The position numbers and the translations under genes are program-made. A DNA stretch of 64,000 nt from Terrabacter sp. MAHUQ-38 (lineage in GTDB: Bacteria; Actinomycetota; Actinomycetes; Actinomycetales; Dermatophilaceae), in the NCBI RefSeq assembly GCF_014518425.1, contig NZ_JACVCU010000001.1, positions 1,054,001 to 1,118,000 of the forward strand, read 5' to 3'. The notes beneath the pieces are model-generated. The model was given only the letters and a program-made list of their open reading frames with translations, made no database searches and was not told the origin of the DNA. Shown here piece after piece: positions 1 to 64,000 of this stretch. Numbering within the stretch: position 1 is the first letter of the stretch; each line of letters begins with the position of its first letter.

Positions 1-309
1 GGCCGTCGTGAGGCCGGCCTCGCCGACGACGTACGCCGAACCGCCCGGCCGCTGGTCGGCGAGGAACTGCGCCGTCGCGAGCGCTGACGTCCAGATCGCG
101 TCCTCCGGCACGTCGATCCCGCTGCCCAGCAGGCGGGCTCGCAGGTCTCGAGGCGTGAAGATGGAGTTGTTCGTGAGGACGAGGAAACGCTTGCCGGATG
201 CCTTGAGCGCCTCGACGAAGTCGGCGGCGCCGGGGATCGCCTCCTCCTCGTGGACGAGGACGCCGTCCATGTCGGTGAGCCAGGTCTCGACGGGGCGGTG
301 GTGGGTCAT
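1..309 (-). CDS. HAD-IIA (NagD-like) phosphatase, 3' end beyond window
   Basis: The first 103 residues are visible, starting at the ATG at 309 on the minus strand; the rest lies outside the window. HAD motif I reads DMDGV near residues 13-17, and motif II with its following residues is LTNNS (about 45-49), the usual signature of the NagD / 4-nitrophenylphosphatase (HAD subclass IIA) branch. These are cytoplasmic sugar-phosphate or nucleotide phosphatases with a Mg2+-dependent Asp nucleophile. It lies 45 bases downstream of the ROK regulator on the same strand, so cotranscription is likely and a sugar phosphate substrate is plausible. The exact substrate cannot be read from this fragment. Confidence 0.85.
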   Translation of the reverse strand, partial: MTHHRPVETWLTDMDGVLVHEEEAIPGAADFVEALKASGKRFLVLTNNSIFTPRDLRARLLGSGIDVPEDAIWTSALATAQFLADQRPGGSAYVVGEAGLTTA

Positions 310-354
310 GGGGACATTCTGTCGGCTGAGCCCGCCGCTCGACGCTCAGAAAGC

Positions 355-1551
355 TCAGGACGCGGACTGCGCGATGGCGAGGTCGACCCGGTCGGCGGTG
401 AGGGCGTGCTGGATGACCATCGTCGCGGCGCCGATGACGCCGGCCTGGACCCCGGTCGTGGCCGGGACGATCTGGAGCACTCCCGTGGCGAGGGGGAGCG
501 AGCGGCCGTAGACGACCTCGCGCACGCCGGCGATGAGGCTCTCGCCCGCCTGCACGAGCGAGCCGCCGATGACGATGACCGAGGGGTTGAGCAGGCTGAC
601 GCACGTGGCGAGCACCTCGCCGATGGTGCGACCGGCCTGGCGCACGGCCAGTGCAGCCGGGATGTTGCCGCCACGGACGAGCTCGACGATGTCGGTGTTG
701 GACTCGGCGAGGATGTCGATCTGCTTGAGCGCCTTGGAGATCGCCGGACCGCTGGCCACGGCCTCGAGGCACCCGGTGTTGCCGCAGGAGCAGAGCACCT
801 CCGGTGCATGCGGCGCGGCGACGTGGCCGAGGTCGCCGGCTGCGCCGACGGCACCGCGGTGCAGCCGGCCGCCACTGATGATGCCCGCGCCGATACCGGT
901 GGCGACCTTGACGAAGAGGAGGTGCTCGACGTCGGGGTGGGCCATCGCGTGCTCGCCGAGGGCCATGATGTTGACGTCGTTGTCGACGAGGACCGGCACG
1001 TCGAAGTCGCGCCGGACGTGGGCCGGCACGTCGTAGCCGTCCCAGCCCGGCATGATCGGCGGGCGCATCGGCCGACCGCTCGAGTGCTCGACAGGGCCGG
1101 GCACGCCGATGCCGATGCCGATGAGGTCGCGCGGCTCGCGCCCGGCCTGATCGAGCAGGCGGTGGGTCGTCGCCACCAGCCAGTCGAGGACCACCTCCGG
1201 TCCGTCGGTGATGTCGAGGCGCTCGGCGATCTCGCTGAGCGGCCGACCGCTGAGGTCGGTGAGGGCGACCCGTCCGTGCGTGGCGCCGATGTCGGCCCCG
1301 ACGACGACCCGCGCCTCGGGGTTGAAGGCGAAGCGGACGGGCGGACGGCCGCCCGTGCTGGCGGCCTCTCCGCTCGGAGCGAGCAGCCCGGTCGCGAGCA
1401 GGGCGTCGACACGCGCGCCCACGGTCGACCGAGCCAGGCCGGTCAGCTTGGCGAGCTCGGCCCGCGTGCGCGGCGTCTCGTCGCGGAGCAGCTGCAGCAG
1501 CTCGCCCGCTCCACTCACGGCATACGCGGACGACGTCGACTCTGGGCGCAC
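355..1551 (-). CDS. ROK family transcriptional regulator
   Basis: 398 residues. An N-terminal winged helix-turn-helix (about 15-60; TRAELAKLTGLARSTV) precedes a ROK sugar-kinase fold. The phosphate-binding DIGAT motif is near residue 87 and the zinc motif CSCGNTGCLE near 253-262. ROK repressors of the NagC/Mlc/XylR type bind a sugar through the kinase-like domain and release DNA. It is divergent from the sugar ABC transporter at 1660, so it is the likely regulator of that operon. The chosen GTG start has its purine-rich stretch almost adjacent; a GTG at 1518 is an alternative. The inducer is unknown. Confidence 0.9.
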   Translation of the reverse strand: MRPESTSSAYAVSGAGELLQLLRDETPRTRAELAKLTGLARSTVGARVDALLATGLLAPSGEAASTGGRPPVRFAFNPEARVVVGADIGATHGRVALTDLSGRPLSEIAERLDITDGPEVVLDWLVATTHRLLDQAGREPRDLIGIGIGVPGPVEHSSGRPMRPPIMPGWDGYDVPAHVRRDFDVPVLVDNDVNIMALGEHAMAHPDVEHLLFVKVATGIGAGIISGGRLHRGAVGAAGDLGHVAAPHAPEVLCSCGNTGCLEAVASGPAISKALKQIDILAESNTDIVELVRGGNIPAALAVRQAGRTIGEVLATCVSLLNPSVIVIGGSLVQAGESLIAGVREVVYGRSLPLATGVLQIVPATTGVQAGVIGAATMVIQHALTADRVDLAIAQSAS

Positions 1552-1659
1552 CCTTCAAGTCAAGCACACGCGGCTTCCACCTGCCATTCAGTCGGCTTTT
1601 TCGTGTCGGCACAAAACTTTTGCTTGACGCACCGACAAAAGTGGGACACGGTGTGACGC
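1552..1659. promoter_or_regulatory. Divergent promoter region with ROK operator candidates
   Basis: This short divergent region is AT-richer than its surroundings. It holds the perfect 11-base palindrome CAAAACTTTTG (1612-1622), flanked by inverted GTGTCGG (left) and CCGACAAAAG (right) segments. A TTGACG hexamer at 1624-1629 could be a -35 for the ABC operon. Seen: the symmetry and position. Inferred: that this is the operator of the ROK protein encoded just to the left. Confidence 0.5.
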
Positions 1660-3189
1660 ATGGAATCTCGACGGCGAGATGCGGCCGACCTCCCGCTTCT
1701 GCGAATGACCAACGTGGTCAAGCGTTTTCCGGGGGTCGTTGCCCTGGGTGGCGTGGACCTCGACGTCCTGCCCGGTGAGGTGCACTGCCTGCTCGGCCAG
1801 AACGGTGCCGGCAAGAGCACGCTCATCAAGGTGCTCGCCGGCGTCCACGAGGCCGACGAAGGCACCATCGAGTGGTCGGGGGAGGAGGTCACGCTCCACC
1901 ACCCGCAGGCCGCCATGGACCTCGGCGTCGCGACGATGTACCAGGAGCTCGACCTCGTCGAGGGCCTCACCGTCGCCGAGAACATCTTCCTCGGCCACGA
2001 GCCCACCCGGTTCGGCCTCTCGCAGCGCACCGCGGCCCGCAGGTCGGCCGCTGCCCTCCTGGGCCGGCTCGGCCACCCCGAGATCTCGCCGTCCGTCGAG
2101 GTCGGCACCCTCTCGGCCGCCTCGTGCCAGATCGTCAGCATGGCGCGAGCCCTGTCGCGCGACGCCCGCCTCATCATCATGGACGAGCCCTCCGCCGTGC
2201 TCGACGCCGGCGAGGTCGACCAGCTCTTCCGCGTCATCCGCGAGGTCACCGCCCAGGGCGTGGCCGTCGTCTACATCTCTCACCGCCTGGAAGAGATCCG
2301 CGAGATCGGCGACCGCGTCACCGTGCTCAAGGACGGCCGGACCGTCGCCACCGGGCTCGACGCCAAGACGACGCCGACGCAGGACCTCATCCGCCTCATG
2401 ACCGGCCGCTCCATCGAGTACGTGTTCCCGCCCAAGCCCGAGGTCGCCACCGACGCCGAGCCCGTGCTCCGCGTCGAGGGCCTCGCCCGCACGGGCGAGT
2501 TCGATGCCGTGTCGTTCGACGTGCGGCCCGGCGAGGTGGTCGGGCTCGCCGGTCTCGTCGGCTCGGGCCGCTCCGAGATCGTCGAGACGATCTTCGGCGC
2601 CCGGCGGGCCACGACCGGCACCGTCCGAGTCGGCGGCAAGACCGTGCGACCGGGCTCCGTCGCGGCCGCCGTCGCCGCCGGCATCGGCCTGTGCCCCGAG
2701 GAGCGCAAGAGCCAGGCCCTCGTCCTCGGCGCCTCGCTCGCCTCCAACATCACGCTCGCGACCCTCCCGCGCTTCTCCCGCGGAGGGCTCCTCGACGGCT
2801 CCGCCGAGGTCGAGGCCGCCGAGGAGCTCCTCGAGTCGCTCGACGTCCGTCCGCGCGGAGTCCACCGCGAGTCCCGCACGCTCTCCGGCGGCAACCAGCA
2901 GAAGGTCGTCCTCGCCCGCTGGCTGCTCCGCGGTTGCAAGGTGCTGCTCCTCGACGAGCCCACCCGCGGCGTCGACGTGGGTGCACGCTCCGAGATCTAC
3001 GCCCTCATCCGCCGCCTCACCGACGAGGGCGTCGCCGTCGTCGTCGTCTCGAGCGAGATCCCCGAGGTCCTCGGGCTCGCCAACCGGGTGCTGGTCCTCG
3101 CCGACCGCACCGTCCGCCACGAGGGCCCGGCCGACGAGCTCGACGAGCACGCCGTCCTCGACATCATCCTGAAGGGAGACGCGGCATGA
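1660..3189 (+). CDS. Sugar ABC transporter ATP-binding protein (RbsA/MglA type)
   Basis: 509 residues with two tandem ABC domains, as in the ribose/galactose/xylose importer family. The first has Walker A GQNGAGKS (46-53), a degenerate signature (LSAAS) and Walker B LIIMDEP. The second has the reduced P-loop GLVGSGRSE, a good LSGGNQQ signature and VLLLDEPTRGVD. Weak first-domain signature and second-domain P-loop motifs are usual in this family. The ATG at 1660 has no clear ribosome site, so it may be leaderless; an internal ATG at 1705 is less likely. It overlaps the permease by 4 bases (ATGA) and powers import of an unidentified sugar or polyol. Confidence 0.95.
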   Translation: MESRRRDAADLPLLRMTNVVKRFPGVVALGGVDLDVLPGEVHCLLGQNGAGKSTLIKVLAGVHEADEGTIEWSGEEVTLHHPQAAMDLGVATMYQELDLVEGLTVAENIFLGHEPTRFGLSQRTAARRSAAALLGRLGHPEISPSVEVGTLSAASCQIVSMARALSRDARLIIMDEPSAVLDAGEVDQLFRVIREVTAQGVAVVYISHRLEEIREIGDRVTVLKDGRTVATGLDAKTTPTQDLIRLMTGRSIEYVFPPKPEVATDAEPVLRVEGLARTGEFDAVSFDVRPGEVVGLAGLVGSGRSEIVETIFGARRATTGTVRVGGKTVRPGSVAAAVAAGIGLCPEERKSQALVLGASLASNITLATLPRFSRGGLLDGSAEVEAAEELLESLDVRPRGVHRESRTLSGGNQQKVVLARWLLRGCKVLLLDEPTRGVDVGARSEIYALIRRLTDEGVAVVVVSSEIPEVLGLANRVLVLADRTVRHEGPADELDEHAVLDIILKGDAA

Positions 3190-4289
3190 GCGCCGACGTC
3201 ACGAAGGCCGAGCACACACCGGGCGAGCCCGTCGCCGGGGTAGCTGAGGGGGCCCCGGCGACTCCGTCCGCGGCGCACGCGGGCGGACCTCCAGTCGGGG
3301 GAGTCGCGGCCGCCCGCCAGGGAGGCCTCGCCGGGTTCCTGAGCAGTCCGGCCGGACGCAGCGCCGGGCTCGTCATCGCGCTCGTGCTGCTCGTCGTCGT
3401 CGGCATCGTCACCGCCGGTGACCGGTTCGCCAGCCCCGACAACGCGCTGACGATCCTGCGCCTCGGCGCGACGATCGGCGTCGTCAGCGTCGGCATGACC
3501 TTCGTCATCTCCGGCGGCGGCATCGACCTGTCGGTCGGCGCGATCGTCGCCCTGTCGTCGGTCTGGGCCACGACCGTCGCGACCCAGACGATGGCCGCGA
3601 ACTACCACTGGGTCGTCATGGTCTTCGCCGCGGTCGCAGTCGGCGCCGCCTGCGGACTCGTCAACGGCGTCCTCGTGGCCTACGGCCGGATAGCACCGTT
3701 CATCGTCACCCTCGCGATGCTAGCCGCCGCCCGCGGGCTCGCCGAGCTCATCGCCAAGCGCCGGACGCAGATCGTCCGCGAGCGCGGCTTCATCGACTTC
3801 TTCGGCGGCAGCGTCCTCGGCATCCCCGTCCTCGTCATCATGTTCGCCGTCGTCGCGGCCATCGGCTGGGTCCTGCTGAACCGCACGACGTTCGGCCGGC
3901 GCACGCTCGCGATCGGCGGCAACCCCGAGGCGGCACGGCTCGCCGGCATCCGCGTCCAGCGCCAGACCATGTACCTCTACATCCTGCTCGGCATCGCCTG
4001 CGGCATCGCGGCCGTCATGATCATGGCCCGCACGACGACCGGCACCTCGACCCACGGCCAGCTCTACGAGCTCGACGCCATCGCCGCGGTCGTCATCGGC
4101 GGCACGCTCCTCTCGGGTGGGCGCGGCACGGTCGTCGGCACCGTCCTCGGTGTCCTCATCTTCACGACGCTGAGCAACGTCTTCACCCTCAACAACCTCG
4201 ACACGTCGACGCAGGCGGTGGCGAAGGGGGCGATCATCGTCGCCGCCGTCCTGCTCCAGCAGCGCGTCTCCCGCACCAGGTCGACCTAG
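3186..4289 (+). CDS. Sugar ABC transporter permease (RbsC type)
   Basis: 367 residues. A cytoplasmic N-terminal stretch rich in Ala, Gly and Pro (about 1-55) is followed by about 8-10 hydrophobic segments. The family signatures TFVISGGGIDLSVGA and GRRTLAIGGNPEAARLAGI (the cytoplasmic loop that contacts the ATPase) are clear. The start codon overlaps the ATPase stop as ATGA, indicating translational coupling. It forms the membrane pore of the importer with the products of the flanking ATPase and binding-protein genes. The N-terminal extension is longer than in E. coli RbsC. Confidence 0.95.
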   Translation: MSADVTKAEHTPGEPVAGVAEGAPATPSAAHAGGPPVGGVAAARQGGLAGFLSSPAGRSAGLVIALVLLVVVGIVTAGDRFASPDNALTILRLGATIGVVSVGMTFVISGGGIDLSVGAIVALSSVWATTVATQTMAANYHWVVMVFAAVAVGAACGLVNGVLVAYGRIAPFIVTLAMLAAARGLAELIAKRRTQIVRERGFIDFFGGSVLGIPVLVIMFAVVAAIGWVLLNRTTFGRRTLAIGGNPEAARLAGIRVQRQTMYLYILLGIACGIAAVMIMARTTTGTSTHGQLYELDAIAAVVIGGTLLSGGRGTVVGTVLGVLIFTTLSNVFTLNNLDTSTQAVAKGAIIVAAVLLQQRVSRTRST

Positions 4290-4388
4290 CCGCGCACCGG
4301 TCGACGGCGACACCAGCACCAGACCGCAGCACGACACAGCAGCACCACTCACCGCACCACCCCTCGTTTCGCTCACCTAGGAGTCAGC

Positions 4389-5450
4389 GTGTCCGCATCC
4401 CTTCCCCGCACGACCAAGCGCGTCGCCGTCCTGGCGATCACCATGAGCACGGCACTCGTCGCCGCCGGCTGCACGAGCAACGACCCGGTCACGACTCCCG
4501 CCGCCTCGACCCAGCAGGCAGGCGGCAACGCCGCGAGCGACAACGACGCCCCGGGCGACAAGGTCGTCATCGGCTTCTCGGGCCCGGCCGCCGACCACGG
4601 CTGGCTCGGCGCCATCAACAGCGCCGCCCAGGCGGAGGCCAAGAAGTTCAGCGACGTCGAGCTCAAGGTCGCCGAGGGCACCAACGACGCCAGCCTTCAG
4701 ATCAGCCAGATCGAGACCTTCATCAACGACAAGGTGGACGCCATCGTGCTGCTGCCGACCGACGGCGCCGCCCTCACCGAGGTCGCGACGAAGGCCATGA
4801 ATGCCGGCATCCCCGTCATCAATGTCGACCGTGAGTTCTCCAGCCCGTTCGCCGCGCGCGCCACGATCCTCGGCGACAACTACGGCATGGGCGTCTCCGC
4901 CGGCACGTACGCCTGCAAGGTCGTCAAGGACAAGAACCTCACCAACCCGGTCATCACCGAGATCGCCGGCATCGACGCCCTCCCGCTGACGCAGGACCGC
5001 AGCAAGGGCTTCGCCGACGCCCTCAAGGCGTGCGACCAGACCGTCGACAACCGCGTCGCCGCCGAGTTCACCGTCGAGTCCGGCAACCGCCAGGCCGCCA
5101 ACCTGCTGCAGGCCGCGACGAAGATCGACATCCTGTGGAACCACGACGACGACCAGGGTGTCGGCGTCATGGCGGCCCTGGACCAGGCGGGCCGCCACGA
5201 GATGGCCTTCATCGGTGGCGCCGGCTCGGCCAACGCGATGCGCTGGATCCAGGAGGGCAAGATGGCGGCCACCGTCCTCTACCCGCCGACCCAGGCGGCT
5301 GACGGCATCAAGCTGGCCCGCCTCATCGCCCAGGACAAGGGCATCAGCGACCTCGTCCAGGTCGAGGTGCCGCGACGCATCGTCCTCAACGCCCCCGTGG
5401 TCACCAAGGAGAACGTCGCCGAGTACCTCCCTCTCGGGTTCGAGTCCTGA
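4389..5450 (+). CDS. Sugar ABC transporter substrate-binding lipoprotein
   Basis: 353 residues starting at a GTG with AGGAG 5-10 bases upstream (4379-4383). The signal peptide ends in a lipobox VAAGC with Cys28 as the lipidation site, followed by a Thr/Ala/Asn-rich linker. The rest matches the periplasmic binding protein type 1 fold of RbsB-like proteins (VVIGFSGPAADHGWLGAI, then DAIVLLPTDGAALT). It should capture a sugar or cyclitol outside the membrane. It is last in the ATPase-permease-binding protein order and is followed by a strong hairpin. The ligand cannot be assigned. Confidence 0.93.
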   Translation: MSASLPRTTKRVAVLAITMSTALVAAGCTSNDPVTTPAASTQQAGGNAASDNDAPGDKVVIGFSGPAADHGWLGAINSAAQAEAKKFSDVELKVAEGTNDASLQISQIETFINDKVDAIVLLPTDGAALTEVATKAMNAGIPVINVDREFSSPFAARATILGDNYGMGVSAGTYACKVVKDKNLTNPVITEIAGIDALPLTQDRSKGFADALKACDQTVDNRVAAEFTVESGNRQAANLLQAATKIDILWNHDDDQGVGVMAALDQAGRHEMAFIGGAGSANAMRWIQEGKMAATVLYPPTQAADGIKLARLIAQDKGISDLVQVEVPRRIVLNAPVVTKENVAEYLPLGFES

Positions 5451-5452
5451 CC

Positions 5453-5489
5453 GGTCGGCGCCCGTGCCCAGGGGACGCGGGCGCCGACC
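5453..5489 (+). terminator. GC-rich hairpin after ABC operon
   Basis: A perfect 12-base stem (GGTCGGCGCCCG at 5453-5464 with CGGGCGCCGACC at 5478-5489) and a 13-base loop lies directly after the binding-protein stop. There is no T tract, as is common in high-GC actinobacteria, so termination may be partial. Confidence 0.7.
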
Positions 5490-5565
5490 CCCAGTGACCG
5501 CCAAGACCGACGAGACCGACGAGACCGCCAGCCGCACCACCACCACGTTCGGATGTGAGGACGTC

Positions 5566-6798
5566 ATGACGACACCCAGCAAGCCCACCCTCGGGGTCGG
5601 GATGATCGGCTACGCCTTCATGGGGCGAGCCCATTCCCAGGCCTGGCGCAACGCCCGCAGCTACTTCGACGTGCCGGCGACGCCGGACCTCGTCGCGGTC
5701 GCCGGGCGCAACGAGGCTGCGGCCCGCGACACCGCGGACCGGTTCGGCTGGGCCGAGGTGGAGACGGACTGGCGCCGGCTTCTCGAGCGTGACGACATCG
5801 ACATCATCGACATCTGCACGCCGGGCGACACCCACGCCGAGATCGCCGTCGCGGCGCTCGAGGCGGGCAAGCACGTCCTCTGCGAGAAGCCGCTCGCCAA
5901 CTCCGTCGAGGAGGCCGAGACCATGGTGCGGGCCGCCGAGCGCGCCGGGGAGCGGGGCATCCGCTCGATGGTCGGCTTCACCTACCGCCGCGTCCCGGCC
6001 ATCGCGTACGCGCGACAGCTGGTCGCCGAGGGACGGCTAGGGCGCATCCTCCACGTGCGCGGGGCCTACCTGCAGGACTGGCTCGTCGACCCGGAGTCGC
6101 CGCTGACGTGGCGCCTGCAGAAGGAGCGGGCCGGCTCGGGTGCGCTGGGCGACATCGGTGCCCACATCGTCGACCTGGCCCAGTTCGTCACCGGTGAGAC
6201 CCTCACGGGCGTCTCGGCCCTCACCGAGACGTTCGTGCGCGAGCGTCCCGTCGCCGATCCCGCGACGCTCGGCACCGGTGGCATCAGTGCCACAGCCGCA
6301 CGCAACGGCGCCAGCAAGACGGGCGCCGTCACCGTCGACGACGCCGCCGTCCTCGTGTCGCGGCTGAGCGGCGGCGCCCTCGCGACCTTCGAGGCGACCC
6401 GCTTCGCCCACGGTCGCAAGAACGCGATCCGCCTGGAGATCAACGGGACCGACGGGTCGCTCGCCTTCGAGTTCGAGGACATGAACGTCCTGCACGTCTT
6501 CGACGGCACCGCGCCGAGCCGTGACGCCGGGTTCACGCGGGTGCTCGTCACCGAGTCCGCCCACCCCTACGTGGCGGCCTGGTGGCCGCCCGGCCACGTC
6601 CTGGGCTACGAGCACGGCTTCACCCACCAGGCGGTCGACCTGCTGACCGCCATCGCCGAGGGCATCGACCCCCGGCCCACCTTCTCCGACGGGCTCCAGG
6701 TGCAGCGGATCCTGTCGGCCGTCGAGACGAGCGCGGAGCGGGAGGGGTCCTGGACCCCGATCGACGGGGCCCGCGCGGCGTCCTCGGCACTGTCCTGA
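5566..6798 (+). CDS. Gfo/Idh/MocA family oxidoreductase
   Basis: 410 residues. The N-terminal Rossmann fold shows GMIGYAFMGRAHSQA (about 12-26), and the family motif EKP lies at 107-109 (CEKPLAN). The C-terminal alpha/beta domain includes GDIGAHIVDLAQF, where the His is a usual catalytic residue. Enzymes of this family oxidise or reduce a sugar or inositol hydroxyl with NAD(P). With a sugar importer upstream and a TIM-barrel isomerase downstream, oxidation of the imported sugar or cyclitol (for example to a 3-keto or inosose product) is a reasonable inference. The ATG at 5566 gives the usual family N-terminus. Confidence 0.92.
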   Translation: MTTPSKPTLGVGMIGYAFMGRAHSQAWRNARSYFDVPATPDLVAVAGRNEAAARDTADRFGWAEVETDWRRLLERDDIDIIDICTPGDTHAEIAVAALEAGKHVLCEKPLANSVEEAETMVRAAERAGERGIRSMVGFTYRRVPAIAYARQLVAEGRLGRILHVRGAYLQDWLVDPESPLTWRLQKERAGSGALGDIGAHIVDLAQFVTGETLTGVSALTETFVRERPVADPATLGTGGISATAARNGASKTGAVTVDDAAVLVSRLSGGALATFEATRFAHGRKNAIRLEINGTDGSLAFEFEDMNVLHVFDGTAPSRDAGFTRVLVTESAHPYVAAWWPPGHVLGYEHGFTHQAVDLLTAIAEGIDPRPTFSDGLQVQRILSAVETSAEREGSWTPIDGARAASSALS

Positions 6799-6892
6799 CC
6801 GCGCGGAGGAAATCCGACCTCGCTTGTCCTGAAAGGAGATTCGGCTCCACCCGCACGTCCAGTCTCTGTCACCCCTGAAGGAGCAAGCCCTC

Positions 6893-8008
6893 ATGCACCA
6901 CGACAACGACGTCAACCCGCTCAAGCTGGCGAAGGGTCTCGGCCTCAACCGTCGGCAGTTCATGGCCGCCACCACGGGCATGGCCGCTGCCGCCGCCGTG
7001 ACCGTCGCCGGCGCCGGGACCGCCCTCGCCTCGACCGCCAGCGGAGTGGTCGTGCCGCCCGGCAAGCGCGGCATCATCCTCTACACCGTCCGTGACGCCA
7101 TCTCGCGCGACCCGTCCACCAGCCCGTACGCGTCGGGCTTCAAGGCGGTCTTCGAGGAGCTCGGGCGCATCGGCTACAAGCAGGTGGAGTTCGCCGGCTA
7201 CGGCCAGAGCGCGAACGCCCCCGGAGGCAACGTCAACAGCGTCGACGGCGCCCGCCTGCTGCGCACGTGGCTCGACGACAACGGGCTCGAGGCCGAGGGC
7301 AACCACGGCTCGATCCCGTCGACCATCACGGACGCCACGCTCGCGTCGTTCGACGCAGCCTGCGAGGTCGCCAACATCCTCGGCATGCAGCACATCGGCA
7401 CGGGCAGCGACCCGACGAACAGTGCCTACGTCGCGGACTGGGCCGCGGCTGCCGAGCGCTGGAACATCCTCGGCGCGCGAGCTGCCTCCCACGGCCTCAA
7501 GCTCTACACGCACAACCACGACATCGCGTACAGCTTCCTTCTCGACAGCGGCCCGCTGGACGACCTGGGTCGACCGACCCGCTCGTCCGGCATCCGCCGT
7601 CTCGAGTACTTCCTGGCCAACACCGACCCGGAGTACGTCTACCTCGAGATGGACATCTTCTGGGCGCACGTCGCGAAGTTCAAGCACACGGCATACACGG
7701 CTCCCGACGGCACGGCGGTCAGCTCGATCTTCAACCCGCTCGGAGTCGTCCAGGCCCAGCCGATCCGGTTCCCGCTCTTCCACGCGAAGGACGGCGACTA
7801 CCAGCCGGAGACGCCGAACGGCTACGCGATGGTGCCCTTCGGCACGGGCGACATCGACTACACGACGTTCCTCAGCAAGACCGGCGCGAGGGGCTACCAC
7901 AACCCGATGTACGAGCAGGACAACGCTCCCGGTGGCGCGGCGAACCCGGGCCAGTCGCTGGAGTTCGCGCGGACGAGCTACGCCAACCTGGCTGCCCTGC
8001 GCGCCTGA
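6893..8008 (+). CDS. Tat-exported sugar phosphate isomerase/epimerase (TIM barrel)
   Basis: 371 residues with a twin-arginine signal: NRRQFMAAT at 19-27, a hydrophobic Ala-rich core, and likely cleavage after TALA near residue 47. The mature part is an AP-endonuclease-2 / xylose isomerase-like TIM barrel (IILYTVRDA, QVEFAGYG, EGNHGSIPS, HNHDIAYSF, LEMDIFWAH) with probable metal-binding His, Glu and Asp. Tat export implies cytoplasmic folding, perhaps with bound metal, before secretion. AAGGAG precedes the ATG. Extracellular homologues occur beside Gfo/Idh/MocA enzymes and may act on keto-sugars or keto-glycosides; that role here is inference. Confidence 0.88.
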   Translation: MHHDNDVNPLKLAKGLGLNRRQFMAATTGMAAAAAVTVAGAGTALASTASGVVVPPGKRGIILYTVRDAISRDPSTSPYASGFKAVFEELGRIGYKQVEFAGYGQSANAPGGNVNSVDGARLLRTWLDDNGLEAEGNHGSIPSTITDATLASFDAACEVANILGMQHIGTGSDPTNSAYVADWAAAAERWNILGARAASHGLKLYTHNHDIAYSFLLDSGPLDDLGRPTRSSGIRRLEYFLANTDPEYVYLEMDIFWAHVAKFKHTAYTAPDGTAVSSIFNPLGVVQAQPIRFPLFHAKDGDYQPETPNGYAMVPFGTGDIDYTTFLSKTGARGYHNPMYEQDNAPGGAANPGQSLEFARTSYANLAALRA

Positions 8009-8023
8009 CCCGAAGAAAAGTCA

Positions 8024-8077
8024 CCGGCCCCCGGGGAGCGCATGTGCCGTTGCAGCGGCGCGCTCCCCGGGGACCGG
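8024..8077 (+). terminator. Strong long-stem hairpin
   Basis: A 13-base perfect stem (CCCCGGGGAGCGC pairing with GCGCTCCCCGGGG) is extended by a mismatch and four more pairs. It sits between the isomerase stop and the next start. It is a likely rho-independent-style terminator without a U tract, or an RNA-stability element. Confidence 0.7.
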
Positions 8078-8109
8078 CTTCGCCCGTCTCTGTCAAGAAG
8101 GACGTACCG

Positions 8110-11100
8110 ATGAATGCTACAAGTCCCCGAAGGGGACGGAGGGCGGTTGCGGCAACAGCAGCCGCCATCCTCAGCCTGTCCACCCTGGGCGGTGTCCTCG
8201 CGACCCCTGCCCTCGCACACGACGGTGTCGACCACGGCATCGAGCCCGCGCTCGACTGGTCCAACTACGAGAAGATCACGCTCACCAAGGACACGGGGGA
8301 GCCGATCGACCTGGCCGTCCTGCCGGACCGTCGGGTGCTCACCACCGCCCGCAACGGTGACGTACGCCTTGTCGACCCGGACACGGGCGTGACCAAGGTC
8401 GTCAACACCCTGCCCGTCTACAACAACTCCGAGGACGGCCTCCAGACCGTCACGCTCGACCCGGACTTCGCGACGAACAAGTGGGTCTACCTCTACTACG
8501 CGCCGAAGACCATGACGGCGCCCTACCCGACGACGACGCCCTCCGGCTCGGCGCCGAACAGCCTGCCCGCCGGCGCCGACGCCAGCTACTGGGACCAGTG
8601 GAAGGGCTACAACCAGCTGAGCCGCTTCACGTGGGACGACGCCGCCGACAAGATCGACCTGTCGACCGAGCAGGTCATCATCAAGGTCGAGACGCAGCGC
8701 GGCCAGTGCTGCCACGTCGCCGGCGACGTCGACTTCGACGCCGACGGCAACCTCTACCTCTCGACGGGTGACAACACGCCGGCGAGCGCGCCGGGTGCCA
8801 ACGGCTTCGCGCCAAACAACAACACGCCGGGCTTCAACCCCGGCTTCGACTCGCGCCGCGGCGCCGGCAACACGAACGACCTGCGCGGCAAGATCCTGCG
8901 CATCCACCCCGAGGCCGAAGGCGGCTACACGATCCCGCCGGGCAACCTCTTCCCGGAGGGCACGGCCAAGACCCGTCCCGAGATCTTCGTCATGGGGGTG
9001 CGCAACCCGTTCCGCATCGACGTGGACCCGCAGGCGAACTCTGTCACGTGGGGCGACTACGGCCCCGACGCCGGCGCGCCGGACCCGCAGCGTGGCCCGA
9101 TGGGCTACGTCGAGTGGCAGACGACGGCCATCACCAAGCCGATCAACGGCGGCTGGCCGTACTGCACCGCCGACGCGAAGAACTACAACGAGTGGGACTT
9201 CGCCACGGCGACGCCCGGCCCGTTCTTCGACTGCGCAGCCGGCGCCAAGAACAACTCGACGCTCAACACCGGCCTCGCGGTGGTCCCGCCGGCCACCGCG
9301 GCGACGCTCTACTACGGCGACAACAACACCCATCAGCCGTGGCCCGAGCTGACCGACTTCTCGGCGGCCGGCGGCCAGGGCCCGATGGGCGGGCCGGTCT
9401 ACCACTACGACGCCGACAGCACGTCGACGACGAAGTTCCCGGCGTACTGGGACAGCAAGGCGTTCTTCGCGGAGTTCTCCCAGGACTACCTCGCGGTCTT
9501 CGACGTGCAGTGGCCCGACGGACCCGTCGACCACATCACGAACTTCCTGCCCAACGCCGACCTCGAGACGAACGGGCAGCCGATCACCGACAGCCCCATC
9601 GACATCGAGTTCGGCCCGGACGGCTCGCTCTACGTCCTCGACTACGGCGACGGCTTCTTCCGGGCCAACCCCGACGCGGGTCTCTACCGGATCGACTACT
9701 CGCCCGGCAACAAGGCGCCGCAGCCGAAGATCTCGGCGAACCCGATCAGCAGCAGCAGCGCTCCGCTGACCGTGCAGTTCGACGGCAGTGACTCGGTCGA
9801 CCCCGAGGCCGCGGCGCTGACGTTCGAGTGGGACTTCGACGGCAACGGCACGTTCGACGCCACCGGCGCCAAGACGAGCTTCACGTACACCGAGCTCGGC
9901 AGGTACCCGGCCCGCCTGCGCGTCACCGACCCGGAGGGCCGCCGCGGCCTGACGAGCACGTCGATCAGCGTCGGCAACGTCGCCCCCACCGTCACCATCG
10001 CGAACCCGCCGAGCGGCGCGTTCTTCGACTGGGGCCAGGCCGTGCCCTTCAGCGTCACGACTTCCGACCCCGAGGACGGCACCGCAACCGTGTGCCCGCG
10101 CGTCTCGTGGACCTTCGGTCTGGGCCACGACGCGCACGCCCACCCGCTCAGCCAGGGCACCGGATGCCAGTTCGCGATCCCGACCCCGGCCGACGCGACC
10201 CAGCACGGCGAGACCGAGAACATCTTCGGCGTCGTCGTCATCACCTACACCGACAACGGCGCGAACGGCCTGCCCGGTGCGACGACCACCGAGCAGCTCG
10301 TGCTCAACCCGAAGAAGCAGGAGGCCGAGTGGGCCGACGCGACCGAGGGCGTCGAGCTGACGAACGACGACACCGCGAGCGGCCTTCGCAAGGTCACCTC
10401 GTTCGACGCCGGTGACTGGCTGGCCTGGGACCCGGCGAACCTCGTCGGCGTCACAGGAGTGACCACTCGGGCCAGCGGCTCGGGCACCCTGTCACTGCGG
10501 TGGAGCTCGCCGACGGCGACGCCGTTCGGCACGATCGCCGTGGACGGCGCCGGCTGGACGAACGCGACAGCGACGCTCTCGTCCAAGCCCGCCGGCACCG
10601 GCCGCCTGTACGTCACGTCGACGGGCGGGGTCGTGCTCGACTCGCTCGGCTTCGTCGGGGACGGCGGCGCCGACGTCACGCCGCCGGCCGTCTCCGCGAC
10701 GCTGAACCCGGCGGCCCCGAACGGTGCGAACGGGTGGTACACGAGCAACGTCACCGTGACGGTCAACGCGACCGACAACGGCACGGTCGCCTCGCGTCAG
10801 CGGTCCACCGACGGCGGCGCCACGTGGGTCAACGCGAACACGGCGCTGACGATCGCCACCGAGGGCACGACCACCGTGCTATACCGGGCGACCGACAACG
10901 GCGGCAACGTCAGCGAGGTCGGCTCGGTGACGGTCAAGCGCGACACGTCGCAACCCGCGATCGCAGTGTCCGGTGCCACCGACGGCGCGTCCGTCGGCGA
11001 CTCCGGCAACGTGACGTGGACGGCGACGGACGGGGCGAGCGGCATCGACACCGTCTCGGCGCGAGTCGACGGCGCGGCAGTCCCGGCGGACCAGCCGCTG

Positions 11101-11454
11101 GCCCTGTGGAAGCTGACGCTGGGCAGCCACACCCTCGTCGTCACGGCGAAGGACAGGGCCGGACTCGTCCGCACGACCACGACGACGTTCACCACGACGA
11201 CGTCGTTGACCGAGCTGACGAAGCTCACCGAGCGCCTGGCCCGCGAGGGCCTCGTGACGCGGTCCGGGGAGACCCTCCTGGAGAAGCGCCTGCAGCAGGC
11301 CGCGAAGAACGTGGCCGCCGGTCGGAAGGACGCCGCGATCTCCCAGCTCCAGGAGTTCGTCGTGCTCGCGAAGTCGGCCGCCAACGTGTCCGACACCACG
11401 GCATCGGCTGCGCTGCAGCGCGACGCCGACGCGGTCATCGCCTCGCTGCGCTGA
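8110..11454 (+). CDS. Secreted PQQ-type sugar dehydrogenase with PKD, CBM6-like, Ig-like and FIMAH-like modules
   Basis: 1114 residues. A Sec signal peptide ends at ATPALA (about residue 36). The catalytic part (about 45-530) is a glucose/sorbosone dehydrogenase-like beta-propeller (DFDADGNLYLSTGD, GVRNPFRIDVDP, PIDIEFGPDGSLYVLDYGDG). It is followed by a PKD domain (about 535-625), a mixed beta region, a CBM6-like carbohydrate-binding stretch (about 730-855), Ig-like repeats (about 856-1030) and a C-terminal helical FIMAH-like domain (about 1031-1114). The family oxidises sugars with PQQ; the electron acceptor and whether PQQ is bound are not visible. It probably works on a polymer or glycoside outside the cell, alongside the Tat-exported isomerase. 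Confidence 0.85.
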   Translation: MNATSPRRGRRAVAATAAAILSLSTLGGVLATPALAHDGVDHGIEPALDWSNYEKITLTKDTGEPIDLAVLPDRRVLTTARNGDVRLVDPDTGVTKVVNTLPVYNNSEDGLQTVTLDPDFATNKWVYLYYAPKTMTAPYPTTTPSGSAPNSLPAGADASYWDQWKGYNQLSRFTWDDAADKIDLSTEQVIIKVETQRGQCCHVAGDVDFDADGNLYLSTGDNTPASAPGANGFAPNNNTPGFNPGFDSRRGAGNTNDLRGKILRIHPEAEGGYTIPPGNLFPEGTAKTRPEIFVMGVRNPFRIDVDPQANSVTWGDYGPDAGAPDPQRGPMGYVEWQTTAITKPINGGWPYCTADAKNYNEWDFATATPGPFFDCAAGAKNNSTLNTGLAVVPPATAATLYYGDNNTHQPWPELTDFSAAGGQGPMGGPVYHYDADSTSTTKFPAYWDSKAFFAEFSQDYLAVFDVQWPDGPVDHITNFLPNADLETNGQPITDSPIDIEFGPDGSLYVLDYGDGFFRANPDAGLYRIDYSPGNKAPQPKISANPISSSSAPLTVQFDGSDSVDPEAAALTFEWDFDGNGTFDATGAKTSFTYTELGRYPARLRVTDPEGRRGLTSTSISVGNVAPTVTIANPPSGAFFDWGQAVPFSVTTSDPEDGTATVCPRVSWTFGLGHDAHAHPLSQGTGCQFAIPTPADATQHGETENIFGVVVITYTDNGANGLPGATTTEQLVLNPKKQEAEWADATEGVELTNDDTASGLRKVTSFDAGDWLAWDPANLVGVTGVTTRASGSGTLSLRWSSPTATPFGTIAVDGAGWTNATATLSSKPAGTGRLYVTSTGGVVLDSLGFVGDGGADVTPPAVSATLNPAAPNGANGWYTSNVTVTVNATDNGTVASRQRSTDGGATWVNANTALTIATEGTTTVLYRATDNGGNVSEVGSVTVKRDTSQPAIAVSGATDGASVGDSGNVTWTATDGASGIDTVSARVDGAAVPADQPLALWKLTLGSHTLVVTAKDRAGLVRTTTTTFTTTTSLTELTKLTERLAREGLVTRSGETLLEKRLQQAAKNVAAGRKDAAISQLQEFVVLAKSAANVSDTTASAALQRDADAVIASLR

Positions 11455-11461
11455 CCGTCCC

Positions 11462-11504
11462 GGTGCCCGGCGGTGGGATGCCTCCGTCCCGCCGCCGGGC
11501 CACC
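11462..11504 (+). terminator. GC-rich hairpin before the ebo-like operon
   Basis: GGTGCCCGGCGGTGGGA (11462-11478) pairs with TCCCGCCGCCGGGCCACC (11487-11504) across an 8-base loop, with one mismatch and one bulge. Its place right after a stop codon and before a new gene set suggests a terminator. Confidence 0.6.
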
Positions 11505-11539
11505 GGCCCCACCACCTGATCCGACGAGGAGAACGAGAC

Positions 11540-12685
11540 ATGACCGACGTACGAACCGGACTGTGGCTGGTCGGCGCGCGTGGCTCGGTGGCCACGACAG
11601 TGGCGACCGGCCTGGCGCTCATCACGGCGGGCGGTGCCGGGACCGACGGCCTCGTCACCGAACAGGGCGAGCTCGCCGGCCTCGGCCTAGTCGCCCTCGA
11701 CGGCCTCGTCATCGGCGGGCACGACGTCACGGAGGTGCCGCTGGCCAAGCGGGCGGCCCAGCTCGCCGAGGCCGGGGTCATCCCGCACGATGCACTCCGG
11801 CTCGTGTCGGACCACCTGGACCGCGACTGCGCCCGTATCCGCATCGGCCATCGGGAGGGCGCCGAGCCCCAGCAGGATGCCGTCGAGCGTCTCGCCGCCG
11901 ACATCCGCGCCTTCGCGGAGGCCGAGTCGCTGGCGCGGGTCGTCGTCGTCAACGTCAGCTCGACCGAGCCGGTCGTGGACGCCGACCCAGCACACGAGTC
12001 GCTCGAGGCTCTCGAAAGCGCTTGGGCCGCAGGCGAGTCCCCGTTACCACCGAGCTCGGTCTACGCCGCGGCCGCGTGCGCCGCCGGTGCAGCCTTCATC
12101 GACTTCACCCCCTCGACGGGTGCCCGCCTCCCGGCCCTCGCCGAGCTGGCCGAGCGCCACGGCGTGCCGTGGGGCGGCAGCGACGGCAAGACCGGCGAGA
12201 CGCTCGTGAAGTCGGTCCTCGCGCCGATGTTCGCCGCACGCTCGCTCCGGGTCCGCTCGTGGGCCGGCACGAACCTCCTCGGCGGCGGAGACGGCGCCAC
12301 CCTCGCCGACCCGCACGCCATGGAGAGCAAGGCGCGCAGCAAAGCACGGGGCCTCGAGGCGATGCTCGGCCACCCCGTCGACGGGCCCGTCCACATCGAC
12401 AACATCGCCGACCTCGGCGACTGGAAGACGGCGTGGGACCACCTCACCTTCTCGGGCTTCCTCGGCACGCGCATGTCGATGCAGTTCACCTGGCAGGGGT
12501 GCGACTCGAGCCTTGCCGCGCCGCTCGTCATCGATCTCGCCCGGCTCGCCGACCTCGCGCTGCGACGGGGTGAGGTCGGCCCGCTGCCCGCACTCGGCTT
12601 CTTCTTCAAGGACCCCGTCGGCTCGGACGAGCACCGGCTCTTCGAGCAGCACCGAGCCCTGACGGAGTGGGCGACGGCGTCGTGA
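11540..12685 (+). CDS. Inositol-3-phosphate synthase family protein
   Basis: 381 residues. The NAD-binding start GLWLVGARGSVATT and the family motifs FIDFTPSTG, GSDGKTGET and NLLGGGDGATL are present, as is the SKARSK segment that carries the paired active-site lysines of myo-inositol-1-phosphate synthases. Real synthase chemistry (glucose-6-phosphate to inositol-3-phosphate) therefore looks possible. GAGGAGA lies before the ATG at 11540. It opens a run of eight same-strand genes that resembles the ebo metabolite cluster, and its stop overlaps the UbiA gene. It could instead make a different cyclitol from a related sugar phosphate. Confidence 0.9.
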   Translation: MTDVRTGLWLVGARGSVATTVATGLALITAGGAGTDGLVTEQGELAGLGLVALDGLVIGGHDVTEVPLAKRAAQLAEAGVIPHDALRLVSDHLDRDCARIRIGHREGAEPQQDAVERLAADIRAFAEAESLARVVVVNVSSTEPVVDADPAHESLEALESAWAAGESPLPPSSVYAAAACAAGAAFIDFTPSTGARLPALAELAERHGVPWGGSDGKTGETLVKSVLAPMFAARSLRVRSWAGTNLLGGGDGATLADPHAMESKARSKARGLEAMLGHPVDGPVHIDNIADLGDWKTAWDHLTFSGFLGTRMSMQFTWQGCDSSLAAPLVIDLARLADLALRRGEVGPLPALGFFFKDPVGSDEHRLFEQHRALTEWATAS

Positions 12686-13569
12686 CCGGGCTACGCGACC
12701 TCGTCGAGCTGGTGCGGGCACCGGCCGCCCTGACAGTGCCCGGCGACACGCTGGCCGGCGCCGCGAGCGCATGCTGGCCCGCCGGCATCCGTTCGGCGGC
12801 GCTGCCCGTCGCCTCGACGTGCCTCTACTGGGCGGGCATGGCGCTCAACGACTGGGCGGACCGGAAGATCGACGCGGTCGAGCGCCCCGAGCGGCCGATC
12901 CCCTCGGGTCGCGTGCCCGCGTCGACGGCCCTCGCCGTCGCGGGCGGCCTCACGGCAGCCGGGGTCGCGGTCGCGGCCGTCGCAGGCGGTCGCCGGTCCG
13001 CTGCAACCGCCGCGGTCCTCGCCGCGGCGGTGTGGGCGTACGACCTCTCCCCGAAGCAGGGACCGCTGAGCGTCGCGACGATGGCCTCGACGCGTGGCCT
13101 CGACGTGCTCCTGGGGGCGAGCACGGGCGGCGGAGCAGGCCTGCGCCGCGCCGCCGCGCCGGCCGCGCTCGTAGCCCTGCACACCGCCGGTGTGACCGCC
13201 CTGAGCCGCGGGGAGGTGCACGGCGGCTCGACGGTCGTGGCCCGGGCGTGCGTTGCGGCCACGACCGTGGTCGCGACCGCCTCGACCCTGCGGCCCAGCG
13301 CACGACGTGGGCCCGGCGGAGGCCTCGGCGCCGCCGTCTCGGTCGCCCTCACCGGGTGGTATGCCGTCAGCGTCGTCCGTGCCCAGCTGGCCGCCGCGCG
13401 CACTCCGGACGCGACGACGGTCCGCCGGGCCACCGGCGCCGGTATCCGCGGTCTCGTGCCACTCCAGGGTGCAGCGCTCGCGGCCGCCGGTCACTCCGGC
13501 CTCGCCCTGGGCCTCGCGGCGTCGGCCCCGGCCGGCGCGTACGCGATGAAGCGGGTGTCGGCGACATGA
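12682..13569 (+). CDS. UbiA-family prenyltransferase (SCO3242/EboC-like)
   Basis: 295 residues from the GTG in a GTGA overlap; an in-frame GTG at 12667 would add five residues. It has about 7-9 hydrophobic segments. The UbiA metal motif appears as NDWADRKIDAVERPERPIPSGR (shown by its Asn-Asp, Asp and Asp residues near 54-64), and YDLSPKQ resembles the second Asp motif. UbiA enzymes transfer an isoprenoid chain to a polar acceptor in the membrane. Being sandwiched between a cyclitol synthase and EboA/EboB/EboE relatives points to prenylation of a cluster-specific metabolite (inferred). It overlaps the next gene by ATGA. Confidence 0.88.
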   Translation: MTGLRDLVELVRAPAALTVPGDTLAGAASACWPAGIRSAALPVASTCLYWAGMALNDWADRKIDAVERPERPIPSGRVPASTALAVAGGLTAAGVAVAAVAGGRRSAATAAVLAAAVWAYDLSPKQGPLSVATMASTRGLDVLLGASTGGGAGLRRAAAPAALVALHTAGVTALSRGEVHGGSTVVARACVAATTVVATASTLRPSARRGPGGGLGAAVSVALTGWYAVSVVRAQLAAARTPDATTVRRATGAGIRGLVPLQGAALAAAGHSGLALGLAASAPAGAYAMKRVSAT

Positions 13570-14447
13570 GCCTGCGCTTCGGCTACGGCCTCAACGGCTT
13601 CACAGACCATCGCCTGGAGGACGCGCTCGCCCTCCTCGCCGACCTCGGCTACGACGGTGTCGCACTGACCCTCGACCATGCGCACCTCGACCCGTTCGCG
13701 CACGACCTGTCCGCGCGTGTCGCCCGGGTCGCGGCCCTGCTCGCCCGCCACCGCCTCGGCGTCGTCGTCGAGACGGGCGCCCGGTACGTCCTGGACCCGC
13801 GCCGCAAGCACGAGCCGACGCTCGTCTCCGACTCGGGCCGGGAGCGACGGATCGACCTGCTGGAGGGGGCAATTCGTGTGGCGGCAGAGGTCGGCTCGCC
13901 TGCGGTGTCGTTCTGGAGCGGGATCGCGCCGCGTGCCGTCTCCCGCGCGGAGCTGTGGTCGCGCGTCGAGGACGGTGTCGCTGCCCTGCTCCCGGTCGCC
14001 GAGGCGGACGGCGTCGACCTCGCTCTCGAGCCGGAACCCGGGATGTTCGTCGAGAGGATCTCCGACGTGGTCGAGCTGCGCCGCCGGCTCGGAGACCCTG
14101 ACCGGCTGCGGCTCACCGTCGACGTGGGTCACCTGCGCTGCACGGAGGACGCCGAGCCGGCGGCCTGTGTGCTCGGCGCCGGCGACCTCGTCGCCAACGT
14201 GCAGATCGACGACATGCGCCGCGGCGTTCACGAGCACCTGCCGCTCGGCGAGGGTGAGGTCGACTTCCCACCGGTGCTCGCAGCGCTCGCGGCCGTCGAG
14301 TTCGGCGGGCTCGTCGCGGTCGAGCTGCCGCGGCACTCGCACGCCGCCCCGACGCTCGCCGCATCGAGCCTCGAGTTCCTGCGTGACGCCGAACGGCGTG
14401 CGCAGGCCGCATCCGACACGCGACGACCCCAGGAGGTGGCCCGATGA
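13566..14447 (+). CDS. TIM-barrel sugar phosphate isomerase/epimerase, ebo-like cluster
   Basis: 293 residues, an AP-endonuclease-2 type TIM barrel: GYGLNGFTDH at the start, DGVALTLDHAHLDP, VVETGARYVLDP, LALEPEPGMF (metal-ligand Glu), LTVDVGHLRC (Asp and His) and NVQIDDM. The EPEPG segment is shared with the EboE gene three positions downstream, suggesting related active sites. It overlaps both neighbours (ATGA at each end), so it is fully embedded in the operon. The substrate is unknown; a phosphorylated cyclitol or keto-sugar is the natural guess. Confidence 0.87.
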   Translation: MSLRFGYGLNGFTDHRLEDALALLADLGYDGVALTLDHAHLDPFAHDLSARVARVAALLARHRLGVVVETGARYVLDPRRKHEPTLVSDSGRERRIDLLEGAIRVAAEVGSPAVSFWSGIAPRAVSRAELWSRVEDGVAALLPVAEADGVDLALEPEPGMFVERISDVVELRRRLGDPDRLRLTVDVGHLRCTEDAEPAACVLGAGDLVANVQIDDMRRGVHEHLPLGEGEVDFPPVLAALAAVEFGGLVAVELPRHSHAAPTLAASSLEFLRDAERRAQAASDTRRPQEVAR

Positions 14448-15043
14448 GTGCCTCCACGACGGACGACGCGCTCGCGCAGGTCGCGAGCGATCCCGACTCC
14501 GTCGAGCGCCACTTCGCGGCCGCCGCTCGGGTCGCGGCGCGGGAGGGACGCGACGGCGACGCCGCCCGCGAGGCCCTGCTCCTGGCGCTGCCGGGCCGGG
14601 CTGCCGAGGTCGTCACCCGGCTCACCCACCTCTACGCGCACGGCGACGCCGCCGAGCGCCGGGCCGTGCTCCTCGCCCTGCCGGCGCTCGACGCTCCCGA
14701 CCGGTCCTCACCGATCGCCGACGCCGCGCTGCCCATCGTGCGAGATGCCCTGCGCACCAACGACACCCGCCTCGTCACCGCCGCCGTTGGTCCATACGCC
14801 GCCGCCCACCTCGACGACGACGCGTGGCGCCAGGCGGTGCTCAAGGTGCTCTTCACCGGCATCCCGGTGGAAAACGTCGCCGGCCTCGCCGAACGCGCGG
14901 ACGGCGAGCTGGCCCGCATGGTGGGCGACTACGCCGCAGAGCGCGAGGCCGCCGGACGCGTCGTCCCACCGGACGCCCGCACCGTGCTCGCCCTGGCCCG
15001 GTCCCAGCATCCGCCCGTCACCCGTCCCGCCCGAGCCGACTGA
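14444..15043 (+). CDS. eboA: EboA domain-containing protein
   Basis: 199 residues, Ala-rich and predicted mostly helical. The pattern HFAAAARVAARE, then NDTRLVTAAVGPYAAAHLDDDAWRQAVLKVLFTGIP and ARMVGDYAAEREAAGR, matches EboA proteins of the ebo cluster, which have no assigned catalytic activity. In cyanobacteria the cluster is needed to move scytonemin precursors to the periplasm. The gene overlaps the previous one by 4 bases and is 9 bases from the TatD gene. Assignment rests on the helical pattern and the flanking genes. Confidence 0.82.
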   Translation: MSASTTDDALAQVASDPDSVERHFAAAARVAAREGRDGDAAREALLLALPGRAAEVVTRLTHLYAHGDAAERRAVLLALPALDAPDRSSPIADAALPIVRDALRTNDTRLVTAAVGPYAAAHLDDDAWRQAVLKVLFTGIPVENVAGLAERADGELARMVGDYAAEREAAGRVVPPDARTVLALARSQHPPVTRPARAD

Positions 15044-15052
15044 GGAGCCGCC

Positions 15053-15922
15053 GTGCGCATCTTCGACCCCCACATCCACATGACCTCCCGCACGACCGAC
15101 GACTACCAGCGCATGCACGCCGCCGGGATCCGCGCCGTCGTGGAACCGTCGTTCTGGCTCGGCCAGCCTCGCACCAGCCTCGGGTCGTTCTGCGACTACT
15201 TCGACTCGCTGCTCGGCTGGGAGCCGTTCCGCGCGTCGCAGTACGGCATCGCGCACCACGCGACGATCGGCCTCAACCCGAAGGAGGCCAACGACGCCCG
15301 CTGCCGCGAGGTGCTCGACGTGCTGCCGCGCTACCTCGCCAAGGACCGTGTCGTCGCGGTCGGCGAGCTCGGCTACGACTCGATGACGCCCGAGGAGGAC
15401 GCCGTCTTCGCCGCGCAGCTCGAGCTCGCCGCCGAGCACGAGCTGCCCGCCCTCGTGCACACACCGCACCGCGACAAGCTCGCCGGCACCCGCCGCACCC
15501 TCGACGTCGTCAGCGAGTCGGCCCTCGAACCCGGCGCCGTCCTCGTCGACCACCTCAACGAGATGACGGTCGGGGTCGTGGCCGAGTCAGGCGCCTGGAT
15601 GGGCTTCTCGGTCTACCCCGACACGAAGATGGACGAGCACCGCATGGTCGAGATCCTGCGCCGCTTCGGGCTCGACCGGATGATCGTCAACTCGGCCGCC
15701 GACTGGGGCAACAGCGACCCGCTCAAGACGGTGCGCGTGGCCGAGGCCATGCTCGCGGCCGGCTACACCGACGACGACGTCGACCGCGTGCTGTGGCGCA
15801 ACCCCGTGGAGTTCTTCGCCCAGAGCGGCCGCCTCGAGCTGCCCGACACGGAGGCGCCCGAGCTCGTCGGCGCTGGTGCGACCTTCATGGGCAACTCCGT
15901 GCTGCGCGGTGCGAGGGACTGA
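15053..15922 (+). CDS. TatD family hydrolase (EboB-like)
   Basis: 289 residues from a GTG. The metal-binding HxH of the amidohydrolase superfamily is DPHIH (H7, H9). Further ligands are likely in VGELGYD (Glu), VHTPHRDK (His), VDHLNEMT (His) and NSAADWG (Asp). TatD-type enzymes use two divalent metals to hydrolyse phosphoesters or related bonds. The position between EboA and EboE matches EboB in known ebo clusters, where a hydrolase acts on an unidentified metabolite. It ends 2 bases before the EboE start. Confidence 0.88.
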   Translation: MRIFDPHIHMTSRTTDDYQRMHAAGIRAVVEPSFWLGQPRTSLGSFCDYFDSLLGWEPFRASQYGIAHHATIGLNPKEANDARCREVLDVLPRYLAKDRVVAVGELGYDSMTPEEDAVFAAQLELAAEHELPALVHTPHRDKLAGTRRTLDVVSESALEPGAVLVDHLNEMTVGVVAESGAWMGFSVYPDTKMDEHRMVEILRRFGLDRMIVNSAADWGNSDPLKTVRVAEAMLAAGYTDDDVDRVLWRNPVEFFAQSGRLELPDTEAPELVGAGATFMGNSVLRGARD

Positions 15923-15924
15923 CA

Positions 15925-17115
15925 GTGCGCCTGCTCCACGCCGACGGCCAGACCGTCCACGTCGCGTACTGCACCAACGTCCACCCGGGTGAGGACCTCG
16001 ACACGATCATCGGGCAGCTCGACCGCTTCGCCGTGCCCGTACGTCGCCACCTCGGAGCCGACGCGCTCGGCCTCGGCCTGTGGCTCAGTGCGCCGGTCGC
16101 GCGCGAGCTGGCGCGCGACCCGCGGCAGGTCGACCGGCTCCGCACCGCGCTGGACGCGCGCGCCCTCGAGGTCGTCACGCTCAACGGCTTCCCGTACCGC
16201 GGCTTCCAGGACGAGGTCGTCAAGCACCGGGTGTACCACCCCGACTGGACCGAGCCGTCGCGCCTGACGTACACGACTGACCTCACCGAGGTGCTCGCGC
16301 GGCTGCTGCCCGACGACGCCGCCCGCGGCAGCATCTCGACCCTTCCGCTCGGCTGGCGGCACCCGTGGTTCGGTGACCGGCAGGTCCTCGCGGCCGAGCA
16401 GTTCGACCGGCTCGCCGACCACCTCCACGCCCTGCGAGACCGCACCGGACGCGAGATCCGGGTCGGCGTCGAGCCGGAGCCCGGCTGCGTCATCGAGACG
16501 ACGACCGAGCTCGTCGACCGGATGGCCGGCTGGGACGGGGAGGTGCTCGGCGTGTGCCTCGACCTGTGCCACCTCGCCGTCGGTTTCGAGGACGCCGACG
16601 TCGCGGTGCGGCGCCTGTCCGCCGCCGGCCGCCGCGTCGTCAAGGCGCAGGTGTCCGCAGCGCTCCACGTCGAGCACCCCGCCGACGACGCGACCCGCGG
16701 CGCCCTCGGCGCCTTCGACGAGGACCGGTTCCTGCACCAGGTGCGTGCCTGCGGCGACCACGGCCAGCTCCGCGGGCGCGACGACCTCGGCGAGGCGCTC
16801 GGCGGGCGCCGACCGCTCGACCCGGCGCCCGGTGGGACCGAGCGACCGTGGCGCGTCCACTTCCACGTGCCGCTCGGGCACGCCCCTGAGCCGCCGCTCG
16901 CGGCCACGACTGCTGACCTGCGCGCGTCGCTCGGCGTCCTCGTCGGTGGCGACACGGCGCTGACCGACCACCTCGAGGTCGAGACCTACACGTGGTCGGT
17001 CGTGCCCGAAGCGGTCCGTCCCACCGACGACGCGGCCCTCGCGGTGAGCATCGCCGGCGAACTGGCCTGGCTGCGCGACACCCTCATCGACCTCGGACTC
17101 AAGGAGCCCGCATGA
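15925..17115 (+). CDS. eboE: Metabolite traffic protein EboE (TIM barrel)
   Basis: 396 residues from the GTG at 15925. Characteristic stretches are AYCTNVHPGEDLDTI near the N-terminus, VVTLNGFPYRGFQDEVVK, STLPLGWRH, VGVEPEPGCVIETT, GVCLDLCHLAVGF and KAQVSAALHV, plus the late HFHVPLGH. These fit EboE, a xylose-isomerase-like barrel found in ebo clusters. Such proteins are genetically linked to export of a metabolite precursor, but the reaction is unproven. Its stop overlaps the next gene by ATGA. This is the best single marker that the operon is ebo-related. Confidence 0.88.
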   Translation: MRLLHADGQTVHVAYCTNVHPGEDLDTIIGQLDRFAVPVRRHLGADALGLGLWLSAPVARELARDPRQVDRLRTALDARALEVVTLNGFPYRGFQDEVVKHRVYHPDWTEPSRLTYTTDLTEVLARLLPDDAARGSISTLPLGWRHPWFGDRQVLAAEQFDRLADHLHALRDRTGREIRVGVEPEPGCVIETTTELVDRMAGWDGEVLGVCLDLCHLAVGFEDADVAVRRLSAAGRRVVKAQVSAALHVEHPADDATRGALGAFDEDRFLHQVRACGDHGQLRGRDDLGEALGGRRPLDPAPGGTERPWRVHFHVPLGHAPEPPLAATTADLRASLGVLVGGDTALTDHLEVETYTWSVVPEAVRPTDDAALAVSIAGELAWLRDTLIDLGLKEPA

Positions 17116-18497
17116 ACCCTGTCCTTCTCCTCGACGTCGTCGGGCTGACGCCACGGGCGCTCGCCGACATGCCGCGCCTGCGCCGCCTCGCCGCGTCGGG
17201 CTGGCAGACCTCGCTCGAGACCGTCCTTCCCGCCGTCACCTGCTCGGTGCAGTCGACGATGCTGACCGGGCGCCCGCCCGCCGAGCACGGCGCGGTCGGC
17301 AACGGGTGGTACTTCCGCGACCTCGGCGAGGTCTTCCTGTGGCGCCAGCACAACGCGCTCGTCGAGGCGGAGAAGGTGTGGGACGCCTTGCGACGCAGGC
17401 ACCCCGACGCCCGGGTCGCCAACGTCTGCTGGTGGTTCGCCATGGGCATGGACGTCGACTCCGTCGTCACCCCACGGCCGATCTACCACGCCGACGGACG
17501 CAAGTCGCCGGACTGCTACACGCGGCCGCCCGCCCTGCACGACCGGCTCGTCGACCGGCTCGGGCCCTTCCCGCTCTTCCACTACTGGGGTCCGACGGCG
17601 TCGATCGCGTCCTCGCGCTGGATCGTCGAGGCCACGCGGATGCTGCTGCCCGAGCACGACCTGACGCTCGCCTACGTGCCGCACCTCGACTACGACCTCC
17701 AGCGGTTCGGCCCGGAGTCGCCCCAGGCCCGGGCCGCCGCGCGCGAGGTCGACGCCGTCCTCGCACCGCTCCTCGACGACGCCGAGCGGCTCGGCGTCAG
17801 CGTCCTCGTCGTCAGCGAGTACGGCATCACCGCCGTCGACCAGCCCGTCGACGTCAACCGCGTGCTGCGCCGGGCCGGCCTGCTCGAGGTGCACACGCAG
17901 GCCGGCATGGAGTACCTCGACCCGTGGACGTCGGAGGCGTTCGCCGTCGCCGACCACCAGGTCGCCCACGTCTACGTCCGGGACCCCGACCGTGTCGCCG
18001 AGGTGCGCACCCTGCTGGCCGCCACTCCGGGCGTCGAGCAGGTGCTCGACCGGGCCGGCCAGACGGCATACGGCCTCGACCACGAGCGCACCGGGGACCT
18101 CGTCGTGGTCGCCGAGCCCCGGGCGTGGTTCACGTACTACTACTGGCTCGACGACGAGCGCGCGCCCGACTTCGCCCGCGGCGTCGAGATCCACCGCAAG
18201 CCCGGCTACGACCCCGCCGAGCTGTTCTTCGACCCCGCCGACCGCTCGGCCAAGGCGCGGGCCGGGCTCAGCCTCGTCCGCAAGAAGCTCGGCCTCCGGT
18301 ATGCGATGAAGGTCGTCCCGCTCGACCCGCGCTGGGTGCGCGGCAGCCACGGGCGCCTGCCCGACGACCCGGTGGACGGCCCCGTCGTCATTGCGTCCGA
18401 CGCGGCCCTGCGGCGTGAGAGCGTGGCGGCAGCGGATGTCCACGACCTCGTCCTCGAGGCAGCCGGCGTCGCCGTCGCCCAGCCCAGCCACCCCTGA
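17112..18497 (+). CDS. Alkaline phosphatase superfamily / nucleotide pyrophosphatase-phosphodiesterase
   Basis: 461 residues. The fold starts with [13 protein letters not shown] (Asp8, a metal ligand), then [15 protein letters not shown] with Thr43 in the nucleophile position, and [13 protein letters not shown] with Asp and His ligands. Where most family members have SDHG, this one has SEYG, replacing an Asp-His pair; this may be normal for the subfamily or change metal binding. It overlaps EboE by 4 bases, so a phosphodiester step on the cluster's product (for instance removing a nucleotide or prenyl phosphate) is plausible. There is no signal peptide, so it acts inside the cell. Confidence 0.85.
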
Positions 18498-18498
18498 C

Positions 18499-18537
18499 CA
18501 GCAGCAACCCACAGCAGCAACCCACAGCAGCAAGGAG
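18499..18537 (+). repeat. Three 13-base direct repeats ahead of isomerase gene
   Basis: CAGCAGCAACCCA occurs at 18499-18511 and 18512-18524, and a third copy at 18525-18537 diverges only at its end to CAGCAGCAAGGAG, where the change creates the ribosome-binding site of the gene at 18545. Confidence 0.85.
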
Positions 18538-18544
18538 ATCCACG

Positions 18545-19555
18545 ATGGCCCGACCGATCACCCTCTTCACCGGACAGTGGGCCGACCTGCCCTTCGAGGA
18601 GATGTGCCGCCTTGCCGGCAAGTGGGGCTACGACGGCCTCGAGCTCGCGTGCTGGGGCGACCACTTCGAGGTCGACCGCGCCCTCACCGAGGACGGCTAC
18701 ATCGAGTCGCGCCGCGAGATCCTCGAGAAGAACGGCCTGCAGGTCTGGGCCATCTCCAACCACCTCGTCGGCCAAGCCGTGTGCGACGACCCCATCGACC
18801 AGCGCCACCAGGACATCCTCCCGGCCGCGGTGTGGGGCGACGGAGACCCCGAAGGCGTGCGCCGGCGGGCCGCCGAGCGGATGGCCGACACGGCCCGTGC
18901 CGCCGCGAAGCTCGGCGTCGACACCGTCATCGGCTTCACCGGCTCGGCCATCTGGAAGTACGTCGCGATGTTTCCGCCGGTGGGCGACGACGTGATCCAG
19001 GAGGGGTATGCCGACTTCGCGCGCCGCTGGAACCCGATCCTCGACGTCTTCGACGAGGTCGGCGTGAGGTTCGCCCACGAGGTGCACCCCAGTGAGATCG
19101 CGTACGACTACTGGAGCACCGTCGCGACGCTCGAGGCGATCGGGCACCGCGAGGCGTTCGGCCTGAACTGGGACCCCAGCCACATGGTGTGGCAGGACCT
19201 CGACCCGGCTGCGTTCATCTGGGACTTCAAGGACCGGATCTACCACGTCGACTGCAAGGACACCCGAAAGCGGATCGGCAACGGCCGCAACGGTCGCCTG
19301 GGTTCGCACCTGCCGTGGGGCGACCCGCGCCGCGGCTGGGACTTCGTCTCGACGGGCCACGGCGACGTGCCGTGGGAGGACTGCTTCCGCACCCTCAACG
19401 CGATCGGCTACGACGGCCCGATCTCGATCGAGTGGGAGGACGCCGGGATGGACCGCCTCGTCGGGGCCCCGAACGCGCTCGAGTACGTCCGCGCGCTCAA
19501 CTTCGAGCGCCCGCAGGCCTCCTTCGACGCGGCATTCAGCAGCTCCAAGGACTGA
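18545..19555 (+). CDS. Sugar phosphate isomerase/epimerase (TIM barrel)
   Basis: 336 residues with an AAGGAG site before the ATG. It is an AP-endonuclease-2 family barrel: [15 protein letters not shown] (Glu), [12 protein letters not shown] (His), [13 protein letters not shown] (Glu and His), [10 protein letters not shown] (Asp and His), VDCKDTRKR and [11 protein letters not shown] (Glu). This full metal-ligand set suggests an active isomerase/epimerase. It closes the same-strand ebo-like run, 47 bases after the phosphodiesterase, and is the fourth barrel of this general type in the locus if EboE is counted. The substrate is not known. Confidence 0.9.
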
Positions 19556-19584
19556 CACGCCCCGGCGGGTCTACGGTCGGACCC

Positions 19585-19956
19585 ATGGGACTCGTCCAGA
19601 TCGCACAGCACGCCGAGGACCTCGGCCGCGCGTCCGCCTTCTACGCCGACCTGCTCGGTGCCGAGCCACGCGCGACCTACGACCCGCCCGGACTCGTCTT
19701 CTTCGACCTCGACGGCGTGCGCCTGCTCCTCGACCGCGGCGCGCCGAGCGCCCTGCACTACCTCCGCGTCGACGACATCGACGCGACCCTCGAGCGCCTG
19801 CGCGCGTCCGGCGTCGCCGTCGAGGCCGAGCCCCACGTCATCTTCACCCACGAGGACGACACGCTCGGCCCGGCAGACACCGACGAGTGGATGGCGTTCG
19901 TCAAGGACAGCGAGGGCAACCTCGTCGGCCTCGTCGAGCAGCGCCCCCGCAGCTGA
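19585..19956 (+). CDS. VOC family (glyoxalase/bleomycin resistance-like) protein
   Basis: 123 residues with two beta-alpha-beta-beta-beta modules typical of the vicinal oxygen chelate fold (LGRASAFYADLLGAEP, then MAFVKDSEGNLVGLVEQ). Members bind a metal or small ligand and act as lyases, dioxygenases or resistance proteins; no specific reaction can be assigned. A -10-like TACGGT (19572-19577) lies exactly 7 bases before the ATG, so the gene is probably transcribed leaderless and independently of the ebo-like operon. Confidence 0.85.
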   Translation: MGLVQIAQHAEDLGRASAFYADLLGAEPRATYDPPGLVFFDLDGVRLLLDRGAPSALHYLRVDDIDATLERLRASGVAVEAEPHVIFTHEDDTLGPADTDEWMAFVKDSEGNLVGLVEQRPRS

Positions 19957-20065
19957 CCGGGATCTCTCGGCGCCGCGCTGTCGATTGCGGTCCGGCGCGT
20001 TCGTGTACAGGGTGAGAGCAGGCGAACCGTCCGGCTCCGCACCTCACCGAGAGGCAGGCACGACG

Positions 20066-20458
20066 ATGACCAGCACCCCGATGAAGACGTACCTCATCAC
20101 CCTCTACTCGCCCGACGGGCCGCCGCCGCCCGAGGTCGACCTCGACGCGATCATGGCCGAGATCGAGAAGATCAACGACGACATCCGCGCGGCCGGCGGC
20201 TGGGTGTTCGCCGGCGGGCTCGGCGACCGCGCCGCCGCGACGACGATCCGGTCCTCGGGCTCCGGCGAGCCGGTGCTCACCGACGGTCCGTTCCTCGAGG
20301 CCAAGGAGCACCTCGGCGGCCTGTCGATCGTGCGGGCTCCCGACTACGACGTGGCCCTCGGCTGGGCGAAGCGCACCGCGCAGGCGACGGGTCTGCCCAT
20401 CGAGATCCGGCCGTTCGTCGACGACGACGACCCGGGCCAGCGCCCCGAGAACGAGTGA
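20066..20458 (+). CDS. YciI/DGPF-domain protein, ECF42 partner
   Basis: 130 residues, a small ferredoxin-like alpha/beta domain of the YCII-related (DGPF) family. The motif reads [11 protein letters not shown], and HLGGLSIV follows. DGPF proteins are the characteristic partners of group ECF42 sigma factors and are often their main targets. Here the stop overlaps the sigma factor start by 4 bases (GTGA), a tight coupling. A catalytic role has been suggested for YciI relatives but none is proven here. Confidence 0.88.
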
Positions 20459-21714
20459 CCGGGCCCGACCGAACCGTGACCGTCGAGCCCGACGACATCG
20501 CCCGGGTCTTCCGCGAGGAGCACGGGAGAGCCGTCTCGGTCCTCATCCGTGTCCTCGGCGACATCGACCTCGCCGAGGACGCGGTGCAGGACGCCTTCAC
20601 CGTGGCCGTCGAGCGCTGGCCCCGAGAGGGTATGCCGCCGAGTCCCGCCGGCTGGATCATCACGACCGCGCGCCACCGCGCCGTCGACCGCCTGCGCCGT
20701 GAGGCGTCCCGCGACCGCAGGCACGCCGAGTCGGCTCTCCTCAACGCCGGTGACGACACCCTGCACGACCAGTGGAAGGAGGGACCCGTGCGCGACGACC
20801 GGCTCCGTCTCGTCTTCACCTGCTGCCACCCGGCCCTCGCACCGGAGGCCCGCGTGGCGCTGACCCTGCGACTCCTGGGCGGTCTCACGACTCCGGATAT
20901 CGCGCATGCGTTCCTCGTGCCCGAGGCGACGATGGCGCAGCGGATCGTGCGGGCCAAGAAGAAGATCCGCGACACGGGGATCCCGTACCGGGTGCCGCGA
21001 GACGCCGATCTGCCGGACCGCCTGGCCTCGGTGCTCGCCGTCATCTACCTCATCTTCACCGAGGGGCACACGGCGACGTCGGGCGACGAGCTCGTGAGGC
21101 CCGACCTCGCCGCCGAGGCGATCCGGCTCGGTCGAGTGCTCGTCGAGCTGATGCCCGACGAGCCCGAGGCGGTCGGCCTGCTCGCCCTCATGCTGCTGGC
21201 GGAAGCGCGTCGTCCGGCCCGCACCGACGCCGCCGACGAGCTCGTGGTCCTCGCGGACCAGGACCGCTCGCTCTGGGACCGTGAGCTCGTGGCCGAGGGC
21301 CATGCCCTCGTGCGGGCTTGCCTGCGCCGCAACGCTCCTGGGCCGTACCAGCTGCAAGCTGCGATCAACGCCGTGCACACTGACGCCGCAACCGCCGAGG
21401 AGACGGACTGGCGCCAGGTCGTCGCGCTCTACGACCACCTCCTGAGGATCGCACCGACCGACGTCGTGCGCCTCAACCGGGCCGTCGCGGTCGCGGAGCT
21501 TCACGGGCCGCATGCGGGACTCGCGCTGCTCGAGGGGCTGCACCTCGACGGCTACGTCCCCTTCCACGTGGTGCGTGGGGAGCTGCTCGGACGCGTGGGC
21601 CGCCGCGAGGAGTCCGCGGCGCAGTGGGGGCGTGCCGCGGACCTCAGTGCCAACGCCACCGAGTCGCGGCACCTGCGGTCGCGCGCCACGGACATGACGT
21701 CCGGAGCGGATTGA
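20455..21714 (+). CDS. ECF RNA polymerase sigma factor, ECF42-like with long C-terminal extension
   Basis: 419 residues, about twice a normal ECF sigma. Region 2 (about 12-80; [28 protein letters not shown] and [16 protein letters not shown]) is followed by region 4 (about 135-180; [24 protein letters not shown]), then an alpha-helical extension with TPR-like helices ([12 protein letters not shown]-type segment, [30 protein letters not shown]). The extension and DGPF neighbour fit ECF42, where the C-terminus, not an anti-sigma factor, is needed for activity. The start overlaps the DGPF gene. A second such pair lies at 29641-31356. Confidence 0.92.
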
Positions 21715-21750
21715 GCCCGCCCGTCGCGGGCCGGCTGTAGCGTGCGGGTC

Positions 21751-22692
21751 ATGACGACGCTGCCGTCCACGGCCCCCGTGGACCTCGCTGCCGCGTGGGG
21801 TGGCCGGAGCCAGACCGCTGACCTCGACGGGCCGGTCCACTGGGTCGAGTTCGGGGGTCCGCACGGAGCCGACCACGAGGCGGGGACAGCACCCGTCGTG
21901 CTCGTCCACGGTCTCGGCGGCTCGCACCTCAACTGGGTCGGCGTGGCGCCGGCCCTCGCGCAGCACCGCCGCGTCGTCGCCGTCGACCTGCCCGGCTTCG
22001 GCCTGAGCCCCGCGCACGGACGCGCGACGACGGTGCACCACAACGCGGCCGTGCTGAGCCGCTTCGTCCACGAGGTGCTCGGCCGGCCGGTCGTGCTCGT
22101 CGGCAACTCGATGGGCGGGATGGTCTCGATGCTCCTCGCGGACCGTCGCCCCGAGCAGGTCGTCGGCCTCGCGCTCGTCGACCCGTCGCTGCCCACCCCG
22201 GGCCAGCGCCCCGACCCGCAGGTCGCGGTCACCTTCGGGCTGTATGCCGTGCCACGCGTCGGCGAGCGGTTCCTGCGACGGCTCGACACCCGCTACACCG
22301 ACCGCCAGCGCGTGCTCGGCACGGTCGCCCTGTGCTTCGCCGACCCGTCGCGGGCCGACCCCGCCGTCATCGACGCGGGCGTCGAGCTCGCGGCCTGGCG
22401 ACGGCAGCAGCATGGCCAGGAGACGGAGTTCCTCGGCGCGGCCCGCTCGATCCTCGCGATGCTGCGCCGCCCGCGCCGATACGACGCCATCATCGCCGGG
22501 ATCGACCGTCCGGTGCTGCTCCTGCACGGCACCCGCGACCGGCTGGTGCCGGTCGGCGCGGCGCGACGGACCGCGGCCCTCAACCCGTCGTGGCGGACGG
22601 CCTACCTCGAGGGGCGCGGGCACACGCCCCAGCTCGAGGCCCCCGACGAGGTGCTCGCCCATCTCGAGCCGTGGCTGGCGTCACTGCCCTGA
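21751..22692 (+). CDS. Alpha/beta fold hydrolase
   Basis: 313 residues. The canonical fold shows the oxyanion HGLGGSHLNW (His-Gly), nucleophile elbow VGNSMGGM (Ser about 118), a late Asp in LHGTRDRLVP and the catalytic His in EGRGHTPQLEAP. The substrate is likely a small ester, lactone or C-C hydrolase substrate but cannot be told. TAGCGT at 21738-21743 sits 7 bases before the ATG, a leaderless arrangement; a GTG three codons upstream is less likely. Confidence 0.9.
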   Translation: MTTLPSTAPVDLAAAWGGRSQTADLDGPVHWVEFGGPHGADHEAGTAPVVLVHGLGGSHLNWVGVAPALAQHRRVVAVDLPGFGLSPAHGRATTVHHNAAVLSRFVHEVLGRPVVLVGNSMGGMVSMLLADRRPEQVVGLALVDPSLPTPGQRPDPQVAVTFGLYAVPRVGERFLRRLDTRYTDRQRVLGTVALCFADPSRADPAVIDAGVELAAWRRQQHGQETEFLGAARSILAMLRRPRRYDAIIAGIDRPVLLLHGTRDRLVPVGAARRTAALNPSWRTAYLEGRGHTPQLEAPDEVLAHLEPWLASLP

Positions 22693-23009
22693 GCCGGCGC
22701 GTCACGCAGCGTCGGTCCGCGCGCGGGTTGCCGGGCAGCATCCGGACGTGCACGCGGGTGTCGAAGGTGACGATCGGCAGGCTCGCTCGTGCGCGCAAGC
22801 GACGCGATCCACTCCCGCACACCCTCTCGAGCATGGCTGCCGCCCTTCGACTCGGCGTCGAGCTGAGGATGTTCGTCACGGATCCTTTCCCACCGTCCAC
22901 GCTGCGCGGGCCGGGCGCCGCGGCCTTTGAATCGTGACGTACGAGACGTCCTACGCCACAATGGGATTCACGGTCGTCGATTGTCGATGACCATCGACGA
23001 GGAGGTGCC
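22693..23009. other. 317-base intergenic region without a supported gene
   Basis: No conserved protein, RNA or repeat was recognised here. The right end has a short inverted repeat, GTCGAT/ATCGAC (22983-22998, 4-base spacer), and a GAGGAGG ribosome site for the next gene. A nine-codon ORF with a Cys codon near its end lies just before the inverted repeat, but nothing supports its translation. Confidence 0.5.
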
Positions 23010-23630
23010 GTGGACTCGAGGGCCTGGGACGAGAGGTACGCAGCCCACGACCTCGTGTGGTCGGTCGAGCCCAACCGTTTCGTGGCCGAGATCGTCGGGC
23101 CCCTGACGCCCGGCCACGCCGTCGACCTCGCGGCCGGCGAGGGACGCAACGCGATCTGGATGGCCGACCGGGGGTGGACCGTCGTGGCGGCCGACTTCTC
23201 GGCCGTGGCGGTCGACCGCATGCGATCGCTCGCGGCCGAGCGGCTCGGTGACGCTGTCGAGCGGCTCACCCCACTCGTCGCGGACGCCACGCAGCCGGCC
23301 CCCGGCGGCCCGGCCGCGTACGACCTCGCCCTGCTCAGCTACCTGCAGCTGCCGGCCGACGACTGGCGTCAGGCCCTGCGCGCAGCGGTCGAGGCGGTGC
23401 GCCCCGGAGGCCGGGTGGTCGTGGTGGGCCACGCCGGGCGCAACCTCGCCGAGGGCTGGGGAGGGCCGAGCGACCGCAGCGTGCTCTACGACCCCGACGA
23501 GGTGCTCGACGCCGTCGACGGTCTTCCCGTCTCGGTCGAGCAGTCGGGGATCCGGGAGCGACCGGTGCCGACCGACGAGGGCGAGCGGATCGCGCTCGAC
23601 ACGGTCGTCGTGCTGCGCCGCGACGGCTAG
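23010..23630 (+). CDS. Class I SAM-dependent methyltransferase (TehB/TPMT-like)
   Basis: 206 residues from a GTG with GAGGAGG upstream. The N-terminal WDERYAAHDLVWSVEPNRF and SAM motif I VDLAAGEGRNAIWMA are followed by WTVVAADFS and a late PGGRVVVVGHAG. The pattern fits small cytosolic methyltransferases that detoxify tellurite, thiols or similar electrophiles (TehB-like), though the acceptor is undefined. It converges on the small HTH gene, whose stop codon lies at the end of this gene. Confidence 0.88.
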   Translation: MDSRAWDERYAAHDLVWSVEPNRFVAEIVGPLTPGHAVDLAAGEGRNAIWMADRGWTVVAADFSAVAVDRMRSLAAERLGDAVERLTPLVADATQPAPGGPAAYDLALLSYLQLPADDWRQALRAAVEAVRPGGRVVVVGHAGRNLAEGWGGPSDRSVLYDPDEVLDAVDGLPVSVEQSGIRERPVPTDEGERIALDTVVVLRRDG

Positions 23631-23842
23631 CGTCGCCCGTACTTCTTGTGCACGGCCTGGCGCGTGACGCCGAGCTGCTCGGCGATCTCCGCCCAGGCGA
23701 GTCCTTGCATCCTGGCGCGCCGGACCACCGCGGCCTCGGTGCGGTCGGCCGCCCGGCGCAGCTCGCGTGCCGCGGCCAGGGCCGCCCGCGGGTCGTCGTC
23801 GCCGGTCGCGCGAGCCAGCTTCAGCATGTCGTCGACCTCCAT
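23627..23842 (-). CDS. Small helix-turn-helix DNA-binding protein
   Basis: 71 residues. The C-terminus is a clear helix-turn-helix (GLAWAEIAEQLGVTRQAVHKKYGRR, with the recognition helix around QAVHKKY), and the N-terminal half is helical and charged. There is no other domain, so it is probably a stand-alone repressor or a small architectural protein. Two perfect GTCAAC/GTTGAC palindromes lie just upstream around a promoter-like -35/-10, pointing to autoregulation. It overlaps the end of the methyltransferase gene by 4 bases on the opposite strand. Confidence 0.82.
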   Translation of the reverse strand: MEVDDMLKLARATGDDDPRAALAAARELRRAADRTEAAVVRRARMQGLAWAEIAEQLGVTRQAVHKKYGRR

Positions 23843-23866
23843 CGTGATCTCCGCCGCTCGGTCGCT

Positions 23867-23925
23867 GTGTCAACTTCTGTTGACACCATATGTCGCCGCG
23901 ACCGTCGCGGTCAACCCAGGTTGAC
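23867..23925 (-). promoter_or_regulatory. Twin perfect operators and promoter of small HTH gene
   Basis: Operator 1 is GTGTCAAC-TTCT-GTTGACAC (23867-23886) and operator 2 is GTCAACC-CA-GGTTGAC (23910-23925); both are perfect and share GTCAAC/GTTGAC half-sites. Reading leftward, TTGACC in operator 2 can serve as -35 with TATGGT 18 bases on as -10, so the two sites flank the likely RNA polymerase footprint. Confidence 0.65.
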
Positions 23926-24182
23926 GCGCGGACTGTGTGCCGGCCCAGCCCCTCGACCTGAGCAGCTCGCCGACCTCCGCCGCCGGTGTGCACGGCGTCA
24001 CTGCGACGTCGCCCGGGCAAGAGCCGCGTCAGCAATCTCCACAGGTCGAGGGACCGCGGTGGCGTGTGCAGGCGTCGGGAGTATGACCCCGCCGAGTGCA
24101 CTCACGGCGCCAGGGGGTGGGCGACGTGGTGCCACCCGAAACCGGTGGCTCGACGACCCCGGGCCACAGCAGGATGGCGCCC
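23926..24182. other. Intergenic stretch without a supported gene
   Basis: Together with the operators to its left this makes a 340-base gap. Both strands give only Arg/Pro/Ala-rich frames typical of non-coding high-GC DNA. No conserved motif or repeat was recognised. The right edge carries CAGGAT 7 bases before the next ATG, a weak leaderless -10. Confidence 0.5.
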
Positions 24183-24581
24183 ATGGCACTGGAGCTCTCG
24201 CACACGACCGTCAACGCCCTCGACGCCTACGCCCAGTCGGTCTGGTGGGCCGACCTGCTCGGCTACCACGAGGACCCCGCCGACCCCAACGAACCCGGTC
24301 ACGAGGAGTGCATGATCTTCTCGCCCGACGAGTCACACCGGCTGCTCTTCATCGAGGTGCCTGACGCGAAGCAGGGGCGCAACCGGGTGCACCTCGACCT
24401 CCGGCCCACCGACCGCCCTCGCGACGAGGAGGTCAGCCGTGTGACCGGTCTCGGCGCCGGCATCGTGCAGGACTGCCGCACCGAGGACGGTCGTGGCTGG
24501 GTCGTCATGGCCGACCCCGAAGGCAACGAGTTCTGCATCCTGCGCAGTGACGACGAACGCCGCGCGGCGGGCGACCTCTGA
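24183..24581 (+). CDS. VOC family protein
   Basis: 132 residues with a glyoxalase-like fold: YAQSVWWADLLGYHED early, RNRVHLDLRPTDR in the middle (His-Leu-Asp-Leu, common in this subfamily) and GRGWVVMADPEGNEFCILRS at the end (Glu ligand). Actinobacterial relatives are small ligand-binding or lyase-type proteins of unknown function. An in-frame ATG at 24174 is an alternative start; 24183 fits the leaderless spacing seen elsewhere here. Confidence 0.87.
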   Translation: MALELSHTTVNALDAYAQSVWWADLLGYHEDPADPNEPGHEECMIFSPDESHRLLFIEVPDAKQGRNRVHLDLRPTDRPRDEEVSRVTGLGAGIVQDCRTEDGRGWVVMADPEGNEFCILRSDDERRAAGDL

Positions 24582-24614
24582 GCCGGGTCCTACCCGTGGT
24601 GCGACGATGACGGC

Positions 24615-24950
24615 GTGACCGTCACCCGCTCGATCCTGCTCTTCGTGCTCGCCGCGCTCGCCGAGATCGGCGGCGCCTGGCTCATCTGGCAGGGGGTGCG
24701 AGAGCACCGCGGCTGGGTCTGGGCGGGCGCCGGTGTCGTGGCGCTCGGGCTCTACGGCTTCGTCGCCACGCTCCAGCCCGACGCCAACTTCGGGCGGATC
24801 CTCGCCGCGTACGGTGGCGTCTTCGTCGCCGGGTCACTCCTCTGGGGCGTGCTGGCCGACGGCTTCCGCCCGGACCGGTGGGACGTCGTCGGCGCGCTCG
24901 TGTGCCTCGTGGGGGTCGGCGTCATCATGTACGCCCCACGGCCGGGCTGA
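24615..24950 (+). CDS. YnfA family small membrane protein (UPF0060)
   Basis: 111 residues and four hydrophobic segments. The family hallmarks [38 protein letters not shown] and [20 protein letters not shown] are all present. YnfA resembles small multidrug resistance transporters in topology, but its substrate and even transport activity are uncertain. The GTG start has no strong ribosome site; GACGAT lies 6 bases upstream as in the leaderless genes nearby. Confidence 0.93.
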
Positions 24951-25024
24951 GCTGGGCGTCGACGAGCTGGGTCTGGACGAAAGGGGCACCTCGGCGCGAC
25001 CATGGGGACACGGAGGTCGCGCCC

Positions 25025-25576
25025 ATGACAGTTCAGCCGAATGCCGCCATCCAGCCCCTCGACCCGGGTCAGCTCGACCAGCACGAGGTCGACGAGCATC
25101 AGGCCGAGCGCGTCCGCGAGCAGGGCGCCGCGCAGCTCGCCGCCCACCTCGACCGCGTGCGCCGACACCGGTCCGAGCTGCGCGAGTCGGTGGCCGCGGT
25201 CGACCTCGCCCTCGAGTCGCCGATCGCGCGCGGCGGCATGTGGCGCGAACGCGTGCGCGCCGCGCTCGCCGAGCTCGCGCACGACTTCGACGACCACGTC
25301 GCGCTGACCGAGAGCTCCGGCGGCATCTACGACCGGGCCCGGCGCAGCGCGCCGCGGCTGTCGGCGCGCGTCGACCGCCTCCTGCGCGAGCACCGCGAGC
25401 TGCGCGAGGCGATCCACGGCTACCTCGCCGTGCTCGAGCACGGGGGCACGATGGCCGACCTTCCCGTCTTCCGCGAGGAGCTGACCGTGCTCATGGGCCG
25501 GCTCGTGCGGCACCGCCAGAAGGGCGGCGACCTGGTCTACGAGGCGTACGACGTCGACCTCGGAGGCTCCGGCTGA
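25025..25576 (+). CDS. Hemerythrin-like HHE domain protein
   Basis: 183 residues, almost entirely helical. Spaced His and acidic residues resemble a hemerythrin-type diiron site: RRHRSELRE, DFDDHVALTESSGG (HxxxxE), LLREHRELRE and RLVRHRQKGGDLVYEAYDVDLGG near the C-terminus. Related actinobacterial proteins end with the same DLVYEAY-type tail. If iron is bound, oxygen or redox sensing is possible; metal binding is inferred only. The first 35 residues are polar and probably unstructured. It stands alone between YnfA and the convergent tmsB gene. Confidence 0.6.
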   Translation: MTVQPNAAIQPLDPGQLDQHEVDEHQAERVREQGAAQLAAHLDRVRRHRSELRESVAAVDLALESPIARGGMWRERVRAALAELAHDFDDHVALTESSGGIYDRARRSAPRLSARVDRLLREHRELREAIHGYLAVLEHGGTMADLPVFREELTVLMGRLVRHRQKGGDLVYEAYDVDLGGSG

Positions 25577-25619
25577 CGCGTGCGGCAAAGGGGCCACGCG
25601 CGCCAGCCGGCGGGTTCGG

Positions 25620-26900
25620 TCAGCCGGCGGGTTCGTAGCGCGGACGCAGCGTGAAGCCTGAGACTCCCGCACCGCTCGTGCGCGACGCCAGCACCTGGTG
25701 CAGCTGGATCTCGTTGCGCTCGAACGCGAGTCGGGATCCGGCGAGATAGAGGCCCCACACCCGGGCCGTGCCGATCCCGGCGAGCTCGACGCAGTCGTCC
25801 CAGTGCTTGGCGAGGTTGGCGTTCCACGCGGCGCACGTGCGGGCGTAGTGCTCGCGGAGGTTCTCGTGGTGGCGCACCTCGAAGCCCTCGTCCTCCATGA
25901 CGCGCACGATGTCGCCGCTGCCCGTCAGCTCGCCGTCGGGGAAGACGTAGCGGTTGATGAAGCCCCGCGGCGGCAGTCCCGGGTGCTTGTTGTCGGGTCG
26001 CGTGATGCAGTGGTTGAGCAGGCGGCCCTCGTCGCGCAGCCGCTCGTGCAGGAAGCGGAAGTACGCCGGGTAGTTCGCGACCCCGATGTGCTCGGTCAGG
26101 CCGATCGAGCTGATCGCGTCGAAGCCGCGCTCGGTGACGTCGCGGTAGTCGCCGTGCCGCACCTCCGCGCGGTCGGCGATGCCGTCGGCCTCGATCGCCG
26201 CCTGCGCCCAGGTCGCCTGCTCGCGCGAGAGGGTGACGCCGAGGGCGCTGACACCGTAGTGCTTCACGGCGTGCCGGACCATACCGCCCCAACCGCAGCC
26301 GACGTCGAGCAGCCGCATGCCGGGCTGCAGCCCGAGCTTGCGGGCGACGAGGTCGTACTTGTACGCCTGCGCCTCCTCGAGGGATGCCTCGTCGGTCGGG
26401 AAGCAGGCGCAGGTGTAGGTCATCGACGGCCCGAGGACCCGCTCGTAGAACGCGTTGGACACGTCGTAGTGGTGACTGATGGCGGCGGCGTCGCGGGCCC
26501 GGCCGTGCCGCAGGCCGTGGGCCAGCCGGCGCAGCTGTCCAGGGGTCTCCTCCTTGGGGAGCCTCGGCGCGTGGGGCCGGTGGTGCGCGAGGAACCGCGC
26601 GAGCTCGACGGCGTCGCGTCCCTTCGGGCGCCGTGCCGTGAGGCCGTCGCCGACGAGGCGCAGCACGTCGTACGGGTCGGCCTCGTCGATCCCCTCGATG
26701 ACGAGGTCACCGAGGAGGTACGCGCGCGCGAGGCCGAGCTCGCCGCCCGCGGCGAGGACATGGTTGAGCGCGTCGGGGTTCGTCAGCCGGAACACGAGCC
26801 CGTGCGGGCTCCCGCCGGTCGAGCCGTCCCACGCGACCACGTGGACCGGCGCGTCTTCGCCGTAGACGAGGTCGAAGGCCTCTCCCACCGTGAGCGTCAT
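25620..26900 (-). CDS. tmsB: Cyclopropane-fatty-acyl-phospholipid synthase family methyltransferase (TmsB-like)
   Basis: 426 residues. An N-terminal lipid-binding part precedes a class I SAM domain with motif I LLDVGCGWGGM, the family block SHHYDVSNAFYERVLG and CACFPTDEASLEEAQAYK, and SSIGLTEHIG (catalytic Glu/His). Such enzymes methylate the double bond of phospholipid acyl chains. The FAD-linked oxidoreductase gene directly upstream overlaps it by 4 bases. This pairing is the tmsA-tmsB (bfaA-bfaB) arrangement that makes 10-methylstearic (tuberculostearic) acid, where TmsB forms a methylene intermediate. No tmsC was seen. Confidence 0.85.
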   Translation of the reverse strand: MTLTVGEAFDLVYGEDAPVHVVAWDGSTGGSPHGLVFRLTNPDALNHVLAAGGELGLARAYLLGDLVIEGIDEADPYDVLRLVGDGLTARRPKGRDAVELARFLAHHRPHAPRLPKEETPGQLRRLAHGLRHGRARDAAAISHHYDVSNAFYERVLGPSMTYTCACFPTDEASLEEAQAYKYDLVARKLGLQPGMRLLDVGCGWGGMVRHAVKHYGVSALGVTLSREQATWAQAAIEADGIADRAEVRHGDYRDVTERGFDAISSIGLTEHIGVANYPAYFRFLHERLRDEGRLLNHCITRPDNKHPGLPPRGFINRYVFPDGELTGSGDIVRVMEDEGFEVRHHENLREHYARTCAAWNANLAKHWDDCVELAGIGTARVWGLYLAGSRLAFERNEIQLHQVLASRTSGAGVSGFTLRPRYEPAG

Positions 26901-28360
26901 CGTGCCTGCACCGCCTTCTCGTAGAGGGTCGGGAATCGGCGGTCGGGGTCGTACCGCCGCTTGACCGGGTCGTAGGTCGCGCCGCCGTAGAGGGCGGCGA
27001 AGGTTGTCTCGTCGTAGTAGGCGTCGGAGTAGAGCGACTTGTGGCCGCCGAGCCGGGTCACCTGGTCCTCGATGCTCCGGTTGACGTCGCCGTCGCGGGC
27101 GCCCGGCTCGACCGGGACCGTCGACCAGAAGCCGACGTTGACGTAGCGCTCGTCGCGTCGCATCGGGTAGAGCGGCCACGGCGGCGCGTCGCTGCCGTCG
27201 CTGCCGTCGCTGCCGTCGGCGGCGTCGGTGGGCGCGCGGGGTCCGTCGTGCCGCAGCTGGATCGGGCACAGCCACACCGGCTCGATCGGCACCTCGCGCA
27301 GGAACCAGTCGAGGAACTCGGCCGTGCGGCCCAGCGGGATCTCGACGTCCTGCACGACCCGCTCGTTGGCGGGGAGACGACGCAGCCGGTCGAGCCGGGC
27401 CATGAGTCCGTAGCGGTTCTCGAGGGCCACGATCTTCCAGTACACGTCGCTGCGCAGCAGGTGGCGCGGCCACAGCCGACGGACGAGCGGGTTCTGCGCG
27501 CCGAACGCCCGGCTGCACCAGAACCAGTCGGTGTCCCAGCGCCACAGGTAGTCGTGGGCGGTCAGCACGTCGGTGCGGCGCTGCTGGATGGAGCGGTAGA
27601 ACACCTCGTGGCCGGTGTAGTCGCTGGGTCGGGCCTGACCCTCCAGGAGGTCGGTCCACCGCCCCAGCGTGAGGTAGCCCTCGGTCGGCCCGAAGACGAC
27701 GCCGTCGACGAAGTCCACCCGGTCACCGTCCCAGACGTGCGACTGCATGACCGCGCCGATCGCGTCGGTCACCGCCGTCACCGAGTCGAACCGCACGTGC
27801 CGCAGCGCGACGTACGGCCGGGCCGGCTCGAGCTCGATGACGAGGTCGAGGACGTAGCCGAGCGAGCCGTACGAGTTGGGGAAGGTGCGGAACAGCTCGG
27901 CGTGCTCGCCGTGCGGAGTGGCCGTGACGACCCGCCCGTCGCCCGTGAGCACCCGCATTTCGACCACCGACTCGTGGGGCAGCCCGTTGCGGAACGACGC
28001 CGACTCGATGCCCAGCCCGGTCACCGCCCCACCGATCGTGATGGTGCGCAGCTGGGGCACGACGAGCGGCACGAACCCGAGCGGCAGCAGCTCGTCGACG
28101 AGCTGCTCGTAGGTCGTCAGCCCGCCGACGCGCGCCGTCGCCGGGCCGTCGTCGTGAGCGGGATACACCTCGACGACCCCGCGAAGCGCCGACAGGTCGA
28201 GGCCCGCCGACTCTGCGGCGCTGCGGACGCGGAAGAGGTTCGAGGTGCGCTTGGCCAGCCGCACCGGGCGGTCCTGCGGCAATGCGGCATACGCCCTCTG
28301 GGCCTCCTCGACGGCACGTTCGTGCTGACGGATCCGCAGGGGCGAGCCGAGCCGTTCCAT
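26897..28360 (-). CDS. tmsA: FAD-binding oxidoreductase (TmsA-like)
   Basis: 487 residues from the ATG at 28360. A PCMH-type FAD-binding domain (about 45-210) includes VPQLRTITIGGAVTGLGIESASFRNGLPHE, shown by its conserved Gly-Gly and Ser-His context, followed by an FAD-oxidase-like C-terminal part (VYWKIVALENRYG, NVGFWSTVP, GGHKSLYSDAYYDE). Relatives include DHCR24-like reductases and TmsA/BfaA, which reduce the 10-methylene acyl chain. A GTG at 28387 is in frame but its GGAGG is adjacent. A 9-base repeat encodes Gly-Ser-Asp three times near residue 385. The ATGA overlap with tmsB supports a single unit. Confidence 0.83.
   Translation of the reverse strand: MERLGSPLRIRQHERAVEEAQRAYAALPQDRPVRLAKRTSNLFRVRSAAESAGLDLSALRGVVEVYPAHDDGPATARVGGLTTYEQLVDELLPLGFVPLVVPQLRTITIGGAVTGLGIESASFRNGLPHESVVEMRVLTGDGRVVTATPHGEHAELFRTFPNSYGSLGYVLDLVIELEPARPYVALRHVRFDSVTAVTDAIGAVMQSHVWDGDRVDFVDGVVFGPTEGYLTLGRWTDLLEGQARPSDYTGHEVFYRSIQQRRTDVLTAHDYLWRWDTDWFWCSRAFGAQNPLVRRLWPRHLLRSDVYWKIVALENRYGLMARLDRLRRLPANERVVQDVEIPLGRTAEFLDWFLREVPIEPVWLCPIQLRHDGPRAPTDAADGSDGSDGSDAPPWPLYPMRRDERYVNVGFWSTVPVEPGARDGDVNRSIEDQVTRLGGHKSLYSDAYYDETTFAALYGGATYDPVKRRYDPDRRFPTLYEKAVQAR
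27191..27217. repeat. In-frame 9-base tandem repeat in tmsA-like gene
   Basis: GCTGCCGTC is repeated three times end to end (27191-27199, 27200-27208, 27209-27217). On the coding (minus) strand this gives a Gly-Ser-Asp repeat in a probable surface loop, so copy number can vary without breaking the frame. Confidence 0.8.
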
Positions 28361-28366
28361 GGGCGA

Positions 28367-28415
28367 GGTGACCTGAGAGGTTGTCACCCTCCAAGTCAAA
28401 CAGATGAAGGTGACA
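28367..28415 (-). promoter_or_regulatory. Inverted GTCACC/GGTGAC sites upstream of tmsAB
   Basis: TGTCACC (28382-28388) and GGTGACA (28409-28415) form a perfect 7-base inverted repeat with a 20-base spacer, and a third half-site GGTGAC lies at 28367-28372. A TetR- or GntR-like dimer could bind, but the protein is unknown. Confidence 0.45.
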
Positions 28416-28424
28416 CTGTGCTGA

Positions 28425-29051
28425 CTACTCGCGAGCAAGCATCGTCGCGCCGAGGCCGACCATCATCGCGCCCCCCGACGCGCCGAGGGTGTCGAGCCGG
28501 GCGGGCTTGCGCGCGAACCACTCCCGGGCCCGGGCGGCCAGCAGCGCCCACACGCTGTCGCTGCAGATCGCCATGACACCGAAGACGAGTCCGAGGAGCG
28601 CCATCTGCACGCCCACGTGCCCGGCGCGCGCGTCGACGAACTGCGGGAGGAAGGCGACGAAGAAGAGGATCGTCTTGGGGTTCGTCAGGCCGACGACGAG
28701 TCCGATGCGCAGGGCGTGGCCGCGGGCGGCGGACACCTGCTTCTCGAGCGCCTCACGCGCCTCGCGGCGGTGCCGGATGGCCTGGATGCCCAGCCAGATG
28801 ACGTAGGCCGCGCCCGCCACCTTGATCACCGTGTACGCCGTGGCGCTCGCGGCGACGACCGCACCGAGACCGACGGAGACGAGGAGCACCTGGACCGTGA
28901 CGCCGACGCCGTTGCCGACGACCGAGAGCAGCGCCTCGCGGCGGCCGACCGTCAGGGCACGGCCGATGGTGAAGAGCAGACTGGGGCCCGGGACCTGGAT
29001 GAAGAGGATCGACGCGACGAGGAACGCGACCCATTGGCTTGACGATGGCAC
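28425..29051 (-). CDS. LysE/RhtB family amino acid exporter
   Basis: 208 residues, about six hydrophobic segments. The family start VASILFIQVPGPSLLFTIGRAL contains the conserved Pro-Gly-Pro, and LTNPKTILFFVAFLPQFVD is the second hallmark. These inner-membrane proteins export amino acids or related small molecules with the proton gradient. It is monocistronic as far as can be seen; its stop lies upstream of the tmsA start on the same strand, with the operator region between. The exported substrate cannot be predicted. Confidence 0.92.
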   Translation of the reverse strand: MPSSSQWVAFLVASILFIQVPGPSLLFTIGRALTVGRREALLSVVGNGVGVTVQVLLVSVGLGAVVAASATAYTVIKVAGAAYVIWLGIQAIRHRREAREALEKQVSAARGHALRIGLVVGLTNPKTILFFVAFLPQFVDARAGHVGVQMALLGLVFGVMAICSDSVWALLAARAREWFARKPARLDTLGASGGAMMVGLGATMLARE

Positions 29052-29123
29052 CCGACCAGTGTGCTCCCGGGCGCCGCTAATGGGCAGGCGGTTTTCGATG
29101 GCCGGACACTACGGTCGGGGTCC

Positions 29124-29654
29124 ATGACGACCCAGCGCACCGACCCGCCGCTCGCCGCAGACGAGGCGACCACCCTCGTGGCCTTCCTCGACTACCACCG
29201 CGACACCCTCCGCCTGAAGACCGAGGGACTGTCGGCCCAGCAGCTGGCGCAGCCGCTCCCGCCGTCGAGCCTGACCCTCGGCGCGCTGCTCAAGCACGTG
29301 GCGCTCAACGAGGCGAGCTGGTTCGGGCGCGTGCTGCACGGGCGGCCGATGGGGGAGCCGTGGGACTCGGCCGACTGGGACGCCGACGCGGACTGGGAGA
29401 TGACGAGCGCCAGGGACGACACCCCCGAGCAGCTGCGTCGCCTCATGGACGACGCTGTCGAGCAGGCCCGCCGCAACATCGACGAGGCGCTCGCGGCGGG
29501 CGGCCTGGACCAGCTCTCGGTGACCCCGAGCCGCAGGGAGGGCACCCCGTTCACGCTCCGCTGGATCCTGCTGCACATGATCGAGGAGTACGCCCGGCAC
29601 AACGGGCACGCCGACTTCCTCCGCGAGGCGGTCGACGGCGTCACGGGGGAGTGA
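29124..29654 (+). CDS. DinB/DUF664 family protein
   Basis: 176 residues, a four-helix DinB-like fold. Likely metal ligands are His in LLKHVALNEASWF and the two His in [17 protein letters not shown], the classic DUF664 pattern. Actinobacterial relatives include thiol-dependent (mycothiol) transferases, but no activity is assigned. TACGGT lies 8 bases before the ATG, so the transcript is probably leaderless. Its last 14 bases overlap the converging sigma factor gene. A second DUF664 protein lies at 62857-63405. Confidence 0.88.
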   Translation: MTTQRTDPPLAADEATTLVAFLDYHRDTLRLKTEGLSAQQLAQPLPPSSLTLGALLKHVALNEASWFGRVLHGRPMGEPWDSADWDADADWEMTSARDDTPEQLRRLMDDAVEQARRNIDEALAAGGLDQLSVTPSRREGTPFTLRWILLHMIEEYARHNGHADFLREAVDGVTGE

Positions 29655-30924
29655 GGCCCGCCCGCCTGAGGCAGAAGCGGCGCAGCGGCTCCACCGTCAC
29701 CACCTCCGCGAGGTCGCGGTAGCGCCCGGCAGCGTGCTCCCGCCGCCCTGTGCGCCACTCCAGGTCGGCGAGGGCGAGGCCGGCGTCACGGCTCGCGTAT
29801 GCCGGGCCGCCCGTCTCGATCGACGTGAGCTCCCGCTCGATGTCGTCGAGTGCGCCCCGCGTCGCCGCGTCGGGATCGTCGGCGAGCCGGGCCTGGGCGG
29901 TGGCGACCAGACGGGCCACGCGGACGGAAGGAGAGGGCCACCGGTCCTCGAGCGCACGGTAGAGCTGGACGATGCGCGACCAGTCGGTGCGCTCGAACGA
30001 CGGTGCGCTGGAGTGCAGCCCGGCGATCGCGGCCTCGATGGCGAACCGGCCGTCGCCCGAGGCCGCTGTGGTCGCGTCATCGAGCCCGGCGGCCAGCAGC
30101 CTGGTGTCCCAACGGCTCCGGTCGACCTCGTCGAGGGCGAGGCCGGTGCCGTCGGCGTCGACGCGCCCGGGTCGGCGGGCGAGACCGAGGCGGATGACGG
30201 CTCGCAGGCCACGGACCTCGGTGTCGTCGGGGTAGGCCGCGACCAGGGCGTCGGCGATGGAGAGTGCCTGGCGCCCGGTGTCGGCGAGGGCGTCGCCGGG
30301 GTCGAGGACGGTGCGGTGTGCGACCGTGAACATCCCTGAGACGCAGGCGATCACGACGGGCAGACGGCGAGCCCGCTCTGTGGCGTCCGGCACGTGGAAG
30401 GCTCCACGCGCCTCCGAGAGCGCCCGCTTGGCGCGGGTCAGGCGGGCCGCCGCTGCCGCGTCCTGCACCCCCAGATGACCGGCGATCTCGGGGACGGTCA
30501 GGCCACAGACGACGCGCAGGGCCAGGACCATGCGTGAGGCCGGGGAGATGGCCTCGTCACAGGCCACGAAGAGCAGGGCGAGGCGGTCATCGAGTCCTTC
30601 GCGGGACAGGTCGTCGGCATCCATGGCGGTGCGATCGGTGACGGGGAGGGACGAGCGGTCCGTGTCGGAGCGGGCGAGCTCGGGGGCGAGGCGGCGCTCG
30701 ACGCTACGGCGCCGGGCGTCGTCGAGCCAAGCCCGCTTGGCCACGGACGTGCACCACGCGGCGTACGACTCGATGGCCCGCCCGCCGTCGCGTTCGTGCG
30801 CGGCGGCCCTCGCGACGGCCTCGGCGGCATACTCCTCGGCATCGTCGAGGCTCCCGGTGAAGGAGGCGAGGGCGCGCACGATGCGCGGCCACGCCTCCTC
30901 GAACTCACCCGTCCCCGGGACCAC
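29641..30924 (-). CDS. ECF42-like RNA polymerase sigma factor, second copy
   Basis: 427 residues. Sigma region 2 is divergent (EEAWPRIVRALASFTGSLDDAEEYAAEAV, AYAAWCTSVAKRAWLDDARR-like), region 4 is clear (LALRVVCGLTVPEIAGHLGV, RLTRAKRALSEARGAF), and the long helical C-terminal extension of group ECF42 follows. The GTG start follows the DGPF gene's TGA with no gap. It is more distant from the ECF42 consensus than the copy at 20455, so the two probably read different promoters. The 3' end overlaps the DUF664 gene by 14 bases. Confidence 0.87.
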   Translation of the reverse strand: MVPGTGEFEEAWPRIVRALASFTGSLDDAEEYAAEAVARAAAHERDGGRAIESYAAWCTSVAKRAWLDDARRRSVERRLAPELARSDTDRSSLPVTDRTAMDADDLSREGLDDRLALLFVACDEAISPASRMVLALRVVCGLTVPEIAGHLGVQDAAAAARLTRAKRALSEARGAFHVPDATERARRLPVVIACVSGMFTVAHRTVLDPGDALADTGRQALSIADALVAAYPDDTEVRGLRAVIRLGLARRPGRVDADGTGLALDEVDRSRWDTRLLAAGLDDATTAASGDGRFAIEAAIAGLHSSAPSFERTDWSRIVQLYRALEDRWPSPSVRVARLVATAQARLADDPDAATRGALDDIERELTSIETGGPAYASRDAGLALADLEWRTGRREHAAGRYRDLAEVVTVEPLRRFCLRRAGLTPP

Positions 30925-31356
30925 TCACGCGCCCGTCGGGAAGACCTTGCGCCACTCGATGTGACCACCCGTCGGCACGAGAGCGGCGACGCGGCGCGCG
31001 GTGTCCTCGTCGTCGGTCTCCACCAGGTAGAAGCCGGTGATGACCTCCGACGTGTCGGTGAACGGCCCGTCGGTGTAGACGGCGTCCTCGACCTTGCGGT
31101 CGCCGGAGCCGGGGCTCACCGTGCCGCCGTGGCGGGAGTTCTGCAGGGCGTTGCCGCCGACGATCCGGGCGCCGAGGTCGGCCACGGCCTCCTGGAACGC
31201 CTTGTGCTCGGGGAAGGAGGTGTCGGGGTCGCTCGAGCCCGACACCTCACCCGGGTCCTTGCCTGCGGGCCCGCCGTCGGCGGGCGGCTGCCCGTTCAGG
31301 TAGGCGTCGGAGTCCCAGTCGCCCTCGTGGATCAGGTAGACGTACGTGTCGGCCAT
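30925..31356 (-). CDS. YciI/DGPF-domain protein, second ECF42 partner
   Basis: 143 residues with an AAGGAGCC ribosome site. The DGPF motif appears as YTDGPFTDTSEVITGFYLVE, shown by its Asp-Gly-Pro-Phe. An insertion of about 25 residues rich in Gly, Asp and Pro (about 24-48) sits near the N-terminus and is absent from the copy at 20066. It is directly followed by its sigma factor gene with zero spacing, the same order as the first pair. Confidence 0.87.
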   Translation of the reverse strand: MADTYVYLIHEGDWDSDAYLNGQPPADGGPAGKDPGEVSGSSDPDTSFPEHKAFQEAVADLGARIVGGNALQNSRHGGTVSPGSGDRKVEDAVYTDGPFTDTSEVITGFYLVETDDEDTARRVAALVPTGGHIEWRKVFPTGA

Positions 31357-31494
31357 GGCCGGCTCCTTGTCGTTCAGGTGCGCGGTGCGCGCGTGGCGAC
31401 CGTCGCCACATCATCGTGACGAACTCGGTCCCGAGGAATCGACACGGTCGAAGAACTTTCTGGGCCCGTCGCACGGGTTGCTGGCAGCGGCATG

Positions 31495-32499
31495 TCAGTT
31501 CCTCGTGCCCATCCGCTGCAGGCGGGCCTCGAGGGAGGCCCGGCGGTGGGCGTTGCCCTCGAGGTCGAGGTAACGCGTGCCGAAGGATGCCAGGAGCGCG
31601 TCGTCGAGCCGGCGCACGGCACCGGGCGGGTAGGTGTAGCCCATCCGTTCGCTGAGCTCGGCGCTGTCGACGGGGCTGATCACCTCGGCGAGTGCCTCGA
31701 CCGTGGTGATGCCGAGCTCGAGGAGCAGGCCCGAGACCCAGGTGTAGTGGTCGGTGCGGGACCAGCCGGCGTCCTCGTAGGTGGAGGCGAGGAACTTGGC
31801 GAGGTCCTGCGCGCCGATGCGCGAGTCGGGCTCGCTTGGCTGCTCCCCCTCCTCGGGAGGGGCGGCGGCGGGCACCGCCATCTGGAGCCGGTCGCGGATG
31901 GCGGAGAACTCGCGGTCGGCGAGCTCGATGAGACCGGCCGCGAGGGTGAACCGGCGGTCGAGGTCGCTGGCGTGCTCCTCGGGAACGCTGCCCTTGTAAC
32001 GGATGTCGTGCTCGAACTCGGCCCACGCGTGCTGGAGCACGGTGCGGATCTGGACGGAGACGCTGCGCCGCCGCAGTGACTCGTAGGCCGCGGGGACCGT
32101 GCGACTGGCGTCGACGGCGACGAGCAGGTGGCGGCTCGCGTAGCCGAAACGGCCGGCCCGCGCCGTCTCCATGCCCATGTCGCGGTCGTCGAGGACCGCG
32201 AGCTCCTCGCTCAGCAGGTCGGCGACGGCAGCGACGTCGTCGTGGACGTAGGTGATGACGCGGACGCCGATGAGGTCGGTGATGTCGGTGAGGGGGTGTG
32301 GGTAGATCAGCTCGCCGTCGCGTCGGCGCTGGGCCTTGGCCGCGAACGAGCCGACCGACTTCGTGCGGCCCGTGACGCTGAGGTAGGTGATGCCGGCCTC
32401 GTCGAGGAGCGCCGTCACCATCTCGACGAAGAGGGCGGTCGCGTTCTCGAGCTCGGGGCGGAGCTCGGCGTACGCCTCGGCGGGGGTGTGCGCGGACAT
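31495..32499 (-). CDS. RelA/SpoT-domain (p)ppGpp synthetase-like protein
   Basis: 334 residues. The synthetase core is intact: SVTGRTKSVGSFAAK (substrate-binding Arg/Lys), LTDITDLIGVRVITYV (metal-binding Asp), RFGYASRHLLV (the Gly-Tyr motif, with Arg-His in place of Ser-Ile-His) and VQIRTVLQHAWAEFEHDIRYK (catalytic Glu, His). There is no HD hydrolase or TGS/ACT part, so it is a small alarmone synthetase-type enzyme with a C-terminal helical extension of unknown role. CAGGAT lies 6 bases before the ATG. The upstream frameshifted XRE gene is open in the same frame. Confidence 0.88.
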   Translation of the reverse strand: MSAHTPAEAYAELRPELENATALFVEMVTALLDEAGITYLSVTGRTKSVGSFAAKAQRRRDGELIYPHPLTDITDLIGVRVITYVHDDVAAVADLLSEELAVLDDRDMGMETARAGRFGYASRHLLVAVDASRTVPAAYESLRRRSVSVQIRTVLQHAWAEFEHDIRYKGSVPEEHASDLDRRFTLAAGLIELADREFSAIRDRLQMAVPAAAPPEEGEQPSEPDSRIGAQDLAKFLASTYEDAGWSRTDHYTWVSGLLLELGITTVEALAEVISPVDSAELSERMGYTYPPGAVRRLDDALLASFGTRYLDLEGNAHRRASLEARLQRMGTRN

Positions 32500-32850
32500 G
32501 CCGTCATCCTGCCGTGCGCGCAGCTCGGGCGGCGACCGGTAGTCCTGCTGCCACCACGTGTCGCCGCCCTCCGAGCGACCCCAGCCGTGTCGCGCGCCCC
32601 ACCAGGTCGGCTGGTTCCCGACGCGGAGCACCCCGTGGGCGGGGAAGGCGCGCCGGGCCGACGCTGAAACCGAGCGCGCGATAGAGGCCGATGGCCGACT
32701 CGAGCGTGATGCCCAGGCGCCCCGCCTCGAGGCGGGAGATGCGGCTGGGGGCACGCCGAGGCGTTCGGCGAGTGCTCGCTGGCTCAGCAGGTGCGTCCGC
32801 CGGATGTGGCGCAGCGCGTCGCCGAACACGTCGGCGTCGGCGTCGGTCAT
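32500..32850 (-). pseudogene. Frameshifted XRE-family helix-turn-helix gene
   Basis: The ATG at 32850 opens a frame with DALRHIRRTHLLSQRALAERLGV, the first half of an XRE HTH. The second half (SRISRLEAGRLGITLESAIGLYRALGFSV) lies in another frame, after a five-G run (32747-32751) that seems one base short. The frame returns near the GGG at 32655-32657, which seems one base long, giving AFPAHGVLRVGNQPTWWG and a Trp-rich tail. Correcting both runs yields one continuous protein that continues without a stop into the RelA-like gene. Both indels lie in C/G runs, so sequencing error is possible. Confidence 0.75.
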
Positions 32851-32987
32851 GGGTCCACGGTGGCTGACGTGGCGGCGCCGTCGCGACACGGACGCAGTGC
32901 CTGTGGACGTCCGCGTCACGATGGCGGTGGGTGTGGACGACGGCGCGTCGAGCCAGCGTGGCCCGCGCGCGCCGACGTGGCCCGTGT

Positions 32988-34304
32988 CTACCGCACGACA
33001 CCCGAGCGGCGTGCACACCGCGCCTGGGCGCGGGACCGGTAGAGCAGCGAGAGGGCCACCAGCCCGAGCGCCCACAGCGCGTGCAGGCCGTTGACCGCGA
33101 GCAGCACGACGACCGAGGCGAACGCGATGACCGCCGTCCACCACCCACGGCTGCCGCGGGGGAGCAGGCGCAGGGCAGAGGCCGTGCCGAGCACGTAGAC
33201 GAGCGTGAAGCAGCCCGTCGCGAGCAGCATGAGCGGCGTAAGCCCGAGGTCCAGCACGACGGTGAGGAGGAGCGCCAGGGTCGAGGAGGTCGTGATGACC
33301 GCGATGCTGCGGCGCGGCACCTGGCCCGGCTCCCCACCCTTCGCCAGCCCGCGCGGCAGGGCGCCGTCGCGGGCCAGCGCCGCCCCGAGGCGGGAGCCGC
33401 CGGCGTAGTACGCGTTCATGGCGCCGAGTGTGAGGAGCACCGCCACGACTGCCGTCACGACCCGGGCCTGGTCGCCGAGCGCGACCGCCATGAGGTCGGA
33501 CAGCGGAGCCTGGCTGCTGCCGGCTCCCGCCCCGAGCACGAGGACGCTCGTCGCGGCCAGGCCCAAGTAGAGCGCACCGACGACGGTCACGGCGATCGCC
33601 GTCGCACGCGGTACGTCGTGACGTGGGTTGCGGTAGTCACCAGCGAGCGAGGCCACCGCCTCCCAGCCGGCGAACCCCCACACGAGGACCGCGGCGGCCG
33701 TGCCGACCGCCGCCCAGCCGTTCGGGGCGAAGGGCGTCAGCGACTCCGCGCTCCCGTGCGGCAGCGCCACGGCCATCGTCGCCGTCATGAGGAGTGCGAG
33801 GACCGTGGCGAGGCCGAGCTGCACGCGCCCGGAGAACCGGAGGCCCGCGAGGTTCATCAGGCCCGTGCCGACGATGAGCGAGGCCCCGACGACGACGCTC
33901 GTCGTCCGGCCGCCGCCGACGACGTCCGCGACGTAGCCGCCGGCCATCATCGACGCCGGCGGGGCGCCGACCGGGATCGCGAAGTAGAAGCACCACCCGA
34001 CGGCACCCGCAGCGCGCTCGCCGAAGGCGCGGCTGACATACGTCGCGACGCCGCCGCCGTCGGGGTGCCGCGCGCCGAGCGCCGCGAACGTGCTCGCGAG
34101 CGGGATCGAGAGCAGCACGAGCGCCGCCCACGCCACGAGCGACGCGGGGCCCGCCACCTGCGCCGCGAGTGCCGGCAGCGTGATCACGCCCGTCCCGAGG
34201 ACCGCGCCCACCGACAGGGCCGAACCCTGCGCGATGGTCAGTGAGCCGCTCCTCGGACGCGTGGGGCCGCTGGTCGTCGTCGTGCTCGTGATCGGGGTCG
34301 CCAT
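32988..34304 (-). CDS. APC superfamily amino acid permease
   Basis: 438 residues, about 12 hydrophobic segments. The APC start GSALSVGAVLGTGVITLPAL has the conserved unwound Gly-rich helix, and PDGGGVATYVSRAFGERAAGAVGW and VLVWGFAGWEAVASLAGDYRNPRHDVPRA are typical (the latter shown by its Phe-Ala-Gly-Trp-Glu). Members import or exchange amino acids or amines with protons. It is divergent from a MocR regulator across a palindrome-rich region, so control by that regulator is likely. CACGCT lies 6 bases before the ATG. Confidence 0.9.
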   Translation of the reverse strand: MATPITSTTTTSGPTRPRSGSLTIAQGSALSVGAVLGTGVITLPALAAQVAGPASLVAWAALVLLSIPLASTFAALGARHPDGGGVATYVSRAFGERAAGAVGWCFYFAIPVGAPPASMMAGGYVADVVGGGRTTSVVVGASLIVGTGLMNLAGLRFSGRVQLGLATVLALLMTATMAVALPHGSAESLTPFAPNGWAAVGTAAAVLVWGFAGWEAVASLAGDYRNPRHDVPRATAIAVTVVGALYLGLAATSVLVLGAGAGSSQAPLSDLMAVALGDQARVVTAVVAVLLTLGAMNAYYAGGSRLGAALARDGALPRGLAKGGEPGQVPRRSIAVITTSSTLALLLTVVLDLGLTPLMLLATGCFTLVYVLGTASALRLLPRGSRGWWTAVIAFASVVVLLAVNGLHALWALGLVALSLLYRSRAQARCARRSGVVR

Positions 34305-34384
34305 GGTTCCAGCGTGGCCAGAGATTGGACCGGCCAGAAGTGCCACTTCTTGTCGGTCGGTTTGGTCCAATCTAGGCTGATGTT
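34305..34384. promoter_or_regulatory. Divergent MocR/permease control region with nested palindromes
   Basis: AGATTGGACC (34322-34331) and GGTCCAATCT (34364-34373) form a perfect 10-base inverted repeat. Inside it lies the perfect palindrome AGAAGTG-C-CACTTCT (34336-34350). The rightward -10 TAGGCT (34373-34378) is 6 bases from the GTG of the MocR gene and touches the outer repeat. MocR/PdxR regulators bind repeats in just such divergent regions. Confidence 0.65.
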
Positions 34385-35839
34385 GTGGACCTGCATCTCA
34401 CGCTCACCGGATCCGGTGACCTCACCGCCCAGATCTACGCCCAGCTGCGCGCCGCCGTCCTCGACGGTCGCCTCACCGGTGGAGACCGCGTGCCGGCCAC
34501 GCGTGACCTCGCGACGACGCTCGACGTCGCGCGCGGCACGGTGACCGCCGCCTACGACCGTCTCATCGCCGAGGAGCTCCTCGAGAGCCGGCGTGGCGCG
34601 GGGACGTTCGTCGCCGCCGGCTGCGTGCCACCCGCCCACGCGACCGGCCGGCGAGCCCGGGCCGGCGCCGTGCGGCCGGTGCCGCTCTGGGCGACACCGG
34701 CTGCGCCCGCCCCGGGGCCCGACCGGGCGGCATACGACTTCTCGGTCGGTGTGCCCGACGCCTCACTCTTCCCGCTCGCGACGTGGCGCAGACTCGTCAG
34801 TGGAACCCTGCGCCGGGGCCGCCTGTCAGCCGGGACCTACGAGGTGCAGGGCTCGACCCGGCTCGAGGTCGAGGTCGCGCGGTACGCGGGCCTGGCCCGC
34901 TCCGTGGTCGCGTCGGGTGACGACGTCGTGACGACCGCCGGGGCGCAGCAGGCCCTCGACCTCGTGGCCAGGGTGCTCGTCGAGCCGGGTGACGTCGTCG
35001 CGGTCGAGGACCCCGGCTACACCGCCGCCGCGCGGCTCTTCGCGACCCACCGTGCCGTCGTCCGCGGCGTACCGGTCGACGGTGAGGGCATCGTCGTCGA
35101 CGCACTGCCCGAGGCGGCCCGCCTCGTCTACGTCACGCCCTCACACCAGCACCCGACGGGCGTAGCGATGTCTCGTGCCAGGCGGATCGCCTTGCTGGAG
35201 TGGGCGGTCCGGCACGGAGCCGTCGTCGTTGAGGACGACTACGACAGCGAGTTCCGGTTCGCCGACCGGCCGCTCGAGCCGTTGCAGAGCCTCGACCGTG
35301 ACGGCCGTGTCGTCTACGTCGGGTCGTTCTCCAAGTCGCTGCTGCCGTCGCTGCGGGTCGGCTACGCCATCGCACCGGCCACGCTCACGGCCGCCCTGCG
35401 TGAGGCCAAGCGCGTCACGGTCTGGGACGGTGACGCCGTGACGCAGGGTGCCCTCGCCGACTTCCTCGCCGAGGGCCACCATGCCGCCCACGTCAAGCGG
35501 GCGACGAAGGTCTACCGCGCGCGACGGGAGGCATTGCTCGACGGCCTCACGAGCCCCGACGGCCTCGGCGACTGGCTCGAGGTCGTCCCGTCCGCGGCCG
35601 GGCTGCACCTGTGCACGCTGCTGCGCGACCCGGCGCTCGACGACGTCTCGATCGCCGAGGCCGCCCTGGCCGCAGGTGTCTTCGTCGAGCCGCTCTCCGT
35701 GCGACACCTCGAGCAGCCACCTCGCCACGGGCTCGCGTTCGGTGTCGGCGGCATACCCCTGGAGCGCATGGGCCCCGCACTCGCGGCGCTGCGACAGGTC
35801 CTCAGCGCGAGCGGACCGCCACGCCGCGCCGCCGGATGA
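34385..35839 (+). CDS. MocR/PdxR-type GntR-aminotransferase fusion regulator
   Basis: 484 residues. An N-terminal GntR winged helix (about 12-75; LTAQIYAQLRAAVL, RVPATRDLATTLDVARGTVTAAYDRL) is fused to a type I aminotransferase fold (about 115-480). The PLP lysine is expected in VGSFSKSLLPSLRVGY, and EDDYDSEFRF and TPSHQHPTG are typical active-site elements. These proteins sense PLP or an amino acid adduct. It is leaderless by position, divergent from an APC permease, and its 3' end overlaps the converging MFS gene by 38 bases. Confidence 0.92.
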   Translation: MDLHLTLTGSGDLTAQIYAQLRAAVLDGRLTGGDRVPATRDLATTLDVARGTVTAAYDRLIAEELLESRRGAGTFVAAGCVPPAHATGRRARAGAVRPVPLWATPAAPAPGPDRAAYDFSVGVPDASLFPLATWRRLVSGTLRRGRLSAGTYEVQGSTRLEVEVARYAGLARSVVASGDDVVTTAGAQQALDLVARVLVEPGDVVAVEDPGYTAAARLFATHRAVVRGVPVDGEGIVVDALPEAARLVYVTPSHQHPTGVAMSRARRIALLEWAVRHGAVVVEDDYDSEFRFADRPLEPLQSLDRDGRVVYVGSFSKSLLPSLRVGYAIAPATLTAALREAKRVTVWDGDAVTQGALADFLAEGHHAAHVKRATKVYRARREALLDGLTSPDGLGDWLEVVPSAAGLHLCTLLRDPALDDVSIAEAALAAGVFVEPLSVRHLEQPPRHGLAFGVGGIPLERMGPALAALRQVLSASGPPRRAAG

Positions 35840-36992
35840 TCGCGAACTGGGTCGCGAGCGGGATGATCCCGAGGATGAGCACCATCGGCACCGCGAACCC
35901 GAGGCGCAGGTCGTCGGAGCCGACGGCGCCGGTCAGGACCGCTCCGAGGAGTGCTCCGACGTAGTTGAACTGGTTGAAGCGCGCGACGACCTGGTCGGTC
36001 TTGTCGATGCGCTCGCCGGCCGAGTCGCCGTCACCGCCGGCGATGGCGCCGGCTGCCGAGAAGCTGAGCGGCGCGATCGTCGCGACCGCGCCACCGAGGA
36101 CGGTGAACCCGATGACGGCGACGACCCACGTCGGCGTGAAGACGATGACGGCGAGCGCCGCCGCGGCGACGACGCCGCTGATCCGCAGCAGCCACACAGC
36201 GCCGTGGCGGTCGACGAGGCGGTCGCCGACAGCCCGGGCCAGCAGGGTCGCGACGAGGTACGGCAGCGTCGCGAGCGCCGCCAGCCCGGACGGGGCCTCG
36301 AGCGTGTCGTCGAGGTAGACGGGTCCCCACGCCGTGGCGGCGGTGTCGACCATGTAGAAGAGCACCATCGCGACCCCGAGCAGCGCGATCCGGCGCCACG
36401 GGACGTCGACCGTGGCGCCGGACTCAACGAGCCGGTCGCGGCGCGCGAACGGGGCGGCGAGCGCAGCGATCGGCAGGACGACGAGCGGCAGCAGGCCCGG
36501 ACCGAGGTCGACGCCGGCGGTCGCGAGGGTGATGAGCGTGCCGAGGATGCCGCCCGCGGTCCAGAAGGCATGGAACGACGGGAGGATCGGTCGGCGGTAG
36601 AGGTGCTCGACGGTGACCGCCTGCATGTTCGAGGACGCGTCGACGAGACCGAGGGCCAGGCCGTAGACCGCGAGGCCGGCGACGAAGACGGCGAAGGTCG
36701 GCGCGAGGAGCAGCAGGGCGAAGCCGACCGTCGCCGTGATCAGGCCGACCCGCACGACGACGGCGCTCGACGACCGTGCCGCCACGAGCTCCGCGACGAC
36801 CGAACCGAGGCCCGCGAGCAGGACGACCATGAGCAGCAGCCCGCTCACCGCGAGCTCGTCGAGCGTCCACTCCTTGCGGATCTGTGGGAGCCGGGTCGTG
36901 AGGGAGATGAAGAGCAGTCCCTGCACGAAGAAGGCGGTGCCGGCGGCGAGCCGGGCGCGGAGCAGGGGAGAGGACTCGGCCCGAAGTGTCAC
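35802..36992 (-). CDS. MFS transporter
   Basis: 396 residues, about 12 hydrophobic segments. The N-terminal half has GTAFFVQGLLFISLTTRLPQIRKEW and a loop ARSSSAVVVRVG, the second half WGPVYLDDTLEAPSGLAALATLPYLVATLLARAVGDRLVDRHG (shown by its Gly-Asp-Arg-x3-Asp-Arg MFS loop). It is related to fucose-permease-like or drug-type MFS proteins, and its substrate cannot be given. The start is 44 bases from the CDF remnant on the same strand, so it may be the distal gene of the metal operon or independent. It converges on the MocR gene with a 38-base overlap. Confidence 0.87.
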   Translation of the reverse strand: MTLRAESSPLLRARLAAGTAFFVQGLLFISLTTRLPQIRKEWTLDELAVSGLLLMVVLLAGLGSVVAELVAARSSSAVVVRVGLITATVGFALLLLAPTFAVFVAGLAVYGLALGLVDASSNMQAVTVEHLYRRPILPSFHAFWTAGGILGTLITLATAGVDLGPGLLPLVVLPIAALAAPFARRDRLVESGATVDVPWRRIALLGVAMVLFYMVDTAATAWGPVYLDDTLEAPSGLAALATLPYLVATLLARAVGDRLVDRHGAVWLLRISGVVAAAALAVIVFTPTWVVAVIGFTVLGGAVATIAPLSFSAAGAIAGGDGDSAGERIDKTDQVVARFNQFNYVGALLGAVLTGAVGSDDLRLGFAVPMVLILGIIPLATQFAIIRRRGVAVRSR

Positions 36993-37036
36993 GGTTGGTC
37001 ACACTGGCGGTCGCGGCTCACGTCGTCAAGGGCTGG

Positions 37037-37216
37037 TCAGCAGCAGGCGTCGCCGCGCCAGCTGGATCGCCTCTCGCGGACGGCGACCGCCGCGACGACG
37101 GCCTCGGCGACGTCGTACGCCACCGACGCGACCGCGAGCAGCCGGGCACGCCTGACGAGGGCGGCGCGCCGCGACGGCGGCAGGAGCGTGAACGGGGGCC
37201 GGGCGCGCGTGCTCAC
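37037..37216 (-). pseudogene. Internally deleted CDF-type cation transporter remnant
   Basis: A 59-codon frame starts at a GTG overlapping the stop of the CDF gene (GTGA) and ends at the TGA at 37037-37039. Its N-terminal part (RRAALVRRARLLAVASVAYDVAEAVVA) matches the first helix of a second CDF-like cation transporter family of about 210 residues, and the end (AVAVRERRSSWRGDACC) matches that family's C-terminus. The middle membrane helices are missing in frame. Translation coupling is intact, so a short peptide may still be made. The family comparison is from memory and is the weak point. Confidence 0.5.
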
Positions 37217-38118
37217 CAGTCCGCCCCGGTGCAGCGGCCACGGTCGGTCGTCTCGACCTGGAGCGTCGCATGGGCGACCTGGAACTGCTCGCGCAGCATC
37301 CGGCTCGCGGCAGCGAGGACATCGGGTCCGGCATCGGCCCGCGACGTCACGAGGTGTGCCGTGGCGACGTCCATGCCCGACGTCAGGGTCCAGACGTGCA
37401 GGTCGTGGACGTCCGTGACACCGGGCACCTCGCCGAGGGCCGCGAGCATCGCGGTCGGCTCGATGCCCGTCGGTGCGTGCTGCCCGAGCACCGCGACGAC
37501 CTCACGGCCGAGCCCGACGGCCCGGACCGCGACGAAGACGGCGATGGCGAGCGCGACGCCGGTGTCCCACCAGGTGCTACCGGTCGCGCGGACGAGGACT
37601 GCGGCGGCGATGACCCCGAGGGAGCCCACGGTGTCTGCGACGACCTCCAGGTAGGCACCTCTGACGTTGAGGCTCTCGCCCGCGCCGCCGCGCAGCAGGC
37701 TGAGGGCGACGACGTTGACGACCAGCCCGATGACGCCGACCGCGAGCATCGTCCCCGAGGCGACCTGGGGGCTCGCGCCGATGCGGCCGAGCGCCTCGAC
37801 GCCGATGTAGACGGAGACACCGAGCATGAGCAGGACGGCGAGGCCGGAGGCGAAGACCTCGGCGCGGTACGAGCCGAAGGTGCGCCGGCCCGTCGTGTCG
37901 GCGCGGGTCGCGATCCGCGTGGCCACGAGGGCGGCCCCGAGCGTCACGACGTCGGCGGCCATGTGGCCGGCGTCGGACAGCAGCGCGAGCGACCCGGACA
38001 CGAGACCTGAGACCAGCTCGACGCCGAAGTATGCCGCGACGAGGCCGAACGCGACCGCGAGCCGCCAGCGGTGCCGTCCCCCTGGGTGGCCGGAGGTCGG
38101 GCCGTGGTCGTGGCTCAC
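37213..38118 (-). CDS. CDF (CzcD/ZnT-like) cation efflux transporter
   Basis: 301 residues from a GTG overlapping the ArsR gene (GTGA). Six hydrophobic segments carry metal sites: ELVSGLVSGSLALLSDAGHMAADV (HxxxD) and GAYLEVVADTVGSLGVI (the second site, with Glu in place of His, then xxxD). The cytoplasmic C-terminal domain shows VTDVHDLHVWTLTSGMDVATAHLV, the usual His-rich metal-sensing fold. It exports Zn2+, Cd2+ or Co2+ in exchange for protons. The start SHDHGPTSGHPGG is His-rich. It is under the ArsR sensor encoded just upstream. Confidence 0.92.
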   Translation of the reverse strand: MSHDHGPTSGHPGGRHRWRLAVAFGLVAAYFGVELVSGLVSGSLALLSDAGHMAADVVTLGAALVATRIATRADTTGRRTFGSYRAEVFASGLAVLLMLGVSVYIGVEALGRIGASPQVASGTMLAVGVIGLVVNVVALSLLRGGAGESLNVRGAYLEVVADTVGSLGVIAAAVLVRATGSTWWDTGVALAIAVFVAVRAVGLGREVVAVLGQHAPTGIEPTAMLAALGEVPGVTDVHDLHVWTLTSGMDVATAHLVTSRADAGPDVLAAASRMLREQFQVAHATLQVETTDRGRCTGADW

Positions 38119-38495
38119 CGCGCGGACCCGTCGTGGAGGGCGTGCTCGCGGGTCACGTCGAGCAGCAGCCGGACGTGCGCGTCGGAAAGCCGGTAGAAGA
38201 CGTTGCGGCCCTCGCGTCGCCCGGTGACGACACGCGAGGCACGGAGCAGTCGCAGGGCCTGCGACACCGTAGCCTCCGCAGTCGCGGTGGCGGCGGCGAG
38301 GTCGCACACGCACAGCTCGCCCGCCTCCAGCAGCGCGTAGAGCAGCCGGGCGCGAGTCGGGTCACCGAGGAGCTTGAACACGCTCGCCACGCGCGAGAGC
38401 TCTTCTGCACCAGGGGCGTTCGCGGTCGCCAGAGCGACCTTCTCGGGGTGCACGCACGGAGTGGCGCAGCCGTCCAGACCGGTGACGGTGCTCAT
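38115..38495 (-). CDS. ArsR/SmtB family metal-sensing repressor (CadC/CmtR-like)
   Basis: 126 residues. A winged HTH (about 30-115) carries ELCVCDLAAATATAEATVSQALRLL; the CVC pair in the first recognition region and an N-terminal CATPCVHP provide Cys ligands like those of Cd/Pb/Zn sensors. Metal binding should release DNA and open transcription of the CDF gene it overlaps by 4 bases. A typical ArsR operator lies 20 bases upstream of the ATG. Soft metals (Cd2+, Pb2+) or Zn2+ are the best candidates. Confidence 0.92.
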   Translation of the reverse strand: MSTVTGLDGCATPCVHPEKVALATANAPGAEELSRVASVFKLLGDPTRARLLYALLEAGELCVCDLAAATATAEATVSQALRLLRASRVVTGRREGRNVFYRLSDAHVRLLLDVTREHALHDGSAR

Positions 38496-38506
38496 CGTCG
38501 CCCTCT

Positions 38507-38528
38507 CATCTGACTGAATGTTCAGATG
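38507..38528 (-). promoter_or_regulatory. ArsR/SmtB operator
   Basis: CATCTGA (38507-38513) and TCAGATG (38522-38528) form a perfect 7-base inverted repeat around CTGAATGT; the overlapping core CTGAATGTTCAG resembles the usual ArsR/SmtB site with TGAA/TTCA half-sites. It is 12 bases from the arsR start and thus positioned to repress the operon. Confidence 0.75.
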
Positions 38529-38594
38529 TCACTGTCGTCCGGTCTGCGCCGGTATGTCAACCGGGGTAGCACGACCGGGCGGCAGACTGTCGGC

Positions 38595-39578
38595 ATGCTG
38601 AGACTGACCATCACCGTCCCGAGCGACCTGACCGAGCAAGTGACGCAGGTGTTGGCCGACTCGACCGCCGTGAGCAGCCTGACGCTCATGCGCGGCGTGG
38701 CGATCCGGCCCCAGGGCGACGTCGTGCAGGCCGACGTGGCCCGCGAGGGCGCCAACGTGCTCGTCGACAGGCTCCGCGAGCTCGGTGTCCACGAGGAGGG
38801 GACCCTCCAGATCGAGCCGGTCAGCACGTGGGTGTCGCGGGCGGGCTTCGAGGCCGACGAGGAGACCCCGGGCAGCAGCGCCGACGCCGTCGTCTGGGCC
38901 GAGGTCGCCCAGCGGTCCTACGACGACAGCGAGCTCAACTGGACGTTCCTGTCGTTCATGTCACTGGCGACGCTCATCGCCGGCATCGCGATCATCCTCG
39001 ACTCGCAGATCCTCGTCATCGGGGCGATGGTCCTCGGTCCGGAGTTCGGGGCCGTGGCCGCGCTCGGCGTGGCACTGGTGCGCAAGCGGGCCCTCCTCTT
39101 CGGCGTCGCCGCACGGGCGCTCGTCGTCGGCTTCGCGGTCGCCATCGTCGTGACCTGCTGCGCCGGTCTCGTCGGCCGGGCGCTGGGCTGGGTGGCGCTC
39201 GACGACATCACCGGCGACCGTCCGGCGACCGACTTCATCTACACGCCGGACAGGTGGTCGTTCATCGTCGCGGTGCTCGCGGCCGCGGCGGGGGTCCTGT
39301 CGCTGACGTCGTCGAGGCTGGGCGGCCTCAGTGGCGTCTTCATCTCGGTCACGACGATCCCGGCCGCCGGCAACGTGGCGCTCGGCCTCGCGTTCGGGGC
39401 GTGGCACGAGGTGCGGGGCAGCGGTCTGCAGCTGGTGGTGAACCTGGCCGGCATGGCCGTGGCCGGGTGGCTGACTCTCCTCTTCCAACAGACCGTCTGG
39501 TCGCGCGTGCCCGCCCCCCGGGCACACTCCCGGCTCAACCGGCACGTCCACGCCGAGCCCCCGCCCCCGCGCCGCTGA
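38595..39578 (+). CDS. DUF389 membrane protein
   Basis: 327 residues. A soluble N-terminal domain (about 1-110; [23 protein letters not shown]) precedes about six hydrophobic segments. The DUF389 signature [39 protein letters not shown] is present, shown by its Ile-Gly-Ala-Met-Val-Leu-Gly-Pro-Glu core. The family's role is unknown in bacteria. The last 20 residues are Pro/Arg/His-rich. It is divergent from the arsR operon by 99 bases and shares the operator region, so metal-linked regulation is possible. Confidence 0.9.
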
Positions 39579-39585
39579 CGCCGGC

Positions 39586-39638
39586 CCGGGTCGATGCACT
39601 TCCGAGGGCCTGGCTACCTCGGCGACACATCGACCCGG
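39586..39638. terminator. Bidirectional terminator with nested stems
   Basis: CCGGGTCGATG (39586-39596) pairs perfectly with CATCGACCCGG (39628-39638), and inside it CCGAGG (39602-39607) pairs with CCTCGG (39617-39622). It sits between convergent stops at 39578 and 39650. Confidence 0.7.
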
Positions 39639-39649
39639 AGCTCAGGGAG

Positions 39650-40087
39650 TCAGGACAGCTGGCCGCGGATGGCCCCGCCCGGGTAGTCGGCGTTGTGCAC
39701 GTTGACGTAGTAGTTCTCCGGGTGCATCACGAGTGCCTGCGCCAGCTCCCGTGACACGTCGGCGCAGCCGCTCGAGCTGCCTGTCGTCGGCGCTGCCAGA
39801 GGCACGACGATCGGGCCGTTGACGCCGACCGGCGCGACGTGGATGTGGGCCGCGACGGCCGGCGCGATGTCCGCGACCGTGAGCTCGTAGCAGACCTCGT
39901 TCAGGCCCGGGTTGACCCAGACCCGCGCGGTGCCGGAGCCATCGGGATCCGCGGGTGGCACCTCGTTGGCGCCGCTCATCTCGGTCGTGAGCGGCCGTCC
40001 GGCGGCGAGGGCGGCGCTGGGGACGAAGAGTCCGGCGGCGGCGACGAGCGCCACGACGACGGACGACGTGCGGGTGGTGCGCTTCAT
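39650..40087 (-). CDS. Secreted CHRD-domain protein
   Basis: 145 residues. A Sec signal peptide (KRTTRTSSVVVALVAAAGLFVPSAALA) is followed by a CHRD domain: TTEMSGANEVPPADPDGSGTARVWVNPGLNEVCYEL at the start and the end YYVNVHNADYPGGAIRGQL, both usual for the family (first shown by its Gly-Ala-Asn-Glu-Val-Pro-Pro). CHRD domains occur in chordin and many bacterial exported proteins with no known function. Two Cys (near the middle and later) could pair outside the cell. AAGGGGAAG precedes the ATG. It is divergent from the GH43 gene. Confidence 0.9.
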   Translation of the reverse strand: MKRTTRTSSVVVALVAAAGLFVPSAALAAGRPLTTEMSGANEVPPADPDGSGTARVWVNPGLNEVCYELTVADIAPAVAAHIHVAPVGVNGPIVVPLAAPTTGSSSGCADVSRELAQALVMHPENYYVNVHNADYPGGAIRGQLS

Positions 40088-40402
40088 GACTTCCCCTTGG
40101 ATCCTGGACGTGGCGTCCGGTGGGTTGGTGGCTGGTCGCGGCGCACCCGCCGACGAGCACGTCCCCCAAGGGTGGTGTCGTCGCGGCCATGACCAAGGAC
40201 GACAGGGGCGTTCGAGCGGTTCAGCCGTCGTCGCCCGGGGAAGGACAGGGGGTTGACACCGTGCTGGCCGGTCCATATGTTAACGCTCACATCTCGCGCT
40301 CGGGCCCGTCAGGGAAGGCCGGAGCGCACGCGGTGCCACACCCGGACGCACTGCCCTCGCTCGCGGCTGCCCTGCCGCGCGCCCGACAAGGAAGTCACCG
40401 GC
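40088..40402 (+). promoter_or_regulatory. Promoter and LacI-type operator of the GH43 gene
   Basis: This 315-base divergent gap holds a good promoter: TTGACA (40253-40258), a 17-base spacer and TATGTT (40276-40281). ATGTTAACGCTCACAT (40277-40292) overlaps the -10 and start site; its outer ATGT/ACAT and central CG match LacI-family operators (T-G-T-x-A-x-C-G-x-T-x-A-C-A). No LacI-type regulator is encoded in this window. AAGGAA lies before the ATG at 40403. The left half of the gap shows no gene. Confidence 0.7.
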
Positions 40403-43400
40403 ATGTCCGACTCGTCGAGGCCACCCGCCCGAACCACGACCCGCGAGCGCAGGACGCGGCGTCCGCTCGCGGCCGTCACCGCGCTGGCCGTCCTGCTCAC
40501 CACGGCCCTGGCCACCCTCACCCTCGCGGCGCCGTCCTCGGCAGCGACGTCGCTCGACGACGGCCTGGTCGCTCGCTACTCGCTCGACCAGACGAGCGGC
40601 TCGAGCGTCACCGACGCCTCCGGTCACGGGCGCACCGCGACCGTCAGCGGCGACACGACCTGGCTCGGCGCCGACGGCCTGCGCCTCGGCGGCACGAACG
40701 GCCACCTGCGCCTGCCCAACGACCTCATGAAGGGCCTGACCGACATCACGGTCTCGACGCAGGTCCTCATCGACCCGGCCCAGGCCACCCCGTACTTCAT
40801 CTGGGGTCTCGGCAACACGACGAATGGTGCCGGCGACGGCTACCTCTTCACGACGGGCAACGCGTACCGCACCTCGATCGCGAGCGGCAACTGGTCGACC
40901 GAGCAGACGGCGTCGGCCGGCCGCAACGTCGACCGCGGCCAGTGGCGCACCCTGACCTACACGCTCTCGGGCGGCACCGGCATCCTCTACGAGGACGGTG
41001 TCGAGGTCGGCCGCAAGACGGGCATCACGATCACCCCGGGCTCGATCGGCGGGGGCACGACGACCGCCAACTACCTCGGCCGTTCGGTCTACACGGCCGA
41101 CAGGTACCTCAAGGGCCAGGTGCGCGACTTCCGCGTCTACGACCGGGCCGTCACGGCTGACGAGGTGAAGCAGCTCGGGGCCCAGACGGCAGCCGTGCGC
41201 GTCACCTCCGACGCCGCCGCCCTCGACCTGGGCGACACGTCCGCCGTCACGGACAACCTGCCGCTCTCGACGAAGACCGCCGGCGGCTCCACCGTCACGT
41301 GGGCCTCGAGCGACGAGTCCGTCGTCGCGACGGACGGCACGGTCACCCGTCCGGCACCGGGCGCCGGCAACGCGACCGTGACCCTCACCGCGACGGTGTC
41401 GTATGCCGCCGCCTCCGCCACGAGGACCTTCACCGTGACGATTCTGCAGGACATCACCGACGACCAGAAGGTCGCGAACGCCCTTGCGGCCGTGAGCATC
41501 CCGGACGCCGACGCGATCCGCGGCAACGTCACGCTCCCGACGTCCGGCGCGCGTGGGGTCACGCTGACGTGGTCGACGAAGGACCCACGGGTCGTCACGG
41601 CGACCGGCGAGGTCAGCCGGCCGGCATACGGCAGCCCGGCCGTGAAGGCCCGCCTCACCGTCAAGGGCACGCTCCGCTCCGTCTCGGCGACCCGGAACAT
41701 CACGCTCACGGTGCTGCCGCTGCCGAAGAAGGAGGCGCTCGAGGGGTACGCGTTCGCGTACTTCACCGGTGAGGGCACCGCCGACGGCGAGCAGATCTAC
41801 ATGGCCGCGAGCCGGGGCAACGACCCGCTCCACTGGGACGAGCTCAACGGCGGGCGCCCGATCCTCACCTCGAGCGAGGGCGAGCAGGGCGTGCGCGACC
41901 CGTTCATCATCCGCAGCGCCGAGGGCGACAAGTTCTACCTCATCGCCACCGACCTCAAGATCTACGGCAACGGCGACTGGGACCGCAGCCAGCGCCACGG
42001 CAGCCGCTACATCGAGGTGTGGGAGTCGACCGACCTCGTCAACTGGAGCCAGCAGCGCCACGTCCTGGTCTCGCCCGACGAGGCCGGCAACACGTGGGCA
42101 CCGGAGGCGTACTACGACGACTCGATCGGCGCGTACGTCGTCTTCTGGGCCTCGAAGCTCTACGCGGCCGACGACCCGCAGCACACCGGCAACACGTACA
42201 ACAAGATGCTGTACGCGACGACCCGCGACTTCCGCACCTTCAGCGCCCCGAAGGTCTGGGTCGACCCCGGCTACTCCGTCATCGACTCGACCGTCGTCAA
42301 GCACGACGGCACGTACTACCGCTTCACCAAGGACGAGCGGAACAACACCTCGACGACGCCCTGCAGCAAGTTCATCCTCGAGCAGAAGTCGACGTCGCTG
42401 CGCTCGACCGACTGGGGCTTCGTCAAGGACTGCATCGGCAAGGCCACCGCGACGAGCCCCGGCATCAACCAGGGCGAGGGGCCGACGGTGTTCAAGTCGA
42501 ACACCGAGGACAAGTGGTACGTCTTCATCGACGAGTTCGGCGGGCGCGGCTACGTCCCGTTCGAGACCACCGACCTCGACTCGGGCACCTTCACGATGTC
42601 GCAGAACTACCAGCTGCCCGGCCGCCCGCGCCACGGGACTGTCATGCCGGTGACCAAGGCCGAGCTCGCGCGGCTCAAGGCCGGTCCGACGAAAGCCCCG
42701 GCGACGACGAAGGGTGTCATCGCCGACTACCTGCTCGGCACGCAGGCCGGGAGTGGCGCGATGGTCACTGACCAGGCCGGCCAGGCTGGTCCGGCGACGA
42801 TCAGAGGCGGCGCCAAGCGCACGACCGACGGCGTCGAGCTCGGGGGTGTCGACGGCTACGTCGACCTGCCCGACAACCTCCTCGCCGGACTCGACGCCGT
42901 GACGGTGTCCACCCGGGTGTGGATCGACCCGAACCAGCAGACGCCCTACTTCATCTGGGGAATGGGCAACAGCCTGAACGGTGCCGGCTCCGGCTACCTC
43001 TTCACGACGGGCAACGCCTACCGGACGTCGATCGCGAGCGGCAACTGGTCGACGGAGCAGAACACCGGATCCGGGCGCGACGTGTCGCGCGGCGCCTGGC
43101 ACACCCTGACCTACACGCTGTCGGGCGGGACGGGAGTGCTCTACGACAACGGGGTCGAGGTGGCGCGCAACACCGGTGTCACGACGACACCGGGCCAGCT
43201 CGGCGACGGCACGACGACAGCCAACTGGATCGGCCGCTCCCTGTACTCGGGCGACCACTACCTCAAGGGCACCGTGCGCTCGTTCACCATCTGGGACCGC
43301 GGTCTCACGGCGCAGCAGGTCGTGTCACTGCCCGGCAACGAGACCCAGGTCGGGTCGGTGAAGCTCGACGAGCTCAAGGTGCCGGCGATCATCGACAGTG

Positions 43401-44464
43401 CCGGTGGCACGGTCGTCCTGCCGGTCAAGGCGAGAACGGACGTCACGCACCTCGCGCCTGAGCTCGGCGTGCCGGACGACGCGCAGGTCACGCCCGACAA
43501 CGGTTCTACGCAGGACTTCACCTCGCCCGTCACCTACCGGGTCACCGGCGTTGACGGGTCGACCCGGACCTGGACCGTGAAGGCCGTCGTCATGAACAGC
43601 CCCGTGCTTCCCGGCTACAACGCAGACCCCAACATCGTGCGCTTCGGCGACACGTACTGGATCTACGCGACCACCGACGGCTTCGACGGCTGGAGCGGCA
43701 CGACGTTCAAGACGTGGTCGAGCACCGACCTCGTCCACTGGACCGAGCACCCGGTGATCCTCGACCTCGGCCCCGACGTGACGTGGGCCGACGGAAGGGC
43801 ATGGGCACCTGCCGCCATCGAGAAGAACGGGAAGTACTACCTGTACTTCTGCGCCGACGCGAAGATCGGCGTCGCCGTCGCGGACTCGCCCGCGGGCCCG
43901 TTCCGTGACGCGATCGGCAAACCGCTCGTCGCGACCAACCCCGACGGCGGGCAGGCGATCGACCCGGCGGTCTTCACCGACGACGACGGCCAGAGCTACC
44001 TCTACTGGGGCAACGGCAACGCGTACGTCGTGCCCCTGAACGCCGACATGACCTCGTTCGACCCCGCCAAGGTCAAGCGGCTCACGGGCCTCACCGGCTT
44101 CCGCGAGGGGTTGTTCGCGCACAAGCGCCAGGGCACGTACTACCTCAGCTGGTCGATCGACGACACGCGCAGCGAGAACTACCGGGTCGGCTACGCGACG
44201 ATGACGAGCCCGCTCGGCGCGGGTCTGACGAACCGCGGCGAGATCCTGGCGAAGGACCCCTCGCTCGGCATCCTCGGCACGGGACACCACTCGGTCGTCC
44301 AGGTGCCCGGCACCGACGACTGGTACATCGCGTACCACCGGTTCGCCATCCCGGGCGGTGACGGCACGCACCGCGAGGTCACCATCGACCGCCTGCGGTA
44401 CAACGCCGACGACACCATCGCGCCGGTCGTCCCGACGCTCGAGAGCGTCCCGCCGCTGCCCTGA
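40403..44464 (+). CDS. Secreted double GH43 glycosidase with two LamG modules
   Basis: 1353 residues. Signal peptide about 1-48 (cleavage near PSSAA), LamG 1 (about 54-256), two Ig-like repeats (about 266-440), GH43 domain 1 (about 446-756), LamG 2 (about 771-976), an Ig-like stretch (about 983-1068) and GH43 domain 2 (about 1069-1350). Catalytic Asp/Asp/Glu candidates are VRDPFI, VIDSTV and GEGPTV in the first, and NADPNIV, IDPAVFTDDDG and FREGLF in the second. GH43 enzymes cut arabinan, xylan or related pentose polymers. LamG modules probably bind sugar. LacI-type control suggests induction by a breakdown product. Confidence 0.9.
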   Translation: MSDSSRPPARTTTRERRTRRPLAAVTALAVLLTTALATLTLAAPSSAATSLDDGLVARYSLDQTSGSSVTDASGHGRTATVSGDTTWLGADGLRLGGTNGHLRLPNDLMKGLTDITVSTQVLIDPAQATPYFIWGLGNTTNGAGDGYLFTTGNAYRTSIASGNWSTEQTASAGRNVDRGQWRTLTYTLSGGTGILYEDGVEVGRKTGITITPGSIGGGTTTANYLGRSVYTADRYLKGQVRDFRVYDRAVTADEVKQLGAQTAAVRVTSDAAALDLGDTSAVTDNLPLSTKTAGGSTVTWASSDESVVATDGTVTRPAPGAGNATVTLTATVSYAAASATRTFTVTILQDITDDQKVANALAAVSIPDADAIRGNVTLPTSGARGVTLTWSTKDPRVVTATGEVSRPAYGSPAVKARLTVKGTLRSVSATRNITLTVLPLPKKEALEGYAFAYFTGEGTADGEQIYMAASRGNDPLHWDELNGGRPILTSSEGEQGVRDPFIIRSAEGDKFYLIATDLKIYGNGDWDRSQRHGSRYIEVWESTDLVNWSQQRHVLVSPDEAGNTWAPEAYYDDSIGAYVVFWASKLYAADDPQHTGNTYNKMLYATTRDFRTFSAPKVWVDPGYSVIDSTVVKHDGTYYRFTKDERNNTSTTPCSKFILEQKSTSLRSTDWGFVKDCIGKATATSPGINQGEGPTVFKSNTEDKWYVFIDEFGGRGYVPFETTDLDSGTFTMSQNYQLPGRPRHGTVMPVTKAELARLKAGPTKAPATTKGVIADYLLGTQAGSGAMVTDQAGQAGPATIRGGAKRTTDGVELGGVDGYVDLPDNLLAGLDAVTVSTRVWIDPNQQTPYFIWGMGNSLNGAGSGYLFTTGNAYRTSIASGNWSTEQNTGSGRDVSRGAWHTLTYTLSGGTGVLYDNGVEVARNTGVTTTPGQLGDGTTTANWIGRSLYSGDHYLKGTVRSFTIWDRGLTAQQVVSLPGNETQVGSVKLDELKVPAIIDSAGGTVVLPVKARTDVTHLAPELGVPDDAQVTPDNGSTQDFTSPVTYRVTGVDGSTRTWTVKAVVMNSPVLPGYNADPNIVRFGDTYWIYATTDGFDGWSGTTFKTWSSTDLVHWTEHPVILDLGPDVTWADGRAWAPAAIEKNGKYYLYFCADAKIGVAVADSPAGPFRDAIGKPLVATNPDGGQAIDPAVFTDDDGQSYLYWGNGNAYVVPLNADMTSFDPAKVKRLTGLTGFREGLFAHKRQGTYYLSWSIDDTRSENYRVGYATMTSPLGAGLTNRGEILAKDPSLGILGTGHHSVVQVPGTDDWYIAYHRFAIPGGDGTHREVTIDRLRYNADDTIAPVVPTLESVPPLP

Positions 44465-44478
44465 GCGGCACCGCCCAC

Positions 44479-44532
44479 GTATGCCGCCGCGCCGGGAGCG
44501 CACCCCTCCCCGCTCCCGGCCCGGCGGCATAC
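44479..44532. terminator. Long-stem bidirectional terminator
   Basis: Arms starting GTATGCCGCCG (44479-44489) and ending CGGCGGCATAC (44522-44532) pair almost perfectly through an inner CGGGAGCG/CGCTCCCG stem. It lies between convergent stops at 44464 and 44537. Confidence 0.78.
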
Positions 44533-44536
44533 TCCT

Positions 44537-45175
44537 TCACGGCGTCGTTGTCGTCGCTCGCGGCACGGTGGTGGGGAGCGTGAACGTCGTCGCGAGCGCG
44601 CCGTTGACGAGGGACAGCAGCACCGCCGTCTCCTGCCGGATGACGGCGTAGCGGCTCTCGGCGACGGGCGAGCTCGCTGCCGCCTCGTCGGAGGCTGCCC
44701 GCGCGAACAGCCCGAGCGACACGATGCGCCCGTAGTAGCTCGGGGCGTCGAGGCCGGGCGGCGCGCCGTTCGCACCCAGCCGGGCGAGGTGGGCGGCGAG
44801 CAGGTCGAGCTGGAGGGCTGCGGCGTTGCCCGCGAGCGACATCCGGTCGAGCACCCGGACGTCGTTGACGAGGGTGGCGTAGTCGGCGAGCGCCGCCGCG
44901 CGGTCGAAGACGGTGCTCGTCGTGAGGCTCGGCCGTGGCAGGGCCGTCACGGTGACCGTCGGCGTCGCCGTCACGGTCGCGGTCCTGACGACCGTCGTCG
45001 TGGCGGTCACCGTCCGCGTGTCGATCTCGGTCACGGTGACGGTCTGCGTCGGGGCCGGCGTGCCCGTCGCGCCAGGCGCCTGGCTGAGCTCGACCTCAGG
45101 CCGCTTCGCCGAGCAGCCGGCCAGTGCGAGGGCAGCCGTCATCGCGAACGCTGCGATGGCCTGGGCTCGGCGCAC
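44537..45175 (-). CDS. Hypothetical Thr/Val-rich lipoprotein
   Basis: 212 residues. The signal peptide ends in a lipobox LALAGC (Cys near residue 21), so the protein is anchored outside the membrane. A low-complexity Thr-Val-Thr-Ala stretch (about 43-85) resembles a wall-spanning linker; the rest (about 86-195) is helical (FDRAAALADYATLVNDVRVLDR, LQLDLLAAHLARLGANG). No catalytic motif or known domain was recognised. It converges on the GH43 gene across a terminator, so a link with the glycosidase is not implied. Confidence 0.7.
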   Translation of the reverse strand: MRRAQAIAAFAMTAALALAGCSAKRPEVELSQAPGATGTPAPTQTVTVTEIDTRTVTATTTVVRTATVTATPTVTVTALPRPSLTTSTVFDRAAALADYATLVNDVRVLDRMSLAGNAAALQLDLLAAHLARLGANGAPPGLDAPSYYGRIVSLGLFARAASDEAAASSPVAESRYAVIRQETAVLLSLVNGALATTFTLPTTVPRATTTTP

Positions 45176-45256
45176 GGTCGACTCCGGTGTTCGACGTGGA
45201 CAGTGGGTTGATTGTGGTGTCTGGGTCGCGGCCGTGGTGACCGAACGCGTGAATCG

Positions 45257-46228
45257 TCACGGTTCAGGCGTGGGCGGTCGGTCGGCGACCCTGTCGCCGT
45301 CGAGGTCGACGACGAGCTTGCCGAGGGTGCCCGACGCGAAGTCGGTGAGCGCGACAGGTGTCTCGGCGAGCGAGTACGTGCGCTGGATCGTCAGCGAGGT
45401 CAGGCCGCTCGTGTGGTTCCCCGCGAGCCGGTGCAGGATCTCGGGCGTCGGGTTCGCCGCGATGGGCACGAAGACGTCGGGGGCGGCCGGGAAGCCCTCC
45501 GTCGTGAAGACGAGCGTCGAGACCAGGGTCCCGCCCTGACGCAGGACGGGCACGAGTGCCGCGGCGTCGCCCGCGAGGTGGATCGCGACGTCGACGCCGC
45601 CGGGGTGCGCGGCGAGCACCGCCGCCGGGACATCCGCGTGGTAGTCCACGACCTCGGCCGCCCCGAGGCGACGGACGAGCTGCTGCTCGGCCTCGGAGGA
45701 CCCGGTCGCGATGACGTGGGCACCGGCCTGCGACGCGAGCTGCACGACCTGGTTGCCGACGCCTCCGGTCGCGCCGACGACAAGGATCGTGCGACCCTGC
45801 GCCGGGTCCGCCGCATCGATGCAGGCGAGCGCAGCGGCCCCGGCGAGACCGAGCGCCGCGCCGTGGAGGAAGTCCACGTCGTCGGGCAGGCGCGCCACGC
45901 CGACCGAGGTCGGCACGGTGACGTAGTCGGCGAACGAGCCGTCGCCGAGGTAGTCCTTCGTGACGACCCCGAAGACCCGGTCGCCCTCGGCGAGGTCGCT
46001 CACCCCCGGGCCCACCGCGTCGACCGTGCCCGCGAAGTCCTTCCCGAGGACGAGCGGGAACCGGTGCTCGAACCAGCCTGTGAGGAAGCCGTGCAGCTCT
46101 CCGACGTCGAAGCCGTTGACGGCGGCGGCATGGACCCGGACCCTCACCTCGCCCTCCGCCGGCTCCGGGACCTCGATCTCCTCGACGGTCGGGGTGGCGT
46201 GGAACTCGTTGACGACGACGGCGCGCAT
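45257..46228 (-). CDS. MDR superfamily NADPH-dependent quinone reductase-like oxidoreductase
   Basis: 323 residues from an ATG with AGGAGG upstream. The GroES-like N-terminal part (VRVHAAAVNGFDVGELHG, FPLVLGKDFAGTVDAVGPGV) precedes a Rossmann NADPH site (ILVVGATGGVGNQVVQLASQAGAHVIATGSS, shown by its Gly-x2-Gly-x2-Gly). No catalytic zinc Cys are visible, so it is a zinc-free quinone or enone reductase of the QOR type. The electron acceptor is unknown. The gene stands alone on the minus strand. Confidence 0.9.
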   Translation of the reverse strand: MRAVVVNEFHATPTVEEIEVPEPAEGEVRVRVHAAAVNGFDVGELHGFLTGWFEHRFPLVLGKDFAGTVDAVGPGVSDLAEGDRVFGVVTKDYLGDGSFADYVTVPTSVGVARLPDDVDFLHGAALGLAGAAALACIDAADPAQGRTILVVGATGGVGNQVVQLASQAGAHVIATGSSEAEQQLVRRLGAAEVVDYHADVPAAVLAAHPGGVDVAIHLAGDAAALVPVLRQGGTLVSTLVFTTEGFPAAPDVFVPIAANPTPEILHRLAGNHTSGLTSLTIQRTYSLAETPVALTDFASGTLGKLVVDLDGDRVADRPPTPEP

Positions 46229-46358
46229 GGCGGCCTCCTGGAACACGGTCTTGCAGGTGGAGGGCCTGATGACGGGCACCCCCTGCCGTGCTCGAGTCGA
46301 GCCACCTCGACGCTACGCCGGTCGCCGGCCGGTGTGCACGGATCGGCGAGAACCGCCG

Positions 46359-46754
46359 TCAGAGCAGCGAGCTCGGGTCGTCCGGGATGTCGGCGGCATA
46401 CGACTGGAGCAGCTGGAGCGGCACCACCTCGAGGGCCCGCTCGTGCGTGGCGGCGAGGAACACCGGCGCGGCCGCGCCGTCCTGGTGGGCCTGCAACCAC
46501 CGGCTGGCCACGACGCACCACCGGTCGCCGGGCGTCAGGCCCGGGAACCGCCACTCGGGGCGCGGCGTCACGAGGTCGTTGCCGACGCCGCGCTGGTGCT
46601 CGAGGAACTCCGGCGTCACGACGACGCAGATGGTGTGGCTGCCCCGGTCCTCGGGCCCCGTCGTGCAGTAACCGTCACGGTAGAAGCCGGTCATCGGGTC
46701 GGTGCCGCAGGCTTCGAGCGCGCCACCGAGCACGTTCCGTTCACGCGCTGCCAT
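46359..46754 (-). CDS. DUF2237 family protein
   Basis: 131 residues. The hallmarks NVLGGALEACGTDPMTGFYRDGYCTTGPEDRGSHTICVVVTPEFL (shown by its Cys, Gly-Phe-Tyr-Arg-Asp-Gly-Tyr-Cys and Gly-Ser-His-Thr) and LTPGDRWCVVASRWLQAHQDG are those of DUF2237, a small conserved family in bacteria and plants with no known function. Three to four Cys and a conserved His could form a metal or redox site. The start is leaderless by position (TAGGTT, 6 bases upstream) and divergent from 46797. Confidence 0.9.
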   Translation of the reverse strand: MAARERNVLGGALEACGTDPMTGFYRDGYCTTGPEDRGSHTICVVVTPEFLEHQRGVGNDLVTPRPEWRFPGLTPGDRWCVVASRWLQAHQDGAAAPVFLAATHERALEVVPLQLLQSYAADIPDDPSSLL

Positions 46755-46796
46755 GGGCCCAACCTATCCGCCGCGGCGCTCGCTACGCTGGGGCCC

Positions 46797-47246
46797 ATGC
46801 TGGGCATGAGGGAGTACGAGCAGGACTACATCGACGCGTGCCGGTCCCGCGTCGAGACGCAGGTCGCGATGTTCCACGAGGTCGCCCAGGCTGCGCGCGA
46901 CCACGGTGACGCGGACGTCTCCCGCCTCGAGGGGGCCCTCGAGTCGCTCGAGTACGAGTACTTCAACAACATGCTGCTCGTCCTGGAGGGCTACTTCGTG
47001 CACCGCCTGCGCGGCGTCGAGGGCAAGGACGGCAACGCCCTCAACGAGGTCCGCGTGCTCGCCCGGTCGCTCATGGAGAACGGCGGCACGGTCATGGCCG
47101 ACCCCCAGATCCCGCTCGACCCGGCCCACAGCGTGCTCGGCCTCGCCGTCGGCGACCCGATCACCCTGACGCTCCAGCAGTTCCGACGGATCTCGGACGC
47201 GTTCCTGCGTGAGATCGAGAGCAGGTTCTCGAGCCGGGACGACTGA
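46797..47246 (+). CDS. Conserved hypothetical helical protein
   Basis: 149 residues, mostly charged and helical (YIDACRSRVETQVAMFHEVAQAARDHG; EYEYFNNMLLVLEGYFVHRLRGVEGKDGNALNEVR). No enzyme motif, signal peptide or membrane segment is visible; the Asn-Asn-Met and Asn-Ala-Leu-Asn-Glu-Val residues look like a conserved core. TACGCT (46784-46789) is 7 bases before the ATG, mirroring the divergent DUF2237 gene, and both starts sit in GGGCCCATG. Function unknown. Confidence 0.75.
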   Translation: MLGMREYEQDYIDACRSRVETQVAMFHEVAQAARDHGDADVSRLEGALESLEYEYFNNMLLVLEGYFVHRLRGVEGKDGNALNEVRVLARSLMENGGTVMADPQIPLDPAHSVLGLAVGDPITLTLQQFRRISDAFLREIESRFSSRDD

Positions 47247-47297
47247 CGCGAGAACTGGTCGCTGTCCGAGACACCCTGAGGCCCAAGGAGACCCGCA

Positions 47298-47708
47298 GTG
47301 CCCCGTGCCCCCATGCCCGTCGAGGTCGTCGAGTTCCTCAGTGCGCCGAACCACGCGACGATCAGCTGTGTGCGACCCGACGGCCAACCCGTCTCCGTGC
47401 CGACGTGGTACGTCATGGAGGGCGGCCTGGTCGTCGTCAACATGGACGCCGGCCGCAAGCGCCTCGACTGGCTGCGCGCCGACCCGCGGGTCAGCCTCAG
47501 TGCGATGGACCCCGAGAACTGGGTCACGCACGTCAGCGTCCAGGGCCGGGTCGTCGAGCTCATCGACGACCTCGACCTCGCCGACATCGACCGGATCGCC
47601 ACCCACTACACCGGGCAGCCGTACCGGGTCCGCGACCGGTTGCGGATCACGGCCTACATCAAGGTCGACCGCTGGCACGGCTGGGGCCGTCTGCGGGACA
47701 TCGCGTGA
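47298..47708 (+). CDS. PPOX class F420-dependent oxidoreductase
   Basis: 136 residues with AAGGAG before the GTG. A split-barrel flavin/F420-binding fold: FLSAPNHATISCVRPDGQPVSVPTWYVMEGG (shown by its Ala-Thr and Val-Pro-Thr-Trp-Tyr), RKRLDWLRADPRVSLS and a final IKVDRWHGWGRLRDI. Members use F420H2 or FMN to reduce enones, biliverdin or xenobiotics. Its stop overlaps the acylase start by 4 bases (GTGA), suggesting a shared pathway, though none is known. Confidence 0.87.
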   Translation: MPRAPMPVEVVEFLSAPNHATISCVRPDGQPVSVPTWYVMEGGLVVVNMDAGRKRLDWLRADPRVSLSAMDPENWVTHVSVQGRVVELIDDLDLADIDRIATHYTGQPYRVRDRLRITAYIKVDRWHGWGRLRDIA

Positions 47709-49798
47709 GCGACGTGCGGCGCGATGCCGTCGGCGTGCCCCACCTGCGGGCCGACGACGTCATGGAGCTGGCCAGGCTGCAGGGCCGGGTGACCGCTCTC
47801 GACCGGGGCTGGCAGATCGAGCACCACCGTTGGCGCATGGAGGGCCGCACGGCCGAGTACGTCGGCCCGGCCGGTCTGCCGTGGGACCGGTTCTCCCGTC
47901 AGGTCCTTCTCGAGCCGACCGTCCGGCGGTGCTTCGAGCGCCTCGACGCCGAGACGCAGACGTGGCTCACGGCATACGTCAGTGGAGTCAACGACGCCCT
48001 CGCGGAGGGTCTCGCCGGCCTCCCGGAGATCGAGGCGCTCGGGCTCCACGGGTATGCCGCCAGGCCGCGTCCGTGGGAGCCGTGGACGCCGCTCGGCATC
48101 TTCTGGGGCATCCACCTGCTCTTCGGCACCTTCCCGTCGAAGCTCTTCAACGCCCACGTCGCAGACCGGCTCGGCGAGGACGTGCTGGCGCTGCTCAACG
48201 CCGAGGGCGTCGAGCACGCCGAGGCGTCCGGGAGCAACGCGTGGGTCATCGGCGGCCACCGCACGGCAGGCGGCCTCCCGCTCATCGCGGGTGACCCGCA
48301 CCGCACCATCGAGCTGCCCGGCTGCTACCAGCAGGTCGGCCTCGCGTGCCCCGAGTTCGACGTCGTCGGCTTCACGTTCCCGGGGGTGCCGGGCGTCCAG
48401 CACTTCGCCCACACGGGCACCGTGGCGTGGGGCATCACGAACGCGATGGCCGACTACCAGGACCTCACCCTCGAGTCGCTCCGGCACGCGGGGGTCGCCG
48501 ACGACGGGTCGCCCGTGTTCCGCGCGAAGGGCCTCGACGGGTGGGAAGAGGTGCAGTCCGGCGTCGAGACGATCCGCGTGCGGGGCGAGCAGGACGTCAC
48601 CGTGCCGGTCGCCGTCACCGCGCGGGGGCCCGTCGTGACCGGGCTCGAGGCTGAGCTGGGTACGTCGCCGGGCCCGGCGGCGTACAGCCTGCGCACCCCG
48701 ACCCAGGTCGAGGAGGACCTCGGGTTCGGAGCGCTCCTCCCGCTCCTGCGAGCTCGCACGGTCGACGACGTCGAGCAGGCCCTTGCAGCATGGGTGGAGC
48801 CCGTCAACAGTGCGCTCGTCGCCGACGTGTCGGGCCGGATGCGCCACCTCGTGGTCGGGCGCGTGCCCGAGCGCGACCCGGCGGGCACGGTGCTGCCGCT
48901 GCCCGCCTGGGACGCGCGGCACGAGTGGCACGGCTACCGGCGCGGTCCCGCGACCGAGGTGCGCGACGTCATGGTCAGCGCCAACGACCGCGCCAGCGGC
49001 GGCGGGCTCGGCGTGGAGTACGCGACCCCCTTCCGCGCGGAGCGCATCCGCGACCTCATCGGTGAGCGCAACGGGCTGACGGCCGCCGACTGCGCCGAGA
49101 TCCACGTCGACACCCGCAACGGGCAGGCAGAGCTGATGCGTGAGCTCGTCGAGGCCGCCGACGTCCACGGCCCGGCGGCCGACGTGCGGGCCGAGCTGCT
49201 CGCGTGGGACGGCCACAGTGACGCGGGGAGCCGAGGGGCCGCCGTGTTCGCCGCGTGGCGCACGGCCCTCGTGCGCTGGTTCGCCGAGCAGCCGGCGCTG
49301 GCCCCCCTGCACGAGCCCAGCGGTCATTCAAGCGTCTTCCTGGCCTGGACCGACGTCACGACGCAGATCGGTGTCGGCTGGCACTCGATGGCCCGTGAGG
49401 GCTCGCGCATCGGCATCGACGTCGCTGCGGGTGTCCGGGCGGCGCTCGAACGCGTCGCGGCGCAGGAGGACCCAGCCACGGTGTGGGGCGATCGGCACTG
49501 GCTCGACCCGCTGCACGCGCTCGCCACGGTCGGCGGCGCGCCGACCGTCGCCCCGGACCCCGTCGGCGGCGACAAGGGGTGCGTCCTCGCCGCCGCGAGC
49601 GCGCCGGGGGTCACCGACCGCTGCTACGGCGGACCTGCTGCGCGCTACGTCTGGGATCTCGCGGACCGCGAGGCGAGCCGGTGGGTCGTGCCCTTCGGGA
49701 CGAGCGGTGACGCGCGCGACCCCCACTTCGCCGACCAGACCCCGGCGTGGTTGCGGGGTGACCTGCACCCGGTCGACGCGTCGGAGGGCACGACGTAG
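47705..49798 (+). CDS. Penicillin acylase family hydrolase
   Basis: 697 residues from the GTG in a GTGA overlap with the PPOX gene. The N-terminal nucleophile of this Ntn-hydrolase is the Ser of EASGSNAWVIGG (about residue 179); self-cleavage there would create alpha and beta chains. Downstream AGDPHRTIELPGCYQQVGL and VSANDRASGG are also typical. There is no clear signal peptide, unlike most penicillin acylases, so it may act in the cytoplasm. Substrates include acyl-homoserine lactones, beta-lactams and acyl-amino acids; none can be chosen here. Confidence 0.88.
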   Translation: MSDVRRDAVGVPHLRADDVMELARLQGRVTALDRGWQIEHHRWRMEGRTAEYVGPAGLPWDRFSRQVLLEPTVRRCFERLDAETQTWLTAYVSGVNDALAEGLAGLPEIEALGLHGYAARPRPWEPWTPLGIFWGIHLLFGTFPSKLFNAHVADRLGEDVLALLNAEGVEHAEASGSNAWVIGGHRTAGGLPLIAGDPHRTIELPGCYQQVGLACPEFDVVGFTFPGVPGVQHFAHTGTVAWGITNAMADYQDLTLESLRHAGVADDGSPVFRAKGLDGWEEVQSGVETIRVRGEQDVTVPVAVTARGPVVTGLEAELGTSPGPAAYSLRTPTQVEEDLGFGALLPLLRARTVDDVEQALAAWVEPVNSALVADVSGRMRHLVVGRVPERDPAGTVLPLPAWDARHEWHGYRRGPATEVRDVMVSANDRASGGGLGVEYATPFRAERIRDLIGERNGLTAADCAEIHVDTRNGQAELMRELVEAADVHGPAADVRAELLAWDGHSDAGSRGAAVFAAWRTALVRWFAEQPALAPLHEPSGHSSVFLAWTDVTTQIGVGWHSMAREGSRIGIDVAAGVRAALERVAAQEDPATVWGDRHWLDPLHALATVGGAPTVAPDPVGGDKGCVLAAASAPGVTDRCYGGPAARYVWDLADREASRWVVPFGTSGDARDPHFADQTPAWLRGDLHPVDASEGTT

Positions 49799-49930
49799 GT
49801 CCCCATCAGGCCCGCTCGAAAACTTTGCCTTCTTTTTACCATTTAAGGGACAAAACATGACTCATCACCCTACTGTTCTCGAGTAAGGCACCGTCCCCCT
49901 CGGTGTCCGTCCGCGTACACCGCAGGAGTA
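49799..49930 (+). promoter_or_regulatory. AT-rich promoter-like island with a nine-residue ORF
   Basis: 49818-49860 is strikingly AT-rich for this genome, with TTGCCT (49825-49830) and a TTTTTACCATTTAAG stretch. AAGGGA lies 6 bases before an ATG at 49857, and the frame codes nine residues (Met-Thr-His-His-Pro-Thr-Val-Leu-Glu) before TAA at 49884-49886. It could be a promoter with a leader peptide for the membrane protein gene downstream, or a scar of transferred DNA. Confidence 0.4.
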
Positions 49931-51166
49931 GTGAGTCAGGTGACGACGAGCATCACGCCAACACACGGCGATCCGCTGCGCCACGACCCTCTCGACCTCA
50001 TGGACGATCCCGAGCGCTGGCTGCCCGACCCGTCGTGGCCCGTGCCGCCCCGGGGCTGGCAGCTGTGGGCAGCGGCAGGGCCCGCCGCCCGCACCGGCCT
50101 GGCGACGTCCCTCGCGTCGACCCGTGCCGCCGACAGCGACGCGTCGCTCACCCCACGGGGACGTGTATTCGACCACACTGACGGCGTGACGTCCGACCTG
50201 TCCCGGTCCGGCGTGGTCGAGGACGCCTCGTTCACGCTTCCAACCCGTCCCGTACTCGACCGCTGGGAGACCGTCGACCTGCTCGCCGACCTCCCGCGCC
50301 GGCGCCTCCCCGAGGGCTCCGTCCCGGGCTTCGCGATCCTCGGCGGCCTCGTCATCTTCGGCTCGCTGGTCGGCGGCCTGACCGGCGGCCTCGTCGTGAT
50401 CGGTGTCTCCACGCTGCTCGCCGCCAGTGCCGCCCTCGTGATCGGCCGCGTGACGCTCACGCAGGTCGGGGGCCCACGTGGCGCCGGCCTGCTGCTCGGA
50501 GCGGCCGTCGCCGCCCTCATCGTCGGCACCGTCGCGACTCACGAGCGCAGCTCGCGCCTCCCGTCCGTACCGGCTGCGCCGATGCCCGCCGGCTCGCCGC
50601 ACGTCAGCCAGGCCCAGACGTCGTATGCCGCTGTCCCGCCGTCCGGGGCGGACGCCTCGGTTCCGTCGGCGAGGGCCACCTCCGCGACCGTTCGGGCCTC
50701 CACGACGGCGGCGACGCCGGCGCCCCAGACGGCGTCATCGACCCCTTCGGCCCGAGGGTCCGCGACCGCGGCTCGTGCGAGCGCGCCAGCGCTCGAGGCC
50801 GGGTCACCCCGGGCCGGTGGCGGGCTGACGCTCTCGCCCGAGGCGCTCAGCCCCAAGAAGCCCGGAGGCCTCGCCGCCGTTCCCGGCCAGGAGAGGCCGA
50901 CCACGGCCACCGACCCCAAGGACGCCAAGGTGGCCAAGGCAGCCAAGGACGCCAAGGACAAGGGCGCCGCGAACAAGGGCGCCGCGAACAAGGGCAGCCA
51001 GGCCCGCGAGGACAACGGCAGCTTCACCGTCAAGCGCAACCCGGGTATCGGTCCCAGGACCACTTCCGGCACGGCCGCGCCGACGAAGCCTGTCACGCCC
51101 AAGGCCCTCCGGTCCGGGTCCGCGAGCAAGGCCCACGGAGGCGTCAGGTCGCTCGTCGTCCGATGA
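49931..51166 (+). CDS. Membrane protein with low-complexity C-terminus
   Basis: 411 residues from a GTG with AGGAG close by; a GTG nine bases on (49940) has better spacing. After a hydrophilic N-terminal part (Trp and Pro rich, about 25-45) lie about three hydrophobic segments (about 135-205). The C-terminal half is Ala/Ser/Thr/Pro-rich, then Lys-rich (KDAKVAKAAKDAKDKGAANKG with a repeated Lys-Gly-Ala-Ala-Asn unit). It is likely a wall-spanning or DNA/polyanion-binding tail. No known domain was recognised. Confidence 0.65.
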   Translation: MSQVTTSITPTHGDPLRHDPLDLMDDPERWLPDPSWPVPPRGWQLWAAAGPAARTGLATSLASTRAADSDASLTPRGRVFDHTDGVTSDLSRSGVVEDASFTLPTRPVLDRWETVDLLADLPRRRLPEGSVPGFAILGGLVIFGSLVGGLTGGLVVIGVSTLLAASAALVIGRVTLTQVGGPRGAGLLLGAAVAALIVGTVATHERSSRLPSVPAAPMPAGSPHVSQAQTSYAAVPPSGADASVPSARATSATVRASTTAATPAPQTASSTPSARGSATAARASAPALEAGSPRAGGGLTLSPEALSPKKPGGLAAVPGQERPTTATDPKDAKVAKAAKDAKDKGAANKGAANKGSQAREDNGSFTVKRNPGIGPRTTSGTAAPTKPVTPKALRSGSASKAHGGVRSLVVR

Positions 51167-51254
51167 CGGTGTGACAGGTCGGTTCCGGCACGGCCCCGCG
51201 AAGCTGGCCTCGGCCGACTCGCACCTGTGCGACAGTGACCCCGTGGGGATATCA

Positions 51255-51602
51255 ATGACCCGGGCCACGATCATCTGGTTCGTCGGCGCCGCGGTCGTGG
51301 GGGCGATCGCCGGCGGACTGCACCTGCTGCGCTCCGACATCGGTGGCGCGCACACCGGCGTGCTGCTCACGGTGGGCGCCTACGCCTTGACCGGGCTGGC
51401 CGCCGTCATGCTCTACCACGGAGTCGTCGTGGCCGCTCGCGAGCAGGACGACGCTGAAGGGCCGGCTCCGCGGGACCCCGACGAGCCGGTCTTGGCTGAC
51501 GGCGTGAGCGCGTCGGCGCCCGCAGACAACCCGACGGTCTACACCTTCCGCCGGGGCAAGCCGGTCGTGGACCCTTCGCGCCGCCCCGCCGGTCGCGACT
51601 GA
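51255..51602 (+). CDS. Small two-helix membrane protein
   Basis: 115 residues, two hydrophobic segments (IIWFVGAAVVGAIAGGLHLL and GVLLTVGAYALTGLAAVMLYHGVVVA), followed by an acidic, Pro-rich tail and YTFRRGKPVVDPSRR. No known family was recognised. A GTG at 51243 with GACAGT 6 bases upstream could add four residues. It sits between the larger membrane protein and the polymerase gene, all on the plus strand. Confidence 0.65.
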   Translation: MTRATIIWFVGAAVVGAIAGGLHLLRSDIGGAHTGVLLTVGAYALTGLAAVMLYHGVVVAAREQDDAEGPAPRDPDEPVLADGVSASAPADNPTVYTFRRGKPVVDPSRRPAGRD

Positions 51603-51654
51603 CCGTCACGCGCGCAGGCCGGGCGCCGTCGGCCCAGCCGGGCACAATGGCGGC

Positions 51655-52737
51655 ATGAGCGCGGGCCCCGCCCACTGGGTGCTGCACGTCGACCTCGACC
51701 AGTTCATCGCCGCGGTCGAGGTGCTGCGCCGACCCGAGCTCGCCGGCAGACCGGTCATCGTCGGCGGCCGCGGTGACCCGACCGAGCGGGCCGTCGTGTC
51801 CACGGCGAGCTACGAGGCCCGGCAGTTCGGCGTCGGCTCCGGTATGCCGCTGCGGCTGGCCGCGCGCAAGGTGCCCGACGCGGTCATCCTCCCCGTCGAC
51901 GCGCCCGCCTACACCGAGGCGTCCGGTCACGTCATGGATGCGCTGCGCGACCTCGGCGTCGTCGTCGAGGTGCTCGGCTGGGACGAGGCGTTCCTCGGCG
52001 TCGACACCGACGACCCCGAGGCGTTCGCCCGCCGGGCGCAGGCCGCGGTGCTGGAGGCGACCGACCTGCACTGCTCGGTCGGCATCGGCGACAACAAGGT
52101 GAGGGCCAAGATCGCGACGGGGTTCGGCAAGCCGCGCGGCGTCTTCCGGCTGACGCGTGAGAACTGGTTCGAGGTCATGGGCGACCGCCCGACGATCGAC
52201 CTGTGGGGCGTCGGCGCCAAGGTGTCCAAGCGCCTCGCGGGCCACGACATCGTGACGGTCCGCCAGCTCGCCGAGGTCGACGAGGAGGTCCTCGTCGGTG
52301 AGTTCGGCCCGCGGATGGGCGTCTGGTACTCCCAGCTCGGGCGGGGCATCGGCTCCGCCGTCGTCGACGACTCGCCGTGGGTCGCGCGCGGACACAGTCG
52401 CGAGACGACGTACCAGCGCAACCTCACGACCCCCGACGAGGTGCTCGAGGCGGTGCGCGAGCTCGCGTCGCAGGTCTTCGACGACACGGTGGCTGAGGGG
52501 CGCCCGGTTTTCCGGGTGACGCTCAAGGTGCGCTATGCGCCGTTCTTCACCCAGACGAAGGCCCGCAAGCTCCCCGCGGTGACGAGCGAGCGTGCCGACG
52601 TCGTCGACGCCGCCGTCGCGCTCGCGGCCACCCTCGACCCCGAGCGGGAGGTGCGCCTGCTCGGCGTGCGCGCCGAGATGGTCATGCCCGAGGAAGGCGA
52701 CCCCGTCGAGCGCACACCGATCCGCGGACGACTCTGA
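51655..52737 (+). CDS. dinB: Y-family DNA polymerase IV, DinB2-like
   Basis: 360 residues. Metal ligands are Asp13 and Asp15 region (HVDLDQF) and the pair in GWDEAFLG (about D110, E111). The steric-gate position, Tyr or Phe in most Y-family polymerases (DAFYASVE), is Ile18 here (DQFIAAVE). Mycobacterial DinB2, with Leu there, takes in ribonucleotides readily; this protein shares its start VLHVDLDQF and the HCSVGIGDNK block (shown by Cys-Ser-Val-Gly-Ile). It therefore probably makes RNA-containing or mutagenic patches. The ATG is leaderless-like (CACAAT, 6 bases). Confidence 0.9.
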   Translation: MSAGPAHWVLHVDLDQFIAAVEVLRRPELAGRPVIVGGRGDPTERAVVSTASYEARQFGVGSGMPLRLAARKVPDAVILPVDAPAYTEASGHVMDALRDLGVVVEVLGWDEAFLGVDTDDPEAFARRAQAAVLEATDLHCSVGIGDNKVRAKIATGFGKPRGVFRLTRENWFEVMGDRPTIDLWGVGAKVSKRLAGHDIVTVRQLAEVDEEVLVGEFGPRMGVWYSQLGRGIGSAVVDDSPWVARGHSRETTYQRNLTTPDEVLEAVRELASQVFDDTVAEGRPVFRVTLKVRYAPFFTQTKARKLPAVTSERADVVDAAVALAATLDPEREVRLLGVRAEMVMPEEGDPVERTPIRGRL

Positions 52738-52755
52738 CCGCACGTCAACAGCGCG

Positions 52756-53634
52756 TCAGCCGACGTTCCGGAGGCGTCTCCGGCCCGCGGTGCGGAACCA
52801 CAACCGCTGACCGGGACGCGCCTGGGCGGCCAGGTGCAGGTCGTCCTCGGCGAGCACCGCGATCACGGGGTAGCCGCCGGTGACCGGATGGTCGGCGAGG
52901 AAGAGGATCGGCTGCCCGTTGGGCGGCACCTGCAGGGCGCCCGTGACCGTCGCCTCCGGCTTGAGCTCCCGCTCGATCCGGCGGGTCAGCACCGGTCCGT
53001 CCAGCCGGATCCCGACTCGGTCGCACTTGTCGGTCACCGTGTACGGCCCGTGGCACAGCGCGGCGAGGCCCTCCGCGGTGAACCAGTCCTCGCGTGGTCC
53101 GAGGACCACGTCGAGCCGGATCTCGGACGCGTACGGCGCCTGTGGGGCGACGTCGACGCCGGGATGGGGCCGGGTCGGTGCGCCCACGGGCAGCCGCGCT
53201 CCCGGGCCCAGCGGCGGGGGGCCGAGCGAGGCCATGGTGTCGGTGCTGCGTGATCCGAGCACGCAGGGGACGTCGATGCCTCCACGAACGGCGAGGTAGG
53301 TGCGCAGACCTGCATCGGGCATCCCGAGCTGAAGGGTCTCGCCGGCCCTCAGTGGCAGCGGTGCGTACATCGCGGCAGGTCGCCCGGCGGCGGTCACCGG
53401 ACACGGCGCCCCGGTCAGCGCGACGAGCACCGCGGTGTCGAACCGGACGGCCAGGCCGCCCAGCGTCGCCTCGACCGCCGCGGCGCTCTCGGGGTTTCCC
53501 ACCAGCCGGTTCGCCAGTCGGAGGCTGCGGCGGTCGGCCGCGCCGGACTCGCCGACCCCGAGGTGGGCGAGCCCCGGACGGCCGAGGTCCTGGACGGTGG
53601 CGAGCGGCCCCGGGGAGAGCACCTCGAGGGTCAT
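52756..53634 (-). CDS. pxpC: 5-oxoprolinase subunit C (biotin-dependent carboxyltransferase-like)
   Basis: 292 residues. The fold begins VLSPGPLATVQDLGRPGLAHLGVGESGAADRRSLRLANRLVGN (shown by Val-Gln-Asp-Leu-Gly-Arg and Gly-Ala-Ala-Asp), with YLAVRGGIDVPCVLGSRSTDTMASLGP and ending LADHPVTGGYPVIAVLAEDDL; this matches PxpC/KipA. With PxpA and PxpB it hydrolyses 5-oxoproline to glutamate at the cost of ATP. The start overlaps pxpB by 4 bases (ATGA). It is the last gene of the operon and converges on dinB with an 18-base gap. Confidence 0.92.
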   Translation of the reverse strand: MTLEVLSPGPLATVQDLGRPGLAHLGVGESGAADRRSLRLANRLVGNPESAAAVEATLGGLAVRFDTAVLVALTGAPCPVTAAGRPAAMYAPLPLRAGETLQLGMPDAGLRTYLAVRGGIDVPCVLGSRSTDTMASLGPPPLGPGARLPVGAPTRPHPGVDVAPQAPYASEIRLDVVLGPREDWFTAEGLAALCHGPYTVTDKCDRVGIRLDGPVLTRRIERELKPEATVTGALQVPPNGQPILFLADHPVTGGYPVIAVLAEDDLHLAAQARPGQRLWFRTAGRRRLRNVG

Positions 53635-54245
53635 GGCGTCACCTCCACGAAGCGAACGGGTGTGCCCGGCGCGAGGAGCGTCGGCGGGGTGCGTTCCAGG
53701 TCCCAGACCGGGGCGTCGGTGTGGCCGATGATCCGCCACCCGCCCGGCGACTCCCGGGGATAGACGGCGGCGTACTCGTCGGCGATCGCGACCGCCCCGG
53801 TGGGTACGCGCGTGCGGGGCGAGTCGCGCCGCGGCACCCACAGACTGCGGTCGAGCCCGACCAGGTAGGCGAACCCGGGTGCGAAACCGCAGAACGCACT
53901 GGTGTACGCGGCCGCGACGTGTCTCTCGACGACCTCGCGAACCGGGAGGCCGCTCAGGGATGCGACCTCCTCGAGGTCCTCCCCGTCGTAGCGCACCTCG
54001 ATCTTGACCTCGTCGCGGTGGTGGTCCTCGGCCGGTCCGACAGGACGCTCGCGCAGCTCCGCGGCGAGGCGGTCCACCCCGGTGACCGTCCGGTCGAACC
54101 GCACGAGCAGCGTCCGTGCCGCGGGCACGAGCTCCGTCACTCCCTCGAGCGGCTCACGTCGGAGCGTCGCGTAGAGCCCGAGCACCTCGGTGAGGTCGGA
54201 GAGCTCCACCAGGGCGGAATGTTCCCCGCAGGGGAGGACGAGCAT
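53631..54245 (-). CDS. pxpB: 5-oxoprolinase subunit B (KipI-like)
   Basis: 204 residues. The N-terminal LPCGEHSALVELSDL and the C-terminal AFCGFAPGFAYLVGLD, RVPTGAVAIADEYAAVYPRESPGGWRIIGHTD and APGTPVRFV are standard for PxpB/KipI (cyclophilin-like fold), the second shown by its Gly-Gly-Trp-Arg-Ile-Ile-Gly. It works in a complex with PxpC. The ATG shares a base with the pxpA stop (TGATG) and the stop overlaps pxpC, so the three are translated together. Confidence 0.92.
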   Translation of the reverse strand: MLVLPCGEHSALVELSDLTEVLGLYATLRREPLEGVTELVPAARTLLVRFDRTVTGVDRLAAELRERPVGPAEDHHRDEVKIEVRYDGEDLEEVASLSGLPVREVVERHVAAAYTSAFCGFAPGFAYLVGLDRSLWVPRRDSPRTRVPTGAVAIADEYAAVYPRESPGGWRIIGHTDAPVWDLERTPPTLLAPGTPVRFVEVTP

Positions 54246-55012
54246 CAGCCTGCCCCCGCGAAGGGAGCGACCCGCACACCGGCTCCCTCGAGCGCCTGCC
54301 GAACCCGGCGCGCGATCTCGACCGCTCCAGGCGTGTCGCCGTGCAAGCAGATGGACCGCGCCTCGACCTCGACGGTGCTGCCGTCGACGGCGCGGACCGT
54401 GCGTTGCGTGGCGATCTCGACGCACCGGGCGACGACCTGCTCCACGTCGTGCAGCACCGCACCCGGCCGGTTCCGCGGTTGCAGCGTCCCCTCGGGCGTG
54501 TAGGCGCGGTCGGCGAACGCCTCCGGCACGGTCGCCAGTCCCGCGGCCGCCGCCCTCCGCAGCAGCTGGGAGCCGGGCAGGCCGAGGACCGGAAGGCCGG
54601 CGTCGTAGCCGGCGACGGCTTCGACCACCGCGTCGGCCTGCGTCTCGTCGTGCACCACGGTGTTGTAGAGCGCGCCGTGCGGCTTGACGTAGCGCACCGC
54701 CGTGCCGGCCGCCCGGGCGAAGGCGTCGAGCGCGCCGATCTGGTACAGCACGTCGTCGCGCAGCTCGGACGGGTCCACGTCCATGCGACGGCGCCCGAAC
54801 CCGGCGAGGTCTCGGTACGAGACCTGGGCTCCGACCGTGACGCCGTTCGCCGCCGCTCGCTCGCACACGCGCCTCATGGTGGAGGGGTCGCCGGCATGGA
54901 AGCCGCAGGCGACGTTCGCGCTGGTCACGACGTCGAGCAGGGCGTCGTCGTCGGTGAGCCGCCAGACCCCGAAGCCTTCGCCGAGGTCGCTGTTGAGGTC
55001 GATGGTCACCAT
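54245..55012 (-). CDS. pxpA: 5-oxoprolinase subunit A (LamB/YcsF)
   Basis: 255 residues. It starts TIDLNSDLGEGFGVW and has SANVACGFHAGDPSTMR, GAQVSYRDLAGFGRRRMDV, VRYVKPHGALYN and the late SICLHGDTPGAVEIA, which are all LamB/YcsF hallmarks (Asn/Asp/His in a NodB-like barrel). The shared-base start TGATG couples it to the DUF1445 gene. It supplies the catalytic part of the ATP-dependent opening of 5-oxoproline. Confidence 0.93.
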   Translation of the reverse strand: MVTIDLNSDLGEGFGVWRLTDDDALLDVVTSANVACGFHAGDPSTMRRVCERAAANGVTVGAQVSYRDLAGFGRRRMDVDPSELRDDVLYQIGALDAFARAAGTAVRYVKPHGALYNTVVHDETQADAVVEAVAGYDAGLPVLGLPGSQLLRRAAAAGLATVPEAFADRAYTPEGTLQPRNRPGAVLHDVEQVVARCVEIATQRTVRAVDGSTVEVEARSICLHGDTPGAVEIARRVRQALEGAGVRVAPFAGAG

Positions 55013-55800
55013 CACGACACCCGGAGGTCCACGTCGCGGACGTCCGTGACGAACATGTACCCCGGCGCGTGCGTGATCGCGAACGGCGGCCGCGACTCCA
55101 TGATCGCCACCTGCGGTGTGACACCGCACGCCCAGAACACCGGGACATCGCCGTCGTCGAGGTCGACGGGGTCGCCGAAGTCGGGCTCGGAGAGGTCGGC
55201 GATGCCCAGCCGCCCGGGCTCGCCGACGTGCACCGGCGCGCCGTGGACCGCCGGCACCGCCGCGGTGACGGTCACCGCCTTGGCCACGAGCGCCGCGGGG
55301 ATGGGCCGCATCGTGACCACGAGGTCGCCGCCCAAGCGGCCCGCGGGCCGGCAGCGGCGGTCGGTGCGGAACATCGGCACGTTGCGGCCCTGCTCGAGGT
55401 GTCGCACGGGGACGCCGGCCTCGAGCAGCGCAGCCTCGAACGTGAAGCTGCAGCCGATGAGGAACGTCACGAGGTCCTCACGCCACCAGGGTCGGACGTC
55501 GTCCGGCTCCTCGACCAGCTCGCCGTCGGCCCACACGCGGTACCGCGGCAGGTCGGTTCGCAGGTCGGCCCCCGGCGCCACCGCCGTCGACCACGAGCCG
55601 GGCTCGGTCACGTCGAGCAGGGGGCACGGCTTGGGGTTGCGCTGGGCGAAGAGGAGCACGTCGTACGCGAAGTCCTTGGGCACGCTGACGAGGTTGGCCT
55701 GCGCGTAGCCGTCGGCCCACCCGGGCGTCGGTGCCACCTGACCCTCGCGGAACGCGACCCGTGCCCGCTCGGGTGTCATCGCCGCGTGCTCGACGGTCAC
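55012..55800 (-). CDS. DUF1445 protein (putative hydro-lyase / D-glutamate cyclase-like)
   Basis: 262 residues from a GTG overlapping the MFS stop (GTGA); an ATG seven codons in is possible. Family blocks are [32 protein letters not shown] (shown by Asn-Pro-Lys-Pro-Cys-Pro), [39 protein letters not shown] and [32 protein letters not shown]. Mammalian D-glutamate cyclase contains this domain, which makes 5-oxo-D-proline; being beside pxpABC supports a link of that kind (inferred). The conserved Cys may be catalytic. Confidence 0.88.
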
Positions 55801-57119
55801 GTCAGCTCCCTTGCCGCGGTCTCGGGCAGCCAGAACAGCGCGACCACGACGAGGCCGTATGCCGCGGCGCCGAAGGTCATCGCCCCGCCCATCCCGTAGT
55901 TGGCGGCGAGGAACCCGATGACCGTGGGGAAGAACGCCCCGATACCGCGGCCGACGTTGTACGTGAAACCCTGGGCCGTGCCCCGGACCCGCAGCGGGAA
56001 CAGCTCGGCCAGGTAGGCCCCGAAGCCGGCGAAGATGGCGCTGGAGCAGAACCCCAGCGGGAAGCCGAGGATCCGCACGTAGTCGCCCGCGCTCGCAGGC
56101 AGCTGGGTGTAGAGGACGATCAGCACGGCACTCAGCACGGCGAAGATCCGGAACGTGTTCTTGCGGCCGATGCGGTCGGTGAAGTAGCCGCCGGTGAGGT
56201 AGCCGGCGAACGCACCGGTGATGAGGAAGACGAGGTAGCTGCCGGTGCCGACCACCGTGAGCCCTCGTTCGGTCTTGAGGAACGTCGGCACCCACGTCGC
56301 GAGGGTGTAGTAGCCGCCCTGGGCGCCGGTCGCCAGCACCGATGCGAGCAGCGTGGTCCTGACCAGGTCGGGCTTCCAGATCGAGGCGATCGCGACCCGG
56401 TCGACCTGGCTCCTGTTCTCCTCGAAGGCCGGGGCGTCCTTCATGTTGCGGCGGACGTAGAAGACGAGGAGCGCGGGCAGCGCGCCGGTGAAGAAGAGCA
56501 GGCGCCAGGCCGTCCCCTCGTCCGCCAGCGAGAAGATCACGGTGTAGGCGAGGACGGCGAGGCCCCAGCCGACCGCCCACGAGCTCTGGATCAGCGCGAC
56601 CGTCCGGCCGCGGTGCCGGGCCGCGGCGTACTCGGACATCAGCACCGCCCCGGCGGCCCACTCGCCGCCGAACCCGATGCCCTGAGCCGCGCGGAACAGC
56701 AGGAGCATGTCGTAGTTCTGCGCCAGCCCGCAGAGGGCGGTGAAGACGGCGTAGGTGGCAACGGTGAGCATCAGCGTCCGGACCCGCCCGATGCGGTCGC
56801 ACAGGATGCCGGCGATCACTCCGCCGAACGCGCTGGCCACGAGGGTCGTGGTCGCGAGGAGGCCGGCCTCCGGGGTGCTCAGCCCGAACGCCGCCGTGAT
56901 GGCGGCCAGTCCGAGGGGCAGCACCCAGAAGTCGTAGGAGTCGAGCGCGTAGCCGAGGAAGGAGCCGGTGAACGCGCGGCGGCCCGCGGAGGTCAGCGAG
57001 CGCCACCAGGCGAAGGCTCCGGTGTCCGCGGCGACGGCGACGGTGCCGGAGCCGGAGGGCGGTCGGTCGGCTTCGGCGACAGGTGTGTTCATCGGTTCGT
57101 CGCTGGTCGGTGTTGCCAT
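55797..57119 (-). CDS. MFS transporter (aromatic acid/metabolite:H+ symporter-like)
   Basis: 440 residues, 12 hydrophobic segments. The start [18 protein letters not shown] has the Asp pair of acid:proton symporters, and [14 protein letters not shown] and [15 protein letters not shown] are the two MFS loops; [19 protein letters not shown] is also typical. It leads an operon with DUF1445 and pxpABC, so uptake of 5-oxoproline or a related acid is likely. The divergent GntR gene and a palindrome lie upstream. Confidence 0.9.
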
Positions 57120-57160
57120 GGGGACCTCCAGGGGGAGTGGCTTGATGCACCTACGCTAGA

Positions 57161-57175
57161 GATTGTTGAACAATC
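57161..57175. promoter_or_regulatory. GntR/FCD operator between pxp operon and regulator
   Basis: GATTGTT-G-AACAATC (57161-57175) is a perfect 15-base palindrome; its TTGT-TGA-ACAA core fits the FadR-subfamily consensus TNGTNNNACNA. It lies between the MFS start (57119) and the GntR start (57237). A second short palindrome, GTCTAGAC, is at 57201-57208. Confidence 0.75.
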
Positions 57176-57236
57176 CCACAAGGGGAAAGGTCAAAGAAAT
57201 GTCTAGACTGGCCCTGACTCGACGTTGGGAGGCCTG

Positions 57237-57926
57237 ATGGCGCAGAACGAGGTGGCACTCCTGGAGGCCCTCGAGCAGGAGCGGTCCCTGCTGGGCCGCA
57301 GCAGCACGGCCGAACGCGTCGCCGCGCTGCTGCGCGAGCAGATCATGGCGGGCGCGATCCCACCGTCCACACGGCTCTCGGAGGACGCCATCAGCCGCGC
57401 GCTCGGGGTGTCACGAAACACCCTTCGGGAGGCGTTCCGCCTGCTCGCGCACGAGCGCCTTCTCGTCCATGAGCTCAACCGCGGGGTCTTCGTCAGGCAG
57501 CTCACCCCGGAGGACCTCAGCGACCTGTTCCAGGTGCGCCGCCTCGTGGAGCTGGGGGCGCTGCGCGGGGTGCGGGCCGTCGCCCCCGAACGCCTCGTGG
57601 CCTTGCGTGCCGCTCTGGACGAGGCTCGGCAGTGCGCCGCGGACGGCCGCTGGATGGATGTGGGAACGGCGAACATGCGGTTCCACCTGGCGATCGCCGC
57701 CCTGGCGGGCAGCCCGCGCGTCGGCGAGCTGATGGAGCACGTGCTGGCTGAGCTGCGCCTGGTCTTCCTCGTGATGCCCGACCCCCGGCGATTCCACGAG
57801 CCCTACGTCGAGCGCAACGCCGAGATCTGCCGGCTCCTGGAGGCCGGCGAGGTGAACGAGGCCCATGACGCCCTGGTGCGCTACCTCGACGATGCCGAGC
57901 GGGAGCTGCTCCGGGCGGTGACCTGA
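57237..57926 (+). CDS. GntR family regulator (FadR/FCD subfamily)
   Basis: 229 residues from the ATG with GGGAGG upstream. An N-terminal winged HTH (about 25-90; RVAALLREQIMAGAIPPSTRLSEDAISRALGVSRNTLREAFRLL, shown by its Ser-Arg-Asn-Thr-Leu-Arg-Glu-Ala) and an FCD helical domain (about 95-225) with candidate metal His in NMRFHLAIAALAG. It should respond to an organic acid, perhaps 5-oxoproline, and control the divergent MFS-DUF1445-pxp operon. Confidence 0.9.
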   Translation: MAQNEVALLEALEQERSLLGRSSTAERVAALLREQIMAGAIPPSTRLSEDAISRALGVSRNTLREAFRLLAHERLLVHELNRGVFVRQLTPEDLSDLFQVRRLVELGALRGVRAVAPERLVALRAALDEARQCAADGRWMDVGTANMRFHLAIAALAGSPRVGELMEHVLAELRLVFLVMPDPRRFHEPYVERNAEICRLLEAGEVNEAHDALVRYLDDAERELLRAVT

Positions 57927-57946
57927 CCCCCGGGTGAAACGCACGA

Positions 57947-57981
57947 GGTGGCCGGGACGGCCACTGGCCACCCCGGCCACC
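57947..57981. terminator. Bidirectional hairpin terminator
   Basis: GGTGGCCGGG (57947-57956) pairs with CCCGGCCACC (57972-57981) across 15 bases. It lies between convergent stops at 57926 and 57997. Confidence 0.7.
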
Positions 57982-57996
57982 CCGACTCGGTGGCTG

Positions 57997-58512
57997 TCAG
58001 CCCGCCTGCCGCTCGGCCTGGTCGGAGCCGGTGTCGGAACCCTGGTCGGTGCTCGTGTCGGTGCCCTTGTCGGTGCCGGACCCGATGGCCTGGTGCGAGC
58101 CCCCGTGTGAGACGGAGATCTTGCGCGGCTTGGCCTCCTCGGCGACCGGGATCGTCAGGGAGAGGACGCCGTCGCGGTAGTCGGCCTCGATGCGGTCGAG
58201 AGCCAGGCCGCGACCCAGCGAGAGCTGGCGGGCGAAGGTGCCCGTGGGCCGCTCGCGCGAGAGCCACTGCGCTCCCTCCTCCTCGGGGGCGGTGCGCTCG
58301 GCGCGCACCGTGAGGGTGCGGTCCTCGACGTCGATGTCGATGCTGCCCGGGTCGACGCCCGGCAGGTCGATGTGGGCGACGAAGCTCTCGCCGGACCGGT
58401 AGAGGTCCATCGGCATGATCGCGCCGCCCGCCGTGCTGCGCAGGCTGTCGCCCAGGAGCCGGTCGAACGTGCGGTCGAGGCTACGGAACGGGTCGAAGGT
58501 GCTGGTGCTCAT
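57997..58512 (-). CDS. Hsp20/alpha-crystallin small heat-shock protein
   Basis: 171 residues. The alpha-crystallin domain spans about 34-130: MPMDLYRSGESFVAHIDLPGVDPGSIDIDVEDRTLTVRAERT (shown by Leu-Pro-Gly-Val and Leu-Thr-Val) and YRDGVLSLTIPVAEEAKPRKISV with the conserved Gly-Val-Leu. It holds unfolding proteins in the cytoplasm. The 30-residue tail is a Gly/Ser/Thr/Asp-rich repeat, unusual for the family. A HAIR-like HspR element and a 5'-UTR hairpin lie upstream. Confidence 0.93.
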   Translation of the reverse strand: MSTSTFDPFRSLDRTFDRLLGDSLRSTAGGAIMPMDLYRSGESFVAHIDLPGVDPGSIDIDVEDRTLTVRAERTAPEEEGAQWLSRERPTGTFARQLSLGRGLALDRIEADYRDGVLSLTIPVAEEAKPRKISVSHGGSHQAIGSGTDKGTDTSTDQGSDTGSDQAERQAG

Positions 58513-58534
58513 GATTACTCCTGCGATGAACGGT

Positions 58535-58555
58535 GAGGCCGATCTTGTCGGCCTC
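58535..58555 (-). promoter_or_regulatory. 5'-UTR hairpin of hsp20
   Basis: GAGGCCGA (58535-58542) and TCGGCCTC (58548-58555) form a perfect 8-base stem with a 5-base loop, 17 bases upstream of the AGGAG ribosome site of hsp20. It does not cover the ribosome site in the simple fold, so a role as an RNA thermometer is only possible. Confidence 0.45.
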
Positions 58556-58566
58556 GACGGACCTTT

Positions 58567-58587
58567 CTTGAGTGGTAACCGCTCAAC
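58567..58587 (-). promoter_or_regulatory. HAIR-like HspR binding site
   Basis: CTTGAGT-N7-GCTCAAC (58567-58587) matches the HspR-associated inverted repeat CTTGAGT-N7-ACTCAAG in the left half completely and in five of seven right-half bases. It lies upstream of the hsp20 gene. Confidence 0.72.
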
Positions 58588-58675
58588 TTTGTGCTGTGTT
58601 CCAGTTTTAGATCAGGAGTTGCCGTGTCGTCAAGCGTCGGCGACCGACGTCCGGGCCACGGTCTCGCGAGTGCCC

Positions 58676-60322
58676 TCAGAGCGCCGCGGCGACCGAGCGG
58701 CCGGCGGTGCGCCCACTGAACAGGCAGCCCCCGAGGAAGGTGCCCTCGAGCGAGTTGTAGCCGTGCATGCCGCCCCCGCCGAAGCCGCTGACCTCGCCCG
58801 CGGCGTACACGCCGGGCAGCGGCTCGCCGCCCGGGCGCAGCACGCGTCCGGCGAGGTCGGTCTCCAGCCCGCCCAGCGTCTTGCGGGTGAGGATGTTGAG
58901 CCGCACGGCGATGAGCGGTCCGGCCTTCGGGTCGAGCAGCTTGTGCGGGCTCGCGACGCGGATCAGCTTGTCCCCGCGGTAGTTCCGCGCGCCCCGGATA
59001 GCGGTGATCTGGGCGTCCTTCGTGAAGTCGTTGTCGATCTCGTTGTCGCGGGCGACGATCGTGCGGCGCAGCGAGTCGAGCTCGATGAGCCCGTCGCCCG
59101 TCAGCGCGTTCATGCCCCGGACGAGCTCCTCGAGGGAGCGGGCCACCACGAAGTCCTCGCCGTGCTCCTTGAACGCCTCCACGGGACCCGGGGCCCCCTT
59201 CCGGACGCGGCCCAGCACCTGCCTCACGTCCTTGCCGGTGAGGTCGGGGTTCTGCTCCGACCCGGACAGGGCGAACTCCTTCTCGATGATGCGCTGCGTC
59301 AGCACGAACCACGAGTAGTCGTGGCCGCTGCGCATGATGTGCCCGAGCGTCCCCAGCGTGTCGAAGCCCGGAAAGTAGGGCGCCGGGAACCGGCGGCCCC
59401 GCGCGTCGATCCACAGCGACGACGGGCCGGGCAGGATGCGGATGCCGTGGTTGTCCCAGACGGGGTCCCAGTTGCGCAGGCCCTCGGTGTAGTGCCACAT
59501 GCGGTCGGGGTTGATCACGTGGCCGCCCGCATGCTCCGTGATCACGAGCATGCGCCCGTCGACGTGCGCGGGGACGCCGGCGACCATGCGGGCCGGCGGG
59601 GTGCCGAGCCGCTCCGGCCAGGCCTCCCGGACGAGGTCGTGGTTGCCGCCGATGCCGCCGCTCGTGACGACCACGGCCTGGGCCGAGATCTCGAAGTCGC
59701 CGATCCCGTTGCGGTTGCTGGGCTTCCCGCGCTCGGCGGCATCCGGCGCGAGCACGGTGCCGCGCACGCCGGTGACGCCCCCGCCGGACGTGACGAGCTC
59801 GTCGACGCGGTGGCGCAGGGCGAGGGTGACCCGTCCGGCCGCGACACCGTCGCGGACCCGTCGGTCGAAGGGTCCGACGAGACCGGGGCCGGTGCCCCAC
59901 GTGACGTGGAAGCGCGGCACCGAGTTGCCGTGGCCGTCGGCGCGGCCGTCGCCGCGCTCGGCCCAGCCGACGACGGGGAAGAGCCGGTGACCCTGCTCGT
60001 GCAGCCACGAGCGCTTCTCGCCCGCCGCGAAGTGGAGGTACGCCTCGGCCCACTTGCGCGGCCAGAAGTCCTCGTCGCGGTCGAATTGTGCCGACCCCAT
60101 CCAGTCCTGGGTCGCGAGCTCGAGGCTGTCCTTGATGCCCATGCGGCGCTGCTCCGGGCTGTCGACGAGGAAGAGGCCGCCGAAGCTCCAGAAGGCCTGG
60201 CCGCCGACGGACTGCTCGCCCTCCTGGTCGACGAGGATGACGCGCTTGCCACGGTCGGCGAGCTCGGCGGTGGCGACCAGACCGGCCAGTCCCGCTCCTA
60301 CGACGACGACGTCGGCTTCCAT
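58676..60322 (-). CDS. FAD-binding dehydrogenase (KstD/fumarate reductase-like flavoprotein)
   Basis: 548 residues from the ATG at 60322. The N-terminal FAD-binding motif DVVVVGAGLAGLVATAELADRG is followed by EGEQSVGGQAFWSFGGLFLVD and, at the end, PGVYAAGEVSGFGGGGMHGYNSLEGTFLGGCLFSGR (shown by Ala-Ala-Gly-Glu and Gly-Gly-Gly-Met-His-Gly), as in 3-ketosteroid dehydrogenases and related flavoproteins. It is annotated in many actinobacteria as FAD-binding dehydrogenase without a known substrate. GAGAGGGA precedes the ATG. It is divergent from the aztD-like gene. Confidence 0.88.
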   Translation of the reverse strand: MEADVVVVGAGLAGLVATAELADRGKRVILVDQEGEQSVGGQAFWSFGGLFLVDSPEQRRMGIKDSLELATQDWMGSAQFDRDEDFWPRKWAEAYLHFAAGEKRSWLHEQGHRLFPVVGWAERGDGRADGHGNSVPRFHVTWGTGPGLVGPFDRRVRDGVAAGRVTLALRHRVDELVTSGGGVTGVRGTVLAPDAAERGKPSNRNGIGDFEISAQAVVVTSGGIGGNHDLVREAWPERLGTPPARMVAGVPAHVDGRMLVITEHAGGHVINPDRMWHYTEGLRNWDPVWDNHGIRILPGPSSLWIDARGRRFPAPYFPGFDTLGTLGHIMRSGHDYSWFVLTQRIIEKEFALSGSEQNPDLTGKDVRQVLGRVRKGAPGPVEAFKEHGEDFVVARSLEELVRGMNALTGDGLIELDSLRRTIVARDNEIDNDFTKDAQITAIRGARNYRGDKLIRVASPHKLLDPKAGPLIAVRLNILTRKTLGGLETDLAGRVLRPGGEPLPGVYAAGEVSGFGGGGMHGYNSLEGTFLGGCLFSGRTAGRSVAAAL

Positions 60323-60434
60323 GGGTCCCTCTCCCTCGGCGTGCCGCAGTGCTGACCGCTGCGCTCGCCCAGCCTCTAGGTCGGGACCGCACGGGTCAAC
60401 CACCGTGGCTGAGTTGACAGCAGGGGATCATAAT

Positions 60435-60447
60435 GAGAATCATTCTC
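60435..60447 (+). promoter_or_regulatory. Zur-type box over aztD-like start
   Basis: GAGAAT-C-ATTCTC (60435-60447) is a perfect 13-base palindrome within the AT-rich TGAGAATCATTCTCGTATG context, similar to actinobacterial Zur boxes (A-A-T-C-A-T-T core); Fur-type boxes share this core. A TTGACA lies at 60414-60419. It ends 2 bases before the ATG, so bound repressor would cover the transcription start. Confidence 0.75.
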
Positions 60448-60449
60448 GT

Positions 60450-61682
60450 ATGACTCGCCGAACGATGTCCCTCCTCCTCGTCCCGCTCCTCGCCGGTGCC
60501 CTGACCGCCTGCTCCACGCCGTCGTCCCCCGGCGCGGCGCAGACCGGCACTCCGTCCGCGCCGCCCCCGACGGCCGAGGCCCAGGGACCGAGCCCACGCC
60601 TCGCTGTGAGCCACGCCAGCGGGGTCGCGGTCGTCGACGCCCGCACGCTGAAGGTCCTCGCCGACCTCCCGACGACGGGCTTCGTCCGGCTCAACGCCGC
60701 GGGGGACGGTCGCCACGTGCTCGCCACCGCGGGCGACGCCTGGCGTGTCCTCGACCTCGGGGCGTGGACGGAACCGCACGGCGACCATGGCCACTCCTTC
60801 ACCACGGCGCCACGGTTCACCGGGGCGACGTTCGCCGGCTCGCACCCCGGGCACGTCGTCGTCCACGGCGGCCGCACGGTGCTCTTCGCCGACGGCACCG
60901 GCGAGATCCAGGTGTTCGACCCGGCCAAGCTCGCGACCTCGAGCGCACCCGCGGTCGTGCGCCACCGGACGCCGGAGGCGCACCACGGCGTGGCGGTCCA
61001 GCTCGCCGACGCCACCCTCGTGCACAGCATCGGCGACGAGGAGGCACGCACCGGCGCCGTCGCCCGCGACGTCTCGGGTCGTGAGGTGGCCCGCACCCAC
61101 GCCTGCCCCGGGCTGCACGGCGAGGCCGTCGCCGCCGACCACGCGGTCACGCTCGGCTGCGAGGACGGCATCCTCGTCTTCCGGGACGGCAAGTTCACCA
61201 AGGTCGCGAGCCCGGACGCGTACGGCCGTATCGGCAACCAAGCCGGTTCGAAGGCGTCGTCCGTCGTCCTGGGCGACTACAAGGTCGACCGTGACGCGAA
61301 GCTCGAACGCCCGACGCGCATCTCGCTCACCGACACGGCGACGGGCCGCCTGCGCCTCGTCGACGTCGGGGTCAGCTACTCGTTCCGCAGTCTCGAGCGG
61401 GGCCCGCGCGGCGAGGCGCTCCTGCTCGGCACCGACGGGCGCCTGCGCGTCATCGACCCGGCCACCGGGCGCACGACGCGGTCGATCCCTGTCGTGCGAC
61501 CCTGGAGCGAGCCGCTCGAGTGGCAGGACCCGCGTCCGGCAGTGCGCGTCGTCGGCGACCGGGCCTACGTCACCGACCCGACGGCCTCGGCCCTCGTCGC
61601 GGTCGACCTGGCGACCGGACGCGTCGTGGGCCGCGGCACCCTCCCCGGCGTGCCGAGCGAGATCGCAGGCGTCAGCGGCTGA
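60450..61682 (+). CDS. aztD: Zinc metallochaperone AztD-like beta-propeller lipoprotein
   Basis: 410 residues. A lipobox LTAC (Cys near 21) anchors it outside the membrane. Repeated beta-propeller blades (about 50-405) run RLAVSHASGVAVVDARTLKVLADL to DRAYVTDPTASALVAVDLATGRVV. A His-rich loop, EPHGDHGHSF near residue 110, is the zinc-binding element expected of AztD, which hands Zn2+ to the AztC binding protein of an ABC importer. No aztABC genes are in this window. A Zur-type palindrome covers the start, consistent with zinc starvation control. Confidence 0.85.
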   Translation: MTRRTMSLLLVPLLAGALTACSTPSSPGAAQTGTPSAPPPTAEAQGPSPRLAVSHASGVAVVDARTLKVLADLPTTGFVRLNAAGDGRHVLATAGDAWRVLDLGAWTEPHGDHGHSFTTAPRFTGATFAGSHPGHVVVHGGRTVLFADGTGEIQVFDPAKLATSSAPAVVRHRTPEAHHGVAVQLADATLVHSIGDEEARTGAVARDVSGREVARTHACPGLHGEAVAADHAVTLGCEDGILVFRDGKFTKVASPDAYGRIGNQAGSKASSVVLGDYKVDRDAKLERPTRISLTDTATGRLRLVDVGVSYSFRSLERGPRGEALLLGTDGRLRVIDPATGRTTRSIPVVRPWSEPLEWQDPRPAVRVVGDRAYVTDPTASALVAVDLATGRVVGRGTLPGVPSEIAGVSG

Positions 61683-61712
61683 CCGGAACGGCACGCTGCG
61701 TACGATGCGAGG

Positions 61713-62960
61713 GTGCTGGGCTCGGATGACGCCGGTCGTCCTGACCCGGGCTCCGAAAGGTGCTCCCGGCTGCTCGTCGGCGCCACGCCGGTCGTGGCCC
61801 TTCTCGTTGCCGCAGTCGTCGCAGGCGGGCTGCACGGCGGCTTCACCGACCTGTTCGTGTACCAACACGCGGGTGGAACGGTGCTCGATGGGCAGTCGGC
61901 CCTCGCGCCACGCGACCCGGTGACCGGGCTGACGTTCACCTACCCGCCGTTCGCCGCACTCGTCATGGTGCCGCTGGGGCTGGTCCCCGCGTGGCTCGCC
62001 GCCGCGGTCTGGACCGGGGCATCGGTGGGCGCGCTCGCGGCAACCGTCGTGCTCGTGCGTCGCGAGCTCGACCGCCCCGCCCCGGGGTGGCTGATCGCGC
62101 TCCTCACGGGCGGTGCGCTGGCCCTGGAGCCGGTCTGGCAGAACCTCGTCTTCGGACAGGTCAACGCGTTCATCATGCTGGCGGTGCTGGTCGACCTGCT
62201 CCTGCCGGAGCGGCGCTGGTCCGGCGTGCTGCTGGGCCTCGCGGCCGGCGTGAAGCTGACCCCGCTCGTCCTCGTCGTGCTGCTCGTGCTGGTGGGGCAT
62301 CGCGCGGCTGCCGGACGAGCGGTCCTGGCTTTCGCCGGCACGGTCGTGGTCGGGTTCCTCGCGGCGCCGGGCTGGGCCACGTCCTACTGGACCGACGGCC
62401 TCGTCGACGCCGGGCGGATCGGGCCGCCGGCACTGACCCACAACCAGTCGGTGTACGGCGCGCTCACCCGGCTGCTCGACGGCCGACCACCGACCCTGCT
62501 GTGGCTCGCGGTCGCGGTGCCGCTCTGCCTCGCAGTCCTGCTCGTCGCGGGATCCCGGTGGCGGCGCGGCGACCGCGTGCTCGGCACCTGCCTGGCCGCG
62601 GTGGCCACGCTGGTGGCGTCGCCGATCTCGTGGTCGCACCACTGGGTGTGGGCGGTGCCGATCGCGTTGGCCCTGTGGGAGCGCAGCCGGTGGGCGGCCG
62701 CCGCGTGGACCGCGGTGTTCGTGGCCCGCCCCGTGCTGTGGCCTCCATGGGGCCAGGGTCGCGAGTACGGCTGGGGTCCGTTCGAGCACGTCGTCGGCAA
62801 CGCCTACCTCCTCGCCGCCCTCGCCCTCGCTGCCTGGGCCACGACCCGGGGTTCTGCTACTGACCCGTCCGGCCGTCGATGCACTCGCGCAGCAGGTCGG
62901 CGTGCCCGCAGTGGCGGGCGTACTCCTCGATCATGTGGACGAGGACCTCGCGCAGGTTGA
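61713..62960 (+). CDS. GT87-type (DUF2029) membrane glycosyltransferase
   Basis: 415 residues with about ten hydrophobic segments. The early GGFTDLFVYQHAGGTVLDGQ (with Asp after the first helix, the expected catalytic residue) and LTFTYPPFAALVMVPLG, then NLVFGQVNAFIML and KLTPLVLVVLL, are those of the GT87 mannosyltransferases that use polyprenyl-phosphate sugars. The last 35 residues are Arg/Gly-rich and read antisense into the DUF664 gene by 104 bases, which suggests a lost stop or a frameshift near 62857. TACGAT lies 6 bases before the GTG. Confidence 0.85.
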   Translation: MLGSDDAGRPDPGSERCSRLLVGATPVVALLVAAVVAGGLHGGFTDLFVYQHAGGTVLDGQSALAPRDPVTGLTFTYPPFAALVMVPLGLVPAWLAAAVWTGASVGALAATVVLVRRELDRPAPGWLIALLTGGALALEPVWQNLVFGQVNAFIMLAVLVDLLLPERRWSGVLLGLAAGVKLTPLVLVVLLVLVGHRAAAGRAVLAFAGTVVVGFLAAPGWATSYWTDGLVDAGRIGPPALTHNQSVYGALTRLLDGRPPTLLWLAVAVPLCLAVLLVAGSRWRRGDRVLGTCLAAVATLVASPISWSHHWVWAVPIALALWERSRWAAAAWTAVFVARPVLWPPWGQGREYGWGPFEHVVGNAYLLAALALAAWATTRGSATDPSGRRCTRAAGRRARSGGRTPRSCGRGPRAG

Positions 62961-63405
62961 TCGGGTTCCTCGGGTCGAGGCTCATCAGGTCGAGCGACTG
63001 GGCCGCTTCGACGAAGGCCTCCGCGTTGGCCACCTCCTCGCGCCACCGCGCCCACGCCTCGGCCACGACCTCGTCCTCACCGACGGCGCCATTGAAGTCG
63101 GCGTCCCGGTCATCGTCGCGCCGGTAGAGGTACGGCACGTCCTCGCCGGCCATGACGCGCCGGAACCAGCTCTGCTCGACCTGGGCGAGGTGGCGCACCA
63201 GCCCGAGCAGCGACATCGTCGACGGTGGCACCGAGCGCATCGCCAGGTGCTCGGCGGTGAGCCCGGAGCACTTCATCTCGAGGGTGAGGCGGTAGCTGCG
63301 GAGGTAGTCCAGCAGCGTCGCGCGCTCGTCGCCGAGGACCGCGTCCTGCGGGCGCGGGTCGTCCTCGGGGTCCACCCACATGTCGGGGTACTTCTGTCCG
63401 GCCAT
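62857..63405 (-). CDS. DinB/DUF664 family protein
   Basis: 182 residues from the ATG at 63405 (an in-frame ATG at 63414 is possible). A four-helix DinB fold with probable metal-binding His in [16 protein letters not shown] and [21 protein letters not shown], the same pattern as the protein at 29124. Two additional Cys are near the C-terminus. Thiol-dependent transferase or metal-bound roles are suggested in the family. Its 3' end overlaps the glycosyltransferase gene by 104 bases. Confidence 0.87.
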
Positions 63406-63471
63406 GCGCGCCATCGTGGTCGCACCGTCGCCGATGCGCCATCCGGTTTCCGCCGGAACGTCAGCGGTCCG

Positions 63472-63489
63472 CGTACGCCGACGGCGAAT
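63472..63489 (+). promoter_or_regulatory. ClgR-like box upstream of clpP
   Basis: CGCCGACGGCG (63476-63486) matches the core of the ClgR consensus (CGC-Y-N-A-N-R-GCG) exactly; of the full 18 positions only the outermost two disagree. It lies 55 bases before the clpP start. A second inverted repeat, GTGCGC-GTCG-GCGCAC (63520-63535), is nearer the start. Confidence 0.65.
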
Positions 63490-63544
63490 CAGCCCGCAGC
63501 AGAGATCGACTCCCGGCCGGTGCGCGTCGGCGCACGCTGGGTCC

Positions 63545-64000
63545 ATGACCGACACCCTCACACCCGCGCCGCTGGACGACCAGCTGTCCATGCAGCTGCT
63601 CCACCAGCGGATCATCGTCCTCGGGGCAGAGGTGGACGACCCGATCGCCAACCGGATCACCGCCCAGCTGCTCCTGCTCTCGGCCCGCGACCCACGCGCC
63701 GACATCAGCCTCTACGTCAACAGCCCGGGCGGCTCCGTGACGGCTGGGCTCGCCATCTACGACACGATGCGGGTCATCCCGAACGACGTGTCCACTCTCG
63801 CAGTGGGATTCGCGGCCTCGATGGGTCAGTTCCTGCTGGGCGCGGGCACGCCGGGCAAGCGCTTCGCCCTGCCCAACGCGCGGATCATGATGCACCAGCC
63901 GTCGGCGGGCATCCAGGGCACGGCGGCCGATGTCGAGGTGCAGGCCAACAACCTCAAGGTGGTCAAGCGCCGCGTCAACGAGCTCCAGGCCGAGCACACG
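63545..64000 (+). CDS. clpP: ATP-dependent Clp protease proteolytic subunit, 5' part
   Basis: 152 residues are visible before the window ends. It begins after an unconserved 10-residue start with [29 protein letters not shown], and has [16 protein letters not shown], the catalytic Ser in [11 protein letters not shown] and the catalytic His in [10 protein letters not shown]. Clp proteases degrade unfolded or tagged proteins with ClpX or ClpC. The start is leaderless-like (CACGCT, 6 bases). The paralogue status (ClpP1 or ClpP2) cannot be settled; no other clp gene is visible. Confidence 0.95.

Follow-up and report, generated by a model that had tools for sequence, protein, structure and literature searches.

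Inositol-3-phosphate synthase and a TIM barrel in place of EboD: a conserved ebo operon variant predicted from actinobacterial genomes

The ebo operon (eboABCDEF) has been described from cyanobacteria, Bacteroidota and the plastids of eustigmatophytes (PMC5133447, PMC6282210), and in Nostoc it is needed for metabolite delivery to the periplasm (PMC6282210). For operons of the EboD type, Yurchenko et al. (2016) proposed a product close to a prenylated cyclitol (PMC5133447); no paper identifying an ebo product was found among open-licence PMC papers. An EboC homologue of marine bacteria, UbiA-297, transferred farnesyl groups to quinolines, and all 14 acceptors tested with it were aromatic (PMC9235831). 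As is done here, that study compares ebo regions across taxa, namely Flavobacteria and the actinobacterial Saccharomonospora, but its regions are described with EboD and its main text never uses the word inositol (PMC9235831). In the CDA region of S. coelicolor, a putative transferase and a myo-inositol phosphate synthase carry the consecutive locus tags SCO3242 and SCO3243; the expression table and the text about it present them as CDA-cluster genes, with no link to ebo (PMC3610822). Inositol-3-phosphate synthase (I3PS) in ebo operons was not found described in open-licence PMC papers.

An operon of this kind lies on the forward strand of the 64-kb stretch of Terrabacter sp. MAHUQ-38 DNA analysed here (the window). 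It opens with an I3PS of an ebo clade (11540–12685; PF07994 5.5e-50, PF01658 4.7e-31), followed by a UbiA prenyltransferase that is the counterpart of EboC (12682–13569), a xylose-isomerase-like TIM barrel that accompanies I3PS (TIM1, 13566–14447; PF01261 2.1e-40), the helical protein EboA (14444–15043), the TatD-family hydrolase EboB (15053–15922; PF01026 3e-15), the TIM barrel EboE (15925–17115; NF035939 424 bits, cut-off 250), the phosphodiesterase or nucleotide pyrophosphatase EboF (17112–18497; PF01663 1e-61) and a second TIM barrel (TIM2, 18545–19555; PF01261 2.3e-42). I3PS/UbiA, UbiA/TIM1, TIM1/EboA and EboE/EboF overlap by 4 bp each, and gaps of 9, 2 and 47 bp separate EboA/EboB, EboB/EboE and EboF/TIM2. 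An earlier note on this DNA had recognized an ebo-like operon, and all its genes were found where it placed them, with EboA and EboE in their families. Its count of six tightly packed genes becomes seven (11540–18497), since the phosphodiesterase gene encodes an EboF homologue and likewise shares 4 bp with EboE; this gene thus belongs to the core and does not merely follow it. The genes within the note's span (11540–19555) stand, but not its start, since genes for Gfo/Idh, a Tat-type barrel and a secreted sugar dehydrogenase lie ahead of I3PS on the same strand. In the window, a promoter scan and a tRNA search found none, and a terminator scan found three (2.2 expected), all on the reverse strand.

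With eboABCDEF the window shares an EboA domain, EboB, a UbiA enzyme, EboE and EboF in one operon; it differs in gene order, in lacking EboD and in having I3PS and TIM1. Its UbiA enzyme also fits the SCO3242-family model (NF045897, 343.6 bits, cut-off 260) and not that of EboC (NF035940, 128.5 bits, cut-off 250). In pairing a transferase with a synthase it resembles SCO3242/SCO3243, for the first of which NF045897 is named; the motif NDxxDxxxD is kept in 11/11 aligned sequences. EboA matches NF035938 (173 bits, cut-off 50) and falls short of the narrower family model NF035937 (81.3 bits, cut-off 320). Its AlphaFold model is all helices (pLDDT 94.4) and retrieved no PDB match at E <= 0.001, from which no function follows. 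EboB was assigned through PF01026, the model libraries used having no EboB-specific model; it is 65–75% identical to EboB of 27 of the 28 fetched actinobacterial loci, 42% identical to that of the remaining, EboD-type locus (L042) and 37–54% identical to EboB of EboD-type loci where one was found. EboF of the window is 55% identical to EboF of L042. TIM1 occurs in 26/29 actinobacterial loci, with E155, D186, H189 and E253 present in all 31 aligned sequences, and TIM2 in 12/29 and in Gemmatirosa.

The absence of EboD extends to the whole genome (5.16 Mb, 100% complete), in which the single match to dehydroquinate synthase shares 37% identity, along part of its length, with a Deinococcus EboD, whereas three EboDs are 52–61% identical to one another. 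In a set of 34 genomes, G301 alone yielded a true EboD; at its ebo locus EboD is present and I3PS is missing. The converse holds on the other side: in the 80 top-ranked of 579 confirmed candidates, ordered by similarity to an EboD-type EboE and therefore reflecting the company of that EboE rather than prevalence, EboD is present in 76 and I3PS, TIM1 and TIM2 in none, although 22 of these loci are shorter than 20 kb and have a lower chance of showing flanking genes. The remaining four (L103, L123, L124 and L153) have no EboD in the stretch covered. Since these 80 loci have neither I3PS nor TIM1, I3PS plus TIM1 stands in for EboD. The proposal that a cyclitol synthase occupies the EboD slot is thus borne out in that I3PS is present with its lysines intact and EboD is absent, but not as a replacement by a single gene, as TIM1 goes with the swap.

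The note had also suggested comparing EboE neighbours in actinobacteria, and there the gene content recurs, making the swap a widespread variant rather than a one-off. The order I3PS-UbiA-TIM1-EboA-EboB-EboE-EboF is found in 24/28 fetched actinobacterial EboE loci (one with a truncated I3PS), which are mutually related, so that the counts are not independent events; 7/8 further loci of the window's own family carry all seven genes. Among matches at E <= 1e-60, ebo-type I3PS was found in 25/27 EboE-positive and 0/369 EboE-negative actinobacterial genomes, with scores of 551–638 bits against 339 for the next best match; of the two EboE-positive genomes without it, one is of the EboD type and the other has a broken operon. 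Single loci depart from the full form: L035 has no I3PS and its sister locus has one, L040 has a truncated I3PS, L042 is of the EboD type, L045 lacks TIM1, L061 is a broken operon, and L203 and L187 have a lone EboE. L040 and L061 seem to be true relics, unless assembly faults account for them. Taken together, the gene content and the exchange of I3PS and TIM1 for EboD form a conserved and widespread ebo variant, a conclusion that is solid as far as sequence comparison carries it.

The I3PS of the window belongs to the inositol-phosphate synthase superfamily (both Pfam domains, catalytic N and K residues). Its closest solved structure is Ino1 of A. fulgidus (1u1i and mutants), to which it is similar in fold and catalytic residues (E 4.5e-62, TM 0.90) and from which it differs in identity (36%), in gene setting and at the position of D259. 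The motif SKARSK, noted earlier as intact, is so: its lysines align with K274 and K278 of A. fulgidus Ino1, and seven key residues are conserved in 29/29 aligned actinobacterial ebo I3PS, which rules out a relic or dead synthase in the window. The position of D259 is Gly in all 29 and Asn in 36/36 other aligned I3PS, including those of Gemmatirosa and haloarchaea. This clade-wide Gly sits near the active site.

Upstream of the operon, on the same strand, lie a sugar ABC transporter (1660–5450; PF00005, PF13407 and open reading frames) with its ATPase (1660–3189), permease (about 3186–4289, by inspection of the reading-frame list) and binding protein (4389–5450), a Gfo/Idh/MocA oxidoreductase (5578–6798; PF01408 2.2e-29), a Tat-type secreted TIM barrel (6893–8008; PF01261 1.9e-13, N-terminal RR motif by inspection) and a secreted glucose/sorbosone dehydrogenase (GSDH) with PKD, CBM6 and FIMAH domains (8110–11454; PF07995 1.1e-28), which ends 85 bp before I3PS. 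The transporter possibly belongs to the same regulon as the ebo operon, and a divergent ROK-family protein (358–1551, reverse strand; PF00480 3e-62) is a candidate regulator; ROK-like matches also occur at L053 (weak), L058 and L060. The Tat-type barrel and GSDH stay with the operon in 6/7 full loci of the window's own family. GSDH is near 19/29 actinobacterial loci, from five families, and in 3 of the 80 loci ranked by similarity to an EboD-type EboE; it is missing from 10/29 actinobacterial stretches and from Halobaculum and is therefore not an obligate partner. A protein with a signal-like N terminus is encoded directly upstream of I3PS in 18/29 loci and none was found in 11/29, as called by family, N-terminal inspection and a hydropathy rule rather than SignalP, and leaving out L034 and L057, where the hydrophobic stretch is at internal starts. 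A polyprenyl synthetase (Pfam) occurs in 3/29 loci, directly upstream in L034 and as weaker matches downstream in L053 and L054. In one Streptomyces, S. camelliae, the I3PS-type operon is preceded by a gene for a ScyD/ScyE family protein. A PqqC search of the window's genome gave no match, control sequences being equally silent.

On balance, this distinct and widespread ebo form probably makes a prenylated cyclitol-derived membrane molecule for chemistry outside the cytoplasm, and the 'prenylated cyclitol' of the earlier note is a plausible product. We infer a substrate, a product and a route as follows. I3PS would cyclise glucose 6-phosphate or a closely related compound, and the resulting cyclitol phosphate would retain its phosphate, as an EboD product does not. 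TIM1, as a metal-dependent barrel, could isomerise, epimerise or dehydrate the ring, and the UbiA enzyme would add a polyprenyl chain within the membrane. EboB, EboE and EboF may complete the head group, and the helical EboA may act as a scaffold. Such a lipid-linked, cyclitol-derived product may allow the cell to transport a metabolite or modify it chemically outside the cytoplasm, in this case alongside the secreted sugar dehydrogenase. The polyprenyl synthetases and the kept UbiA motif speak for a prenyl supply; the signal-like proteins ahead of I3PS, the ScyD/ScyE protein and the haloarchaeal PQQ-type dehydrogenases speak for chemistry on the outside.

Within this prenylated-cyclitol reading, and overlapping with it in probability, it is possible, if doubtful, that I3PS makes a cyclitol other than inositol. 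The Gly at the D259 position means that the product may not be inositol 3-phosphate, and Ari2 (6k96), of the same superfamily and named in its entry as a five-membered-cyclitol-phosphate synthase, indicates that Ino1 relatives can change product. Conversely, the window I3PS is much closer to A. fulgidus Ino1 than to Ari2 (E 6.7e-14), and its catalytic lysines are those of a true Ino1.

It is unlikely, though worth weighing, that the operon belongs to a regulon for the catabolism of sugars or cyclitols, which breaks down an imported compound, the ebo genes processing a breakdown intermediate. The ABC transporter, Gfo/Idh, Tat-type barrel and GSDH ahead of the operon and the divergent ROK gene are consistent with this, as is G335, which has an intact ebo-clade I3PS in such a cluster (L191) and a truncated copy at its ebo locus. 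A BMP-type ABC importer near three of four haloarchaeal sets (not that of Halobaculum) points the same way. However, catabolism does not normally involve a UbiA prenyltransferase, GSDH is absent from 10/29 stretches, and other I3PS-type operons adjoin secondary-metabolite genes, namely NRPS genes (L176), a type II polyketide cluster (L186) and a ScyD/ScyE gene (L175).

Quite improbable is a prenylated redox-active product of aromatic or quinol type: dehydration would turn the cyclitol into a polyhydroxylated aromatic ring, which after prenylation would serve secreted oxidising enzymes as electron carrier or cofactor. TIM1 and TIM2 are weakly similar to myo-inosose dehydratase, but at 27.3 and 41 bits they lie far under the IolE cut-off of 290, and we know of no such quinone. 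UbiA enzymes classically prenylate aromatics, and redox enzymes are among the neighbours: GSDH, dehydrogenases weakly similar to blue-copper proteins and, at L175 and L189, a multicopper oxidase. The quinolines prenylated by UbiA-297 also speak for an aromatic acceptor (PMC9235831).

Finally, that I3PS only provides the inositol phosphate needed to make phosphatidylinositol or mycothiol and stands beside ebo genes by chance fits its superfamily membership and intact catalytic residues but is highly improbable and was rejected, given its 47.3 bits against a curated 638 for mycothiol-type Ino1 (TIGR03450), a separate Ino1 in the same genome (C1:742156) that groups with the housekeeping type, a tree in which ebo I3PS form one group (support 100/99) apart from mycothiol-type Ino1, the confinement of ebo-type I3PS to EboE-positive genomes, and G237, which has an ebo I3PS only and lacks a clear MshA (its best match scores 144 bits, compared with 408–663 in five non-family genomes) in a family whose other tested members (7/7) lack any I3PS.

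Related I3PS versions occur in Gemmatirosa, of one other bacterial phylum, and in three haloarchaea (Halocatena, Natronococcus and Halobaculum), in sets examined here as plasmid records. The haloarchaeal TatD-TIM-UbiA-TIM-I3PS-phosphodiesterase sets resemble the window in bringing together relatives of EboB, UbiA, TIM1, I3PS and EboF; unlike the window, the Halocatena set, when scanned, has no protein that matches the EboA or EboE models. A further archaeal set, in Haladaptatus (L212), has no I3PS nearby, and in two haloarchaea the sets have sugar dehydrogenase genes near them, PQQ-type and with weak blue-copper similarity. No description of the haloarchaeal sets was found in open-licence PMC papers. 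A broader reading, speculative and rather unlikely, is that bacteria and haloarchaea share a pathway in which an Ino1-made cyclitol becomes a prenylated membrane cofactor, perhaps a quinol, serving secreted oxidising enzymes; the EboD and I3PS forms would then be two ways into one type of molecule, and loss of this cofactor or carrier would account for the 'transport' defect of ebo mutants in cyanobacteria. The oxidising enzymes meant are sugar dehydrogenases, ScyD/ScyE propellers and multicopper oxidases.

Two unrelated cyclitol-forming enzymes in the same slot argue for a cyclitol as the starting point of the ebo pathway and for ring formation as the step that differs between forms. Because the I3PS form is found in Streptomyces and other actinobacteria, and the substrates and products of Ino1 are well known, enzyme assays and lipid profiling could directly address the ebo product. 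Function could also be approached through the secreted oxidising enzymes to which the operon is repeatedly linked.

In the genome of Terrabacter sp. MAHUQ-38 (actinobacterial, 5.16 Mb, 18 contigs, 100% complete), seven genes on the forward strand at positions 11540–18497 encode an inositol-3-phosphate synthase of the Ino1 type (I3PS), a UbiA prenyltransferase, a xylose-isomerase-like TIM barrel (TIM1), EboA, EboB, EboE, and EboF. The earlier note had described a tight run of six genes; the packing stands (adjacent genes overlap by 4 bp or lie no more than 9 bp apart), but the run extends to seven genes and includes EboF. A second barrel recognized by Pfam (TIM2) follows 47 bp after EboF. The ebo-like identity of the operon was borne out, as EboE, the EboA domain, and the SCO3242-type UbiA reach curated cut-offs, with the window proteins below those of the EboC model and of the narrower EboA family model; I3PS, EboB, EboF, and both barrels were assigned by Pfam. 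On the operon's strand and 5′ of it are genes for an ABC transporter, a Gfo/Idh oxidoreductase, and a Tat-type TIM barrel, and a glucose/sorbosone dehydrogenase (GSDH) of 1114 residues with a signal-like N terminus ends 85 bp before I3PS. A divergent ROK regulator lies in the upstream region.

The operon was also said to lack EboD, the usual ring-making enzyme, and this holds across the genome: its sole match to DHQ synthase shares 37% identity with Deinococcus EboD over part of its length, whereas the EboDs of Deinococcus, Ketogulonicigenium, and one actinobacterium (G301) are 52–61% identical to one another. When Deinococcus EboD was used to query 34 genomes (27 EboE-positive and 7 from the window's family), a real EboD was found only in G301 (62% identity), the others reaching 40% at most and one genome of 81% completeness (G422) giving no match. 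For comparison, loci were taken from named genomes using an EboE alignment headed by L042, the EboD-type locus of G301. These loci, the best 80 of 579 confirmed and not a random sample, span cyanobacteria, Bacteroidota, Chloroflexota, Acidobacteriota, and others (phyla from record titles). EboD is present in 76 of these best 80 of 579, and I3PS, TIM1, and TIM2 were each found in none of them, whereas TIM1 occurs in 26 of 29 actinobacterial loci, the window counted. By gene content, I3PS and TIM1 together thus stand in for EboD. An I3PS route would keep the phosphate on the ring, in contrast to EboD.

The exchange recurs among actinobacteria. A search of 396 actinobacterial genomes recovered EboE from 27, in 26 of which it exceeds the cut-off; 28 loci were fetched from 26 genomes, leaving out the window's own. 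A comparison of EboE neighbors, as the earlier note had proposed, recovered the seven genes, arranged as in the window, in 24 of the 28 loci, including one (L040) in which I3PS is truncated to 116 residues. L035 has no I3PS, which is present at a sister locus in the same genome (L038), L045 is without TIM1, and L042 is the only EboD-type actinobacterial locus among those fetched. At L061 (genome G244), EboE is broken, UbiA is partial, and I3PS and TIM1 are absent, which looks like a decaying operon or an assembly fault. Scanning the same 396 genomes with an ebo I3PS profile (A5) gave 26 matches at 551–638 bits in 25 genomes, all EboE-positive, with the next best at 339 bits. The ebo-type I3PS is carried by 25 of 27 EboE-positive and 0 of 369 EboE-negative actinobacterial genomes, an association given no p value because the genomes are related, the 25 carriers representing seven families. 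The two exceptions are G301, which has EboD instead, and G244, with its broken operon. In the window's family, EboE occurs in 8 of 99 genomes; eight more loci from seven of its genomes were inspected, and seven hold all seven genes plus TIM2, six of these seven also having the Tat TIM barrel and GSDH (L206 begins at a contig end). The remaining locus (L203 in G485) is a lone EboE, 36% identical to that of the window, with no other ebo genes within 20 kb; G485 additionally holds a full I3PS-type operon. The I3PS-for-EboD swap is a conserved variant of ebo.

Among solved structures, the window I3PS is closest to Ino1 of Archaeoglobus fulgidus and to three mutants of it, K278A, K367A, and N255A (E 4.5e-62 to 5.9e-61); its model superposes on them with TM 0.89–0.90. 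Among 11 positions inspected, D225, N255, K274, K278, K306, D332, and K367 are identical in 29/29 actinobacterial ebo I3PS; D225, K274, K306, and D332 we take to be catalytic. K234 is conserved as lysine or arginine, 27/29 retain D310, and positions 259 and 329 differ. Position 259, four residues after N255, is Gly in 29/29 actinobacterial ebo I3PS, Asn in 23 housekeeping and 13 other I3PS, and Asp in A. fulgidus. In a tree of 54 rows the ebo enzymes form a single group (support 100/99), far from housekeeping Ino1. The genome of the truncated L040 copy (G335) has an intact one elsewhere (L191), which groups with the ebo clade and lies in a cluster of sugar ABC transporter, Gfo/Idh, TIM2, Tat-TIM, and GSDH genes. 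In G237 the ebo I3PS is the sole I3PS, and none was found in G206, of the same genus, or in six other members of its family; the ebo operon thus comes with an I3PS of its own even in a genome in which no second one was found. The best MshA match in G237 scores 144 bits versus 408–663 in five scanned genomes of other families, two of them likewise below the cut-off of 462.5.

The partner proteins keep their motifs. NDxxDxxxD of UbiA is kept in 11/11 aligned sequences, archaeal and canonical members among them, and E155, D186, H189, and E253 of TIM1 in 31/31. The EboA model is all-helical (pLDDT 94.4), and a structure search of the PDB gave no match at E ≤ 0.001. Polyprenyl synthetase-like genes occur in 3 of 29 actinobacterial loci: a PF00348 gene 110 bp 5′ of I3PS at L034 and weaker matches (57–62 bits) just 3′ of EboF at L053 and L054. 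At EboD-type L042, EboF is followed by an FMN enzyme (Pfam FMN_dh) that presumably resembles type 2 IPP isomerase. Plasmids of Hymenobacter (L210) and Roseomonas (L211) carry a different operon in which I3PS and a homologue of TIM1 stand with Gfo/Idh and a YcaO-like protein, and on two Methylobacterium plasmids matches to both I3PS and TIM1 fall in a stretch of about 6 kb. The TIM1 homologues share 47–50% identity with that of the window. These arrangements suggest that more than one pathway has TIM1 working on a product of I3PS.

Related gene sets occur outside actinobacteria. On plasmid 2 of Gemmatirosa kalamazoonensis, I3PS, UbiA, TIM1, EboB, and EboF share one strand and EboE and TIM2 adjoin on the opposite one; no EboA was found at this locus. 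Three plasmids from haloarchaea (Halocatena, Natronococcus, Halobaculum) carry TatD, TIM1-like barrels, UbiA, an EboF relative, and an I3PS 43–47% identical to that of the window. Haladaptatus (L212) has the same set with I3PS not nearby, so that three of these four ebo-like haloarchaeal sets (L188, L189, L190, L212), in which EboA and EboE were not recognized, include it. In the Halocatena set, the one scanned, no protein reaches the model for EboA or for EboE; its UbiA is intermediate between the EboC and SCO3242 models and scores below both cut-offs. A PQQ-type sugar dehydrogenase gene lies beside an ABC importer about 2 kb (Natronococcus) or 6 kb (Halocatena) from the set, its product having halocyanin- or plastocyanin-like similarity under these models' cut-offs; no such gene was seen by the Halobaculum set. 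No description of this haloarchaeal form was found in the open-licence PMC literature.

Genes for secreted and oxidizing enzymes often accompany the I3PS form. When actinobacterial stretches no longer than 20 kb (window 30 kb) are set against the best 80 of 579 loci of the EboD-type scan (up to 21 kb, 22 of them under 20 kb), GSDH occurs in 19/29 versus 3/80, ThuA in 16/29 versus 6/80, and the Tat TIM barrel in 16/29 versus 2/80. GSDH is spread over five of the seven families, with f33 having it only at 28–29% identity. Directly 5′ of I3PS, 18 of 29 I3PS loci encode a protein whose N terminus is signal-like (12 ThuA or GSDH-ThuA, 1 GSDH, 1 ScyD/ScyE, 2 of an unknown protein of Tat type, 2 secreted TIM barrels); in the remaining 11 the upstream product is without one or no such gene was found. 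Three EboD-type loci (L138, L144, L166; Flavobacteriia per titles) likewise have genes for GSDH and ThuA in their surroundings. On a Streptomyces camelliae plasmid (L175), the ScyD/ScyE family gene directly precedes I3PS (NF033206, 243 bits, cut-off 80), with a multicopper oxidase gene downstream and an aromatic prenyltransferase gene in the vicinity. This layout is reminiscent of the scytonemin region, here outside cyanobacteria. Further Streptomyces copies lie beside NRPS genes or inside a type II polyketide cluster (L186), as would be expected of an accessory module that different pathways have recruited. A second Streptomyces plasmid has a type II polyketide cluster with a lone eboE (L187), whereas L186 holds an I3PS-type operon; their gene set presumably resembles diazofluorene clusters.

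Parts of the operon are already named by NCBI models, the "SCO3242 family" included, NCBI annotation of Streptomyces plasmids shows ebo and I3PS parts side by side, and SCO3242/SCO3243 are listed among CDA-cluster genes (PMC3610822). No account of the swap or of its confinement to ebo genomes was found in the open-licence PMC literature. In Nostoc ebo mutants the scytonemin monomer stays in the cytoplasm, eboD not being among the genes tested in that study (PMC6282210). On the basis of EboD and EboC, Yurchenko et al. proposed that ebo makes an isoprenoid-cyclitol compound; they also described a fusion of actinobacterial EboA to a xylose-isomerase-like part, and the word "inositol" is absent from their main text (PMC5133447). 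The swap supports the cyclitol half of this idea, because two unrelated cyclitol-forming enzymes fill one slot. A product with an aromatic or quinol ring is still a candidate, since prenylation of quinolines in vitro is reported for a homologue of EboC (PMC9235831). For the I3PS form, the product would be a prenylated, cyclitol-derived membrane molecule for metabolite delivery or oxidation outside the cytoplasm, a reading whose genetics we hold with high confidence and whose chemistry is about evenly balanced.
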